Of a DNA stretch of 64,000 bases, positions 1 to 64,000 are shown in pieces; position 1 is the stretch's first letter; each line of letters begins with the position of its first letter. This stretch comes from Austropuccinia psidii (taxonomy: Eukaryota > Basidiomycota > Pucciniomycetes > Pucciniales > Sphaerophragmiaceae). The stretch is from NCBI GenBank assembly GCA_023105745.1, contig JALGQZ010000018.1, positions 16,687,773 to 16,751,772 on the forward strand, in the 5' to 3' direction. The position numbers and the translations under genes are program-made. The notes under the pieces are model-generated. The model was not told the DNA's origin. It searched no databases and saw only the letters and a list, made by a program, of their open reading frames with translations.

Positions 1-2690
1 AATATACTACAATGCCATTTGGCATTAAGAATGCACCAGCCCATTTTCAGAGGATGATGGATACCATATTTCAAGATGAAATAATGGAAGGGTAGATGGT
101 AGTGTACATTGATTATATCATAATATACTCAGAAACATGGGAAGACCATGTGAGGAAAATTGATAAAATATTGGGAAAATGTACACCAATCAACATGAAA
201 ATATCTCTTAAAAAATGTAACTTTGGACAGCAAGAACTGCTAGCCCTAGGAGACAAAGTTTCAGGTTTAAGTCTAGCCATACACCAAAATAAAGTTGCTG
301 CAGTACTGAAGAAACCAGTACCAAAGAACATTAAAGAAATGCAATCTTTTTTGGGCTTTGCTAGTTACTACAGGAGCCACATAAAAAACTTTTCACACAT
401 CACAAGTAGCCTATACAAACTGTGCTCAAAAGATGTAGTCTTTGAAATTACCAAAGAAAGAAGAGATGCATTTGAGAAGATCAAATATGAACTGCCCAAT
501 GCCCCTGTCCTAATGATGCCTGATTTTGAACTACCATTCAAACTATATATAGATGCAGCATGTAGCCAAGGACTAGGAGCAGCACTACACCAGAGGCAAC
601 TAGTGGATGGAATACCCAAAGAAGGAGTAATTTGCTATATATCAAGACAACTGAAAGACTCAGAAGCCAGATATGGAGCTACTCAGACAGAATGTCTCTG
701 TTTGGTATGGGCATTAGAAAAACTCCATTACTACTTAGAAGGAGCAGTATCTGAAGTTTTTACTGATTGCACAGCCCTCAAATCACTGTTGAACATGAAG
801 ACAACAAACAGACACATGCTCAGGTGGCAAATAGCCATACAAGAATACAGAGGGAATATGACTATTATCAATAAAGAAGGGAAAAGTCATACTAATGCAG
901 ATGGTCTCAGCAGGTGGCCACTGAAGAATGACCAAGAGAATCCAGCATATGACCCAGAAAATGGGGCCAAAATACCCATAAAATGCATGGAGATAGATAG
1001 GAGAAAGAACTTAAAACTATCAAACTGGGCATTAGGGAATGACCCATCAAGCCCAGCACAGAGCTATGGGGAGAGCAAAGAGATACCCATATTGGGAATC
1101 AGCTCCTCTAATCTAAATACAGAGTTCTTTAGTATAGTACAATCATCATACAATAAACACAAACAGTGTAGTATATTGATACAGCTATTAAAACAAAAGT
1201 ACAGGAGTCCTGAACTAGAGAGCCAATTGGAAGAGCCATGGCTCAAAAACTTCAAAGAGAATAGATTTTTTCTGATAGATGATCTACTATACCATAGGGA
1301 AAAACACACAAGTGCCCTGGTAATAATAAATAGAGAACATATTTCCCTGATACTACAGGAATGCCATGACTGCCCATACATGGGACATATGAGTGAAGAA
1401 AGAACTAAAGAAAGAGTCTTCAGCACAGCTTGGTGGCCAAAGTGGGAACAAGACTTGAGTGAATACATCAACACTTGTACCAGATGCCAAAAAGCCAACA
1501 AAGGTCATGGCAAAGGATATGGATTACTCCAGAGTATAGAGGAGCCCAAAGAGCCCTGGGAAATAATAAACATGGATTGGGTGACAAGCCTGGTCCCTGG
1601 AGGGAAAGACAGCTTTAATGCATGCCTAGTAGTAGTAGACAGGTACAGCAAGAGTGTCAGATGTCTCCCCTGTCACAAAGAGGACACAGCAATGGACACA
1701 GCCATATTGTTCTCAAACAATGTGATAGCAAACTGTGGAGTTCCAAGAATTATAGTTAGTGACAGAGACCCTAAATTCACATCAGAGTTTTAGACTAATC
1801 TATATGAGATTCTGGGAACCAAACTAGCATTCTCCACAGCTTACCATCCACAAACAGATGGTCCAGCAGAAAGAATGATTCAAAAATTAGAAGACATAAT
1901 TAGAAGATTTTGTGCATATGGCATGGAATATAAAGACAATGAGGGATATACCCATGACTGGGTAACCCTCCTACCAGCTGTACAATTGACATACAACACA
2001 AGTATACACTCAGTGACGGGAAAAACCCCTGCCACATTAGAGAAAGGATGGAACCCACTACCTCCAGTAGACTACTTGAAAAAGAACCTCCTCTCAGTAC
2101 ACCCCACAGCTAAAGACTTCCACAAAATGTGGAAAACTGCCTGTGAAAAAGCAGAACAATGTGTGGCTGAAGCTAAATTATACAACAAACAGAGATATGA
2201 TAAAAGTAACCAAGAACTTGATTTCAAAGAAGGAGACCAAGTTCTAATCTCAACTCTTAACTTGAACAATCTAAGAGGACCCAAGAAGATGAGAGACTCA
2301 TTCATAGGACCATTCACCATTATTAAATTAATAGGAAAGAATGCAGTAGAAGTCAACCTGACCAAAGAGTTTTCTAGGAAACATCCAGTTTTCCCTGTGA
2401 GCCTGGTCAAACCCTATCACCAAACAGATGAGGAGAAATTCCCTGACAGAAAGAAGACAGGCACCCATGGAAGATTGGTAGAGGAAGATGACTCACCTGG
2501 ACCAGTGAAAAAGATCATCAAAGCCAGGAAAATAAGAATTAATGGGAAAGACAACAGGCAATATCTGGTTAGATTTAAGAATCAACCAGCAGATAAAGAT
2601 AAATGGTTAACTGAGAAAGAAATCCCAGATGGACAAATACACCTCAGAAGATTCAGAGCCTCCAGAAGGGCTGAAGAGTCTCATCGATGA
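1..2690 (+). pseudogene. Element A pol 3' part: RT, RNase H, integrase, chromodomain-like end
   Basis: The frame opens at base 3 with RT residues ([16 protein letters not shown]) and runs to a TGA at 2688-2690. It contains the RT active-site region (about 105-130), RNase H (DAACSQGLG near 555), an integrase zinc region ([13 protein letters not shown], 1363-1500), and integrase catalytic positions in MDWV (near 1575), SDRDPKFTS (near 1760) and DGPAERM (near 1860). It ends in a chromodomain-like stretch, YLVRFKN..DKWL. Two TAG codons, at 93-95 and 1791-1793, each replace a tryptophan that is present in element C, so the copy is dead. The RT box reads YIDY where the family consensus is YIDD. There is no frameshift in the visible part. 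The product would act in reverse transcription and integration. Confidence 0.9.
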
Positions 2691-2703
2691 TGAGCCTTCT
2701 TTT

Positions 2704-2714
2704 GAGGGAGGGTA
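2704..2714 (+). other. Polypurine tract of element A
   Basis: GAGGGAGGGTA lies directly before the first base of the 3' LTR. This is the expected place for the plus-strand primer. The same tract, read on the minus strand, precedes the 3' LTR of element C (AGAGGGAGGGTA). Confidence 0.75.
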
Positions 2715-3481
2715 TGTCAGCCTGTGACTCAAAACAGAGCACTAGCATGACATCCAACATACCATAAATAATGGTATGACAAGTATTGAACAAACATAGT
2801 CAATACAGGTAATAGGTAAGAGGAAAAAACCCCTCTTAAATTAAACACCAACCTTATCCAAACAGAATAAGGAAACCTAGAGGAGAATAAACAAGTCAAA
2901 ACCCTTATTTTCATCTCTCATCTAACTTATGCATCTTTAAGTTATTCTATACCAAAATGGGTTTTGCTTAAAGCTCACATAGAGAGCTACACAATGGTAT
3001 CATCCATGTTGATGTAACACCACCACAACTGGAGATACCATATGACCTTTATTTTAAAACCAAGACCCCCCTGAAGGTCAAAGAGGGCTTGTAGAAAACT
3101 GTACAAAAGTATAACCAAATTAAATATCTAAAAACAAGCTTTAATTTGAGACTCCTTAGACCTCTGTATCTCTTGAATTGACTGAGGGATCTTGGTTCAA
3201 AGGTTTAACAATCAAAATACAGATATTCTGAAAACAACAATGTAAACAAACCCCTGTATCTTTGGCATACACTCATACAACTGTAAAGTGTAATATATCA
3301 ACCTTTAGAGCTAACCAAGCCTTACAAGACTGTATCATCAGAATACAGATATCTTCCAAATTGAAGAAGATATCTGGTATGGAAGTTTTTGAAGCCTCAT
3401 ACTGATGTACAAAAATACATCCAAAAACTTAAAACCCTTATAGCTTTTACTATTTTGAAGAAGGGTAAACATGAAGCATAC
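2715..3481 (+). repeat. Element A 3' LTR, first part
   Basis: The LTR begins TGTCAGCCTGTGACTC and matches the solo LTR at 47943 closely. It stops at 3481, where element B entered. Bases 3477-3481 (CATAC) are the left copy of B's target duplication. The rest of this LTR lies at 23899-24637, giving about 1,506 bp in total against 1,502 bp for the solo copy. Confidence 0.9.
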
Positions 3482-5500
3482 TGTAAGGTTTGACTATGAA
3501 ACAATAAGTAAAAATTACTAATTTATTACTTATTTTACTCTGAATGTCCTTATAATTGAAATAAATAAGATTAAAATAATAATAATAATAATAAAGAAAT
3601 ATTATTATTATGGCGTAAAAATATTATATTATTAAATAAATATAATAATATAATTAATATTAAATGAAATTATAATATTATAAATAATATATTAATATAA
3701 AATAATTAATATATTATAAAGCTCTTTATTATTTTTACCAACAAATAATAAAGGCGTAAAAAATTGTTTTTTATAAATAAAAAACAATTAATAACAATAA
3801 TATTACTAATATTAAAGTTATGAATTAATATAAATACTATTTATATTAATTAAAGAATTATTAAGAGAGTAATAATAGAGAAATTATTATAATAAGAGAA
3901 AATAACCTACTTTTAACACTTAATATAATAATTTTGAAGTATTTTACGCCAAAAAATATAAATACAACCTTTTCAAATTGTATTTACAATAAAAATAAAG
4001 AAAATTACAAATTATTCTGGATTTTTACGTGGAAATGAGTTTTATAGAGATTTTTTAACAAAAACAATTAAATAAATGATTTAATCACGTCAAAATAGAT
4101 GATTATGGCAAGGAGGTCTTTGGTCTTTAATAATATAATGCTTTTATATATAAAGAATAAAGAAATTACCTTTGATTTAATTGATTTAATGTTTTTGATG
4201 CGTCTGAGGGGTAAATAGAGTAAAAAGAGCTCTATTTATAGTAAATACCTCCCTCCTAGAGTCCAACAGGCTTCTAGTAGACGTGTACTGATCATATCCA
4301 CTGGAATTGATCAATATTTTAAGGTTTGAGGGTGATTACATCATGATCAAACCATATTACATCATTATTGCACCATTATTTAGAGTTATCACTATAACTC
4401 TAAGTTTGATGACATCAGAGGCTTGGCAGAACCCCTAATTTCGTGGATTTTATTAGTTTTAATCATAAACTAATAGTATTCACCAATTTTATCACTCTTA
4501 AGACTGTTAAACTTAATTTAAGGTTACAGTATGTGATTATAACAGCTCAATGTAAGCTCAAACTTTGATCCTCAATAACGTTTAAGGTTTTCACGCTACA
4601 GCAATTCAGAGAGTGAATTCTGATAGCCTGACATAACCTTATTATACTGCCAAGAGCTTTTCATTACATCATCAAAACTCTAATTTTGATGATTTTTCTT
4701 GTAACTCATCTTTTCTGTCAAAATTCAATATTTTAAACTTCAAACCTTGATTTCAGGGGGTTATACCCTGAATTTAATAATAAAAACTACGTCATTCTTC
4801 TCGAATAGACTAGTAGAATCCAACTGTATACTTTTTTTTAAGTTTGGACTACTTTCACAACAAAGTGGTCAACAGCTCTGTTGATTTTTATCAATATTTC
4901 CTCATAAGTCTTAACCTTGTTTATAATTTGCAAAAGAAAGTTCATATCTGTGTTCTTACAGTAATTACGTGATAACTTTATTTTTGGTTCATCATTCTAG
5001 CATGTATATTTTAGAAGATATTAGCTATGATCACTGAATATATGCGTTGACCAAAAAAGTGCATATATTCAGGATAATTCCTTAAGTATTGATTTTGGGA
5101 ATTAGCTTATTAATTGTTTTATATGTGGATTTTTGTGGGGAATCTACTGGTACAATTTATTTCACATGTTGTTTCATTAGTTTCCGAGATAAATAAGATT
5201 TTATGGTTTTTATAAGGTATTATACCTTATAATTCCTTAAATATTGACTTTACAGATATGCCATAAAAATGGTATATGTGTATTTTTCCATGGGGAATCC
5301 AATGGTATAATTTGTTTTACATGTTGATTCATTGGTTTTTAAGTTAAACCAATTTTAGTACCAATTTATGGTATTTTTTGTATATTTGAGTAATTATTTT
5401 TAGTGTATAATTATTCTAATATAATTATATTAAAGGTATAATTATTCTGAGTCTTTTTTGTGACCTTATTGGGTATGTGGTCATATCTCAAAGGCTCACA
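3482..5500 (-). repeat. Element B 3' LTR (left copy)
   Basis: This 2,019-bp direct repeat has its partner at 21875-23893. It is very AT-rich, with many TAATAT runs. On the element's own strand it starts TGTGAGCC and ends CTTACA, the termini shared by elements D and E. No promoter element could be placed with confidence. Confidence 0.95.
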
Positions 5501-5518
5501 TTCCCTACCACCAAAAAA
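5501..5518 (-). other. Polypurine tract of element B
   Basis: On the minus strand TTTTTTGGTGGTAGGGAA directly abuts the 3' LTR. Elements D and E have near-identical tracts in the same place. Confidence 0.75.
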
Positions 5519-5635
5519 GATTGTACCACAATCTGATATATGTGATTAGGGTATCATCCACTGTCCTACCTCTTCAATAGACTTTGTTAGTCTTGAAGCT
5601 CAATAATGCTTAACTTTTTTTTTTTTTTTTTTTTT

Positions 5636-6991
5636 TTATTTTTCAGGTTTTCTTTCATGTCTGAACCTTCTTAGTAATTTATCAGCATTTGTTATATCTT
5701 TCTCAAGTAGCCATTCATCTTCTTGAGTTGAGTTTCTATACCTTACAAGGTATTCCCTTTCCTTTTTGTTTCTTGTCCTTCTTTCTTTAAGGACTTTTAC
5801 TATTTTCTTTTCCTCTCCTTCCTCCAAGGGGGGGATTTCAAGTGGGGGTTTATTTCTTAGTGGAAATAACTCCTTGTCACTTGAACTGTAAGGCTTTATC
5901 AGACTTACAGGGAAAGTTGGGTGTTTGTTCATTAGTTCACCTTTGAGTTCTAATTGCACAGCATTGGGTCCATTGAGTGCTTTTATCATAAATGGTCCTG
6001 CAAAGGAATCTTTCAATTTCTTTGGGCGTTTTATGTTATTGAAATTAAGGGTTGATACTAAAACCAAGTCTCCTATTTTGAAATCAGGTGGTTTATGACT
6101 TTTATCCCATCTTTCTTTTGCATATTTAAAAGAATCTTTCATGCATCTGTTTGCATGGTGTCTTGCTTTGTCAAGCATTATCTTGAAACTGCTTGCTGTT
6201 GGATGTATATCCACTAAGTCCTTTTTGAGGGTGTCATAAGGAAGTCTTGGATTCCAACCTTTCTCTAGCATTGCTGGTGTTTTGCCAGTAGAAGAATGGA
6301 TTGATGTCTTATATGCCAGCTCAAGTGCTGGTATTAGTGTACACCAATCATGGGTAAAACCATCAGAATCTTTGAATTCTAGCCCATAAGCACAGAATCT
6401 TCTGATCATATCCTCTAGGGTCTGTATCATTCTTTCTGCTAGACCATCAGTTTGAGGATGATAAGCTGTTGAGAATGATAATTTTGTCCCAAAAAAGTTA
6501 TGGAGATTTGTCCATAATGCTGAAGTGAACTTTGGGTCTCTGTCACTTATAATATTTTGGAATAAGCCTGTGTGGCTAATGACTTTATTCCATATCATTA
6601 TGGCTGTATCCATAGCTGTGTCATCTTTATGGCATGGTAGGAACATGGGAGTTTTACTGTACCTGTCAACTAATACTAGGCATGCATTATAACTCCTGTC
6701 TCCTCCTGGAGGTAAGGCTGTTACCCAATCCATATGAACTATTTCCCATGGGGATTTTGGTTCTTGGATTTGGATCATCATTGCAAATTTCTTTCCTGTG
6801 GCTCTGTTGGCTTTTTGACATCTGTCACAGGTTTGGCAGTACTCTGCAACATCTTTCTTCCAATTTGGCCACCAAGAGCAGGTTTTCACCCTCTCTAGTG
6901 TCCTATCTTCTGAGAGATGTCCAGATGCAACACTATCATGACACTCATGTAAAATAGTGTTTATTAGTGTTCTGTCTGTTAAGGCCATAAC
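5636..6991 (-). pseudogene. Element B integrase, main and C-terminal part (split by element C)
   Basis: The frame holds most of the integrase of element B. It includes the zinc-binding HHCC region ([15 protein letters not shown] and CDRCQKAN) and the DDE core, with D in HMDWV, D in SDRDPKFTS and E in DGLAERM. A chromodomain-like end (YLVRYRN..DEWL) follows. It is open to the TAA at 5636, which lies beside a T-rich tract at 5610-5637. Its upstream coding sequence continues at 16697 on the other side of element C. The insertion falls just after the HRTKH segment that precedes the zinc region. This part has no stop, but the gene as a whole is broken. Confidence 0.9.
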
Positions 6992-8430
6992 TGTCAGGTT
7001 GAGTCTATGATAAGAGTAATAAAGTGTATTTACAACTTTTAACTATGACTGTGACACGGTATATAAAAGTTAAAAAGGTTTTATAAGAGTTGAAGATGGT
7101 TTTAATTTAATAATAAAAGGGCTTTACTATAGTGGATATAGTGGTGGTGAGCGCTGTTGAAAGCCCTGGGTGCAGCTTTACCTGTTGGGTTACAATAATA
7201 AAGACTACAATTATTAAGATTATAATAATACCTGATTATTACCCAAGAGTAAAACTGTTTTTGACAGTTTACTACGTAGGGTATTCAAGAGCAGGATGAG
7301 GAAAGGTCTTTGGCTGTGAAAAGCCCTCCTTTTATCCTGAAATTGAGGTGAAAAGGTGATTAAACCTTTTCACGTAGAGGGAGTGAAGATTTTTCACTCC
7401 TCATGACAGGCTTGTGGTTTGCAAACAACCTGTATACCCTGTATTGGGCTCAGATGTGGTTTTGAAACCACATCTGGGCGGTTTTCACCAATACAGGGTG
7501 AAAATTTTCATCTGGGGACCTCACAGCCTGATTCTGACGTGTATCACGCGTAGAATGCTGTACAGAAACTGTATGGGACCCCAGTATTGACTGACATATG
7601 AGGTATTGAAGTAAAAACATGCTTATTCGTCTGTTGACACCTCATATTCATGATTATGGGGTGTTATCCCATGGTAAGGCTGTATATGACAGCTGGTGGG
7701 ATTTTGACCTTAAAATGGTCATAACTCTGTCCGTTTTTGAGATATCAAGCTCAAAGTTGGTCCATTGAATAGCTCTATATGAGCTCTACACAATGGTACC
7801 CAACTTGACATGGTTATCATTAAATATGACAAAGTTATCCCATGTACAAGTATTTTTGTACATTGGCGTGGTTTGGGCAAAAAGCTGTATTAAGCTTGTT
7901 TGGCCAATAACTTCTGTTGTAGTTGAGTTATGGGGAAATGGATGACACCATCAGATAGCCCTGATTGTGCTCTTTCCAAAAAGACCCCACTTCAAGTATC
8001 CCACACTAAAACTGTAGAAGTTAGATGGGAGGTGAATGTTTTGTTCACCTTTATTTGGCCTGAATTTGACCATAACTCAAGTAATACTGGTGCTAGCTCA
8101 GTTTGGCTGGTACCATTGGATAGCCCTGGCTTAGAGCTTCATTTTGAATACCCATTTGATGGGGTTAAGCCTCTCCTTCTAGATTTTAGATGAGAGGTGA
8201 AAATTAAGGTTTATGCTCAGCAATGACTTTGAGCAGGAATAACTTTGTTATTTCTTGTCCTATGGTGATGGGACTTGTATTTTCAGAAAGAGGTGAGTTT
8301 CCTCTTTCTTTTGATACCTTTTGAGCTAATTGGGCTCAGTTCCATGTTTTGGTGGTATTTTGGCTATACCATTAGTTTATGGTATTTTGGCTGTCATGCT
8401 TGTGCTCTGGTTTTGAGTCACAGGTTGACA
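6992..8430 (-). repeat. Element C 3' LTR (left copy)
   Basis: This 1,439-bp direct repeat has its partner at 15253-16691. It contains a cluster of inverted repeats at 7348-7373, 7380-7400 and 7437-7498 that could form hairpins in DNA or transcript. A single base at about 7545 (CACGCG for GACGCG) differs from both the right LTR and the solo copy, so that change arose in this LTR. Confidence 0.95.
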
Positions 8431-8442
8431 TACCCTCCCTCT
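8431..8442 (-). other. Polypurine tract of element C
   Basis: On the minus strand AGAGGGAGGGTA directly precedes the 3' LTR. Only about a dozen bases separate it from the Gag-Pol stop codon. Confidence 0.75.
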
Positions 8443-8454
8443 AAAAAAGGCTCA

Positions 8455-11400
8455 TCATTGATGAGACTGTTCAGTCCTCCTAGAGGCTCTGAATCTCCTT
8501 AAATGAAGGTTCCCATCTGGTATGGCATCTTCTGCCAACCATTTGTCTTTATCAGCTGTCTGGTTTTTGAATTTGACTAGGTATTGTCTTTGATCCTTTC
8601 CATTAAGTCTGATTTTTCTGGCCCTGATGATTTTACTCACAGGTCCAGGAGAGTCTTCTACTTCCACTATTTCTGGTGGAGTGATGTTCTTCCTCCTGGA
8701 GAGGAATTTTTCCTCCTCTGTTTGGAAGTATGGCTTGACCAGGCTCACTGGAAAGACCGGGTGTTTCCTAGAAAACTCCTCAGTGAGCTTGACCTCTACT
8801 GCATTTTTCCCTATTAACTTAATGATAGTGAAGGGCCCTACAAATGAGTCTCTCATTTTCTTAGGTCCTTTGAGATTGTTGAAGTTCAGTGTAGACACTA
8901 ACACCTGGTCCCCTTCCTTGAAGTCAGGTTCCATATGTGATTTGTCCCACCTCTGCTTGTTATACTCTTTGGCCTCAGCTATGCCTTTGGCTGCAGTATC
9001 ACAGGCTTTCTTCCACATATCATGGAAGTCTTTGGCTGTGGGGTGGATGGTCAGAAGATTTTTCTTCAAGTGATCCACAGGTAACAGGGGATTCCACCCT
9101 TTCTCTACCAGTGCAGGTGTTTTTCCTGTGGTAGAGTGCTGGCTTGTGTTATAAGCCAGCTGGACTGCTGGTAAGAGGGTAACCCAATCATGGGTGTATC
9201 CCTCATGGTCCTTGTATTCCATGCCATAGGCACAGAACCTCCTGAGAATGTCCTCCATTGTTTGGATCATTCTCTCAGCTAGGCCATCTGTTTGGGGATG
9301 GTAAGCTGTGGAAAAAGCAAGCTTGGTGCCAAGCATGTCATATAAGTTGGTCCAAAATTCAGATGTGAATTTTGGGTCCCTGTCACTAATTATGATCTTG
9401 GGGACTCCACAGGTGGATATGATGTTATTCCAAAATAACAGAGCAGTGTCCATGGCTGTGTCCTCTTTATGGCATGGTAGACATCTCATGCTTTTGCTGA
9501 ACCTATCAACTATGATTAAGCAGGCATTGTAGTTTTCTTTGCCTCCTGGGACAAGTCCTGTGACCCAGTCCATGTTAATGGTTTCCCATGGGTGCTTGGG
9601 TTCTTCTATATGTTGAAGTAACCCATATTTCTTCCCATGTTTTCTATTTGCCTTTTGGCATCTTTCACAAGTGTTGATGTATTCACTCAACTCTTGTTCC
9701 CACTTGGGCCACCAAGCTGTGCTTGCTACCCTCTCTTTGGTCCTGTCTTCACTCATGTGTCCCATATAGGGGCAGTCATGGCATTCCTGCAGGATTAGAG
9801 AGATGTGGTCTCTGTCTATCACTGTGAGTGCACTGGTGTGCTTTTCTCTGTGATAAATCAGGCCATCTATAAGGAAGAATTTATTGTCCTTATAGGCCCT
9901 CAACCAGGGTTCCTCCAGCTGGGTTTCCAGTTCTGGGCTCCTGTATTTATGTTGAAGGAGTTGGAGTAATATGCTACACTGTTTGTGCTTAGCATAAGAT
10001 TTCAGGACTGCATTGAAAAATTCATTGTGCAGTTCTGAGGAACTTATTCCCAGTATGGGAGTTTCTGTTCCTTCTGAATCAGTGTTTCCACTGTCAAGGG
10101 TACCAATCTCTGGTGCCCATTCAGAGAATCTGAAGTTCCTTTTCCTATTGATCTCCATAAAATGGATAGGAATTTTTGCAGCAACTTCAGGGTCATAAGC
10201 TGGATTGCTTTTGACATTGTCCAGTGGCCATCTGCTAAGGCCATCTGCATTGGTATGGCTTTTACCTTCCTTGTATATGATGGTCATGTTCCCTCTATAC
10301 TCCTGGATGGCTATTTGCCATCTCAGCATATGTCTATTAGTAGTCTTCATGTTTAGTAAAGACTTCAAGGCTGTGCAGTCTGTGTAGACTTCAAAGACTG
10401 CACCCTCCAAATAGTAATGGAGTTTTTCTAGAGCCCAGACTAGACATAGACATTCTGTCTGGGTGGCCCCATACCTGGCTTCTGAATCTTTCAGCTGCCT
10501 GGAGATGTAACATATTACACCTTCTCTTGGTTCACAATCCACAATTTGTCTTTGGTGAAGGGCTGCTCCTAAGCCTTGGCTGCATGCTGCATCTATGTAT
10601 AACTTGAATGGTAGTTCAAAGTCAGGCAAGATGAGCACAGGTGCATTTGTGAGTTCATATTTTATCCTCTCATATGAATCCCTCCTTTCCTTGGTTATTT
10701 CAAAAACTACATCCTTTGAGCATAACTTGTATAAGCTACTAGTTATGTGGGAAAAGGTTTTGATGTGGTTTCTATAGTAGCTAGCAAACCCAAGGAAAGA
10801 TTGCATTTCTTTAATGCTCTTTGGTACTGGCTTTTGCAGTACTGCTGCTACTTTGTTCTGGTCAATTGCCAGACTAAGGCCTGAGACTTTGTGTCCTAGA
10901 GCTAGTAGCTCTTGTTGGCCAAAATTACACTTTTTAAGTGAAATTTTTAGATTGATGGGTGTACATTTACTTAGCACTCTGTCTATGTATTGTACATGAT
11001 CTTCCCATGTCTCTGAGTATATAATGATATAATCAATATATACTACCATCCAGCCTTCCATTATTTCTTCCTGAAATATGGTGTCCATCATCCTTTGGAA
11101 GTGGGCTGGTGCATTTTTGATGCCAAATGGCATCCTGGTGTACTCATATATGCCCATATGGCATATTATTCTGAGCAACTTCATGGAGTTTGGTTTAACT
11201 CCATTTTGGTGGAAGCCTTTCATACAATCCATCTTGGTTATGTATTTGGCTTTAGCCAGTTTATCCAAGGCATGAGGTATCCTTGGTATAGGGTACCTGT
11301 CTGCTTTTGTGTAGTTATTCAGGGCTCTGAAGTCTCCACACAATCTAGACTTGCCGTCATGCCAGGTGATTAGGACAGGGGTGGTAATTTCCACTATTTC

Positions 11401-14310
11401 ATTATGTCCAATCTTCCTAATGACATCCATGTCCAGGAGTTCATTGATATGTTTCTCAATCTCTTTCCTGGTTTCCAGACTTGCTGGGTAAGGAGGTCTC
11501 CTTAACATGGGTGGATAAGGCCTTTCTACATCCAGATATAGTTCTATATCATGGCCTTTGATCTTGCCTAATGGTTCTTCACCAATGGCAAATGCTGGTC
11601 TATTCTTCCTCAGCATCTTCAGTAAACTTAGTTTCTGTTTACTGGTGAGGGTAGTGCTAAACTGTCCCTCTCTGAATTCTTTCAGAAGTTCTTCCAGTGG
11701 GTCCTGAGAAGATATCTGGTATATATCAAGAGAGAATTTCTTTTCCTTGTTAGTACCAATGGTAATATGCCTATTTTTACTATTGTAAATATCTATGCCA
11801 TACATCCTCTGGTAATCTGTTCCCAGTAAAAACCCTTGGATGTGGGCATCTTCAAGCACTACAAACTCTGGGTTGAGTCTGATATTACCTTTTCTGTGGG
11901 GTATAATTATCTCTTTGATAATTGTCCCAATAGAGGTCATCTTTCCAGATGCACTCTTAAAGTTCTTTGCCCTGGTGGGCAAGAGTTCTTTTTCCCAGTT
12001 TGGGAAGTGTTTATCCAGATAATTTCTGGCCACTATGGAGCAGTGTGCTCCACTGTCAATGATCAGTGGGTGCTGAGCATTGTCGATACATACAGTCATT
12101 TTTGTGGCTGTTCCATGTATATATGCCATTCCTTTGGTTGGTGTAACCAGGAATGTTTGTGCATCTTGTGTATGTTTACACAAGTTTTTGTTGGCAGTGT
12201 CTTGTGGCATGCCTGCTTCCAACTGTATATCCTGGATTTCTAGTGGGGTTTCCTCTTGGTATTCCACTAGAAATTCCTCTCTTGGGTCTTGATCCTCATC
12301 AGATGGTTCTCTGATGGCATCACCCATAGAGTCTGATTCAGAATCCTCTGTTGGAGGTTCTTCCTCAGGGACTTTCTCTATGGCATAGACTTTTTTCTTT
12401 GCCTTTGGACAGTTGTTAGCATAGTGGTCTGTTGAACCACAATTGTGACAAGAATTCTTTTTCTTTGCCACTTCTGCCACTCTTTCTCTGGGTTTGTCTT
12501 TAAACTCTACCCTGAAAGGTTGTTTCTCTTTGAAACTACTGCTTCTATATGGGGTGAATTTCCCTATATTAGTCCTTTTCCTTATGTCTTGTAAGGTATT
12601 GGCTATGTCATCTAGAGTGCAATTTTGGTTGCATCTGCATTTCACTGCATGCTCTAGTTCTCCTGGCAGTTGTGTCAGAAGTTTGTGATTCCTCATCTGG
12701 ATGTTCATCTGAGGATCAATGGCTTTAAGTCTTTTAGACTGTCTGAGACACCACTCATATGGATCTTTGTCCACAGAGTATTTGTCATTTTCAAATGACA
12801 TGGTCTTTTGCCATATCCAAGTTCCATTACTGTACTTTTGGATTATCTGACTCTTCCACCATGGCCAGTTCCTTCTGCCATGGATTTCTTTCATTTCAGT
12901 GTACCATATACTTGCATGACCTTTAAATGCAGTATTCAATCTAGCAGTTATCCAGTAGTCTGGTATGCTTGGTACATCAATGAAGAGTCCATCAATATAA
13001 TCTATGAGTTCCATATGATCATATTCTCCTGATCCAGAGAATTTGGGCCAGCTTGAGGCCTCAGGAAGCTGTTTCAAGGCTTCCTTCTCTGAATAAGACA
13101 TTCCATCTCCATCCTGGTATTGTGATGGAGATCTTGCCTTATTCAACAACATGGCATCTGGTTTGATGTCATCTGGTTGGTATGGATTCTCCATAGCTTG
13201 GCCTTGTGGTTGGGGCTTCAAGCTATGGTAGGCATCAAACAATTTGTTGATGTCTTGGTTCAGACACTCCCTGTCCCTGCTGCTATGGTGTTGTTCTTCA
13301 GAGACTTGATTCAGTCTCTTGTTGGTTTCTTCAGAGGCTTTGCTCAGTTGAGCATATCCTTCCTGAAGATTTTTAACTATCTGCTCCAATGAGGCTTGAG
13401 TTTTTCTCATCCTCTCTTGGGCAATTGCAAATTCTGCAGCCTGTTTTGCTGATTGCTCAACATATTGGGACATTTGCAACCACAGTGTGTCACTGTTAAT
13501 GTTGCTCTCAGATGTGATAATGTTATTTTCAGTCTGAGTGGGGGTAATGTTTCTATTACTAGGACTACTGATTCTAGAGTGGTTTACAACTACTTCTGGT
13601 TCTTGTGTACTTCTTTTACCAAATCTAACAGCTTCTGGATCATGGGGTCTGACTCTTTCCTCCTCTGGTTGAAGGAGGCTTTGTTCTTGCCCTTGTTGCC
13701 TTGTCTTCTCCTGGAAACTTCCTGGAATTGTGAAGAATGGTGACTCTTGGCCACTGATCTGCTGGTTTCTGAATGGTGTGAAGCCACTGGAGAGCTGATT
13801 TGGCTGACTCCTTGTGAACCTGAAGGAATCTGAGTAGGCCCTGTCTGGGTTAACTGTTCTTCTATAGCTTGGATAGTGGCTTGGTTCTCCCTTATCCTCT
13901 GTGCCCTTGCCTCCAGGAGTCTGTGCTGCCTGGTAGGGTTCCAACCCTTGGTGATTACCATAAGGTCCTTGAAGTCTATCTCTTTGAGGCAGATCTTCTG
14001 GCAACTTGATCCCAGTTCTGCCCAGTGAGTTGCTAGGTTGAACCTCTTGTTGTCCATGCTCCATTGAAACAAATCTTTGAGGAGTTGGTGGATTTGAAGA
14101 ACTTGATCCATATCCTTCCAGTCCTCTGGTTTGAGGTTTCTGTTGAATTGGAGTGTGAATGGCAAGGTTGATATTATCTCCCTCATTGTTTTGCCATCCA
14201 CCACTGTGTCCAATGTGTCTTCTTTCAGGTCTTCTGGTTCTAGACATTCCTGCTCTGTCCTCTGGCTGGTTCCTTTGGAAGCCAAGGTCTCTGAGGTATG
14301 CAGGGGACAT
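8455..14310 (-). CDS. Element C Gag-Pol polyprotein, intact, 1,951 codons
   Basis: This single frame encodes all retrotransposon proteins. Approximate residues are as follows. The N-terminal region (1-270) is rich in S, Q, P and R. A coiled-coil-like stretch lies at 280-350 and a capsid-like region at 420-600. The zinc knuckle [14 protein letters not shown] is near 619 and the aspartic protease IIDSGAHCS near 750. RT runs from about 900 to 1180, with YIDY near 1090, and RNase H starts at DAACSQGLG near 1237. The integrase zinc region is near 1510-1550, with catalytic D, D and E near 1580, 1641 and 1678. The chromodomain-like end is near 1885-1945. The ATG at 14310-14308 lies inside the predicted second intron, so only transcripts that retain that intron can use it. 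The second RT aspartate is replaced by tyrosine, which should impair polymerisation. The single-frame Gag-Pol layout is known for several fungal chromoviruses. Confidence 0.93.
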
Positions 14311-14658
14311 ATCAGTGTTTGCAAGCAGTCAAAAACTTTATGTTCTTTGGGTATTTACCTTTGACTGTGCCTTGTACAAATTTGCTATCTGCTGATTTGG
14401 GCAGTTTGCCTTTGGAGGTTACAACTGGGTTAATAATTGTAATCTTCCCTGCACAAGTGGTTAAGGTTGGTTTACCTTGTATTGAAGCAGAGTTTCGTGG
14501 TTTTCTACTCCTCTGAGTGGCTATTGGTGTCCACTTTTTGGCTGTGATGAGGCCTTCACTAAGCCTTTTTCCTTTGCCCTTGCTGCCCTCTGGTTCTGAG
14601 GGTGTCACTGGTATGTTGGCCTGTGACTGGGTCTCAAGTGGTATGAAGTTTTCTTCCA
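13590..14658 (-). CDS. Element C predicted spliced accessory protein overlapping Gag (333 residues)
   Basis: This is an inferred gene. A 5' exon (14359-14658) is open but has no ATG of its own. Its donor (AAAG before GTAAAT) and the acceptor CTCAG define a 68-bp intron at 14291-14358. Joining at 14290 continues in the frame +1 relative to Gag-Pol, open to a TAG at 13590. With one base from the upstream exon the coding length is 1,002 nt, exactly 334 codons. Elements B, D and E have matching structures. Shared features are KGWNP (NGWNP in B), a lysine- and glutamine-rich middle, and a hydrophobic helical end ([12 protein letters not shown], like AVDSVFNIVRTLMEF in D). The function is unknown. 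It could instead be the true N-terminal Gag domain joined to the rest by frameshifting. An alternative acceptor two bases on (CAGAG) would lead into the Gag-Pol frame. Confidence 0.6.
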
Positions 14659-15252
14659 CTGAATCAAAACAGGAAAAAGAGGGCTTATGTCAGTTAAGAC
14701 TTCTTACAAGGCTGGTTTTGCACGTCTAAGAATGGCCTCTGGGCTTGTATATTACTACAGTATGCCCTTGTATAGTGACAGTATAATTGAATTAACAATT
14801 CCATGTCAGAAATACAGCTTATTGATTATTGGTATACTGTTTGTATACCAATATCTTACAGAATACTTGTTATTAGCAAGTATAATCTGTCAAAAAATGG
14901 TGTATTACAGGGCAATTGAGTTAACAATGTGTCCAAACACGCCTCAACTGTTGGTTTATCAGTATGAGCTGTCTTAATTCAATTAAGAATTGAGACTGTA
15001 TAAATGGCTTAAAAGTGTTTTTATATGCAAAACACGCCAAAAATACTGGTCTTGTGGTTATTAGCCACTAGACAAATACTCTTTAAAAATATGAGTATTA
15101 TTAAATTTTTAAAGAAGAATATATATAAAATATATTTTTCAAAAGAAAATGACGCCTAAAAATAAAAAACAGGTGTCAATAAATGATAAAAAAGAGAAAA
15201 AACTTACTTGTAAGGTCCAAAATAAGTAAAAAACACGGCCAGGCCCCCAAAA
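14659..15252 (-). other. Element C primer site, leader and predicted first intron
   Basis: On the minus strand TTTTGGGGGCCTGGCCGTG follows the 5' LTR, where the primer-binding site is expected. The primer tRNA, or a self-primer, was not identified. The leader then reads CTTACAA followed by GTAAGT (donor bases 15202-15207). An acceptor TTTTGATTCAG ends at 14659. Removing 14659-15207 (549 bp) would join A to TGGAAGAA and create an ATG in the accessory-protein frame. Confidence 0.55.
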
Positions 15253-16691
15253 TGTCAGGTTGAGTCTATGATAAGAGTAATAAAGTGTATTTACAACTTT
15301 TAACTATGACTGTGACACGGTATATAAAAGTTAAAAAGGTTTTATAAGAGTTGAAGATGGTTTTAATTTAATAATAAAAGGGCTTTACTATAGTGGATAT
15401 AGTGGTGGTGAGCGCTGTTGAAAGCCCTGGGTGCAGCTTTACCTGTTGGGTTACAATAATAAAGACTACAATTATTAAGATTATAATAATACCTGATTAT
15501 TACCCAAGGGTAAAACTGTTTTTGACAGTTTACTACGTAGGGTATTCAAGAGCAGGATGAGGAAAGGTCTTTGGCTGTGAAAAGCCCTCCTTTTATCCTG
15601 AAATTGAGGTGAAAAGGTGATTAAACCTTTTCACGTAGAGGGAGTGAAGATTTTTCACTCCTCATGACAGGCTTGTGGTTTGCAAACAACCTGTATACCC
15701 TGTATTGGGCTCAGATGTGGTTTTGAAACCACATCTGGGCGGTTTTCACCAATACAGGGTGAAAATTTTCATCTGGGGACCTCACAGCCTGATTCTGACG
15801 TGTATGACGCGTAGAATGCTGTACAGAAACTGTATGGGACCCCAGTATTGACTGACATATGAGGTATTGAAGTAAAAACATGCTTCTTCGTCTGTTGACA
15901 CCTCATATTCATGATTATGGGGTGTTATCCCATGGTAAGGCTGTATATGACAGCTGGTGGGATTTTGACCTTAAAATGGTCATACCTCTGTCCGTTTTTG
16001 AGATATCAAGCTCAAAGTTGGTTCATTGAATAGCTCTATATGAGCTCTACACAATGGTACCCAACTTGACATGGTTATCATTAAATATGACAAAGTTATC
16101 CCATGTACAAGTATTTTTGTACATTGGCGTGGTTTGGGCAAAAAGCTGTATTAAGCTTGTTTGGCCAATAACTTCTGTTGTAGTTGAGTTATGGGGAAAT
16201 GGATGACACCATCAGATAGCCCTGATTGTGCTCTTTCCAAAAAGACCCCACTTCAAGTATCCCACACTAAAACTGTAGAAGTTAGATGGGAGGTGAATGT
16301 TTTGTTCACCTTTATTTGGCCTGAATTTGACCATAACTCAAGTAATACTGTTGCTAGCTCAGTTTGGCTGGTACCATTGGATAGCCCTGGCTTAGAGCTT
16401 CATTTTGAATACCCATTTGATGGGGTTAAGCCTCTCCTTCTAGATTTTAGATGAGAGGTGAAAATTAAGGTTTATGCTCAGCAATGACTTTGAGCAGGAA
16501 TAACTTTGTTATTTCTTGTCCTATGGTGATGGGACTTGTATTTTCAGAAAGAGGTGAGTTTCCTCTTTCTTTTGATACCTTTTGAGCTAATTGGGCTCAG
16601 TTCCATGTTTTGGTGGTATTTTGGCTATACCATTGGTTTATGGTATTTTGGCTGTCATGCTTGTGCTCTGGTTTTGAGTCACAGGTTGACG
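15253..16691 (-). repeat. Element C 5' LTR (right copy)
   Basis: This 1,439-bp copy is nearly identical to 6992-8430. Its terminal base is mutated (TTGACG). The hairpin cluster is repeated at about 15609-15759. On the element's strand this LTR would drive transcription of the Gag-Pol RNA. Confidence 0.95.
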
Positions 16692-16696
16692 ATAAC

Positions 16697-18807
16697 ACAT
16701 GTGTGTTTTGTTCTATGGTAAATGATTCCATCAAGGAGGTGAAATCTTCCTTCATCATATTCCTTTTTCCATATTTCATCTAGTTTTGATGAAAGTGATG
16801 GATCTTTGCAGTCTTTCATTAGAAGTTGGCTTAAGATATGGCAATTTTTGTCTGTCTTATAGCTTTCTTTAACTTGGTTAAAGAATTCTTTGCCAATGTC
16901 TGTAACACATATTCCTTCTATATGGTGCTCTTCTTGTGGTACGCATGCTGGATTGTCAGGGGTATTTGCTAGAGCCCATCTGCTAAGACCATCTGCATTT
17001 TTATGAATATTCCCAGATTTATGAAAAATAGTCATATTTCCTCTATATTCTTGGATAGCAATTTGCCATCTCAGCATATGTCTATTTGGAGTCTTCATAT
17101 TTAATAGTGATTTCACAGCATTACAGTCTGTGATTACATCAAATACTGTGCCATCCAAATAATAATTCAGTTTTTCTAAAGCCCATACTAGGCATAAGCA
17201 TTCCATTTGGCTTGCTCCATACCTTGCTTCTGTTGGCTTTATTTGCCTTGAAATGAAACAAAAGTCCTTCCACTGGCTTATCATTGATAATTTGTGTTTG
17301 GTGAAGTGCAGCACCTAATCCTTCTCCACAAGCATCAATATACAGTTTGAAGGGCAGTTTCCAATCTGGCATTAGTAGAAATGGGGCATTTGTTAAGGAA
17401 TTTTTCAATTCTTCATATGCCTTGACTCTTTCTTCTGTCATCTCATAGACTGTTTGTTGGTCACATAGCTTATACAAGGATTTAGCAATCTTTGCAAAGT
17501 CCTTTATATGCTGTCTATAGTAACCAGCAAATCCTAGAAATGATTGCATTTCTTTTTTGGTCTGAGGCATTGGCTTAAGTAGTACTGCTGCTACTTTATT
17601 TTTGTCTATGCCTAGACTAAGGCCAGATACTACATGTCCTAGTGCCTTTAATTCACTGTATGCAAAATGACATTTTTTCAAGGAAATTTTCATATTTACT
17701 TGGACTATTTTCTGTAATACCCTTTCTAGTCTTGTAAGGTGATTTTCCCAAGTTTCTGAGCAAACTATAATATCATCAATATAGATAATCAACCATCCTT
17801 CTGATAATTCTTCAGGGAATATGGTATTCATCATTCTTTGATAATGGGAAGGTGCATTTTTTATTCCAAATGGCATTCTTAAGTATTCAAAAATTCCACA
17901 ATGGACTATTATTCTTAGTAATTTCTTGGCATTGTCTGTTAAGACATTTTGATGAAAACCCTTCAGAGCATCCATAGCTGTGATGAACTTAGCTTGTGAC
18001 AATTGGGTCAATGTCTCATGGATTCTGGGTATTGGATATCTGTCTGGAATGGTATAGGTATTCAGGGCTCTGAAGTCTCCTACCATCCTTGATTTTCCAT
18101 TATGCCAAGTTATAATGACAGGTGTAGTAACTTCTACTTGTTCATTGTGTCCAACCTTTCTCAATACTCCTAGGTCCATTAATTCTTTAATGTGCACCTC
18201 TAAGGCTTCTCTAGCTCTTGGACTGGCTGGATAAGCAGGTCTTCTTAATAAAGGTGGGTAAGGTTTTTCTACATTAAGAATTATATCCACTTCATGTCCA
18301 ATTATGGCACCTAGTGGCTCTTTGTCAGTTGCAAAGGCATTTTTATACTTAAATAAGAGGTCAATCAATTTTTCTTTCATTTTTTTCTGTTAATTCTTGA
18401 TTGATTTCTGCCTCTTTGAGTTGTTCAGATATAAAAAGTTGTTTTTCTGGAATTTTTTCTTCATTCTTAATAACTGTGATTTGTTTTTTGTTATTTAAGA
18501 ATCCAAACTTTTGTCTTTTATTATCTCCTATGGTAAAGTATCTATCCTTTTGGTTGGAGATATCTATACCATAGATTGATAAGTAGTCATTCCCAAGTAT
18601 GAAATGATTACTAGTACAGTTGTCCATTACTACAAACTCTACTTTGATTCTGACACATTGTGAGGGATGAGGAAAAATTAGTGTTAAATCAATTATTCCA
18701 AGGGGCTTCATGCTCTCACTTGCACTACTAAATTGACACCTTGTATTGGCATAAGTTTTTCTTGCCAGTCTGGGACAATGGTTTTTAAATAACTTTTGCC
18801 AACACAA
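16697..18807 (-). pseudogene. Element B pol: protease end, RT, RNase H, start of integrase region
   Basis: Three overlapping open stretches (18361-18807, 17139-18380, 16697-17314) make up one pol region read on the minus strand. The RT box is YIDDIIVCS with both aspartates present, preceded by [16 protein letters not shown]. RNase H begins at [13 protein letters not shown] and the [14 protein letters not shown] tether follows. Frameshifts near 18735, near 18375 and near 17270 break it. The last lies in the conserved [16 protein letters not shown] segment, where about one base is missing. The frame then runs into the integrase part beyond element C at 6991. The three breaks make this copy non-autonomous. 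Confidence 0.88.
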
Positions 18808-21137
18808 GTGCAGTATGCTCCTGTATCCAAGTTAACCTTTCCTTCTTGGTTATCAACCATAACAATACTAATACTTGATTTTCCAGCTGTATATCCCATT
18901 CCTCTTGCAGGTTTAGTTCTATACATTTTGGCATCTTGTATGTTTGTCAGATTTGTGTCAGATGTTCCAACTTGTGGCAAGTTTGAGTTGACATCCAGTA
19001 CTTCATAAATTATATCAATATTATTAATTTGTGCATTAATTATATTGATTTCATCACTTTCAGAGCTTTCTGACTCTTCTGTCTCTTTTTCAGAGTCTGA
19101 TTCCTCTTCTTTGTCATTGTGGTTTTCTGTTTCCACAATTTCATTAATCTTTCCTTTTTTAAGGCAATTATTGGCTAAGTGTCCAATACCTCCACATTTA
19201 TGGCATTTTCTTTGCTCATTATTGTTCGATGTATTGGGCTTAAAGGATTCTTTTGATTTATCTTTTTTGATAAATGGTTTATTTGGGCTTTTAATGTCCA
19301 ATTTTTTCCAAGTCCTGCCAATTTTTGTTCTTGTCACTATATCCTCTAGTGCATTTATATACTCTTCTGTGGAGCATGGCTCTATACACCTGCTTCTTAG
19401 GGCATGTTCTAGTTCCCCTCCACATTTTTTAAGTATTTTCATATGCACCATTTTCTGTGACATTTCTGGGTACAGTGCATTAAGCCTTTCAACTTGTTTC
19501 AAGAACCAAGTTAAAGGTTTATCTTTCTCAGGGTCAAAGAAAGAGTTTTCAAATGCATTTTCTATCTTATACCTCCAGGCATCATTTGCCCACTTGGTGA
19601 TTATTTCTTGTTTCCACCAAGACCAGGTATTTTTACCATTTGTTTGTCTTATGCCATAATACCATCTTTTTGCAGATTTCTCAAACAATGAATGTAATCT
19701 TGCAGTGATTAATTCATCTGGTATGGCATAGTCTTCTTGTAACATGTCAATTGTTTTAATAAATGACATGTGGTCATATTCACCTTCTCCTGTGAATGTT
19801 GGCCATTCTTTCAATTGAGGTGCTTCCTTCATTAAGACTTGGTTATTGTCTTGGTGACTCAAGTCTGTTATGAAAGGATTTGACAATTCTTCTTTTGTTT
19901 TAACAGGGCTTCTTATATGAGAAAATGGTGTTGATAACTTTGGCATATTTAAATTGGCCTCATTAATTTTATCCATTTTTTCTGTAATAAGCCTTATTTC
20001 ACTTTGAATATCATCTTTCAGATGCATTCTTGCTTCATCACTTTTTTCCACATGGTCCAAAAGTAATTTTTGGTGTGATGAAGTCTTTTCTTCAAATTTT
20101 TCTACAGAAATACTTAATTTATTTAATTTTTCTGTAAGATTGTCAATACTCACATCATAATTGATTGTCAAAGTCTTGTCTTTGATATCTTTTATGTATT
20201 TATACAATTCTTGTTGTCCTTGTATTAATTTTTGAGTATTATCAATTAAATTCTTTGGTTTATTATTTTCAACAATAAACTTAATGTTGTCAATTTCTTT
20301 TTTGTTTTGCACAACAATTTTTGTTAAAGAAGATAAATTGTTATTTATTTCTTGTAGTGATAATAAACTATTTTTAATTTCTTTTAGAGGTAATATACTA
20401 TTTTTAATTTCTGTTAAAGTATTTACAACATCTTTGGACAAGGTTATTTCTTTGGGAAATGAAGTTGTCTCATTCTTTGCTCTTCCTTGTCCTTGAATTC
20501 CATCAAGGTTCTGGCCATGTTGAAAACATTGTCCATGGCATCCTTTTGGATTCTTGGGATTCTGTAGCTTGGGGAATATGGTTTCCTCCAATGTTTTTTC
20601 TTGTTCTTCTTCCCTTCTTGGGGAAGTGGGTTGGCTTGAGGCTTGCTGGTAGAAGCTACTGGGGCTTCTTCCTTGGTTGCCTCCCTCTTTTTGGCATGAT
20701 AATCCTTGATCTTTTTGATTTGAGGTTTGGATGACAGTGGATTCCATCCATTGGAGTATTTCACTATCTCCTCCTCTTTGAGGAACTTTTTCAGGATGTG
20801 CCAGGAGTTCATCACTCCTTGGTGTATTTGAGGCAGCATTTCCCAGTCTTTGTCCTTGTATACTGTGTAATACTGCTTGTACTGGCTCATGTAGATGTCT
20901 ATTTGAGCCCTCTGAATGTGATTTGTACCTGTTTGAGTTACTCATACTTAGTTCCAATTCAGGCTCAGATATCATGGGCATTTCTGGGACTTGCCTTTGG
21001 GATAAGGCACTTCCTTGTGTGGATTCTGTTCCACTGGGGATATTGCCCTTTCTTTTCCCTTTTGAGGGATCAATTCTACTTCTGAGTCCAGCTCCATCTG
21101 ATTGGATGGAGTATTGGGAACCTCTTCTGGTAGTCAT
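18708..21137 (-). pseudogene. Element B gag and protease (frameshifted before RT)
   Basis: The frame starts at an ATG (MTTRRGSQYS) and spans 809 codons. The N-terminal 250 residues are rich in S, Q and P. A long K/N/I-rich coiled-coil-like stretch follows, then a capsid-like region (EWPTFTGEGEYDHM). A zinc knuckle CHKCGGIGHLANNC is near residue 640, and an acidic linker precedes the protease motif VNLDTGAYCTCVGKSYL near 770. It loses frame just after the protease. The first 230 codons overlap the predicted spliced accessory frame. The ATG lies 11 nt upstream of the end of the predicted intron 21127-21212, so it survives only in transcripts that keep that intron. Confidence 0.85.
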
Positions 21138-21362
21138 AATTTAAAGAATAAGAAAAAATAAAAGTATTTTAGAATAAAATTCTTTTATGGCAATTTAAAA
21201 AGAGGTGCTCACCTTCAGAGTCTTGAATGGTGGGCCCTGGAAAGTCTAATTTCTTAGCTTTCTTTCTTTTGGTGATAACTGGTGTTGGAGAACTTTGACA
21301 AGTTTCTTCCACCAATCTCTCAACAGTAGCTTGGTTGTCTTCTGTTGGGTTATCTTCAAACA
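20444..21362 (-). CDS. Element B predicted spliced accessory protein overlapping gag (255 residues)
   Basis: This is an inferred three-exon gene. The exons are 21213-21362, 20995-21126 and 20444-20928. The introns are 21127-21212 (GTGAGC to ACCAG, 86 bp) and 20929-20994 (GCAAGT to AACAG, 66 bp, a GC-AG intron). With one upstream base the coding length is 768 nt, exactly 256 codons including the stop. Without the second intron the frame would have three stops at that spot. Element D shows the same exon joints, giving PKGTNHIQ here and PQGLNHFQ in D. Conserved parts are IDIY, GWNPLS, APVAS, a lysine-rich stretch, and YRIPRI..AMDNVFNMARTLMEF near the end. The function is unknown. The basic middle could bind nucleic acid, but that is a guess. 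Confidence 0.6.
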
Positions 21363-21874
21363 CTAAAAAAAAAGACAAATAAATATAAGTCTTTTTATAA
21401 TAAGTGTTATTTTTGGCAAGATATGGCAATTTTCCACGTAGAAATTGCTTTTATATCTTTGAAAAATTTAAATAAAGAAATGAATAAAAATGAATAAAAA
21501 TAACTTTTTTATTGGTTTTTAATGTTTTTTAATATTTTTTATATATTTTTTTATTTTTATTTTTTAAAGAATAAAATAAAAAATGAATATGATTCTTACG
21601 AAATTAAATTATAATAAAAATTATTTTTAATTTATAAAATATCTCTTTTAATTACTAGAGTCACTCAAAGAAAGTTCTTGCAAGTCTAAGGATGTGAAAA
21701 ACCACGTGTAAGACAGTACAATTGCTTTCCAAATGCCTCAATAGCTTTTAAAATCAATAAAATATAAAATTATTATATAATTTTTATGATTATAAATATA
21801 ATTTATTATTGGATAAACCCAAATAGAATCTTTTTAAAGGTCTTTTAAGTAAATATCACGGCCAGGCCCCCAAA
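21363..21874 (-). other. Element B leader with primer-site region
   Basis: TTTGGGGGCCTGGCCGTG on the minus strand abuts the 5' LTR and is the likely primer site. The AT-rich leader holds a segment shared with element D (TTACACGTGG..TTTTTCACATCC, about 21690-21720). It ends in a T-run and AG acceptor at 21363. The best donor seen (GTAAGA, 21594-21599) follows a C, so a split ATG as in C and E is not evident here. Confidence 0.55.
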
Positions 21875-23893
21875 TGTAAGGTTTGACTATGAAACAATAA
21901 GTAAAAATTACTAATTTATTACTTATTGTACTCTGAATGTCCTTATAATTGAAATAAATAAGATTAAAATAATAATAATAATAATAAAGAAATATTATTA
22001 TTATGGCGTAAAAATATTATATTATAAAATAAATATAATAATATAATTAATATTAAATGAAATTATAATATTATAAATAATATATTAATATAAAATAATT
22101 AATATATTATAAAGCTCTTTATTATTGTTACCAACAAATAATAAAGGCGTAAAAAATTGTTTTTTATAAATAAAAAACAATTAATAACAATAATATTACT
22201 AATATTAAAGTTATGAATTAATATAAATACTATTTATATTAATTAAAGAATTATTAAGAGAGTAATAATAGAGAAATTATTATAATAAGAGAAAATAACC
22301 TACTTTTAACACTTAATATAATAATTTTGAAGTATTTTACGCCAAAAAATATAAATACAACCTTTTCAAATTGTATTTACAATAAAAATAAAGAAAATTA
22401 CAAATTATTCTGGATTTTTACGTGGAAATGAGTTTTATAGAGATTTTTTAACAAAAACAATTAAATAAATGATTTAATCACGTCAAAATAGATGATTATG
22501 GCAAGGAGGTCTTTGGTCTTTAATAATATAATGCTTTTATATATAAAGAATAAAGAAATTACCTTTGATTTAATTGATTTAATGTTTTTGATGCGTCTGA
22601 GGGGTAAATAGAGTAAAAAGAGCTCTATTTATAGTAAATACCTCCCTCCTAGAGTCCAACAGGCTTCTATTAGACGTGTACTGATCATATCCACTGGAAT
22701 TGATCAATATTTTAAGGTTTGAGGGTGATTACATCATGATCAAACCATATTAAATCATTATTGCACCATTATTTAGAGTTATCACTATAACTCTAAGTTT
22801 GATGACATCAGAGGCTTGGCAGAACCCCAAATTTCGTGGATTTTATTAGTTTTAATCATAAACTAATAGTATTCACCAATTTTATCACTCTTAAGACTGT
22901 TAAACTTAATTTAAGGTTACAGTATGTGATTATAACAGCTCAATTTAAGCTCAAACTTTGATCCTCAATAACTTTTAAGGTTTTCACGCTACAGCAATTC
23001 AGAGAGTGAATTCTGATAGCCTGACATAACCTTATTATACTGCCAAGAGCTTTTCATTACATCATCAAAACTCTAATTTTGATGATTTTTCTTGTAACTC
23101 CTCTTTTCTGTTGAAATTCAATATTTTAAACTTCAAACCTTGATTTCAGGGGGTTATACCCTGAATTTAATAATAAAAATTACGTCATTCTTCTCGAATA
23201 GACTAGTAGAATCCAACTGTATACTTTTTTTTAAGTTTGGACTACTTTCACAACAAAGTGGTCAACAGCTCTGTTGATTTTTATCAATATTTCCTCATAA
23301 GTCTTAACCTTGTTTATAATTTGCAAAATAAAGCTCATATCTGTGTTCTTACAGTAATTACGTGATAACTTTATTTTTGGTTCATCATTCTAGCATGTAT
23401 ATTTTAGAAGATATTAGCTATGATCACTGAATATATGCGTTGACCAAAAAAGTGCATATATTCAGGATAATTCCTTAAGTATTGATTTTGGGAATTAGCT
23501 TATTAATTGTTTTATATGTGAATTTTTGTTGGGAATCCACTGGTACAATTTATTTCACATGTTGTTTCATTAGTTTCTGAGATAAATAAGATTTTATGGT
23601 TTTTATAAGGTATTATACCTTATAATTCCTTAAATATTGACTTTACAGATATGCCATAAAAATGGTATATGTGTATTTTTCCATGGGGAATCCAATGGTA
23701 TAATTTGTTTTACATGTTGATTCATTGGTTTTTAAGTTAAACCAATTTTAGTACCAATTTATGGTATTTTTTGTATATTTGAGTAATTATTTTTAGTATA
23801 TAATTATTCTAATATAATTATATTAAAGGTATAATTATTCTGAGTCTTTTTTGTGACCTTATTGGGTATGTGGTCATATCTCAAAGGCTCACA
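21875..23893 (-). repeat. Element B 5' LTR (right copy)
   Basis: This 2,019-bp copy pairs with 3482-5500. The right target duplication CATAC is at 23894-23898. It would be the promoter LTR for the minus-strand element. Confidence 0.95.
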
Positions 23894-23898
23894 CATAC

Positions 23899-24637
23899 CA
23901 AATTGAAGATCTCATTAAGCCCTTCAATTCTGTGCTCTTGGTTTCTTGATATCTTAAGAACTGACTGAGATATCTTTATTGGAAGGTTTTTCTAGCAATA
24001 CATGACTGTATTAAACTTGTATCAAACAGCATTGCTCTCATACTTAAAATAATATACTTATCAAGATATAGCTTCTCTAAAATCATCATTATTGATCATA
24101 CAGACACCAGAACAACGTCATCCAAGTGCTGACGTGGCAGGTGAAAAGTTTTTTCACCCTGTATTGATCCAGAATGATCATTTGTGGTTCCAAAACCACA
24201 ATTCTGCCTCTATTGACGTCAGAATTGATGATCCAGAACCACAGACTGATCATTTGAGTGAAATCTTTCACTCCTCTGGCGTGGGAAGAGTTAATAACTC
24301 TTGACAGTCTTGAAAGATATAAAAGGAAGGGTTTTTTCCTTGAAAACCCATCATCTTATCTTATTATCCATATTCTTACATGACAAAACTGTTATCAATC
24401 AGTAGTGTCCTTAGAATCATTATTAAAGATATAATTAGAATATAATTATTGTAGTACCTCTTTACAGTCAAAATATATTAGATTATTTCAACCCAGGTCC
24501 TCAATAGACTCATCACCACTGTTACCACGTGGCAGTAGGACCTGAAGATTTAATTTTATTTGTTTTTGACGTGTCACAGTCATAATACTAGCTTGTAACT
24601 ACATTTCATAGCTACTATATAGACTCACCCTGAAACA
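23899..24637 (+). repeat. Element A 3' LTR, second part
   Basis: The sequence from CAAATTGAAG onward continues the LTR that stops at 3481 and matches the solo LTR from 48708 to 49444. It contains inverted repeats around GTGGTTCCAAAACCAC near 24182-24202. It ends in ACTCACCCTGAAACA, slightly altered from CTGACA. Confidence 0.88.
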
Positions 24638-24645
24638 ACAAGTTC

Positions 24646-25240
24646 ATGTCTATGGTGTTTTACCGTACATTCCATCTTGCACTTGTCAGCACTGAGTATC
24701 ATCACTACTGTTGGAACAAGGATCATAATAACTATGGGATCGTGGAGGCTTTAATGGAGCAATATTTTACTTATTTGAAAAGAGAATGGAAGTCTATTCA
24801 AAAGGATGCAGAGTATCTGGTAAAAAAGAAGGAGAATCAAAAGCTCGCAAAGATTTGTCAAAGGGTTAGTTACTGTATCTCTTCTTCATTGTGAAGTAAA
24901 TCTGATGATAATCTGATTGATGATGTGCAGACCTGTGAGCACCATTGTGAATGGTGTGATACAAAAAGTGGCCTTACGTTGGCACTCAGGCCTTTTTAAT
25001 GAGTTGGTATCAAAAATTAATCAAGACATAGAGTTTTGTAATTGGATTAAAAAAAGGGTAAAAAAACTATAGATAGACTGCCAAAAATATGATCAACAGA
25101 TGATGGTGATATTCCTGAAGGGCTATCTTTTCAGGTATTTGATCAATATTGGCTTAAAGGTTGTAGTAAGATGCAGACTATCACCCTCAAAATACTTGAA
25201 ATTCCAGTTATTAGCGCAAATGGCAATGCTCTGAAATAAG
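24646..25240 (+). pseudogene. Degenerate host gene fragment, unrecognised
   Basis: The plus strand has protein-like segments in changing frames. The first (24646-24860) reads with a lysine-rich helix, LKREWKSIQKDAEYLVKKK. It meets a plausible donor GTTAGT near 24864 and an acceptor TGTGCAG near 24930. A later segment near 25095-25240 reads IPEGLSFQVFDQYW followed by a hydrophobic stretch. Stops separate the parts. I do not recognise the family. The fragment begins within 10 bases of the right end of element A's LTR, so the insertion may have cut it. Confidence 0.35.
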
Positions 25241-25670
25241 TTAGGAAAATAAATGTATAGCACAGTTACAAATTAACATTTTGTGAATTATTTGTGCAGG
25301 GGTAATACAATCTGATTATTATTTCTTAAAGATGCAACAACTTGCTAAATATGTTAGAATATAAATGATATGAATTGGAATGTATCACCATCTCCCTTAG
25401 AAATGATACTCTATTGCTCATTTTCATTGAGGAAATATTGAGGAAGCCCAATCCAGCTCATGGTGTTCATGATTGTGGACCTGTGACGGGGTGAAAAGGA
25501 ATTATCAACTTTTTCAAACACAAATTAGATAATATCAGGAAGGCTCACATGGCTAATTAGTTTTTCTTTTCTTGGACATATTGGTGATTTGAATATGGGA
25601 TTCCCATGGAGAAAGCACTCAGAATAGTAATACAATCAGGGAAAAAGATGAGCTTGAAGGGTATCTTACG

Positions 25671-27947
25671 CATGTTGACCTCAACTGAATTAGGAGTGAT
25701 ATAGTGAATGACCTTCACAGGTCATCGTTGGCCAATACAATGGAGTCGATCAACAGCCTGAGCCTCAATGGCTGGGTTCCAATTGTACTCCTGGAAATGT
25801 GGATGTAACTTTCCAAAAATCACAGTAGAACTTTGGGGTTCCCCTAACCATTAAATAGCCTATATTAGCGCAAGTAATATTGGGCCAGTGCCAGCTGTGG
25901 CAATGGATGCAATGAGTACTTCACATTCAGGATTATTGAAGAAAATCTCCAGGGCCTTCTCCTCTGCTCATTCTGTAATTGATCCATCAATTCGTGCTGA
26001 AAGCATAGAGTGATGGGAAAATGCAATACCAATTCTACCATAAAGAGAAGGTCAGATGGATTCAATTGGTAATGGCTGCATATTAGAATTAACTCACAAA
26101 TCAAGGAATTGGGTCCATTGCGTATAAACAACCGATTTGGTTTGACCACAATTTGATTGTTTGTTCTTCAGTAAGATTTTTAGGAGGTGTGCAATTTCAC
26201 TCCTCATGATGCATGTTTCCACATCCATAAGAGTTTGTGTGATTGTTTAGGAGTTATCCTGAGTTCTCCTGCCCTTGTGGCCTTCCAAATCCACATCCAC
26301 AATTGTGTTTAGCATGATGTGATGGTTACAACATATTTGCAGCTTATTAATATTTCTGAAATATTCTCCTTGTCCTTTGCTTTTGGATGATAGGAATTCT
26401 TTGTATAATGTGGAATATTCTTGATGCATTGTTGGGTTGAGTGGGAGCAGTTCATAATCATGGCTAATAGTGGGAAGGGATTTGAGATGTGTGGTTTTGG
26501 TGTGGAGCAAGCTTAAATGTTGCAATTTCAAATGCAAAAAAATTGTTGCTACCTTTGGAAAGACTACTCAGGATGAATGGTGGCCAGCTATCTTGATCTG
26601 AGCTCTGGGTTTGGGTGATGAATGATATTATGCCCAAAAGGTCATAAATGATGTTGTGAATAGGTGTGCCCGTTAAGCATATTTGATTGGATGATAGGAG
26701 GATATTAATGGCATGGTGAGTGGCAGTGTATTGAGAGCAAATATAGCTAAAAAATGGGGGAAGGGCTATTGCGTATAAAAGGTAATTTGAATCATTTAAA
26801 GATCAGAAACTCACTGTGCTTCATCCAGAATTATACAATGCCAATTGATTTTAAAAATGAATGATGTAGAGGTATGGGTTTGTTTAAATTCTTGGGTGAT
26901 AGTATTGTAAGAAGTGATGATGATATCCCATTTTAAGATTTTGGTCTCACATAGTGAGTGACGAGTGGGACCATGGTAGATTTTGGCTTGCAGCGCTCCA
27001 GCCTGAGCATGCTTGGATATTTCAGATTGCCAGTTGGTAATTAAGCAAGGTGCGCGTGGAGTGTTGGTGGTTTGTAATTAGCCGCTCCTTGAAGGTACCA
27101 ATTAGAGAAATGGCCTGAATAGTTCTACCTAATCCCATATCATCCGCAAGCAGTCCTCCAAGAGGGGTATTGGTCGAAAGGGATTTGAATGAGCTGACAA
27201 CCTTGTTAGTAATTATGTGCCTGGCATTAAAAGTGGATCCAGGGGGTGAGGTGGCCCAGAGGTTACGGGCTGATTGTCCATTGGGGATTTCTTGATCCAA
27301 AAGAAAAGCTAGTCCAGTATCTTGATGTGGGAGGAGGGGGGGTTGAAGAATGGAATGGGGAGGTCTGATCCACTGGGTAATTGTATCAGTTTTTGCTTGG
27401 AAGTCAATGAAAAGATAGCAGGATATGAGGGTGGCATGGAGTTCGAAGCAAGAAATGTGGGAGTAAAAATTTGACATTGACTGTGAGTATTACAGTCATG
27501 TTCTTTAGGCATTTCAAGCTTAAAGTCTTGATTTCAAAGACTTTCAATTATGAATAGGATGTTTGGATACCATGTGAAGAACATCAATGCTAGATTGGGT
27601 TTCTGAAATGAGCAAGGATCTTTTGGATAATTCATAAAAACTCCCTCAACAAATAATGTTTGAGAAGGATTGGATTGGCAATTTTCAATCCATGCCCCAC
27701 CAGGACCACAGTGCATGAACGTTTGTGGTGCCCCAAGGAATTGTAACAACTTCTTGGAAAGGGTGCCAGGGAGAGAGCCAATAGTATTCTGGTGATTGGG
27801 GAGATATATAAATATGTTGTGTTGATTGTGCCATAGGATAATACAAGAAGATAAGAGGGAATTATCAGGATTTGAGGTTATATCACAATTTATTTGAATA
27901 CAAAGATTAATCATCCCAATGCAAAGTGGCTGTGAAGGGGTTGACAT
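25671..27947 (-). pseudogene. SNF2-family DEAH helicase/ATPase, degenerate
   Basis: The minus strand encodes the motifs of a SNF2-type DNA-dependent ATPase in order. Motif I is PLGGLLADDMGLGRTIQAI near 27105-27165, with the Walker A lysine changed to arginine. IIITSYNTI is near 26910. DEAH is near 26815, split by a 68-bp intron at 26747-26814 (GTGAGT to TTTTTTAG). CLTGTPIHN is near 26665. The linker NINKLQICCNH follows, then the helicase C-terminal part (GSITE..EILIAS-like) near 25890-26000. Motif VI, NWNPAIEAQAVDRLHCIGQ, is near 25730-25785, followed by VIHYITPNSVEVNM. Several frameshifts and stops break it, for example a TGA after GSITE and one after IGQR. The probable N-terminus starts with an ATG at 27947. 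Intact relatives remodel chromatin or act in repair. Confidence 0.82.
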
Positions 27948-30149
27948 GATGGCTATTATAAATTATTTGGGGACAGTTGAAAATTATATGATCGGGAAGG
28001 GGTAGCTAAAGGGAATGAAGACCAATAAGCGCCGGTGGGGAACTTATATGAGAGGCATCAATGGGCTCAAAGGGGGATGGCCTGCAGTTATGTGCATGGT
28101 TGTTAGGAAGATGGGCCTCTTGGCCTCATAATTTTCATATTCAATTTGGGGCATATATCAAGGAAAGGTGGCAAGAATGTGGGTGCACCAATATGAATGC
28201 TAGATGGGCCGCATATTATGCAAGGATAGGTAGACCAAGGTTCATATAAACATATCCAAAATTGGGTGTGTTGTAGAATCTTATTGTACAGTGGCATGCA
28301 GCCATGTTTGCTGGTGTGACAGCAAACAATAAGTGTATCTTCCCCCGTTTATTTGTTGTACAGTGACCTACTGGGCAATGGTGGGAGTGGATAGGAAAAT
28401 CTTACTGTGGGGATCTTTTTGGTGTGGGCGGGTGAGGTATGTTCGGTGTTGTGCCACCAAATATGAGATTGGTTTTGCCTGAAAATTCTTGTGGACTGAT
28501 GCCTACTGGAATTTCAGTGGAAAATGTGTGGCTTGATCAAAGGGGAAACCGTCCGTGAGCCTTGATCCACTGACACGTTCACCCCTATTGCATTTGCGGC
28601 TGTTACTCATTCACCCAGATTGTCATCAGGGTATTTCCCTCACATGTGTGAGAAACTCCAGACGAATAGGCCACCTGCCCAAGGTATTTTTTGGATGCAA
28701 ACCAGGCGCAAAAACTTCCGCGGGGTGTGTGAAATTGTGCGGCATATGACCCACGGTGGCGGAGCCCCACACATAAATAACCAGCCTCAGGATCATAGGC
28801 GGGGGGTTATGCTAATGCGTATGAGGCTTAATCAAATCCATGCTGATTGGTCTCACGTTTTGGTGCACAAGCGGGACACCCACACAAGCAAATAGCTGGT
28901 CAGGAGACAGGCACGTAAAGGGTCCAGCAGGCATGTGAAAGCTCCCTGCATATGAAAGTGTGTGGGGGCCCGACAATAAGCGGGCACAAAAAACATGTGG
29001 GGAAAGTCATTGTTTTCCCCGACCTTGGCACTGGAGTGAATCCACCATTTGCATATGACCCAAATCATTAGTCATCCAACTATGCACCCCTTACATTAAC
29101 TTGGATTACACCAGCATTGGTGCGGTAGTTAGGCGGAGCTCTCCAAAAACGTGCATCAAAGGGATGAATTTGAGAAATTTGACTTGATGGCTTGGCGTTA
29201 TTGCATGTTACATTCTTGTACAGCTTTTGCTCTGGCCCGACATTGTAGTACGTACAAAGGTGTACGTAATACTACGTATTACAGTGCTGGCTACATAGCT
29301 TAGGATGGTGTAATACTACTTCGGCCTGCATGCATATAGCCAATGGTTATTCGCCTTCCAATTGTTTGCATATACATAGCTCATGTGCCCAATGCTCAGC
29401 ACTGTGATTCACCCAATTTGCACACGCAAGCTGAGCAGGTCATGGTCAAAACTCCATGTGGAAGTTTTTGGTATAGCCATGGTTGGAACCATTTTTGCAA
29501 TAGTTCATTGGAAGGCTCAGTTTTCAGAACTTCACCAAAGCCTGTGATATGCTGCGCCTGGCTGAAATGTCATCCAATGTTGTTCCAAATGATCAGATTG
29601 TGTGCTTACAAAAATTACCTAGCAATTGCTCAGCATGGTGCATTTGATATTGTTATATCAATAGCTCAATAACTGTTCAGCTCAAATGTTCAGCCACTGA
29701 GCATTTCAATTATGACCCCAAAGAATACCTGAGCAATGGGTAGACCCAAGCTCATGCTGTATTCACTTGTCATACAGAAGCCTGACCCTTTGTTTGAACT
29801 CTATCACCCAGCCAAAATACTGGTATGCTCGCCGCGGTCACCTGTGACCAAATGCACCACATGCTTTTCTGCATGGGGAATTTGGGGACAGCACCCATCA
29901 TGCACACTCAACGAGGCCTTCACAAAAGCCCTCCTGGGTGATTTTGTGGCTATTGGAGGAAAAAAAGGGGATTTGACTGAGTCTGACAATTGAATCAATT
30001 GCAATACTCAGCCAGAACCCCTTTGTTCCTCTGCCTCACACAGGCATTTCCCTTCTCACTCAATTTTGCCAACATGCTTTGAAGCTGAGCCTTTGTCAGG
30101 TGCTGCGACTGCTGTGACTGGCTCAGCTTCACCATGGTAAAAAAGACCC
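27948..30149. other. Host-like sequence without a recognisable gene
   Basis: The base composition is closer to balanced than in the retrotransposons. Several 60-110-codon open stretches occur on both strands, but none shows a known motif, intron pattern or repeat support. A minus-strand stretch at 28103-28297 (YPCIICGPSS..FLDICPKLN) has a possible zinc-binding cysteine pattern but is too weak to call. Short inverted repeats around TACGTA lie at 29240-29285. Confidence 0.5.
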
Positions 30150-30460
30150 TCTTTGCCTGACAAGCCCTCCACTTTTTTCCAGATCACCCGCTCTTCTCAT
30201 TTTTGTGCGTATTCCCCCTCATCTTCCTGCCTTTCCACTCTTTTCTATTGCACTCCACTAACCCCACTCCCCTTCCTTCTCACTCCATGTTTTTCCCGCT
30301 TATACATCCAGAACCCCCCTTCTATCCACCTCATGTGTCTCCTTCATTTAAAACTTTCTTTGATATTATGTTCCGATATTAATTCTAACTCTTTGTCATG
30401 ACTTTCCTTTAGAGTTTTCCAAACTTCTGGATAGAGCGTCTTTATTTTGTTTGCGTTTTA
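30150..30460 (+). promoter_or_regulatory. Pyrimidine-rich tract upstream of the cysteine-cluster pseudogene
   Basis: The plus strand is strongly CT-rich from about 30160 to 30350, a common feature of fungal promoters upstream of transcription starts. It lies 200-400 bp before the first exon seen. No TATA box or start site could be fixed. Confidence 0.35.
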
Positions 30461-30546
30461 AATTTATAATTCATTGTATGTCATCATTTCTTTTCTTGAT
30501 TGTTCACTTTCTATTCAGTTACTAACCTGTATTCTCTTGTTTTTAG

Positions 30547-31773
30547 ATGTTGTGCACTTTATGCACTAAGTGCGGTATCCCCTGCATTTGCTCCTCACCA
30601 ACAACCAACACTTGCAAAGCTTGCTGAAAAGCACACAAGAAATTCTTGTTTGTTGTCTGAACCTTCCAACCATGCGTCCAGAGGAGTTCCCGCCCAAGAC
30701 GCCCTTGCGAGGACTCCTTTGTCGTCAATGATGATGAAAGTATTCCCGAGCGTGAATAGACACCAGGACCCCAAACAGGCAGAGAGGAACGATTCCAGAC
30801 AATTAGCCCTGTCCCTTCCAGTATCAATTGGTCCACCCACCAGCTGATGGTCACTTCACTCCTTGACTGGAGTGAAGTGATTACATGGCCAATGAAGGAT
30901 GGCGATGGCAAGAGCACATTTGAGCTTGGGCCAATTGTCACCATGTCTTGTCACCAATGAGATTCAAATGCCAAATTAAGTTTTCTTTTTCCTCCTTAAT
31001 TCATTTCTGTTCACGCAATCATACTGACTTTTTTTCATTATGCATAGAACAAAACCCACCAAATCCCCCCCGACAAGACTCACCCATTCCATGTATGCCT
31101 CGCAAGCAAACTCCATGGCACCCGATGGTTGGAGGACTTATCCCGAGGTAAGGAGCCAACCTTCCCTTTTATCATTTTAACTTTGGAATCAAGCTAACTG
31201 ACTCTTCCTCCTTTTGTAGAACCCTCCCAGCACAATGGGCCACCTGTTCCTGGCCCAAGTCCATCCTCCAAACCACCTGAATATGTTCTGACTCATGAGC
31301 CAGAACCTGAGGTTGCTCCAACGCAATCCACAGAGGATCCTTTTGGTAAGTCACCACTTCTCTTTCTTTACTCCCATAAACTTTTCCTCACCCCTCCTTC
31401 AATTATCCCTGGCTTGTCCCACTACTCCCCGCGCCGTAATCATCATTGACAATACGCCCATTGGATCCCCCCCTCCACTCCTACCCCAGTGCCCCTGAGA
31501 ACCAGAGTTCCAAGCTCCCCTCATTCCCACAATGACGCTTGACAGGAATTTACTGACTTACAACCAACTTTGATGATTCCTCAAGCCATCGTCCATGAAT
31601 TAATCAACCATTGCCGCTTTCTCCACATGATTTCTTTCATGGATGCAACTCATCGAAATGAGATGCACCAGGAATTCTGGGAGGAACTGAACAGCCTCTG
31701 TTGCCAGGCACTGGAGGCTTATTTAAAGGAGGACATCACTGGGATATTCTCCCAATATCTAGAAAAAGAATAA
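30547..31773 (+). pseudogene. Multi-exon host gene with N-terminal cysteine cluster, broken
   Basis: An acceptor (branch site ACTAAC at 30521-30526, AG at 30545-30546) precedes ATG TTG TGC. The first exon reads MLCTLCTKCGIPCICS, a dense cysteine cluster that may bind zinc. It is broken by two TGA codons and one TAG, then ends with WSEVITWPMKDGDGKS. Further exons with good borders are 31048-31147 (PRKQTPWHPMVGG), 31220-31345 (proline-rich, EPEPEVAPTQST) and 31546-31773 (MIPQAIVHELINHCRF..FWEELNSLC, ending in TAA). The introns between the later exons are GTAAGG-TAG (72 bp) and GTAAGT-CAG (200 bp). The layout resembles expanded cysteine-rich hypothetical protein families of Agaricomycetes, but I cannot name a function. 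Confidence 0.6.
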
Positions 31774-32159
31774 AAAAAGACTTTTTCCTCTTATTTAATT
31801 TTGTAATACACTCTTTTAAATTAGTTTGTTGTAATGAATACACCCTTTTTTTCCATTTTTGTTATATTATTTTTTCCCGTGAATTTCTCCTTTTTTGGCC
31901 ATTTGTGTAAATCACCTATTGTGTGATAATAATTTTTGTAAGTGCCCCACTAAATGTTTCAGTCAATATTCCTTGGTGTGAACCTCTTTTTCCAAAAATG
32001 CGCAAAGAGTCACCATTACGGCCTTCTATATTTTCTTCTGATATTGTTGACAACCATATCAGATCTTAACTGTCAAAATGTGGGCGTTCCCTGCATGTGA
32101 GCAATCCACTGCAGATTCATGAGACATTGCCTTTCCTATGGTCACACGCTATTAATCTT
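31774..32159. other. Intergenic, nothing recognised
   Basis: This stretch is T-rich just after the stop codon, in keeping with a 3' untranslated region. No gene, repeat or element end was found in it. Confidence 0.5.
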
Positions 32160-32715
32160 AGTCATGTATTGAATTGTTTGAATAGTTGGGAGCCTTCACA
32201 AGCGGAAGGATTTGCATGTGAATTGTTGGAAGCCTGCACTGGCATAAGGAATTGTTTGAATTGTTGGGAACATTCACAAGCTTCAGGATTTGCGTGTGAA
32301 TTTTTGGAAGCCTGCACAGGCATAAGGAATTTTTAGAATTGTTGGAACCTGCACAAGCGTAAGCATTCATGTGTGAATTGTCCAAAGCCTGCACCGGCGT
32401 AAGGAATTGTTTGAATTCTTAGGAACCTGCACAAGAGTCAGGATTCGCGTGTTAATTATTGGAAGCCTGCACCAGCGTAAGGAAATGTTTAAATTTTGGG
32501 GAACCTGCACAACGTAAGGATTTGTGTGGGAGGCGTTGGGAGCCTGCAATGGCATAAGGATTTGTTTGAATTTTTGGGAGCTTGTACAAGTCTAATGATT
32601 TGCATGTGAAGCATTGGCAGCCTGCCCTGGCATAAGCAATTGTTTGAATTATTGGAAACCTGCACAAGCGTAAGTATTTGCGTGTAAAGCATTGGGATCC
32701 TGGACAAGAGCAACA
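32160..32715. repeat. Minisatellite, about 85-bp units in two half-units
   Basis: About six to seven imperfect copies alternate two related half-units. One contains GCCTGCACNGGCRTAAGGAATTG and the other ACCTGCACAAGCGTAAGGATT. Each half-unit is about 40-45 bp. Open stretches across it on both strands are products of the repeat. The core CAAGCGTAAGGAT also occurs in the minisatellite at the right end of the window. Confidence 0.85.
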
Positions 32716-33973
32716 AACCAGGACAAGCATATGATGGAATGCCACCATACATAATCCATTTCACCCTTTTTTCATGCGAGCCGCCCTATCTCTCCAATTC
32801 CAACCCATCAAAACCAGGTGTATGCTGTATGGTGCATTACCACACCCCTATTCTCCAATGACCTGCTAACTCCCAGCTGCATCCACACTCCCTCATTCTT
32901 CTAAATAAGATGAGATTGTATTACCATCCCTGATTTGATAGCCTGCTCTCTTGCCAATCTCATAATAGCCATTGTGGGAACTCCTTTTGTTGTGGGATAA
33001 ATAATAGGCAGTACCTTGAGGGGGAAATTATTGGTGAGTCTGTTTTGAATTTCAGAATTAGCCAATAGCCATGGGTGCTAAGGTGTATTAGCTGCCCCTC
33101 TAAATATACTGAAAAAGATACCCTTTTTGATGAGATCACAAATCAATTATTTAGTTTTATGGCTTTTCAATTAGAGAATTTTCTTCAGCAGTCTCTATCA
33201 GTCTGTCAATGAAAGATCACTATGATAATAATGGTAATAGTTAATATATTTTTTTTTTAATAATTTAGGTTTGCTGAACCTTCTTGTTGTTGATTATAAT
33301 TCTTTCGAATTAATTCTTCTAGTATTCCTTCTTTCAATACCTGAGATATTTTAAAGAATATTGTTTAAGATCACTAATAATATTAATAATAATCTTGATA
33401 GCTAGCTAATACTTTTAAAGTTGATTTAATAATACTAAAAATATAGCTATAGTTATTTAAGGGTAAGATAATTCTTTAAGGGTGGTTTTGTTTAATATAA
33501 AGGGAAGATAAAAATGATATAATAGTAATATAATACTATCAGGATCAATATAAATATAATTCAATATACCTAAAAGGCTTATGACATATGTTATAAGGGT
33601 AAGATGATATCCCTTCTATAAATAAGGGTTATTGATAAATTAGATAATATCACAAATGATAATATCTTCAAACACTACTTCAACACTACTACTATAATGG
33701 TAAGACTATTAAATAATATTAAACTCTTTCATTAATATTATAAATATCTTTCATTAATTAATCATAAATAATACTATAAGATACCGAGCCATGCTACTGA
33801 TCTTTTTCAATATAAATACTAGATTATCCTACTAGAGAAGGGATGGATTGATCCTCAAGATTATTGTCTGAATCAGAAGCATGGGGGGAAAAACAGGGAG
33901 AGAGGCCCTTTATTTATACCTTTTGGGCCCTCCATAGAGCCTTCCAAAAACAAGGGACTTAGAAAGAATTCCA
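32716..33973. other. AT-rich intergenic stretch
   Basis: No gene was recognised. From about 33200 to 33800 the sequence is very AT-rich with many TAATAATA runs, as in the LTRs, but no matching LTR ends were found. Confidence 0.5.
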
Positions 33974-34363
33974 CCTTGAGACATTTTTGCTGGTGGGTAA
34001 CTTAAAAATGGTTTCATTTGATCAGGATATTGCACCATATGTTTGGTTGATTGCACCATTCTGAACCTTATTATTGTCAGTGCACAGCCTTGAGACATTT
34101 TTGCTAGTGGTTAAATTTGGAATGGTGTCATTTGTTCAGGATATTGCACCATATGTTTGGTTGATTGCACCATACTTTTTGAATTATACTCTTATTTTAA
34201 CTAAAATTTATTCTTATTATGCACAGCCTTGAGACATTTTTGCTAGTGGTTAAATTTGGAATGGTGTCATTTGATACAGATATTGCACCATATGTTTGGT
34301 TGATTGCACCATTTTAAAAAACTTTATTCTTATCTCTACTAACCTTATTTTTCTTATTCACAG
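33974..34363. repeat. Three tandem copies of a 114-139-bp unit
   Basis: Copies begin with CCTTGAGACATTTTTGCT at 33974, 34088 and 34227. Each contains the conserved TATTGCACCATATGTTTGG and ends near CACAG. Copies two and three are the most alike. A fourth copy starts at 34364 (CCTTGAT) but diverges at once. The unit does not resemble either minisatellite. Confidence 0.85.
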
Positions 34364-34990
34364 CCTTGATCTGTATTTAGTTGAGTATTTCTCTATGTAA
34401 AATTAAATTTGTAAATAATACCTGTAATGTTTGGTTATGGGAGTTTAAGTGGGGATTGAGTAATGTTACACTATGTTAGCTTATATGTAAGTGTTTTTTT
34501 TTATGTCAAGACATGTAACACATGATGTTGTAAGAGTAATGGTGTCACTTATTTAATATTACACATGTTTATTCATATTGAATATTTAGACAAGCTGCAT
34601 TATCTTTAAGCATATTCTTGTACCTAGTATAGAGTGTGTTGTATCATTTCTCTTCTTTGATCCATGATATCTAGAAACTTTTTGACAATATGGGGTTGAA
34701 GCAATATGTGACTATAGGTAAAATTTGATGTAGATTCCAGTGGAATACTTTTTTTTGTTATTTTAATATAATTCTCTTGCTTTTTCTTGCATTTTTTTCA
34801 ATTTTATCTTTCACTTTTTATCTTTATTTTCTTTATATATATATATTATTATTATTATTGATCAAAGTTTTAGTTTTGAAATTGTGGATTTGAACCTTGG
34901 AAGAACTGGTATGGAATACCACACCACGGGTTTTTTGCCACATTGTTTTTGCTAACCTAATTGCGCATTTTTCAGACATACCCACTAGTG
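34364..34990. other. AT-rich spacer
   Basis: This spacer holds no gene. It contains a T-rich stretch and a (TA)n(TTA)n microsatellite near 34836-34860. Confidence 0.5.
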
Positions 34991-34997
34991 TCGTGCT

Positions 34998-35930
34998 TTA
35001 ATTGTCCTGTTCTGGATCAGTATAATTAACAAATGTACTACTGCCCAAAACTACCTGAATGAGGCCATGAAATTTGGATAGATCAATCCAAAAATGCTCA
35101 TTTGGGAAAATCAATTTTCCCCCGGTACACCACTTTGACGCATCTCTTTGAATTTGGCCGGTCCACTTATAAGCTTGAAACCACCAACACAAAGCATACA
35201 ACAATGCATCCTTATCAAGATGAGGTGAGTTTTTGAATCCATTTATGGTGAAAGTGAGTGCGGAAGCAAAATTGAATGCACCCTGATTTGTGGGAATATT
35301 GGCTTCACAGTTGACTTGATCAAAAGACGGAACCCCCAATGACTTTTAGCAATTGTGAATCTTCTGAAATAAATTATCCCCAAAATATTGTAAGGATTGA
35401 TGTAGAATGCAACCCACCAAGCTAAGATTGGAACCTTGGTTCTGCCATTCATCTTTTGCATTTTCAATTTTCCTGATACTTCCATACAGACCAAATTGTT
35501 CATTCTTTGTGCTGCATTTGCAACACCAAATTGTGAACATAATTCCCTCCAGTAACACCCCATTTGTTGCAATTGGGTTGGTGAATCTTCTTTCGCAAAA
35601 TAAGAATTGTGATAATTCATCCCATTAATTGACCTTGACTTCACTCATTGTTGTTAATGGTCTGAATTCAACAAGGGAAATAAGTAATCTGGTTGAAGCA
35701 AAAATTCCCAAATGCCCAAAGCTAATGTGTTTGACCTGATTGACATCCACAAGCCTCCAAATTTCACTTGGGGTCATATTTGCTGATACTGGCATGGATA
35801 TTTGTGATGTTAGTCGAGAGGATGAAAAAAACTTATTCTTTTGGGTGATTTTGCCCTCATTTGTCTTTTGGGATGTCTCACTATTACCAAGTGGGTGAGG
35901 GATCACTTTGTGTTGAAGCAGACAAGATAT
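34998..35930 (-). pseudogene. TET/JBP-like 2OG-Fe(II) oxygenase, 3' part
   Basis: The minus strand encodes a protein ending with NSPHLDKDALLYALCWWF, then GGKLIFPNEHFWIDLS, FHGLIQVV and VNYTD. The HxD pair (HLD), the GGKLIFP strand and a late HG fit the double-stranded beta-helix of the fungal TET/JBP-like oxygenase group. The upstream part reads ISFGHLGIFASTRLLISL and GLYGSIRKIENAKDEW in shifting frames. There is at least one frameshift near 35630, one stop just before GVPSFDQVN, and a stop straight after PEQDN. Element D was inserted at 35931. The coding sequence resumes in frame at 46239. Known relatives act on modified cytosine and are multiplied in basidiomycetes, often near transposons. 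Confidence 0.65.
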
Positions 35931-35935
35931 CAGAT

Positions 35936-37860
35936 TGTAAGATGTGACTATGAAACTGATGATAATATTACTATTAATCAACAGTGCTATGTCTGTTCTT
36001 ATGAAATATAATAATAATAAAATTATTATAACCACAATTAAATAATTATAAAATTATTTCTTTCACATGTTATACACTACTAGTGATTATAACAGTGAGC
36101 AGTAATTGTCTACAAGAATCAATTACAAGAAGAATTTAATAATAAAAACTTCTTTTATTAAAATAATAAAATTATTTTAATATATAATTATCTCTTACAA
36201 GAATAATTATAAAGATAATTCTTGAAGAAAACTATTACTAGAGAAAAACTTTAAGAATCAAAGATAAATGACTCACTAATACTCCAAAGAACTTATTGAT
36301 AGATAAAAGTAGAGAAATTTGGCGTGGAATTGTGTATTTAAGGGATCAAAAGGATTTATAACAGTATTCCAACAATATATAGTTGGATTCTATGATTTCA
36401 CGTGTTTCTGGTTGATTCTGAAAGATTTAAAACACTTAAGAATAGCTTGCAACTAATACTTACTTGTTGGTAATAATGATTTAATACATTGATAAGATGA
36501 TGATGATTTGGAAAAAACAGCAAGAAGAGGCTTCTTTTAAGTCAACAACAGCTCACAGAGGCATGCCATGGAGCAAACTGAAAAACCAGTGAGTGAGAAA
36601 ACAATAAACCTTTTTGGATTAATGATTGCATCATCTGTTGTCACGTAAGATTATCATAATTACTTAATTTATGCTTTTATGTGACTACCAACCCCAATAT
36701 GGTTAAGAATAAAAGGAGTAACATCTGTCAATCTTGTTTATTCTAAAATAATTATTGATTTCTCAAAGTTATCAATGTTATTGCCAATTTCATCACAGGT
36801 TGTAATTACTGTGAATTTTTGAAGATTCAGTGTTTCACGTAGAATGGTCAAAAATGGACCGTAAGTAAAACTTTGAATTTTACTAGTAAAACCATAATTC
36901 TTCTAGGTTTTACCATAGATAGTACAGTTCTCTATTAGTCCTGAGAGTTTCAGAGAGATTCATTAAGAATTGTATTTTTAATGAATTTTTGAAGTTTTAC
37001 CTCATTTCTACATAGAATTGCAAATAGCAGTATTTTGCTGGTTGCTATGAGGTAAATCAATGAATATGGGTCCCAAAAGGGTTTTAATTACTCTTTTAGG
37101 GTCTAGTCATGAAAATTCATCAAGAATTGACGTGGTTACAGGAGTCTAATTAGCTCATTACCTCCTTGGCACGTCAAAATAGCAGGTTATTTGCTATTTT
37201 CTTATGATTACAGTAGGTGTAACTTGGTAACCAAGTTCCCAAAGAGTTTTAGCTTACCAATTGGGCCAAGATGAGCCATGGATCCATGCTCTGGAGCTAT
37301 CCACGCCTCTGAGGCCTCAGAAGTTGGGTACCCTGGCTCTCTTTGATGTCTTTTGTCCCCCTTGCCTATTTTTTACGTCAAAATAGAAATTTAAGCTTCA
37401 AGTGAGATATCCACTATGGGTGTACCAAAAGTCCATGTAAGAATACCATGATATTAAGTGCTCAAAACATGCATAACACTATTCTTAGTGTATATGTAAG
37501 ATGGGATTTCTCACTTTCCCATTATTTTGGCGTGAAATTAAGCAAAACAAAAATTTTCACGGATCTTTTATGTGGTATTGATGATGTGGTATTGAAGTAT
37601 TTTCCATTTTACCACCTCAAAGAGTTAATTTGAGCTTATTCACTCCATGGAGCTACCCTAGGTGAATTTTTGTGTAGAATCCAAATCTGGCCTTAAATCA
37701 ATGGATTTACTTACTCAATAAAAAGTTATTCATCTTTTCTGAAATCAAAAATGATGAATTTTGAATATATGCATGATTTATGAGTTATGTATAATCCGAA
37801 ATTTCTTTTGAAGATAATTGTGGCCTATTTGGGTATGTAAAATATACCTCAAGGCTCACA
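35936..37860 (-). repeat. Element D 3' LTR (left copy)
   Basis: This 1,925-bp direct repeat pairs with 44309-46233. Its ends match those of elements B and E (TGTGAGCC and CTTACA on the element strand). Confidence 0.95.
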
Positions 37861-37878
37861 TTCCCTCCCACCAAAAAA
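37861..37878 (-). other. Polypurine tract of element D
   Basis: TTTTTTGGTGGGAGGGAA on the minus strand directly abuts the 3' LTR. Confidence 0.75.
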
Positions 37879-38000
37879 TAAAATTGTACTACAATTTTAT
37901 TAGTGATAAAAGAATAAGGCCCCAAAGGGGGTTAATGTCTACTGTCCAACCTCTTTACATTACTCAGATCAAGTAATTTAAAGCACATTTATAGACATAT

Positions 38001-40757
38001 TCAGGCTTGTGGCCTTCTTTCATGTCTAAATCTTCTTAAGAGTTTATCTGAGTCAGGTATTTCTGATTCTGCCATCCATTCATCTTCATGTACTGGATTT
38101 CTATATCTGACAAGATATTCCCTTTGATTTTGACCCCTAAGTCTCCTTTCTTTATTGACTTTCTTTATCTTTTTGTCTTCATTCTGTTCCACAGGTGGTA
38201 CAGTTAAAGGAGTTGGGTTTCTTAAAGGAAACAATTCTTTATCAGCTGGTTGATAAGGCTTTATCAAGCTGACTGGAAATGTGGGGTGTTTATTTTCCAA
38301 TTCACCACTCAATTCCACTTGAACTGCATTGGTTCCATGTAAAGCAACAATAACAAAAGGTCCTACATAAGAATCTTTAAGTTTCTTTGGGCCTTTGATA
38401 TTATTAAAATTCAAGGTTGAAACTAAAACTAAGTCCCCTACTTTGAAGTCTGGTACTTTATGACTCTTGTCCCACTTCTGTTTTGCATAATCAAAAGCAT
38501 CATCCATACTTTTTTTCGCATGGTGTTTTACTTTATCAAGCATTATCTTGAAGCTGGAAGCTGTAGGATGAATGTCAATCAAGTCTTTCCTCAGTGTGTC
38601 TGCTGGGAGTCTTGGATTCCATCCTTTTTCTAACATAGCAGGAGTTTGTCCTGTGGAAGAATGGACTGATGTCTTGTATGCCAGTTCTAGTGCAGGTATC
38701 AGAGTGCACCAGTCATGGGTAAAGCCATCTGAGTCTTTGAATTCTAATCCATAAGCACAAAATCTCCTGATCATGTCTTCTAAAGTCTGAATCATCCTCT
38801 CTGCTAGCCCATCTGTTTGAGGGTGATATGCTGTAGAGAATGATAACTTAGTCCCAAACAATCTATGAAGATTGGTCCAAAGTGCGGATGTGAACTTGGG
38901 ATCTCTGTCACTTATGATATTCTTAAATAATCCTGTATGAGAAATAACTCTACTCCATAAAAGAAGAGCTGTATCCATAGCAGTGTCATCTTTATGACAT
39001 GTTAAGAATATGGGAGTTTTGCTATATCTGTCTACAATGACTAAACAAGCATTATAACTTCTGTCACCACTTGGAGGAAGTGCTGTGACCCAATCCATGT
39101 GAACAACTTCCCAAGGGAATTTTTGTTCTTGAATATGGATCATCAATCCAAATTTCTTGCCTGTGCTCCTGTTTGCTTTTTGGCATCTATCACAGGTATG
39201 GCAATATTCAATGGTTTCTTTCCTCCAAGATGGCCACCATGCACAGTTCTTCACTTTTTCAAGTGTTCTGTCTTCTGACAGGTGTCCAGAGTAGATACTA
39301 TCATGACATTCATGAAGAATGGTATTGATAAGTAATCTACTAAACAGTGTCATCACACAAGAATGTTTTGTTCTATGGTAAATGATCCCATCAAACAAGT
39401 GAAATCTTCCTTCAGAATAGGAATTTTTCCAAACTTCATCAAGTGCATTAGATAAAGATGTATCTTTGCAGTCTTTATCTAATAAAGAAGTCAAGATATG
39501 GCAATTCTTGTCTTGTTTATAATATTCTCTGACCTCTTCAAAGAATTCAGTCCCAATATCAGTTATGTTAATTCCTTCAATTGGAATCTGTGGTTCAGCT
39601 TCCAAAGGTACATAAGCTGGGTTATCAGGAGTGTTGGCTAAAGCCCATCTACTAAGTCCATCAGCATTCTTGTGAATTTTCCCTGCTTTATGAACTATAG
39701 TCATGTTTCCTCTATATTCTTGAATGGCTATTTGCCATCTCAACATATGTCTGTTGGGAGTTTTCATGTTAAGAAGTGATTTCACGGCATTACAGTCAGT
39801 TATCACTTCAAAAACACTGCCATCAAGATAATAGTGTAGTTTCTCAAGTGCCCATACCAAACATAAGCACTCCATTTGGCTTGCACCATATCTGGCTTTT
39901 GTTGGTCTGATTTGTCTTGAGATATAACAAACTGGTCCTTCTGTAGGTTTGTCATCAATAATCTGGACTTGATGTAGGGCTTCCCCTAGTCCATCTCCAC
40001 ATGCATCAATGTACAACTTAAAAGGAATATTCCAGTCAGGCATGAGGAGTAAAGGTGCTTCTGTAAGGGCTTTCCTTATCTTCTCATTAGCTTTAATTCT
40101 CTCCTGTGTCATCTCAAATACAGTCTGTTGATCACAGATTCTATAAAGTGACTTGGCTAGAATTGCAAAGTCTTTCAGGTGTTGCCTATAGTAACTGGCA
40201 AACCCAAGAAAAGACATCATTTCTTTTTTCTTCTGGGGTATTGGTTTAAGTAACACTGCTGCTACTTTGTTTTTGTCAATACCCAAGCTTAAACCAGAAA
40301 CAATATGTCCTAATGCTTTGAGTTCTTCAAAACCAAAATTGCATTTCTTAAGTGAAATTTTCATGTTCACTTCTGCAACTTTATGAAGTACTCTTGCAAG
40401 TCTTTCAAGGTGCAAAGACCATGAGTCAGAACATATGATAATATCATCAATATAAATGATAAGCCATCCCTCAGACAATTCTGTGGGGAAGATGGTAGTC
40501 ATCATTCTTTGATAATGAGATGAAGCATTTTTAATGCCAAATGGCATTCTAAGATACTCAAAAATACCACAGTGAGTGATAATTCTAAGTAATTTCTTAG
40601 CTTTAGGCGTCAAAACATTTTGATGGAAGCCTTTCAATGCATCCATTGATGTTATATACTTGGCTTTAGACAATTGAGTCAAGGTTTCTTGAATTCTAGG
40701 GATTGGATACCTATCTGGAACTGTGTAGGTATTCAATGCTCTGAAATCTCCAACCAT
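38001..40757 (-). pseudogene. Element D pol: RT, RNase H, integrase, chromodomain-like end (918 codons)
   Basis: The frame begins at MVGDFRALN, just downstream of a TAA, and is then open to the end. RT has [10 protein letters not shown] (first catalytic aspartate) and YIDDIIICS near residue 100, with both aspartates intact. RNase H starts at [10 protein letters not shown] near 247. The integrase zinc region ([23 protein letters not shown]) is near 480-530. The catalytic D, D and E lie in HMDWV (about 554), SDRDPKFTS (about 614) and DGLAERM (about 652). A chromodomain-like end, [14 protein letters not shown], is near 885. The only fault in this part is the stop before its first residue, where relatives read GKSRMVGDF. 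Confidence 0.9.
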
Positions 40758-40760
40758 TCT

Positions 40761-42374
40761 TTACTTATAATTATGCCATGAAATAATAACAGGTGTTGTC
40801 ACTTCAACTTCCTCATTATGGCCTACTTTCCTTAGCACACCAAGTTGGATCAACTCTTGGATATGTTTTTCCAAGGCTTCTCTAGCTCTGGGACTGGCTG
40901 GATAAGCTGGTCTTCTAAGTACTGGAGGATATGGTCTGTCAATATTAAGAGTAATATCAACTTCATGTCCTCTTATAGCGCCTAATGGTTCATTATCAGA
41001 GGAAAATGCATTTTTATATGTGTATAACACATTAATAAGTTCATTCCTCATCTTTGGTGACAATGATTGATTACTTTGTGCTTCAACAAGTTGATTAGTC
41101 ACAAATTCATATTTGTAAGTATCCTTGACAGAAGATACTACAGATATCTGTTTTGGCATATTGGAGAAAGCAAATTTTTGTCTCTTGTTATCTCCAATTG
41201 TGAAATATCTGTCCTTATGGTTACTTATATCAATACCATAAATATTTGAGTAATCATTTCCAAGAATGATGTGCTGAGATGTGCAATTATCCATTACTAC
41301 AATCTCAGTTTTCATTCTTACACTTCCTGCTAGATGTGGGAATACAATATTAGTGTCCAATATGCCCAGGGGGTACATATTGTTACTGGCACTACTGAAT
41401 TGTACACCTTCTATTGGTAATAGATGGTTTTTCCATTCAGGAAGTATAATTTGGAGATAATCTTTGCCCACACAAGTGCAAAATGCCCCTGTATCCAAAT
41501 TTACTTTGGCTTCAATATCACTCATCAGAACTGATGTGATACAGGATGCCCCAGCAGTATAACCCTTTCCTCTAGCAGGTTTTGTTTTACACATTCTGGC
41601 ATCTTGGATATTGATCAGGTTGCAGCAATCCTCACTGTACTGTGGCAAGTGGGTATGGACTTCTGTGACCTCAAAGAAAGCTGAAATGTTCTCAATGGGA
41701 TAGTCCTCCACTGGTGTATCTTCAGAGACTGCAGAATCTTGGTCAGACTCCTCTTTCTCTTCAGTACACTGAATTTCTTCCATGACTTGAAATTCATTGA
41801 TCTTTGTCTTCTTAGGACAAGTGTTGGATAAATGTGAAGTACTTCCACATTTATGACACTTCAAGACAGGTCTTTCTGGTCTTCTTTCCTCTCTAGGAAT
41901 CTTTGAGACTATTTTGGACTCTATTGGGTTTTTAATCCAAGTCTTACCAGTTCTTGTCCTGGTAATGATATCTTCCATAGCATTAATGTAGTCCTCTGTT
42001 GAACAAGGTTCCACACACCTGCTTTTGATAGCATGTTCCAGTTCTCCTCCACACTTTCTTAATATTTTCATATTAATCATAGTGTCAGACATATCTGGGT
42101 GTAAAGCAGATAATCTGTCTTTTTGTTTGAAGAACCAAGTAAGTGGTTTGTCTTTTTCTGAGTTAAAAATGGCACTTTCAAAAGCATTTTCCATTTTAAA
42201 CCTCCAAGAATTATTGGCCCATTTGGTAATCACTTCAGATTTCCACCAAGACCAGTCATGTTTACCATGATCAATCCTCATTTTGTAATACCATTTCTTT
42301 GCAGTCCTGGTAAATAAACAGTGTAATTTTCCCACTATGATTTCATCAGGTATATTGAAGTCTTCTTGCAACAT
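40761..42374 (-). pseudogene. Element D capsid, zinc knuckle, protease and start of RT
   Basis: The 537-codon stretch has the capsid-like WSWWKSEVITKWANNSW, a zinc knuckle CHKCGSTSHLSNTC near residue 175 and an acidic linker. The protease motif VNLDTGAFCTCVGKDYL lies near 290. RT begins with [16 protein letters not shown] and TTPVIISWHN near the end. It is in the same frame as the pol part and is separated from it by a single TAA at about 40758-40760. Upstream it is out of frame with the gag start because of an indel in a T7 run (A7 in the gene) near 42474. Confidence 0.88.
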
Positions 42375-42414
42375 ATCAATAGTCCTGATGAATTCAATAT
42401 GGTTGTATTCTCCT

Positions 42415-43710
42415 TCACCAGAGAATGTTGGCCATTCTTCTATTTTGGGAATATCCCTTGTAGAGTAGGCATTTTTTTCCTAATAATGGGGTGAGACTTT
42501 CTTTAACAGAAAGTTTCCCTTCAGTTAAAGGTGTAGAATGTCTTGGCATATGTGGTTCATGATTCTTATGAATTTGTTCCACACTTGCAATTATTTCATT
42601 CTTCAACTTCTGCCTTTCACTGTCACTTTTTGCTAAGTGTATGGAAAATTGATTGGTATTCTCAACTATTTTTAAGACTTGGTCTTGCAAAATTGTAAGT
42701 TGATCATTCACCTTAAAAATGGAAATATCTTCCATTTCATCATGCTGAATTTGGCACATATTTTCAATTCTTTTGCAAGAATTGGTAATTGAGTCAAGTT
42801 TGGCATTTGTCACTTGGTGCAATTCAAAGTATTTTTTGTCATTTTTCTTTAATTCAACTATATCTGATGCAATTTTAGTTAGCTTTCCATCAAGTTTACC
42901 AATTTCTACACTAATACTAGTCTGTACACAAATTATTTGTGTGGAAAGTTTCTGTTCATCCTTTCCTGCTCCTTGGCTGTGAACTCCATAAGAGTTCTGA
43001 CTATATTGAAGACACTGTCCACTGCTGAAGGCTCCAATTTGGGGATCCTGTACCCTTGTGGGTAAGGTCTGTGCCAATTGGCTTTGCCTTTTCCTTTGCC
43101 TTGATGGTTCTTGGGACCCTTCTGTTTCCTCTGAGATCCCTTGGGCTTGTCTTTGGACACTTCTGGAGCTGGTTTGGAGGTGGTAGACGCCACTGGTGCC
43201 TCTGTCTCCAAAGCTGGAGTCATTTCCAACTTTTTCTTCTGGTCTATGGATAAAAGACTTTGGTTCTTCAACCAATTCTTTATCTTTTTGACCTTGTCTT
43301 TGCAAGACAGGGGGCTCCATCCTCCTAAGAGTTCTATGGTCTTCTCCTGACACAGAAAGCTCTTGATGTGTAAGTAGGAGTTCATGGCCCCCTGCCAAAG
43401 GCTTGGGCAGATTTCCCACTCCTCTTCCTTGGCTGCTCTGAACCAGTTTTTGTACTGGCATTGATATATTTCTATTGCTGCCACCTGAAAGTGGTTCAGC
43501 CCTGGAAATACTACCATAAATCAGTTCAGGCTCTGGATTCACGTCAAAATCTGTTGGTACAGACCTTGGGGAATGGGGGGCAACACTGGCATCCTCCAAA
43601 TGTGTCTTTCTTGTGGAAGACTTGGCACTTCTGGATTTGGTCTTGCCTCTTCCTTGTCCACATCCATGTGGTTGGACTGAATAGTTGCTTCCATTTGTGG
43701 TATGCACCAA
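42415..43710 (-). pseudogene. Element D gag N-terminal region
   Basis: The frame covers the S/Q/R-rich N-terminal part and a coiled-coil-like segment (KLDGKLTKIASDIVELKK). It runs out of frame after PLLGKK. The first codon in line with the other elements' ATG is TTG, so the start seems lost or non-standard. The N-terminal motif GSNYSVQPHG matches GSQYSIQSDG in element B. Most of it overlaps the predicted spliced accessory frame. Confidence 0.8.
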
Positions 43711-43918
43711 TTTTACATCAATTTAAGGATAAAGAGTAAAAATAAAGATAAAAACACACCTTTTGGTGGTAATTTATTCTTTTCAGAATTAAATAAGGTG
43801 CCTCTTTTAGCAACTTGCACCTCAATACTTTCTTCAGATTCTGCTTCTGAAGATTCTGGACTAGTGATATATCTTTTACTGAGTCTGTTGCCAGCTGCAC
43901 AGTATTTGATTAAAGACA
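42933..43918 (-). CDS. Element D predicted spliced accessory protein overlapping gag (283 residues)
   Basis: This is an inferred three-exon gene. The exons are 43760-43918, 43565-43687 and 42933-43501. The introns are 43688-43759 (GTGTGT to GGAAG, 72 bp) and 43502-43564 (GTCTGT to TTCCAG, 63 bp). The exon sum plus one upstream base is 852 nt, exactly 284 codons with the stop. The second intron removes two in-frame stops and joins PQG to LNHFQ, matching PKGTNHIQ in element B. Shared features with B are SNHMDVDKE, IEIYQCQYKNW, GGWSPLS, APVAS, a lysine- and glycine-rich stretch (KGKGKANWHRPYP), and YRIPKL..AVDSVFNIVRTLMEF. The function is unknown. The first exon has no ATG, so a further leader exon is expected. 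Confidence 0.58.
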
Positions 43919-44308
43919 CTATAAAACATTTATAAAAGAGAAAAAATTATGTTTTATACTTTTTAAACCATTTTTAAGGATTTTTTATAAGTTTTATATT
44001 TTTTAATATTAAAAAATTATTATTTTTAAAGAAAAAAATTAAAATTTAAGATTTTGAATGAAAATTAATTCAGAGTAACTCAAAGAATAATTTTATAGGT
44101 TTTTGGATGTGAAAAAGCCACGTGTAAAAACAGTATAAAATTAAACCAAATTCCTCAATGAAAAAGATTTCCAAAACAATTTCAAAAATAAGATTTATTT
44201 TAACTTTTGAAATGAAAGAAAAAAATTATTAAATTAATATATTTTAAAGTTTGAAAATAGATTAATTAAGGGTACAAGGTTGAAAAAAAAAACAGCCAGG
44301 CCCCCAAA
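43919..44308 (-). other. Element D leader with primer-site region
   Basis: TTTGGGGGCCTGGCTG on the minus strand follows the 5' LTR. The leader shares TTACACGTGGCTTTTTCACATCC-like sequence (about 44100-44130) and TTCTTTGAGT.ACTCT with element B. It ends in a TTTTATAG acceptor at 43919. No convincing donor that would make a split ATG was found. Confidence 0.5.
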
Positions 44309-46233
44309 TGTAAGATGTGACTATGAAACTGATGATAATATTACTATTAATCAACAGTACTATGTCTGTTCTTATGAAATATAATAATAAAAAAATTATT
44401 ATAACCACAATTAAATAATTATAAAATTATTTCTTTCACGTGTTATACACTACTAGTGATTATAACAGTGAGCAGTAATTGTCTACAAGAATAAATTACA
44501 AGAAGAATTTAATAATAAAAACTTCTTTTATTAAAATAATAAAGTTATTTTAATATATAATTATCTTTTACAAGAATAATTATAAAGATAATTCTTGAAC
44601 AAAACTATTACTAGAGAAAAACTTTAAGAATTAAAGATAAATGACTCACTAATACTCCAAAGAACTTATTGATAGATAAAAGTAGAGAAATTTGGTGTGG
44701 AATGGTGGATTTAAGGGATAAAAAGGATTTATAACAGTATTACAACAATATATAGTTGGATTCTATGATTTCAAGTCTTTCTGGTTGATTCTGAAAGATT
44801 TAAAGCACTTAAGAATAGCTTGCAACTAATACTTACTTGTTGGTAATAATGATTTAATAAATTGATAAGATGATGATGATTTGGAAAAAACAGCAAGAAG
44901 AGGCTTCTTTTAAGTCAACAACAGCTCACAGAGGCGTTCCATGGAGCAAACGGAAAAACCAGTGAGTGAGAAAACAATAAACCTTTTTGGATTAATGATT
45001 GCATCATCTGTTGTCACGTAAGATTATCATAATTACTTAATTGATGCTTTTACGTGACTACCAACCCCAATATGGTTAAGAATAAAAGGAGTAACATCTG
45101 TAAATCTTCTTTTATTCTGAAATAATCATTGATTTCTCAAATTTATCAATGTTATTGCCAATTTAATCACAGGTTGTAATTACTGTGAATTTTTGAAGAT
45201 TCAGTGTTTCATGTAGAATGGTCAAAAATGGACTGTAAGTAAAACTTTTAATTTTACTAGTAAGCCATAATTCTTTTTGGTTGTACCATAGATAATACAG
45301 TTCTCTATTAGTCCTGAAAGTTTCAGAGAGATTCATTAAGAATTGTATTTTTAATGAATTTTTGAAGTTTTACCTCATTTCTACATAGAATTGCAAATAG
45401 CAGTATTTTGCTGGTTGCTATGAGGTAAATCAATGAATATGGGTCCCAAAAGGGTTTTAATTACTCTTTTAGGGTCCAGTCATGAAAAGTCATCAAGAAT
45501 TGACGTGGTTACAGGAGTCCAATTAGCTCATTACCTCCTTGGCACGTCAAAATAGCAGGTTATTTGCTATTTTCTTATGATTACAGTAGGTGTAACTTGG
45601 TAACCAAGTTCCCAAAGAGTTTTAGCTTACAAATTGGGCCAATATGAGCCATGGATCCATGCTCTGGAGCTATCCACGCCTCTGAGGCCTCAGAAGTTGG
45701 GTACCCTGGCTCTCTTTGATGTCTTTTGTCCCCCTTGCCTATTTTTTACGTCAAAATAGAAATTTAAGCTTAAAGTGAGATATCCACTATGGGTGTACCA
45801 AAGGTCCATGTAAGAATACCATGATATTAAGTGCTCAAAACATGCATAACACTATTCTTAGTGTATATGTAACATGGGATTTCTCACTTTCCCATTATTT
45901 TGGTGTGAAATTAAGCAAAACAAAATTTTTCATGGATCTTTTATGTGGTATTGATGATGTGGTATTGAAGTATTTTCCATTTCACCACCTCAAAGAGTCA
46001 ATTTGAGCTTATTCACTCTATGGAGCTACCCTAGGTGAATTTTTGTGTAGAATCCAAATCTGGCCTTAAATCAATGGATTTACTTACTCAATAAAAAGTT
46101 ATTCATCTTTTCTGAAATCAAAATTGATGAATTTTGAATATATGCATGACTTATGAGTTATGTATAATTCAAAATTTCTTTTTAAGATAATTGTGGCCTA
46201 TTTGGGTATGTAAAATATACCTCAAGGCTCACA
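44309..46233 (-). repeat. Element D 5' LTR (right copy)
   Basis: This 1,925-bp copy pairs with 35936-37860. The right target duplication CAGAT is at 46234-46238. Confidence 0.95.
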
Positions 46234-46238
46234 CAGAT

Positions 46239-46428
46239 ACTGCTTCCTCCCATTCGAACCTAAGGCCTTTTGAGTCCAGAATGGTACCCAATGCTCAAGG
46301 AGCTTTATTTGGCACACATCCTTTGACTTCCCTGCTAGAGCCCACATGACATTGGCTTGATCTGAACCAACTAAAGCCAATGTTCTTCCATGGGGCCCAA
46401 TGAGGGTGCCACATAAATGCAGAAGCAT
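46239..46428 (-). pseudogene. TET/JBP-like oxygenase gene, upstream part
   Basis: The minus strand reads LLEHWVPFWTQKALGSNGRK up to the target duplication. When element D and one CAGAT are set aside, the codons run straight on into ISCLLQHKVIPHPLGN at 35930. This shows that D split a once continuous coding sequence. The 5' end is not identified. A microsatellite starts at 46429. Confidence 0.55.
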
Positions 46429-46452
46429 ATATATATATATCTATATATATAC
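46429..46452. repeat. AT dinucleotide microsatellite
   Basis: The stretch is TATATA repeats with one C interruption. A pyrimidine-rich tract follows at about 46480-46530. Confidence 0.8.
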
Positions 46453-47510
46453 GCTGAGAAGAAGCAAGCCACTCAGACTTTCCTTCCTCACCCCAATGCT
46501 TTCCCGCAAGTTCCCTTTTACACTCCTTTCCTTTTTTTGTGAATGGCCTGCTTGCAGCGGCAAATGAAATGAAACCTAATGTTTACTGAATTATTAATAT
46601 CACCTAAATTTGATTTTGGTTTATGAATCTTTTTTAATTGTGGCTAAAAATGAAATATCACACCTGACCTTTGCAAATTCATGATCTGAAGTACCTGAAC
46701 CTGAAAATTGCAGTGGATAGTGCTGTATATAATTTGATATATTGATGTTCCCATTCAATCACTTTCCAATCCAACCATGTGGAATATTGCAAGCATATGC
46801 AAATGCAATATGCACCGTGCTACGGATCCCTAATTATCCTAGTCCTCTTGAAACAAACAGGGCCATTTGGCCTATTATGGGCTGGTGGGAAGTGATAAAA
46901 CCCACTTCCCACAATGCCCCCACATGTGCTAATTGCGGGCACAACTTCCTGACTCAGTTTGTGTCTTGTCAGAGTATTTTCAATGGTGTACGGAGGCATG
47001 CCTCCGTACAATTATCATTGGTATTCATACTGTGGCATCCAAAAAGGAGTAGGATAGGTAGTCACAATTATTAAATTCATAAATAACTTTGCAAAATTCA
47101 ATTGCAATCTATCTAGTACAAAACTAATCTAAAACGGGTCAATCCTGGTTGTAAGTTTAGCTGACCTGGGTACGGTCAATGTGACCTCATCACTTGAACC
47201 AAGACCTCACTTCGCCACCCAGGAAGCACCAAAGTCTAATACCAAGGATCATGCAAATTCAAGTCTAAGAGGCACAGTGGGGTTGAAAGACTCTGATGAG
47301 AAGAAACTTTTATTTAGTAAATTACATATATACTTATTAGTACGTAGCCACACCAGCTCCACTAGAGTTTTACCCTCTGAAAGTTTTTTGGAATGTCAAT
47401 GCGTGATAAAGCCCCTTTAACTGAGCTTGCTCTCCAGTCATCTGAGAATACCATCAAACCATAAACCCCCGCCGCACAGAAAGCTGCTAATATACCATAG
47501 CAAATTTGAT
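46453..47510. other. Intergenic region with a 24-bp perfect palindrome
   Basis: No gene is recognised. Bases 46987-47010 form a perfect palindrome centred on GGCATGCC, with arms TGTACGGAGGCA. It could be a protein-binding site or the remains of a transposon end. Confidence 0.5.
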
Positions 47511-47942
47511 TTATTCTGAGATTCTTGTGACACATAAAAAGATCTTTGATGGCCTCATTTTTCTTGAGCTTGTGAGTTTGCCTTTGATGCCATTGACTTC
47601 AACCTTTGTATGTTCACGTACCTTGTTGTACACAATCATCAAATGGATAACTGTATCCATTAGATCCTCCAGGTTCTTGTGTGGCTTTGTTGATATCTCA
47701 TTGTCAGCCCCACCACCTCCAATGCTAAGTTGTGCTGCACATTGCTTTGATTTACTCAAGCAGGAGGCAAGGTATTCAACTGCTCCCCATTCAAGTCCAA
47801 GAGGATTGGTTGAATTTGATGTTGGTGCCACATATGGTTTGGGTGCAATCACATCATATGAGACTGAACTAATGGATTCAAACATAACATTTGCCCAAAA
47901 ATGTTTAGCTGGATTGGCAGGGTAAAGAAGGCTCTGAACCAT
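47511..47942 (-). pseudogene. Unrecognised host locus, 3' exon
   Basis: The minus strand is open from the solo LTR border to a stop at 47511. It reads QSLLYPANPAKHFWANVMFE, SYDVIAPKPYVAP, GLEWGAVEYLASCL and HKNLEDLMDTVIHLM, and has the look of a real globular protein. Across the solo LTR (with one ACCAT removed) it continues in frame into HSFFKMV at 49449. I do not recognise the family. Confidence 0.6.
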
Positions 47943-49444
47943 TGTCAGCCTGTGACTCAAAACAGAGCACTAGCATGACATCCAACATACCATAAATAAT
48001 GGTATGACAAGTATTGAACAAACATAGTCAATACAGGTAATAATTAAGAGAAAACAATCCTCTTACATTAAACACCAACCTTATCCAAACAGAATAAGGA
48101 AACCTAGAGGAGAATAAACAAGTCAAAACCCTTATTTTCACCTCTCATCTAACTTATGCATATTTAAGTTATCCTATACCAAAATGGTACTTTTCTTAAA
48201 GCTCACATAGAGAGCTACACAATGATATCATCCATGTTGTTGTAACACCACTACAACTGGAGATACCATATAACCTCATTTTCAAAACCAAGTCCCCCTG
48301 AAAGTCAAAGAGGGCTTGTACAAAACTGTACAAAAGTATAACCAAATTAAAGATCTCAACAAGAGCTTTAATTTGAGACACCTTAGACCTCTGTATCTCT
48401 TAAATTGACTGAGGGATCTTGGTTCAAAGGTTTAATAACCAAAATACAGATATTCTGAAAATAAGAAAATAAACAAACCCCTGTATCTTTGGCATACACT
48501 CATACAACTGTACAGTGTAATATACCAAACTGTAGGGCTAATCAAGCCCTACAAAGCTGTATCATCAGAATACAGATATCTTCTAAATTGAGGAAGATAT
48601 CTAGCATGGAAGTTTTTGAAGCCTCATACTGATGTACAAAATTACATCCAAAAACTTAAAACCCTTATAACTTTTGCTATTTGCAAGAAGGGTAAACATG
48701 AAGCATACCAAATTGAAGAGCGCATTAAGCCCTTCAATTCTGTGCTCTTAGTTTCTTGATATTTCAAAAACTGATTGAGATATCTTGGTTGGAAGTATTT
48801 TGACCAATACTGGTCTGTACCAAACCTGTACCAACCAGTACAGCCTTGATACTTAAAATAATGGTTATTTAAAGCTTAAACCCGCCCAGAATGACTAATA
48901 TTGATCATACAGACACCAGAACAACGTCATCCAAGTGCTGACGTGGCAGGTGAAAAGTTTTTTTACCCTGTATTGATCCAGAATGATCATTTGTGGTTCC
49001 AAAACCACAATTCTGTCTATATTGACGTCAGAATTGAGGATCCAGAACCACAGACTGACCACTGGAGTGAAAATTTTCACTCCTCTGACGTGTGAAGAGT
49101 TAATAACTCTTGACAGTCTTGGAAGATATAAAAAGGAGGGTTTTTCCCTTGAAAACCCATTATCTTATCTTACCTTACCATTATTCTTACGTGACAAGAC
49201 TGTTATTCATCAGTAGTGTCCTTAGAATTATTTAAGATATAATTAGAATATAATTATTGTAGTGTTTCTTTACAGTCAAAGATATTAGAGCATTGCAACC
49301 AAGGTCCTCAATAGACTCATCACCACTGTTACCACGTAGCAGTAGGACCTGAAGATTTCATTTTTTATTTATTTTGACGTGTCACAGTCATAGTACTAGC
49401 TTGTATTTACTATTTTTAAGCTACTACATAGACTCACCCTGACA
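47943..49444 (+). repeat. Solo LTR of the element A family
   Basis: This 1,502-bp LTR has no internal region. It starts TGTCAGCC, ends CCCTGACA and is flanked by ACCAT at 47938-47942 and 49445-49449. It was left by LTR-LTR recombination after insertion into a coding exon. Confidence 0.94.
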
Positions 49445-50045
49445 ACCATTTTGAAGAAGGAGTGTTCAGATTTTGCAAGATTATCTGGAGGTTTAGCTGA
49501 TTCCTTCATCAATTTGAGATTCCAAATGTTTTTATCAAACAACACTTCTGTTTCTGTTGCCTTGAAAAAAACTAACCCTATATATTGCAATTTATATCAC
49601 CAGTCAACAGCCAATAATCACATTTCATGCACAAAGATAAAACTCACCTGCCATCTCAAGGTCCTCAAGCCAGGCCAACATTTTAAGCTCTTGGTTACTG
49701 ATCACTTTAATACCAATGGGCAGGAATGTATGAGCATCCTTTGTGGGTGAATTGTCCCATTGATTTTTGTAAATCCTATTGATATTATCAAGCCCCCTTT
49801 TCCATTATTGTTGAGTAATATTGGAGTGATAATTCAAAATGTCTCGAAACTCTTCCATGCAGGATAAAAATATTTCTTGAAAATTAGCAGAGGATGACAC
49901 TTTGGGCTCAGGGTCAGGAATTATATCAGTCATATCTTGTCCCATTGTATCATGTTTAATTGTCTCCCTTTCTTGAAAGGCTTGAATATTTTGACGAGAG
50001 GTGGGAGTGGTTGCATCATGGATTGTTTCATTGAGTATGGGAAGG
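49445..50045 (-). pseudogene. Unrecognised host locus, middle exons
   Basis: On the minus strand one exon reads PILNETIHDATTPTSRQN, DMTDIIPDPEPKVSSSANFQ and MEEFRDILNYHSN, meets a TAA at 49805-49807, and goes on with LPIGIKVISNQELKMLAWLE. A 70-bp intron at 49578-49647 (GTGAGT to TATATAG, with a TTGAC branch-like site) follows. The next exon reads GLVFFKATETEVLFDKNIW to the solo LTR border. The in-frame TAA makes the locus a likely pseudogene. Element E lies at its upstream edge. Confidence 0.6.
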
Positions 50046-50050
50046 CTTTC

Positions 50051-53000
50051 CGTAAGGTGTGGATATGAAACTTTGATTAAAAATCAAGTACTTTTCCTGT
50101 CCTCAAAATTTGTATAAGGTAAAAATCAATTAAAAATGATAAGAAATTTTATTTTCAAGAGAAAACACGCCAAATTGATTGTTTATAGCTTTATTAGTAT
50201 AAAACAATAATATTATAAAGCTCTATTGTTTTACCAACAATAAACATTTATCCAAAAATACTCTACAAGAGATATTTAAAGCTACAAAAGAAATTTCTTC
50301 AAGAGAAATTTCAGTTTGAATTAATTGAGCAAAGAACTGCAAGCAATTAATTAAATAACAGAGTCTTTAAAAAGAATGTTAAAGAGAATACACGCCCAAA
50401 AGTGACTGGAGTGAATTTGGAAACAAAGTGACAAAGTTTACAGTGATGAAAGATGCTTTAACTCACTTTTGGGGTGGTTCAGGGGTAAAAATGATTATAA
50501 GAGTTACAAAAAATGATTATAATAATTTTTTGACCTGGTTAAAAGGTTTAAAATGATTTAAAAAAGGTGGTTGGAATCTTTTATTGATTGGTTTAACAAT
50601 GTTTAAGCTGATTATAAAAGGAAAACATTCTAACATGAAGAGAAAAGTGGGGCAAAGAAGACATTCTTTTATAGCCATAAATTGTCAACCTGTGACTCAA
50701 AACCAGAGCACAAGCATGACAGCCAAAATACCATAAACCAATGGTATAGCCAAAATACCACCAAAACATGGAACTGAGCCCAATTAGCTCAAAAGGTATC
50801 AAAAGAAAGAGGAAACTCACCTCTTTCTGAAAATACAAGTCCCATCACCATAGGACAAGAAATAACAAAGTTATTCCTGCTCAAAGTCATTGCTGAACAT
50901 AAACCTTAATTTTCACCTCTCATCTAAAATCTAGAAGGAGAGGCTTAACCCCATCAAATGGGTATTCAAAATGAAGCTCTAAGCCAGGGCTATCCAATGG
51001 TACCAGCCAAACTGAGCTAGCACCAGTATTACTTGAGTTATGGTCAAATTCAGGCCAAATAAAGGTGAACAAAACATTCACCTCCCATCTAGCTTCTACA
51101 GTTTTAGTGTGGGATACTTGAAGTGGGGTCTTTTTGGAAAGAGCACAATCAGGGCTATCTGATGGTGTCATCCATTTCCCCATAACTCAACTACAACAGA
51201 AGTTATTGGCCAAACAAGCTTAATACAGCTTTTTGCCCAAACCACGCCAATGTACAAAAATACTTGTACATGGGATAACTTTGTCATATTTAATGATAAC
51301 CATGTCAAGTTGGGTATCATTGTGTAGAGCTCATATAGAGCTATTCAATGAACCAACGTTGAGCTTGATATCTCAAAAACTGACAGAGTTATGACCATTT
51401 TAAGGTCAAAATCCCACCAGCTGTCATATACAGCCTTACCATGGGATAACACCCCATAATCATGAATATGAGGTGTCAACAGACGAAGAAGCATGTTTTT
51501 ACTTCAATACCTCATATGTCAGTCAATACTGGGGTCCCATACAGTTTCTGTACAGCATTCTACGCGTCATACACGTCAGAATCAGGCTGTGAGGTCCCCA
51601 GATGAAAATTTTCACCCTGTATTGGTGAAAACCGCCCAGATGTGGTTTCAAAACCACATCTGAGCCCAATACAGGGTATACAGGTTGTTTGCAAACCACA
51701 AGCCTGTCATGAGGAGTGAAAAATCTTCACTCCCTCTACGTGAAAAGGTTTAATCACCTTTTCACCTCAATTTCAGGATAAAAGGAGGGCTTTTCACAGC
51801 CAAAGACCTTTCCTCATCCTGCTCTTGAATACCCTACGTAGTAAACTGTCAAAAACAGTTTTACTCTTGGGTAATAATCAGGTATTATTATAATCTTAAT
51901 AATTGTAGTCTTTATTATTGTAACCCAACAGGTAAAGCTGCACCCAGGGCTTTCAACAGCGCTCACCACCATTATATCCACTATAGTAAAGCCCTTTTAT
52001 TATTAAATTAAAACCATCTTCAACTCTTATAAAACCTTTTTAACTTTTATATACCGTGTCACAGTCATAGTTAAAAGTTGTAAATACACTTTATTACTCT
52101 TATCATAGACTCAACCTGACATAAATTCTCTTATTCCAAAAGTAAGATTTACTCTTGTCAGTCGTGGAAAACATTCTGACAACAGAAAAGCCAATTATGG
52201 CATCATTGAGCCCTGTTTTAGACCAAAAAGGGCTGGTTTAAGCCATTTTTAGCCATTTTCAGCCATTTTAGACCCTTAAATCAGCCATTACTATAGCAAT
52301 ACCTGGTCTAGAGCCTTCAAAACACGTCAGAATGTGTGTAAGAGGCGTAGAAACCAGTTAAAACTGTTTTTACTATGATTGTTTTATCTTAAGGGTAGTT
52401 TTACCCTCTTGGCAACAGCTAAAACTACCCCAGTTGGTATCAAAACCTCATCATCAATTGAGTCCACAGACCCTGTAACTCAATTACAGGCCAAAAGTGA
52501 TGAACTTTTGCCTGAATTTTGAAACCACACGCCTGTCAGCAAGGATTTTGGGGGTCTAGCTCCCCCTTAGAGCTGGAGTTCCTTTTCCCCCCCAAATTTC
52601 ATCTTTCCAATTTATTTTTCCTTCAATTCCTCATCATGTATTATAATTATAATTTACATATGTAATTCAATTGAATTGTACAGTACAATACAGTAATAAT
52701 TGATACCTCATATTTAAATCAAATTTCACTTATGTAATACATGTGCACATTTTGACATTTCAATTGAATTCAATTGAAAATACTTCAATTCCTCATAACT
52801 TCTAAACTAAACACAACACCTCAATTTTAACACAAAAATTTATGGTTAACACCACATGTGGTGTGAATTCAATTAAATTTTTGAGGATTTTTAACTTTTG
52901 TATTGAAAATACTAAAAACTTAATTTAAGCTTATTTAGATTTGAGTTAAAAGAATTTCACTCAAAGGTGACCCCACCTGATTTTTTATGAGGAATCCAAT

Positions 53001-53332
53001 GATGAAATAATTTTTATATTTTTATTTATTGGATAAAAAGTTATAATAATTTTTATTTAACTTTTTTCCAAATTTATTTATTTTTTTACAATTTTGTTAA
53101 AATTTCATTTTTACTTAATTTTTTCCAAGTATAAATGTAATTTTATAATCCCAAAATTTAATGTAATTTCATTTTTAAATTGTAGTTAAATTTTTTTTAG
53201 TTTGAATATAATTTTATATTTATATTTTGATTTTTATTTTAATAATATAAATAAATTTATTTTATTTATATTCATATGTTAATTTTGTATTTGTAGTCTT
53301 TTGGGTATATGAAATTACCTCTAAGGATCACA
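50051..53332 (-). repeat. Element E 3' LTR (left copy), split by a solo LTR
   Basis: The two parts, 50051-50682 and 52127-53332, align to the right LTR at 59749-61553. The join falls at the TAAAT duplicated around the inserted solo LTR. The end reads GGATCACA where the right copy has GGCTCACA. An 11-bp repeat of TTTTCAGCCAT is extra in this copy. Confidence 0.92.
50683..52121 (+). repeat. Solo LTR of the element C family
   Basis: At 1,439 bp this has the same length as the C LTRs, but lies in the opposite orientation. It starts TGTCAACC, ends CCTGACA and is flanked by TAAAT at 50678-50682 and 52122-52126. The hairpin cluster is present at about 51612-51763. It is very similar to 15253-16691, so the C family has been active recently. 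Confidence 0.95.
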
Positions 53333-53350
53333 TTCCCTCCCCCTAAAAAG
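53333..53350 (-). other. Polypurine tract of element E
   Basis: On the minus strand CTTTTTAGGGGGAGGGAA abuts the 3' LTR. Confidence 0.7.
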
Positions 53351-53354
53351 AATA

Positions 53355-56300
53355 TTACTTTATAGTATTGGTGTTTCTAGTGTGTCTGAATCTCCTGAGG
53401 AGTTTGGTAGCTTCTGGTATATCTTTTTCTTCTAAGCATTCATCTTCACAAGCTGGGTAACTGTACCTAACAAGGTATTCCCTTACTTTCATGGTTCTTA
53501 ATTTCCTTTCTTTAAGAACTGTGGTAATTTTGTTAGTACCAGATGTCTCAATAGGAGGTATAACTGGGGGAATCTTATTCCTCAAGGAAAATTTCTCACC
53601 ATCACTAGATTTATATGGCTTTATCAAGCTCACTGGAAATGTAGGATCCTTATTGCTAAGTTCTTCAGATAACTCTACTTCAACAGCATTTTCTCCATGG
53701 AGGGCCTTAATCACAAAAGGTCCTGCAAAGGAGTCTTTCAACTTTTTACATCCGTTGATGTTATTGAAGTTAGTGGTGGATACAAGAACTAGGTCCCCCA
53801 CTTTGAAATCTGGAGTTGCATGTGATTTATCCCATTTTTCTTTAGCATATGCAAAAGAGTCCTCCATGCACCTTACTGCATGTTTTCTAGATTGGTCTAG
53901 CATTCCTTTGAAGCTAGCAGCTGTGGGATGTATTTCAATTAAATATTTCCTCAAGGAATCTTGGGGTAACTTGGGGTTCCATCCTTTTTCTAGAATAGCA
54001 GGAGTCTGGTTGGTACTGGCATGGATTGATGTTTTATATGCTAATTCCAGTGCTGGAAAAAGAGTACACCAATCATGGGTAAATCCATCACAATCTTTGA
54101 ATTCAAGGCCATATGCACAAAGTCTTCTCACCATGTCCTCTAAGGTTTGGATCATCCTTTCAGCCAGGCCATCAGTTTGTGGGTGGTAGGCTGTAGAGAA
54201 TGACAGTTTAGTGCCAAATAATTGGTGAAGATTTGTCCATAGTGCTGAAGTGAATTCGGGATCCCTATCACTAATGATATTTGTAAATATCCCAGTCCAC
54301 GACACTACTCTATTCCATATCAGAAGAGCTGTATCCAAGGCTGTATCATCGTTGTGAAATGGTAAAAAGATTGGAGTTTTACTAAATCTGTCCACAATCA
54401 CTAGGCAAGCATTATAGCTTCTGTCACCTCCTTGTGGTATGCCAGTTACCCAATCCATATGGACAATTTCCCAACGTCTGCTTGGTTCTTGGATTTTTAT
54501 CATATTTCCAAGTCTCTTGCCAGTGGATTTATTTGCTTTTTGGCATCTGACACAGGTTTTGCAATACTCTGCAACATCTTTCTGCGACATTGGCCACCAT
54601 ATTCAGGTCTTTACTTGCTCTCTTGTTCTGTCTTCAGACAGATGTCCTGAAAAGGGGCTATCATGGCATTGTTTCAGTACAAGATTGATTGATGACCTGT
54701 CTACAACTTCCATGACACATGTGTGCTTGGTTCTGTGGTAAATTATACCATCTAGTAGGTGAAATATTCCTTCATCATAAGATTTTTTCCATACTTCAGC
54801 CAAGGCATGTATTAGAGAGTTGTCTTTACAGTCTTTGCCAAGTAATTGGCATAAGATGCTACAATTCGTATCTTGAGTGTAACTACTTCTGACTTCTTCA
54901 AAGAAGGTGGTGTTCAAGTCTGTAACACTTATTCCTTCTATTGGAATTTGTGGTGAAGCTTCTTCTGGCACATAAGCAGGATTATCAATTATACTTGGTA
55001 ATGGCCATCTGCTTAGTCCATCTGAATTCTTATGAATATTCCGATCCTTATGAACAATAGTCATATTGCCTCTGTATTTTTGTATGGCTATTTGCCATCT
55101 GAGCATATGTCTGTTGGGTGTTTTCATGTTCAGAAGTGATTTGACAGCTGTACAATCTGTTATTACCTCAAAACCACCTCCTTCTAAAAAGTAGTTCAAT
55201 TTCTCCAAGCCTCAAACAAGGCATTGACATTCCATTTGACTTTCTCCATATCTGGATTCAGTTGGTTTGATTTGCCTGGATATGAAACATATGGGTCCTT
55301 CTACAGGTTTATCATTTATGATTTGAACTTGGTGAAGTGCAGCACCCAGTCCATCCCCTGATGCATCAATATACAGTTTGAAAGGTAATTTAAAGTCTGG
55401 CATCAGTAAGAGTGGAGCAGTGGTCAAGGCTTCTCTTAGAGACTCAAAAGCTTTGACTCTGTCAACAGTCATTTCAAATACTGTGTCTTTGTCACACAAT
55501 TTATAAAGTGGTCTTGCTATGGATGCAAAATGTTTAATGTGTTGCCTGTAATATCCTGCAAAACCTAAGAATGACTGAATTTCCTTTTTATTCTGCGGCA
55601 TGGGTTTTAGCAATACTGCTGCAACTTTGTTTTTGTCAATTCCAAGGGACAAACCAGATACAACATGTCCCAGTGCTTTAAGTTCTTTAAATCCAAAATG
55701 GCATTTCTTCAAGGAGATTTTCATGTTTACTGATTGAATTTTTGTCAAAACTCTGGACAATCTGTACATGTGCTCCTCCCAAGTCTTTGAACAGACAATA
55801 ATTTCATCAATGTAAATGATTAACCATCCCTCTGAGAGTTCTTCAGGGAAGATTTCATTCATCATTCTTTGGAAGTGTGAAGGTGCATTTTTGATACCAA
55901 AGGGCATCCTCAAGTATTCATACACTCCACAATGAAAAATAATCCTCAAGTATTTTCTTGCTCTTGGTGTCACCACATTTTGATGGAATCCTTTAAGGGA
56001 ATCCATAGTGGCTATATACACTGCTTGAGATATTTGAGTAAGGGCAATTTGGATTTTTGGTATTGGGTATCTGTCTTGAACAGTGTAAGTGTTCAGAGCT
56101 CTAAAGCCCCCAACCATTCTGGATTTTCCATCATGCCATGCCACTATGACTGGTGTAGTTATTTCTACTTCTTCATTGTGGCGTACTTTTCTTATTACAC
56201 CAAGGTCCAGAAGTTCTTTGATATGAATTTCTAGAGCTTCTCTTAATTTTGGACTTGCTGGATATGCAGGTCTTCTTAAGAGTGGTGGATAAGGTCTCTC

Positions 56301-59279
56301 AATGTTAAAAATGATGTCAACTTCATGACCAATAATTGCTCCTAGAGGTTCTTTGTCTGAAGCAAATGCTCTTCTGTGGTCATACAAAAGGGGAGAAAGT
56401 TCATTTTCTTTTTTATCAGTCAGATGAAGGCTTATTTCAGCCTCATTTAACTGTTCGGACTTGAATTTCTCTAACTCTAAGTTGACTGGTGATACTTTTT
56501 TTACTTTAATTTGTCTTTTAAATGGTAAAAAGGCAAATTTTTGGCGCTTATTGTCTCCAATAGTAGAGTATCTGTCTTTGCTATTATGCAAATCTATCCC
56601 ATACATGATTAAATAGTCATTTCCCAATATAAAATGGGTACTAGAGCAATCTTCCATAACACCAAATTCAACTGTGATTCTTAAAGTCCCATTTATGTGT
56701 GGGAATATGACATTGGTCTCAAAGATCCCTAATTCTTTCATTGGATTACTTGCACTGTTGAATTTTATAACATCAATTGGTAACAGTTGGTCTTCAAAAT
56801 TTGGTACACAAGTCTTAAGAACAGATTTTCCAACACAAGAGCAGAAGGCTCCTGGGTCAAGAAAAAGTCTGGTGGGCTTGTTATCAATCACCACTTCTGT
56901 TATACAGGAGTTACCAGCTGTATAACCTTTTCCCTTGTTTTGTTTTATTTTCATAAGTTGTGCATCTTGAACTTTTGATAAATCAACTTGACAATTGCTC
57001 AATTGTGGCAAGTGGGAATAAGATTCCATGATTTCAAAAGTGGCATTGATATTTTCTATACCTTTTGAAGATTCAGAAAATATTTATGATTTATCATCTG
57101 AATTTTCTTCAATTATTTCATCTTTTTCAACATCAGGTTCCTTTTCAATATCAATTTCATTGATTTTCCCCTTCTTTGGACATGTATTGGCTAAATGGGT
57201 GGTGCTTTGGCAAATATGGCACTTTCTGACTGTATCTGCAGATTTATACTTAATATTATTAGAATTTTCTTTGGGGTTTTTGTCCACAGAATCTTTCCAA
57301 GGTGTATTAAACCTTGTTTTGAGATTCACCCTACTAGAACCAATTTTGGTTCTGGTGGTTACTTCTTCCAATATATTGATAATATCCTCTGCTGAAGATT
57401 GTTCAGTAGTCCTGCTTTTGATAGCATGCTCTAAGTAACCTCCACATTGTCTCAGAATTTTTCTATGGATCATAAGTTCTGACATGTCAGGATATAATGC
57501 TGTTAATCTGTCTTTTTGTTGGCAAAACCATGGTAAAGCTTTGTCTTTATCAGCATTAAATTTGGCAGATTCAAAGGCTGTTTCAACTTTGAACCTCCAA
57601 GCATCATTTGCCCATTTTTTCATGATTTGGGCTTTCCACCAAGTCCAACTCTGGTGTCCATGTGCTTGTCTTATTTTTATGAACCATCTGTGAACTGATA
57701 TCGTAAACAAGGTGTTAAATCTGGCTGTTACCAATCTGTCTGGTAATTCAAAATCCCCTTTGATCATGTCAATACCTCTAATGAATTACATATGGTCATA
57801 CTCTTCTTCACCACTGAAGTGAGGCCATTCTTTAAGTTTTGGAACTTCTTTCAAGACTGCTTGGCCCAATGATGGTTCTAAGTTATGAAAAGAAGTAGAA
57901 AATTCATTTTTTAACTGTGAATTTTCAATATCCAATATTTGTGGATTGGGAATTCTTGCATCTTCATTTTGATTCAGAGGTGTAGACATTTTTGGTAAAG
58001 TGTTTAGCAGTTGTTCAATATCATTCATTTTACTGTTATTACACCTTTGTGAATTTCTTAACTCATGTTGTAAGCTTTGTATAGAGTCTTTGACATTCTT
58101 TTTATGATCATCCTCTTTATATGTAAGCTGATTCCATAATTATGTTTGTTTGGTATTATGAGATATAACTTCATTTAGCTTTATTGTTAATGTTGATATT
58201 TCCTCTCTTGAGGTATCAAAATGCTTTTTCAAGGCAACTGTATTTGTCTTTACTTCTTCAAATGATTTTGAAATATCATCAAGAACTTTTTTGTTATCTT
58301 CTTTGATAGTATTAATAGCCTGTTTTATTCTTGTTTCAATTATGTCATCAATATTGAATTTAGAATATTTTTCTGTTAATTCTTTGTTAATGGCAAATTG
58401 TTCATTTATCTTAATGCCAAAATAATTATCATTATTGGAAGCTTTCATTGTTCTTAAAACTCTTTCAAAGCATTTAAGTGTATCATTTATTTGGCTCAGA
58501 CTCAAGTTGTTTGTTTGAAGATTGTCACAAATTGATTTATTATTATCATAAAGATGATTTTTTACATCAATAATGGCTTTATACAACTCTGGAATACACA
58601 TAAAAGTATCAGAAATCATTTTTAATATTTTAATCTGGCTTCGTCCTTCTTTTGTAATTCTATCATGGTTCTGGTCATCTGAAATATATTTTCCATGGCA
58701 TCCTGTTAAATCTTTGGGATTCTGCAGCCCTGGCTGTAAGGGTTTGGGGCTGGTGCCTTCCCTTTGCCCTTGTTTGGAGTTTGTGGCTGCTTTTTCACAT
58801 TTGAATTGCTGCTGCTGGCCACTGGGGCTGTTTTTGGCACTGGTTTGGGTAGTGGAGGGTTGTTTTTCCTCCATTCTAGTGTCAAAAGCATCATGTTTTT
58901 CTTCTCCATCAATGGATGCCATGAATTGAGCAATTTTCAAGTATTGGTATGGCCCAGGAATTTTCTTACTGTCAGGTAAGAATTCATGTAATTCTTCCGC
59001 AGGTCTGCAAGGATCTGGTACTCCTTGAACTGGAGTGCATTGTTGTATTCACTGTGGCTGGCTTTGTATATGTCCACAGAGGCTGGTTGTGGTGGTGTCA
59101 GCTCTTTTTGAAGGTAAAATGGTATTATCAGCTTCAGAATGACCCATTTTAGTTGTTTGGAAGTCATCAACTGACCCTTTTCCTTCTGTACCTGATTGGC
59201 CTCTGCCATAATCACGTCTATTACCTTTCTGTGAGCTGCTTGAGGGGTTAGAGCTGGCTCCTGACCTGGTTGAAGTCAT
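53355..59279 (-). pseudogene. Element E Gag-Pol, single frame with six stops
   Basis: From the ATG at 59279 (MTSTRSGASS) to the last stop at 53355 all segments stay in one frame. In-frame stops lie at about 59049, 58140, 57786, 57084, 55212 and 54603. Domains in order are an S/Q-rich N-terminus, a long coiled-coil-like part (57990-58600), a capsid-like region (WTWWKAQIMKKWANDAW) and a zinc knuckle CHICQSTTHLANTC near 57200. The protease motif is [11 protein letters not shown] near 56850, with DPG where DTG or DSG is needed. RT has YIDEIIVCS near 55800, its second aspartate changed to glutamate. RNase H and integrase follow, with D, D and E still present (HMDWV, SDRDPEFTS, DGLAERM), then a chromodomain-like end. 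It has no frameshift but many point changes, so it is old and inactive. Confidence 0.9.
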
Positions 59280-59526
59280 AATTATGGTTAAAAAGGCTTA
59301 AAATAGTAATTTTACGTCAAAAAACTTACTATTGGCCAAATCTTTGGCTTTCTGAAGAGTATTACTTATTTCCAAGTTGACTAATTCAGAAGAAATTGGC
59401 TGTGGTTGAATATTCTGAGTCACAATAATAGTACTATTATGATCGAATTAACAGTACTGGCAGGAGTAATGCTGGTTACTGTTGAGGCTGTTTCAATGTT
59501 TTCTTGTCTTACCACGTTGTCAGACA
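58622..59526 (-). pseudogene. Element E accessory frame overlapping gag, decayed
   Basis: A 5' exon (59330-59526) would begin M-SDNVVRQENIE after the junction A|TG and holds LVNLEISNTLQKAKDLAN. It has a one-base frameshift. An intron at 59266-59329 (GTAAGT to AACCAG, 64 bp) leads to SQEPALTPQAAHRKVID in the +1 frame and on to ASVDIYKASHSEY, YMNSYLTVRKFLG, APVAS and AMENIFQMTRTMIEL, ending at 58622. Stops at 58937 and 58706 break it. The same motifs occur in the accessory frames of B and D, so the frame was once coding. The Gag-Pol ATG at 59279 lies inside the intron. Confidence 0.55.
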
Positions 59527-59748
59527 CTAAAATAAATGAAAAAACCAATTAATTAAGTAAAAAAAAATATCTCAAAAAAGAAATTGAAATATAAGCCTCA
59601 CTTATAGTATTAAAAAAATTATTTTTTATGGATTTTTTGAATTATAAGTATTTTTTATATTTTTTTAAATTTTTCAATATAAGAAAAAAGATTTAAAAAG
59701 AGTAAAAAAAATATGTCACAGGTAAAATATCACTGCTGGGGCCCCAAA
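59527..59748 (-). other. Element E leader, primer site and predicted first intron
   Basis: TTTGGGGCCCCAGCAGTG on the minus strand follows the 5' LTR. A donor TATAA before GTGAGG (59596-59601) and an acceptor TTATTTTAG ending at 59527 define a 75-bp intron. Joining A to TGTCTGAC makes an ATG, as in element C. Confidence 0.5.
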
Positions 59749-61553
59749 TGTAAGGTGTGGATATGAAACTTTGATTAAAAATCAAGTACTTTTCCTGTCC
59801 TCAAAATTATTATAAGGTAAAAATCAATTAGAAATAGTAAGAAATACTATTTTTAAGAGAAAAAACGGCAAAATTTTTTTTATAACTTTATTAGTATAAA
59901 ACAATAATATTATAAAGATTTATTGTTTTACCAACAATCAAAATTTATCCAAAAATACTCTACAAGAGATATTTAAGGCTACAAAAGAACTTTCTTCAAG
60001 AGCAATTTCAATTGGAATTAATTGAGCAAAGAACTGCAAGCAATTAATTAAAGAACAACGTCTTTAAAAATAATATTAAAGAGAATACACGCCCAAAAGT
60101 GACCAGAGTGAATTTGGAAACAAAGTGACAAAGCTTACGTTGATGAAAGATGCTTTAATTCACTTTTGGGGTGGTTCAGGGGTAAAAATGATTATAATGA
60201 TTTTTTCACGAGGTTAAAAGGTTAAAAATGATTTAAAAAAGGTGGTTGGAATCTCTTATTGATTGGTTTAACAATGTTTAAACTAATTATAAAAGGAAAA
60301 GATTCTAACATGAAGAGAAAAGTGGGGCAAAGAAGACATTCTTTTATAGCCATAAATTCTCTTATTCCAAAAGTAAGATTTACTCTTGTCTGTCGTGAAA
60401 AACAGTCTGAAAACAGAAAAGCCAATTATGGCATCATTGAACCCTGTTTTAGACCAAAAAGGGCTGGTTTAAGCCATTTTTAGCCATTTTAGACCCTTAA
60501 ATCAGCCATTACTAAAGCAATACCTGGTCTAGAGCCTTCAAAACACGTCAGAATGTGTGTAAGAGGCGTAGAAACCAGCTAAAACTGTTTTTACTACGAT
60601 TGTTTTATCTTAAGGGTAGTTTTACCCTCTTCGCAACAGCTAAAACTACCCCAGTTGGTATCAAAACCTCATCATCAATTGAGTCCACAGACCCTGTAAC
60701 TCAATTCCAGGCCAAAAGTGATGAAATTTGCCTGAATTTTGACACTACACGCCTGTCAGCAAGGACTTTGGGGGTCTAGCTCCCCCTTAGAGCTGGAGTT
60801 TCTTTTCCCCCCCAAATTTAATCTTTCCAATTTATTTTTCCTTCAATTCCTCATCATGTATTATACTTATAATTTACATATGTAATTCAATTGAATTGTA
60901 CAGTACAATACAGTAATAATTGATACCTCATATGTAAATCAAAGTTCACTTATGTAATACATGTGCACATTTTGACATTTCAATTGAATTCAATTGAAAA
61001 TACTTCAATTCCTCATAACTTCTAAAATAAACACAACACCTCAATTTTAACACAAAAATTGATGGTTAACACCACATGTGGTTTGAATTCAATTAATGTT
61101 TTGAGGATTTTCAACTTTTGTATTGAAAATACTAAAAACTTAATTTAAGCTTATTTAGAGTTGAGTTACGAGAATTTCATTCAGAGGTGACCCCACCTGA
61201 TTTTTTATGAGGAATCCAATGGTGAAATAATTTTTATATTTTTATTTATTGGATAAAAAGCTATAATAATTTTTATTTAACTTTTTTCCAAATTTATCTA
61301 TTTTTTTACAATTTTGTTAAAATTTCATTTTTACTTAATTTTTTTCAAGTACAAATGTGATTTTATAATTCCAAAATTTAATGTAATTTTATTTTTAAAT
61401 TGTAATTAATTTTTTTTTTATTTTAAATATAATTTTATATTTATATTTTGATTTTTATTTTAATAATATAAATAAATCTATTTTATTTCTATTCATATGT
61501 TAATTTTGTATTTGTGGTCTTTTGGGTATATGAAATTACCCCCAAGGCTCACA
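59749..61553 (-). repeat. Element E 5' LTR (right copy)
   Basis: This 1,805-bp LTR starts TGTAAGG and ends GGCTCACA on the plus strand. It shows the undisturbed sequence at the site where the solo C LTR entered the left copy (ATAAATTCTCTTATTCC). Confidence 0.94.
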
Positions 61554-61558
61554 CTTTC

Positions 61559-61612
61559 AGTATGTGAAGGTTCATCATGGATTGTTTCATTGAGTATTGG
61601 GGGCTTTCAGTA
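61559..61612. repeat. Tandem 49-50-bp duplication at the element E target
   Basis: CATCATGGATTGTTTCATTG followed by GAGTAT and GGCTTTC occurs at 50018-50050 and again at 61574-61608. Without element E the two copies would sit side by side. They encode a repeated PILNETIHD peptide. The copies differ by a one-base indel. Confidence 0.75.
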
Positions 61613-62348
61613 TGAGGAGGTTGATGATCAATATGGCCCATTTCAACATTTATCATTTCATCACCCTGATCACAGGAATCTTTTGCAGCTTCAAAGGTAC
61701 AGCGGTTTTTGTTGGGTTTTTTTGGTGGGATGTATATTTGGTCTTTTTCCTGATCCTTTGCCTGGAAATCCAATTACCACTCAAGATCCTTCAGGTAAAG
61801 ATTCTCCCGCCTCCACACCTGCCCATATATTGTAAGCAGCCATTTTGATGTTTTTGTATTCAATTAGTAATGGACCTACGGTTCAAATCCATTTTGAGGA
61901 GGCTCATTGCTTCAGCAATCTTTTGATTCACATAATAAGGAATTTTACTATCATTTTGAATATTTTTGAGCGTTGGGATTGTTTGAGCAATGTTTGAGAC
62001 AAATTTTTCCTTGGATATAATTTCCACCTCCCCACTGAAAATTAGGTCATCTTGCCCAGCATCTTCTCTTGGTGCACAAGGTTCAAAATTCTTTTCCTTC
62101 TCATAGCTTTTAAGATTGGGTTTCTGAGAGCTTGGAGGCTGAGCTGAAATAAAGGCTATGACAAAAGTATCAGGTTTGGAGAGACTACAAATATTCAAGA
62201 TAAATCTATGCTCACATTCCGGAAGAACTGGTGCATTTGGATTACTTTCATGTGCCAGGCTCTCTACTTCAATGCCTAATTCATGACCACTGACTGACCA
62301 TATCAGAGATTTCACTTCCACTCTCTGGGGCTGAAGTTGTTTGTTCAT
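61559..62348 (-). pseudogene. Unrecognised host locus, upstream exons
   Basis: The minus strand has a 162-codon open stretch (61860-62348). It reads VEVKSLIWSVSGHELGIEVE, HRFILNICSLSKPDTFVIAF and YYVNQKIAEAMSLLKMDL. A second stretch nearer element E reads DSCDQGDEMINVEMGHIDHQ and PHTES. Near 61600 one base is missing relative to the neighbouring copy of a duplicated 49-50-bp unit. The frame then shifts to PILNETIHDEPSHTES, which leads across element E to PILNETIHDATTPTS at 50045. Exon borders between 61690 and 61860 are unclear. The family is not recognised. Confidence 0.5.
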
Positions 62349-62399
62349 GGAATTCAGTTGAATTTGCCAGGGCCTGGGGCATAGCAGGGGTAGTTTATT

Positions 62400-63000
62400 A
62401 AGTAAATAAATGGTGACGAGTTGATTGATAACCTGATTGAAAATTATAGAATAAAAAGATTAAAATTGAAGGAAAAAGGCGCAAGTTCTGAAAGTGGTGG
62501 AAGTAAAATAAGTTCAAGATCACTGATTCTTTGTTAGTTAATATAAATATTAAATAGTTTTGGAAAGCTTCAAAGAAGCTGAATATCAATTTAAATCAGC
62601 TCAATAGTTAGTGAAATTTCTAGAAAAAAAACATTTTGGAACCACAAGCTCACCAAAAGAAACCTGCCCATCAATAGCCTTGGAACCTTCCATCAATATT
62701 TATTGAACTTGTCATGGATTTGCAAAATATATTTTGTTGGGAAATTCAAAAAGGTGATGTGTTGCAAATTATTTCATCTCATTCAAATGAAATCACTTCC
62801 CTGTGATAAATTGAATAAATTTGACTAGTGAGAAACCTACTAAAGTCTACTTTTGAACTATTCCACACTCATGAATTAAGAACTTAGCAAAGTGTTCCAT
62901 TTGAATGATATTAAATAAAATGGTTTTGTTGGGGAAACAGAAGATACAATTTGGATATTAAATATTCCACTTATTAGGTTTAAATTTGTGAGCCTCATGA
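62400..63000. other. AT-rich, no recognisable gene
   Basis: This could be intron or spacer of the minus-strand locus. No repeat, element end or convincing exon was seen. Confidence 0.45.
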
Positions 63001-63034
63001 TTTAAACCCAAACCACAACATTGTGAATATACCT

Positions 63035-63196
63035 ACCAATTTCCCCCAGAACCTGTTGGAAGAGATGGCCACTCAGCATATCTCCCTGATTGTGTTCATC
63101 ATCTATGCCAACAAGCCACTGTACCTGAGCATAAAGATGGTAAGCGGCAGAGAGAGGATTAGGAATAAGGGGGGTTGAGGGTGGCGTCAGAGGCAT
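63035..63196 (-). CDS. Possible 5' exon of the minus-strand host locus
   Basis: The minus strand reads MPLTPPSTPLIPNPLSAAYH, LYAQVQWLVGIDDEHNQGD and LSGHLFQQVLGEIG. A good donor, G before GTAGGTAT, follows near 63040. The proline-rich start and the hydrophobic, well-mixed remainder look like a genuine exon. Whether it belongs to the same gene as 61559-62348 is unproven. The family is not recognised. Confidence 0.4.
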
Positions 63197-63229
63197 ATCT
63201 TGCGGGCGTCACGGGAGTGTAAGAGTTGT

Positions 63230-64000
63230 AAGTGGCACGGGTGGTGAGGGTGGAGATGGGGGAAGCATTGTAGTCTCATCTTGAGGGGGCTGCAGGAGTG
63301 TAAGGATCAGGCCAGTGTGAGGGGGTGTCGGAGGCATGTCAGGAGGGCACTGCAAGCGTAAGGATGGTAAGCAGCGTTGGAGGCATGTTGGGCAGGCACT
63401 ATACAAGCATAGTGATGGTAAGTGGCGTTGGAGGCATGTTGGGAAGGCACCATACAAGCGTAAGGATAGTAAGTGGCGTTGGAGGCATGTCGGGAGGGCA
63501 CTGCGAGCGTAAGGATGGTAATTGGCATTGGAGGTACGTTGGGAGGTCACTGCAAGTGTAAGGATGGTAAGTGGCATTGGAGGCATGTTGGGAGGGCACT
63601 GCAAGCATAAGGATGGTAAGAAGCGTTGGAGGCATGTTGGGCGGGCACTATACAAGCGTAAGGATAGTAAGCAGCATTGGAGGCATGTTGGGAAGGCACT
63701 CCACAAGAGTAAGGATGTTAAGGAGCATCGGAGGCATGCCAGGAGGGCACTGCAAGCATAAGGATGGTAACCAGTGTCAGAGGCATGTTGGGCGGGTGCA
63801 AGGAGGCATAAGGGGGGGTGTAGGCGGCGTCGTAGGCAAAACTTGAGTGCCCCGCAGCAGCAAATGGATTGTAAGCCAAGGAGAAGATGAGGCGGGGGTG
63901 CGGAAGCATAAGGAGTGGTGAGGGAGGAGATGGGGGGGCAGTGTCCGAGTCTCATCTGGAGGGGGTGCAGGCACGTAAGCATGCTAAGGGTTGGAGCGGT
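63230..64000. repeat. GC-rich minisatellite, 49-51-bp units, inside a larger duplication
   Basis: About ten imperfect units contain GGAGGCATGTTGGGAGGGCA and a core of CAAGCGTAAGGATGGTAAG. Two unit types alternate, one with CACTGCAAGCG and one with CACTATACAAGCG. A longer flanking block (GGTGGTGAGGGTGGAGATGG with CTCATCTTGAGGGGG) occurs at about 63238-63303 and again at about 63912-63980. This suggests a higher-order repeat of about 675 bp that may run past the window. Long open frames here on both strands are products of the repeat. Confidence 0.88.

Follow-up and report, generated by a model that had tools for sequence, protein, structure and literature searches.

The gigabase genome of the myrtle rust fungus Austropuccinia psidii has been reported to be more than 90% covered by transposable elements, predominantly of the Gypsy type (PMC8063080). 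The window, i.e., the whole stretch of 64,000 nt analyzed here, holds retrotransposons in which the start codon of gag lies within a predicted intron, and this raises the question of which protein would be made once that intron is removed. An earlier note on this DNA had proposed that the intron, when kept, gives Gag-Pol and, when removed, a second protein. This core proposal fits the sequence and is strengthened by leaders free of ATG and by a start codon of the form A|TG. As a reading of sequence it is nevertheless upheld in part, since two of the elements (B and D) need a third intron that had been overlooked, their exon-1 donors are weak, and constraint on the two frames is lopsided. In the reading that we favor, these Ty3/gypsy elements carry a coding region, here referred to as X, which runs over the beginning of gag in another frame and is conserved in related copies, and splicing most likely swaps the start codons of Gag-Pol and X.

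All features of the four elements (C, B, D, and E) are located on the minus strand of the window, and positions are those of the window. Element C has a 5' LTR (15253..16694, its end placed at ...TGACA) and a 3' LTR (6985..8432 as aligned), which are 99.3% identical over the aligned block 15247-16694. Paired LTRs are also present in B (99.1% identity) and D (97.0%), as well as in E, where two blocks are 95.1% and 89.7% identical. The Gag-Pol open reading frame of C (8455..14310; 1951 codons plus stop) contains Pfam RVT_1 (986-1142), RT_RNaseH (1230-1338), Integrase_H2C2 (1499-1556), rve (1573-1672), and SH3_Tf2-1, all above cut-off. With paired LTRs and, in C, the domain order RT - RNase H - integrase, the elements are Ty3/gypsy (Metaviridae) LTR retrotransposons. 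A match to the chromodomain (PF00385), which marks the integrase C-terminus in the chromovirus lineage of Ty3/gypsy, is located at positions 1893-1940 of C Gag-Pol and scores 14.5 bits, below the cut-off of 25.1.

In element C, the portion of exon 1 that follows the LTR (15208..15252) ends in the donor CAA|GTAAGT, which agrees with the consensus at 6/6 positions. It is followed by predicted intron 1 (14659..15207; 549 nt; GTAAGT...TTCAG, GT-AG) and by X exon 2 (14359..14658), which begins with TG, is without ATG in any frame, and has no stop in the X frame. Predicted intron 2 (14291..14358; 68 nt; GTAAAT...CTCAG, GT-AG) contains the Gag-Pol ATG at 14310, and X exon 3 (13590..14290) continues in the +1 frame up to a stop at 13592-13590. 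The predicted spliced product has 333 residues plus stop (1002 nt). The earlier note had described this element correctly with regard to both introns, the ATG inside the second, and the 333-residue product in the +1 frame. It had also placed the Gag ATG 11 to 20 nt before the acceptor, which agrees with the distances found, namely, 20 nt in C, 11 nt in B (ATG at 21137), and 14 nt in E (ATG at 59279), measured from the first base of the ATG through the last intron base.

None of the four elements contains a start ATG for X in its DNA. In all of them exon 2 begins with TG after AG (AG|TG), so that an A|TG splice would create this codon. In C, the A would come from A15208, the last base of exon 1, giving ACA|ATGG once spliced. 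A|GT exon-1 donors match the consensus at 6/6 positions in C and 5/6 in E, and exon 2 is T-poorer and G+C-richer than the adjoining introns or leader in 4/4 elements.

The leaders themselves are poor in ATG. Among the 2,623 ATG-free gaps of the window, the four longest are all situated upstream of gag, and in B and E the gap stops precisely at the Gag ATG within the intron. The stretch in B (21138..22687) lies in the longest gap on both window strands (1551 nt), and that in E (59280..60310) in the second longest (1032 nt). Observed versus expected leader ATGs amount to 0 and 8.0 in B, 0 and 5.4 in E, 1 and 12.4 in C, and 3 and 7.3 in D; as few were obtained in 0, 1, 0, and 26 per 1000 shuffles, respectively. 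Since the ATG of intron 2 is the first to be met after 1.6 kb (B) or 1.0 kb (E) of ATG-free sequence, a scanning ribosome would start Gag-Pol there. The sole leader ATG of C (14804) lies within intron 1 and is in frame with X via another A|GT candidate at 14755; an annotated model (P0034) displays the join from that candidate (RAYC|MEEN). Changes to Met in the exon-2-encoded residues of homologues are not depleted (21/218 versus 54/650 elsewhere, p 0.58), which indicates no selection against new ATGs in exon 2 in the copies behind these models.

The earlier note held that the same plan recurs in B and E, and in D apart from a lost ATG. The intronic ATG and the +1 layout were indeed found in B and E, but the plan as described yields no long protein in B and D, where the +1 open run at the overlap meets stops after 53 and 57 codons, respectively. 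In B, a candidate intron 1 (21363..21664; donor TGA|GTGACT, 5/6; alternative candidate at 21655) lies in a block common to D and is weak. X exon 2 (21213..21362) begins with TG after TTTTTTTTTAG and is followed by predicted intron 2 (21127..21212; 86 nt; Gag ATG 21137 inside), X exon 3 (20995..21126), and, within the Gag coding sequence, a predicted third intron (20929..20994; 66 nt; GC-AG; phase 1), after which X exon 4 (20444..20928, stop included) would be read. In D, X exon 2 (43760..43918) likewise begins with TG, intron 2 is assigned by position (43688..43759) with an uncertain acceptor, and predicted intron 3 (43502..43564; 63 nt; GT-AG; phase 1) occupies the same place as that of B. 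D exon 4 (42933..43501, stop included) is 41% identical to its counterpart in B (BLASTP, 3e-43). Removal of intron 3 takes out the +1 stops in both elements and joins similar peptides, PYPK|GTNHIQ and PIPQ|GLNHFQ, and an annotated model of the B type (P0243) carries the join PYPK|GTNQIQRAQ. The composition of B intron 3 is not intron-like (T 0.21, G+C 0.42), which is as expected if it also encodes Gag, yet lends no support. The exon-1 donor candidate TGA|GT(G/T)ACT in the shared block reaches 5/6 in B and 4/6 in D; as A|GT sites with at least 4/6 consensus positions number three in B and one in D, these candidates may be due to chance.

Element E comprises predicted intron 1 (59527..59601; 75 nt; 60% T; donor TAA|GTGAGG, 5/6), X exon 2 (59330..59526), which begins with TG, predicted intron 2 (59266..59329; 64 nt; Gag ATG 59279 inside), and X exon 3 (58943..59265), which matches B-type X weakly in a profile comparison. 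Both E and D are decayed copies: D lacks the CAG acceptor of B and the homologous ATG of gag, and in E a frameshift interrupts X exon 2. No homology between X of C and X of B/D was detected by profile comparison (probability 0.6%); the plan is thus held in common, whereas a shared protein is not demonstrated.

Both frames of the overlap were assessed for stop avoidance by codon-usage resampling and by permutation of the element's own codons, in 5000 trials each and with the other frame held fixed. With X fixed, the Gag frame of C would be expected to contain 15.1 stops (resampling) or 8.0 (permutation); it contains none, a result reached in 0/5000 trials by either method, and Gag-frame stops are likewise avoided where X exon 4 is overlapped in B and D. 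With Gag fixed, 5.5 stops are expected in the X frame of C and none occurred in 3/5000 trials; when the gag codons of C were permuted, 0.8 stops were expected and the frame remained open in 1811/5000, so that avoidance on the X side is not decisive in C. Permutation left the X frame open in 34/5000 trials for D and 110/5000 for B exon 4, for which codon usage gave a weak result (413/5000); the short pieces (B exon 3 and E) were weak too. Stop avoidance is therefore clear for the Gag frame and less so for the X frame.

The 1811 open permutations in C, together with the chimeras among the annotated X models, would suit the view that Gag-Pol alone is real, with the leader as an extended 5' UTR and a +1 frame that merely follows from gag codon usage and is caught by gene predictors. 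This view is highly improbable, given the low counts for D and B exon 4 and the way in which the copies differ. Between B and D, exon 4 is 49% identical in the X frame and 35% in the Gag frame, with difference rates of 0.34, 0.30, and 0.53 at X codon positions 1, 2, and 3, i.e., mostly at third positions. Furthermore, Gag-frame changes are concentrated at X-silent positions, which take 62% of the changes in the overlap (95% interval 61-64) versus 46% outside (46-47), as counted over 120 A. psidii proteins among the matches listed, 98 of which have changes in the overlap. From these comparisons, X is likely conserved between related copies. The earlier note had looked to purifying selection in each frame as a check; amino-acid constraint is clearer for X, but the outcome is lopsided, the Gag extension over X being kept open while changing faster.

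This lopsidedness could mean that X is real and spliced but that translation does not usually yield the Gag extension over it; Gag-Pol would then start downstream (e.g., near residue 280, codon 13473) or by reinitiation, and the overlap would be open for another reason. Of the 120 Gag-type proteins listed, 12 begin at residue 280 and another 14 begin at residue 83. This reading is nevertheless very unlikely, given that 55 of these proteins have the Met homologous to 14310 as their first residue, that the Gag frame over X avoids stops (in C and in exon 4 of both B and D), and that the leaders of B and E run exactly to the intron-2 ATG.

A database search with X matched 702 proteins for C and 358 for B (E<=0.001), the best 120 of each being all from A. 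psidii. These annotations consist of predicted models, among them chimeras in which the Gag and X frames are mixed (P0301, P0321, and P0333). Of the C-type models that span the intron-2 join, among the matches listed, 80/103 pass ungapped through it and 23/103 do not, while model P0013 reads through the intron. Many X models begin upstream of the AG|TG place or read through it. Among the 120 B-type models listed, 92 have 140-155 residues and 60 begin with MSQY; most span the last X exon only and are thus silent on splicing. This annotation of B-type X, mostly as an unspliced frame from an internal Met, is what would be seen if the introns were not real and ribosomes, by leaky scanning, passed over the Gag ATG and initiated X at an internal ATG of its own frame. 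Such scanning would have to pass three ATGs in C, five in B, and six in D (where counting begins at the site of the missing Gag ATG) to reach the earliest ATG in the X frame. Nor does it account for a stop-free, T-poor exon 2 flanked by splice signals, for AG|TG in 4/4 elements, or for introns in B and D whose removal joins similar peptides, and it is regarded as quite improbable.

Under the favored start-codon swap, a ribosome scanning unspliced RNA would start at the ATG within intron 2 and open Gag-Pol. Removal of intron 1 would join an exon ending in A to one beginning with TG and so form the start codon of X; removal of intron 2 would delete the Gag start codon and let the reading of X go on in the +1 frame of gag, from which B and D would also splice out their small third intron. 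X would then be an accessory protein of the spliced mRNA. The RNA that is packaged and copied would presumably stay unspliced, which would account for the persistence of introns in copies with 99% identical LTRs. If true, the pairing of a start present only in spliced RNA with a start present only in unspliced RNA would make the two proteins cleanly mutually exclusive.

In complex retroviruses, the mRNAs of the early proteins (Rev and Tat in HIV-1, Rex and Tax in HTLV-1) are multiply spliced. As in HIV-1 and HTLV-1, unspliced RNA would serve for Gag-Pol and as genome, and spliced RNA for a small protein in an overlapping frame, here as a prediction from sequence; unlike their early proteins, X extends over the beginning of gag, whose ATG is itself intronic. 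Splice signals and frames would fit a multiply spliced mRNA. With regard to the binding and export of intron-containing RNA, as done by proteins of the Rev/Rex type, the predicted X sequence offers no more than a basic linker and a predicted helix at the C-terminus. A fungal analogue of the early/late switch of retroviruses is conceivable, in which X is made first and feeds back, through linker and helix, to keep introns or export the unspliced genome, the element turning from X to Gag-Pol; its origin would lie in rust retrotransposons, through a Gag extension overprinted on an X gene. We consider this scenario unlikely.

In copia of Drosophila, BARE1 of barley, and the Ty1/Copia element EVD of Arabidopsis, keeping or removing an intron selects the protein product (PMC3735527, PMC8892269). 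In these systems the gag start survives splicing and pol is lost, which leaves an RNA for Gag alone; in the present elements, predicted splicing would remove the gag start and give a different protein in another frame. The elements therefore do not follow this spliced-Gag strategy, the predicted intron holding the gag ATG and the product lying in the +1 frame. Spliced transcripts are known for Gypsy elements as well, namely, env RNAs of plant elements such as Bagy2, splicing between reading frames in Ogre, and splicing that removes rt in CRR, none of which is described in that source as overlapping gag in another frame or building a start codon (PMC3735527). The env-bearing type, with a spliced RNA for a protein 3' of pol, also differs, since X is located over gag and thus 5' in the element. 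No fungal gypsy element with this plan was found in the titles and abstract beginnings of the top literature matches, which is no proof of absence.

X pieces matched no Pfam family above cut-off, C X exon 3 had no match among sequences of solved structures (PDB) at E<=1, and viral contigs scanned with X and with the RT-IN part of C yielded no relatives. AlphaFold2 models of X pieces were poor and mostly helical (pLDDT 50.5 and pTM 0.23 for C; 63.6 and 0.35 for B). In sequence, X shows a core with a poor helical prediction, a basic linker rich in K, R, and S, and a C-terminal stretch that is predicted as a helix. If the swap holds true, a splice-controlled second gene would be a candidate for part of the success of Gypsy elements in myrtle rust, and many X proteins that now figure as fungal 'hypothetical proteins' would be products of retrotransposons. 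The best cluster of B-type X proteins (P0241) has 44 members.

The Gag-Pol ATG lies within predicted intron 2 in three Ty3/gypsy elements of the window, at 14310 in C, 21137 in B and 59279 in E, and has been lost in a fourth, element D. The strongest evidence that these intronic ATGs would be used is the lack of ATGs in the sequence before them. Neighbouring ATGs on the two window strands are separated by 2,623 gaps with a mean of 49 nt, of which the two longest are found in B (22688 to 21137, 1551 nt) and E (60311 to 59279, 1032 nt) and stop exactly at the Gag ATG. They are followed by D (44942 to 43971, 971 nt), C (15665 to 14804, 861 nt) and the corresponding part of B's 3' LTR, and of nine trinucleotides tested, only ATG and its complement CAT are missing over runs longer than 782 nt. 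The leaders hold 0 ATGs in B (8.0 expected), 0 in E (5.4), 1 in C (12.4) and 3 in D (7.3), and dinucleotide shuffles were as ATG-poor as the leader in 0, 1, 0 and 26 of 1000 cases, respectively. Such leaders are what would be selected if ribosomes scanned from an LTR promoter as far as the Gag ATG in the intron.

The earlier note had proposed that retention or splicing of intron 2 decides between Gag-Pol and a second protein (here X) that overlaps the start of gag in the +1 frame; the junctions it predicted in C, and their 333-residue product, are borne out by translation. Exon 2 of C opens with TG, and X therefore requires an exon 1 ending in A. The join ...ACAA|GTAAGT + TTCAG|TGG would yield ATGG with A at -3, so that the X start codon is absent from the DNA and would be built from the A of exon 1 and the TG of exon 2. 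AG|TG also stands at the start of this exon in B (21362), D (43918) and E (59526). The A-leaving donor of C is clear (CAA|GTAAGT, 6/6 consensus positions) and that of E is good (TAA|GTGAGG, 5/6); B has two candidates (TGA|GTGACT and CTA|GTAATT, 5/6 each), and D has one (TGA|GTTACT, 4/6) related to the first of these. Both related sites fall inside a block common to the B and D leaders (79% over 77 columns; 21648-21721 and 44065-44138), which reads ACACGTGG(T/C)TTTTTCACATCC ... CTTTGAGT(G/T)ACTC. The block may contain an exon-1 donor used by both elements, although such sites are too frequent for certainty, or else a signal for the promoter or for packaging. The sole leader ATG of C (14804) is in frame with X via another A|GT candidate at 14755, and this join is present in the annotated protein P0034.

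Positions, frames and the distribution of ATGs are read directly from the sequence. In the mechanism that we infer for splicing, initiation and packaging, a single LTR transcript would have two fates, serving unspliced as Gag-Pol template and genome, and spliced as the source of X, with mutually exclusive start codons for the two products. Complex retroviruses have an early/late arrangement, and the proposed switch would work like it, as a likeness only, membership being unsupported. No description of the proposed switch in a fungal element was found among the titles and abstract openings listed from the open-access literature. It would be unlike copia, BARE and EVD, in which splicing retains gag and removes pol (PMC3735527, PMC8892269).

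The X frame of C is open from the acceptor through 13590, but in B and D the frame hits stops (between 20974 and 20942, and between 43541 and 43521) and needs a further intron that the earlier note had missed. This predicted intron 3 lies on the minus strand at 20994-20929 in B (66 nt, AAAG|GCAAGT...AAACAG, GC-AG) and at 43564-43502 in D (63 nt, CAAG|GTCTGT...TTCCAG), in phase 1 and entirely within gag coding sequence in both. Its removal clears the stops and gives PYPK|GTNHIQRAQIDIY in B and PIPQ|GLNHFQVAAIEIY in D, and X of B would then comprise four exons. The B intron has no intron-like composition; one annotated protein, P0243, contains PYPKGTNQIQRAQ, which is the B join. Element E requires no intron 3.

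Searches of X pieces against Pfam gave nothing above cut-off, and exon 3 of C matched no sequence of a solved structure. Features of the X sequence are a GW(N/S)P motif in its core, a linker rich in K/R/S and a C-terminal stretch predicted as helix in C and B; AlphaFold2 models are poor and mainly helical. The B and D versions are homologous (41%, BLASTP, 3e-43) and are weakly joined by that of E (E 2.6e-05 over 52 columns, probability 74.6%), and no relationship was detected between X of C and X of B/D. The elements have the plan in common, and their X protein either evolves very fast or was replaced.

The best 120 matches each of 702, 503 and 358 in three protein searches are from A. psidii MF-1 throughout, from which the host is taken to be Austropuccinia psidii (myrtle rust) or a species very close to it; 702 (C type) and 358 (B type) proteins match X at E<=0.001. 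Among the best 120 of the 702, 103 cross the intron-2 join, 80 of them ungapped; among the best 120 of the 358, most (92 with 140-155 residues) comprise the last X exon alone. Of 120 Gag-type models listed, 55 begin at the Met of 14310. The annotated X models corroborate splicing but do not prove it, because they are gene models and some are chimeras of the X and Gag frames; the shared B/D donor candidate and the many B-type models that are silent on splicing pull opposite ways on the splicing reading, and its likelihood stays unchanged. A test on the listed proteins gave no sign that new ATGs are selected against in exon 2 (21/218 versus 54/650).

Based on stop counts, identities and codon-position changes, the part of the Gag frame that overlaps X is clearly kept open; for the X frame the stop test is less decisive, and amino-acid constraint is clearer in X than in the Gag frame. 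With X fixed, Gag-frame stops expected in C, B exon 4 and D exon 4 are 15.1, 10.3 and 11.5 by codon-usage resampling and 8.0, 5.7 and 6.3 by own-codon permutation; none is observed, which was matched in at most 4/5000 trials each. With Gag fixed, resampling predicts 5.5, 2.0 and 5.3 X stops (none in 3, 413 and 3 of 5000 trials) and permutation 0.8, 2.4 and 3.5 (none in 1811, 110 and 34 of 5000). On short pieces (B exon 3, E) the test gave no strong result. At the DNA level, where only window copies were compared, B and D exon 4 are 49% identical in X (156 aligned residues) and 35% in the Gag frame (149), with difference rates of 0.34/0.30/0.53 at X codon positions 1/2/3 in a nucleotide-guided alignment. 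For C, changed codon positions were deduced from homologous proteins, counting only changes with exactly one fitting position, and intervals come from resampling of the 120 proteins, of which 98 differ within the overlap. Position 1 of the Gag frame, the X wobble base, takes 62% of single-position changes over X and 46% elsewhere in Gag; for position 3 the shares are 5% and 17%. Identity to homologues is 82% in the X core and 73% in the Gag frame on the same bases. Exon 2, which has no Gag overlap, is stop-free over 100 (C), 50 (B) and 53 (D) codons, an openness equalled by 30, 204 and 79 of 5000 base shuffles, and has more G+C and less T than neighbouring introns or leader in all four elements.

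In the window (36.2% G+C) lie several Ty3/gypsy elements whose gag-pol is encoded by the minus strand. Element C, whose LTR blocks (6985-8432 and 15247-16694) share 99.3% identity, is nested within B (LTRs 3482-5500 and 21875-23893, 99.1%); the LTRs of D (35936-37860 and 44309-46233) are 97.0% identical, and those of E, an older copy, form two blocks of 95.1% and 89.7%. A solo LTR of the C type, on the opposite strand (about 50683-52121, 99% identical to C's LTRs), interrupts the 3' LTR of E. Right after the 5' LTR of all four elements is a TTTGGGG(G/C)CC-like stretch (about 15230-15252, 21852-21874, 44286-44308 and 59726-59748), likely a primer-binding site. The reverse transcriptase motif of C is YIDY (residues 1091-1094; 11029-11040) in place of the usual YIDD-type motif, and the enzyme of this copy is therefore probably inactive despite its open ORF. 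On the plus strand, 1-2777 is a piece of another element, 81% identical to C Pol residues 1057-1952; the window edge truncates it, and its 5' region falls outside. Tandem repeats occupy 32171-32702 and 63324-63796, with repeat units of roughly 78 and 49 bp, respectively.
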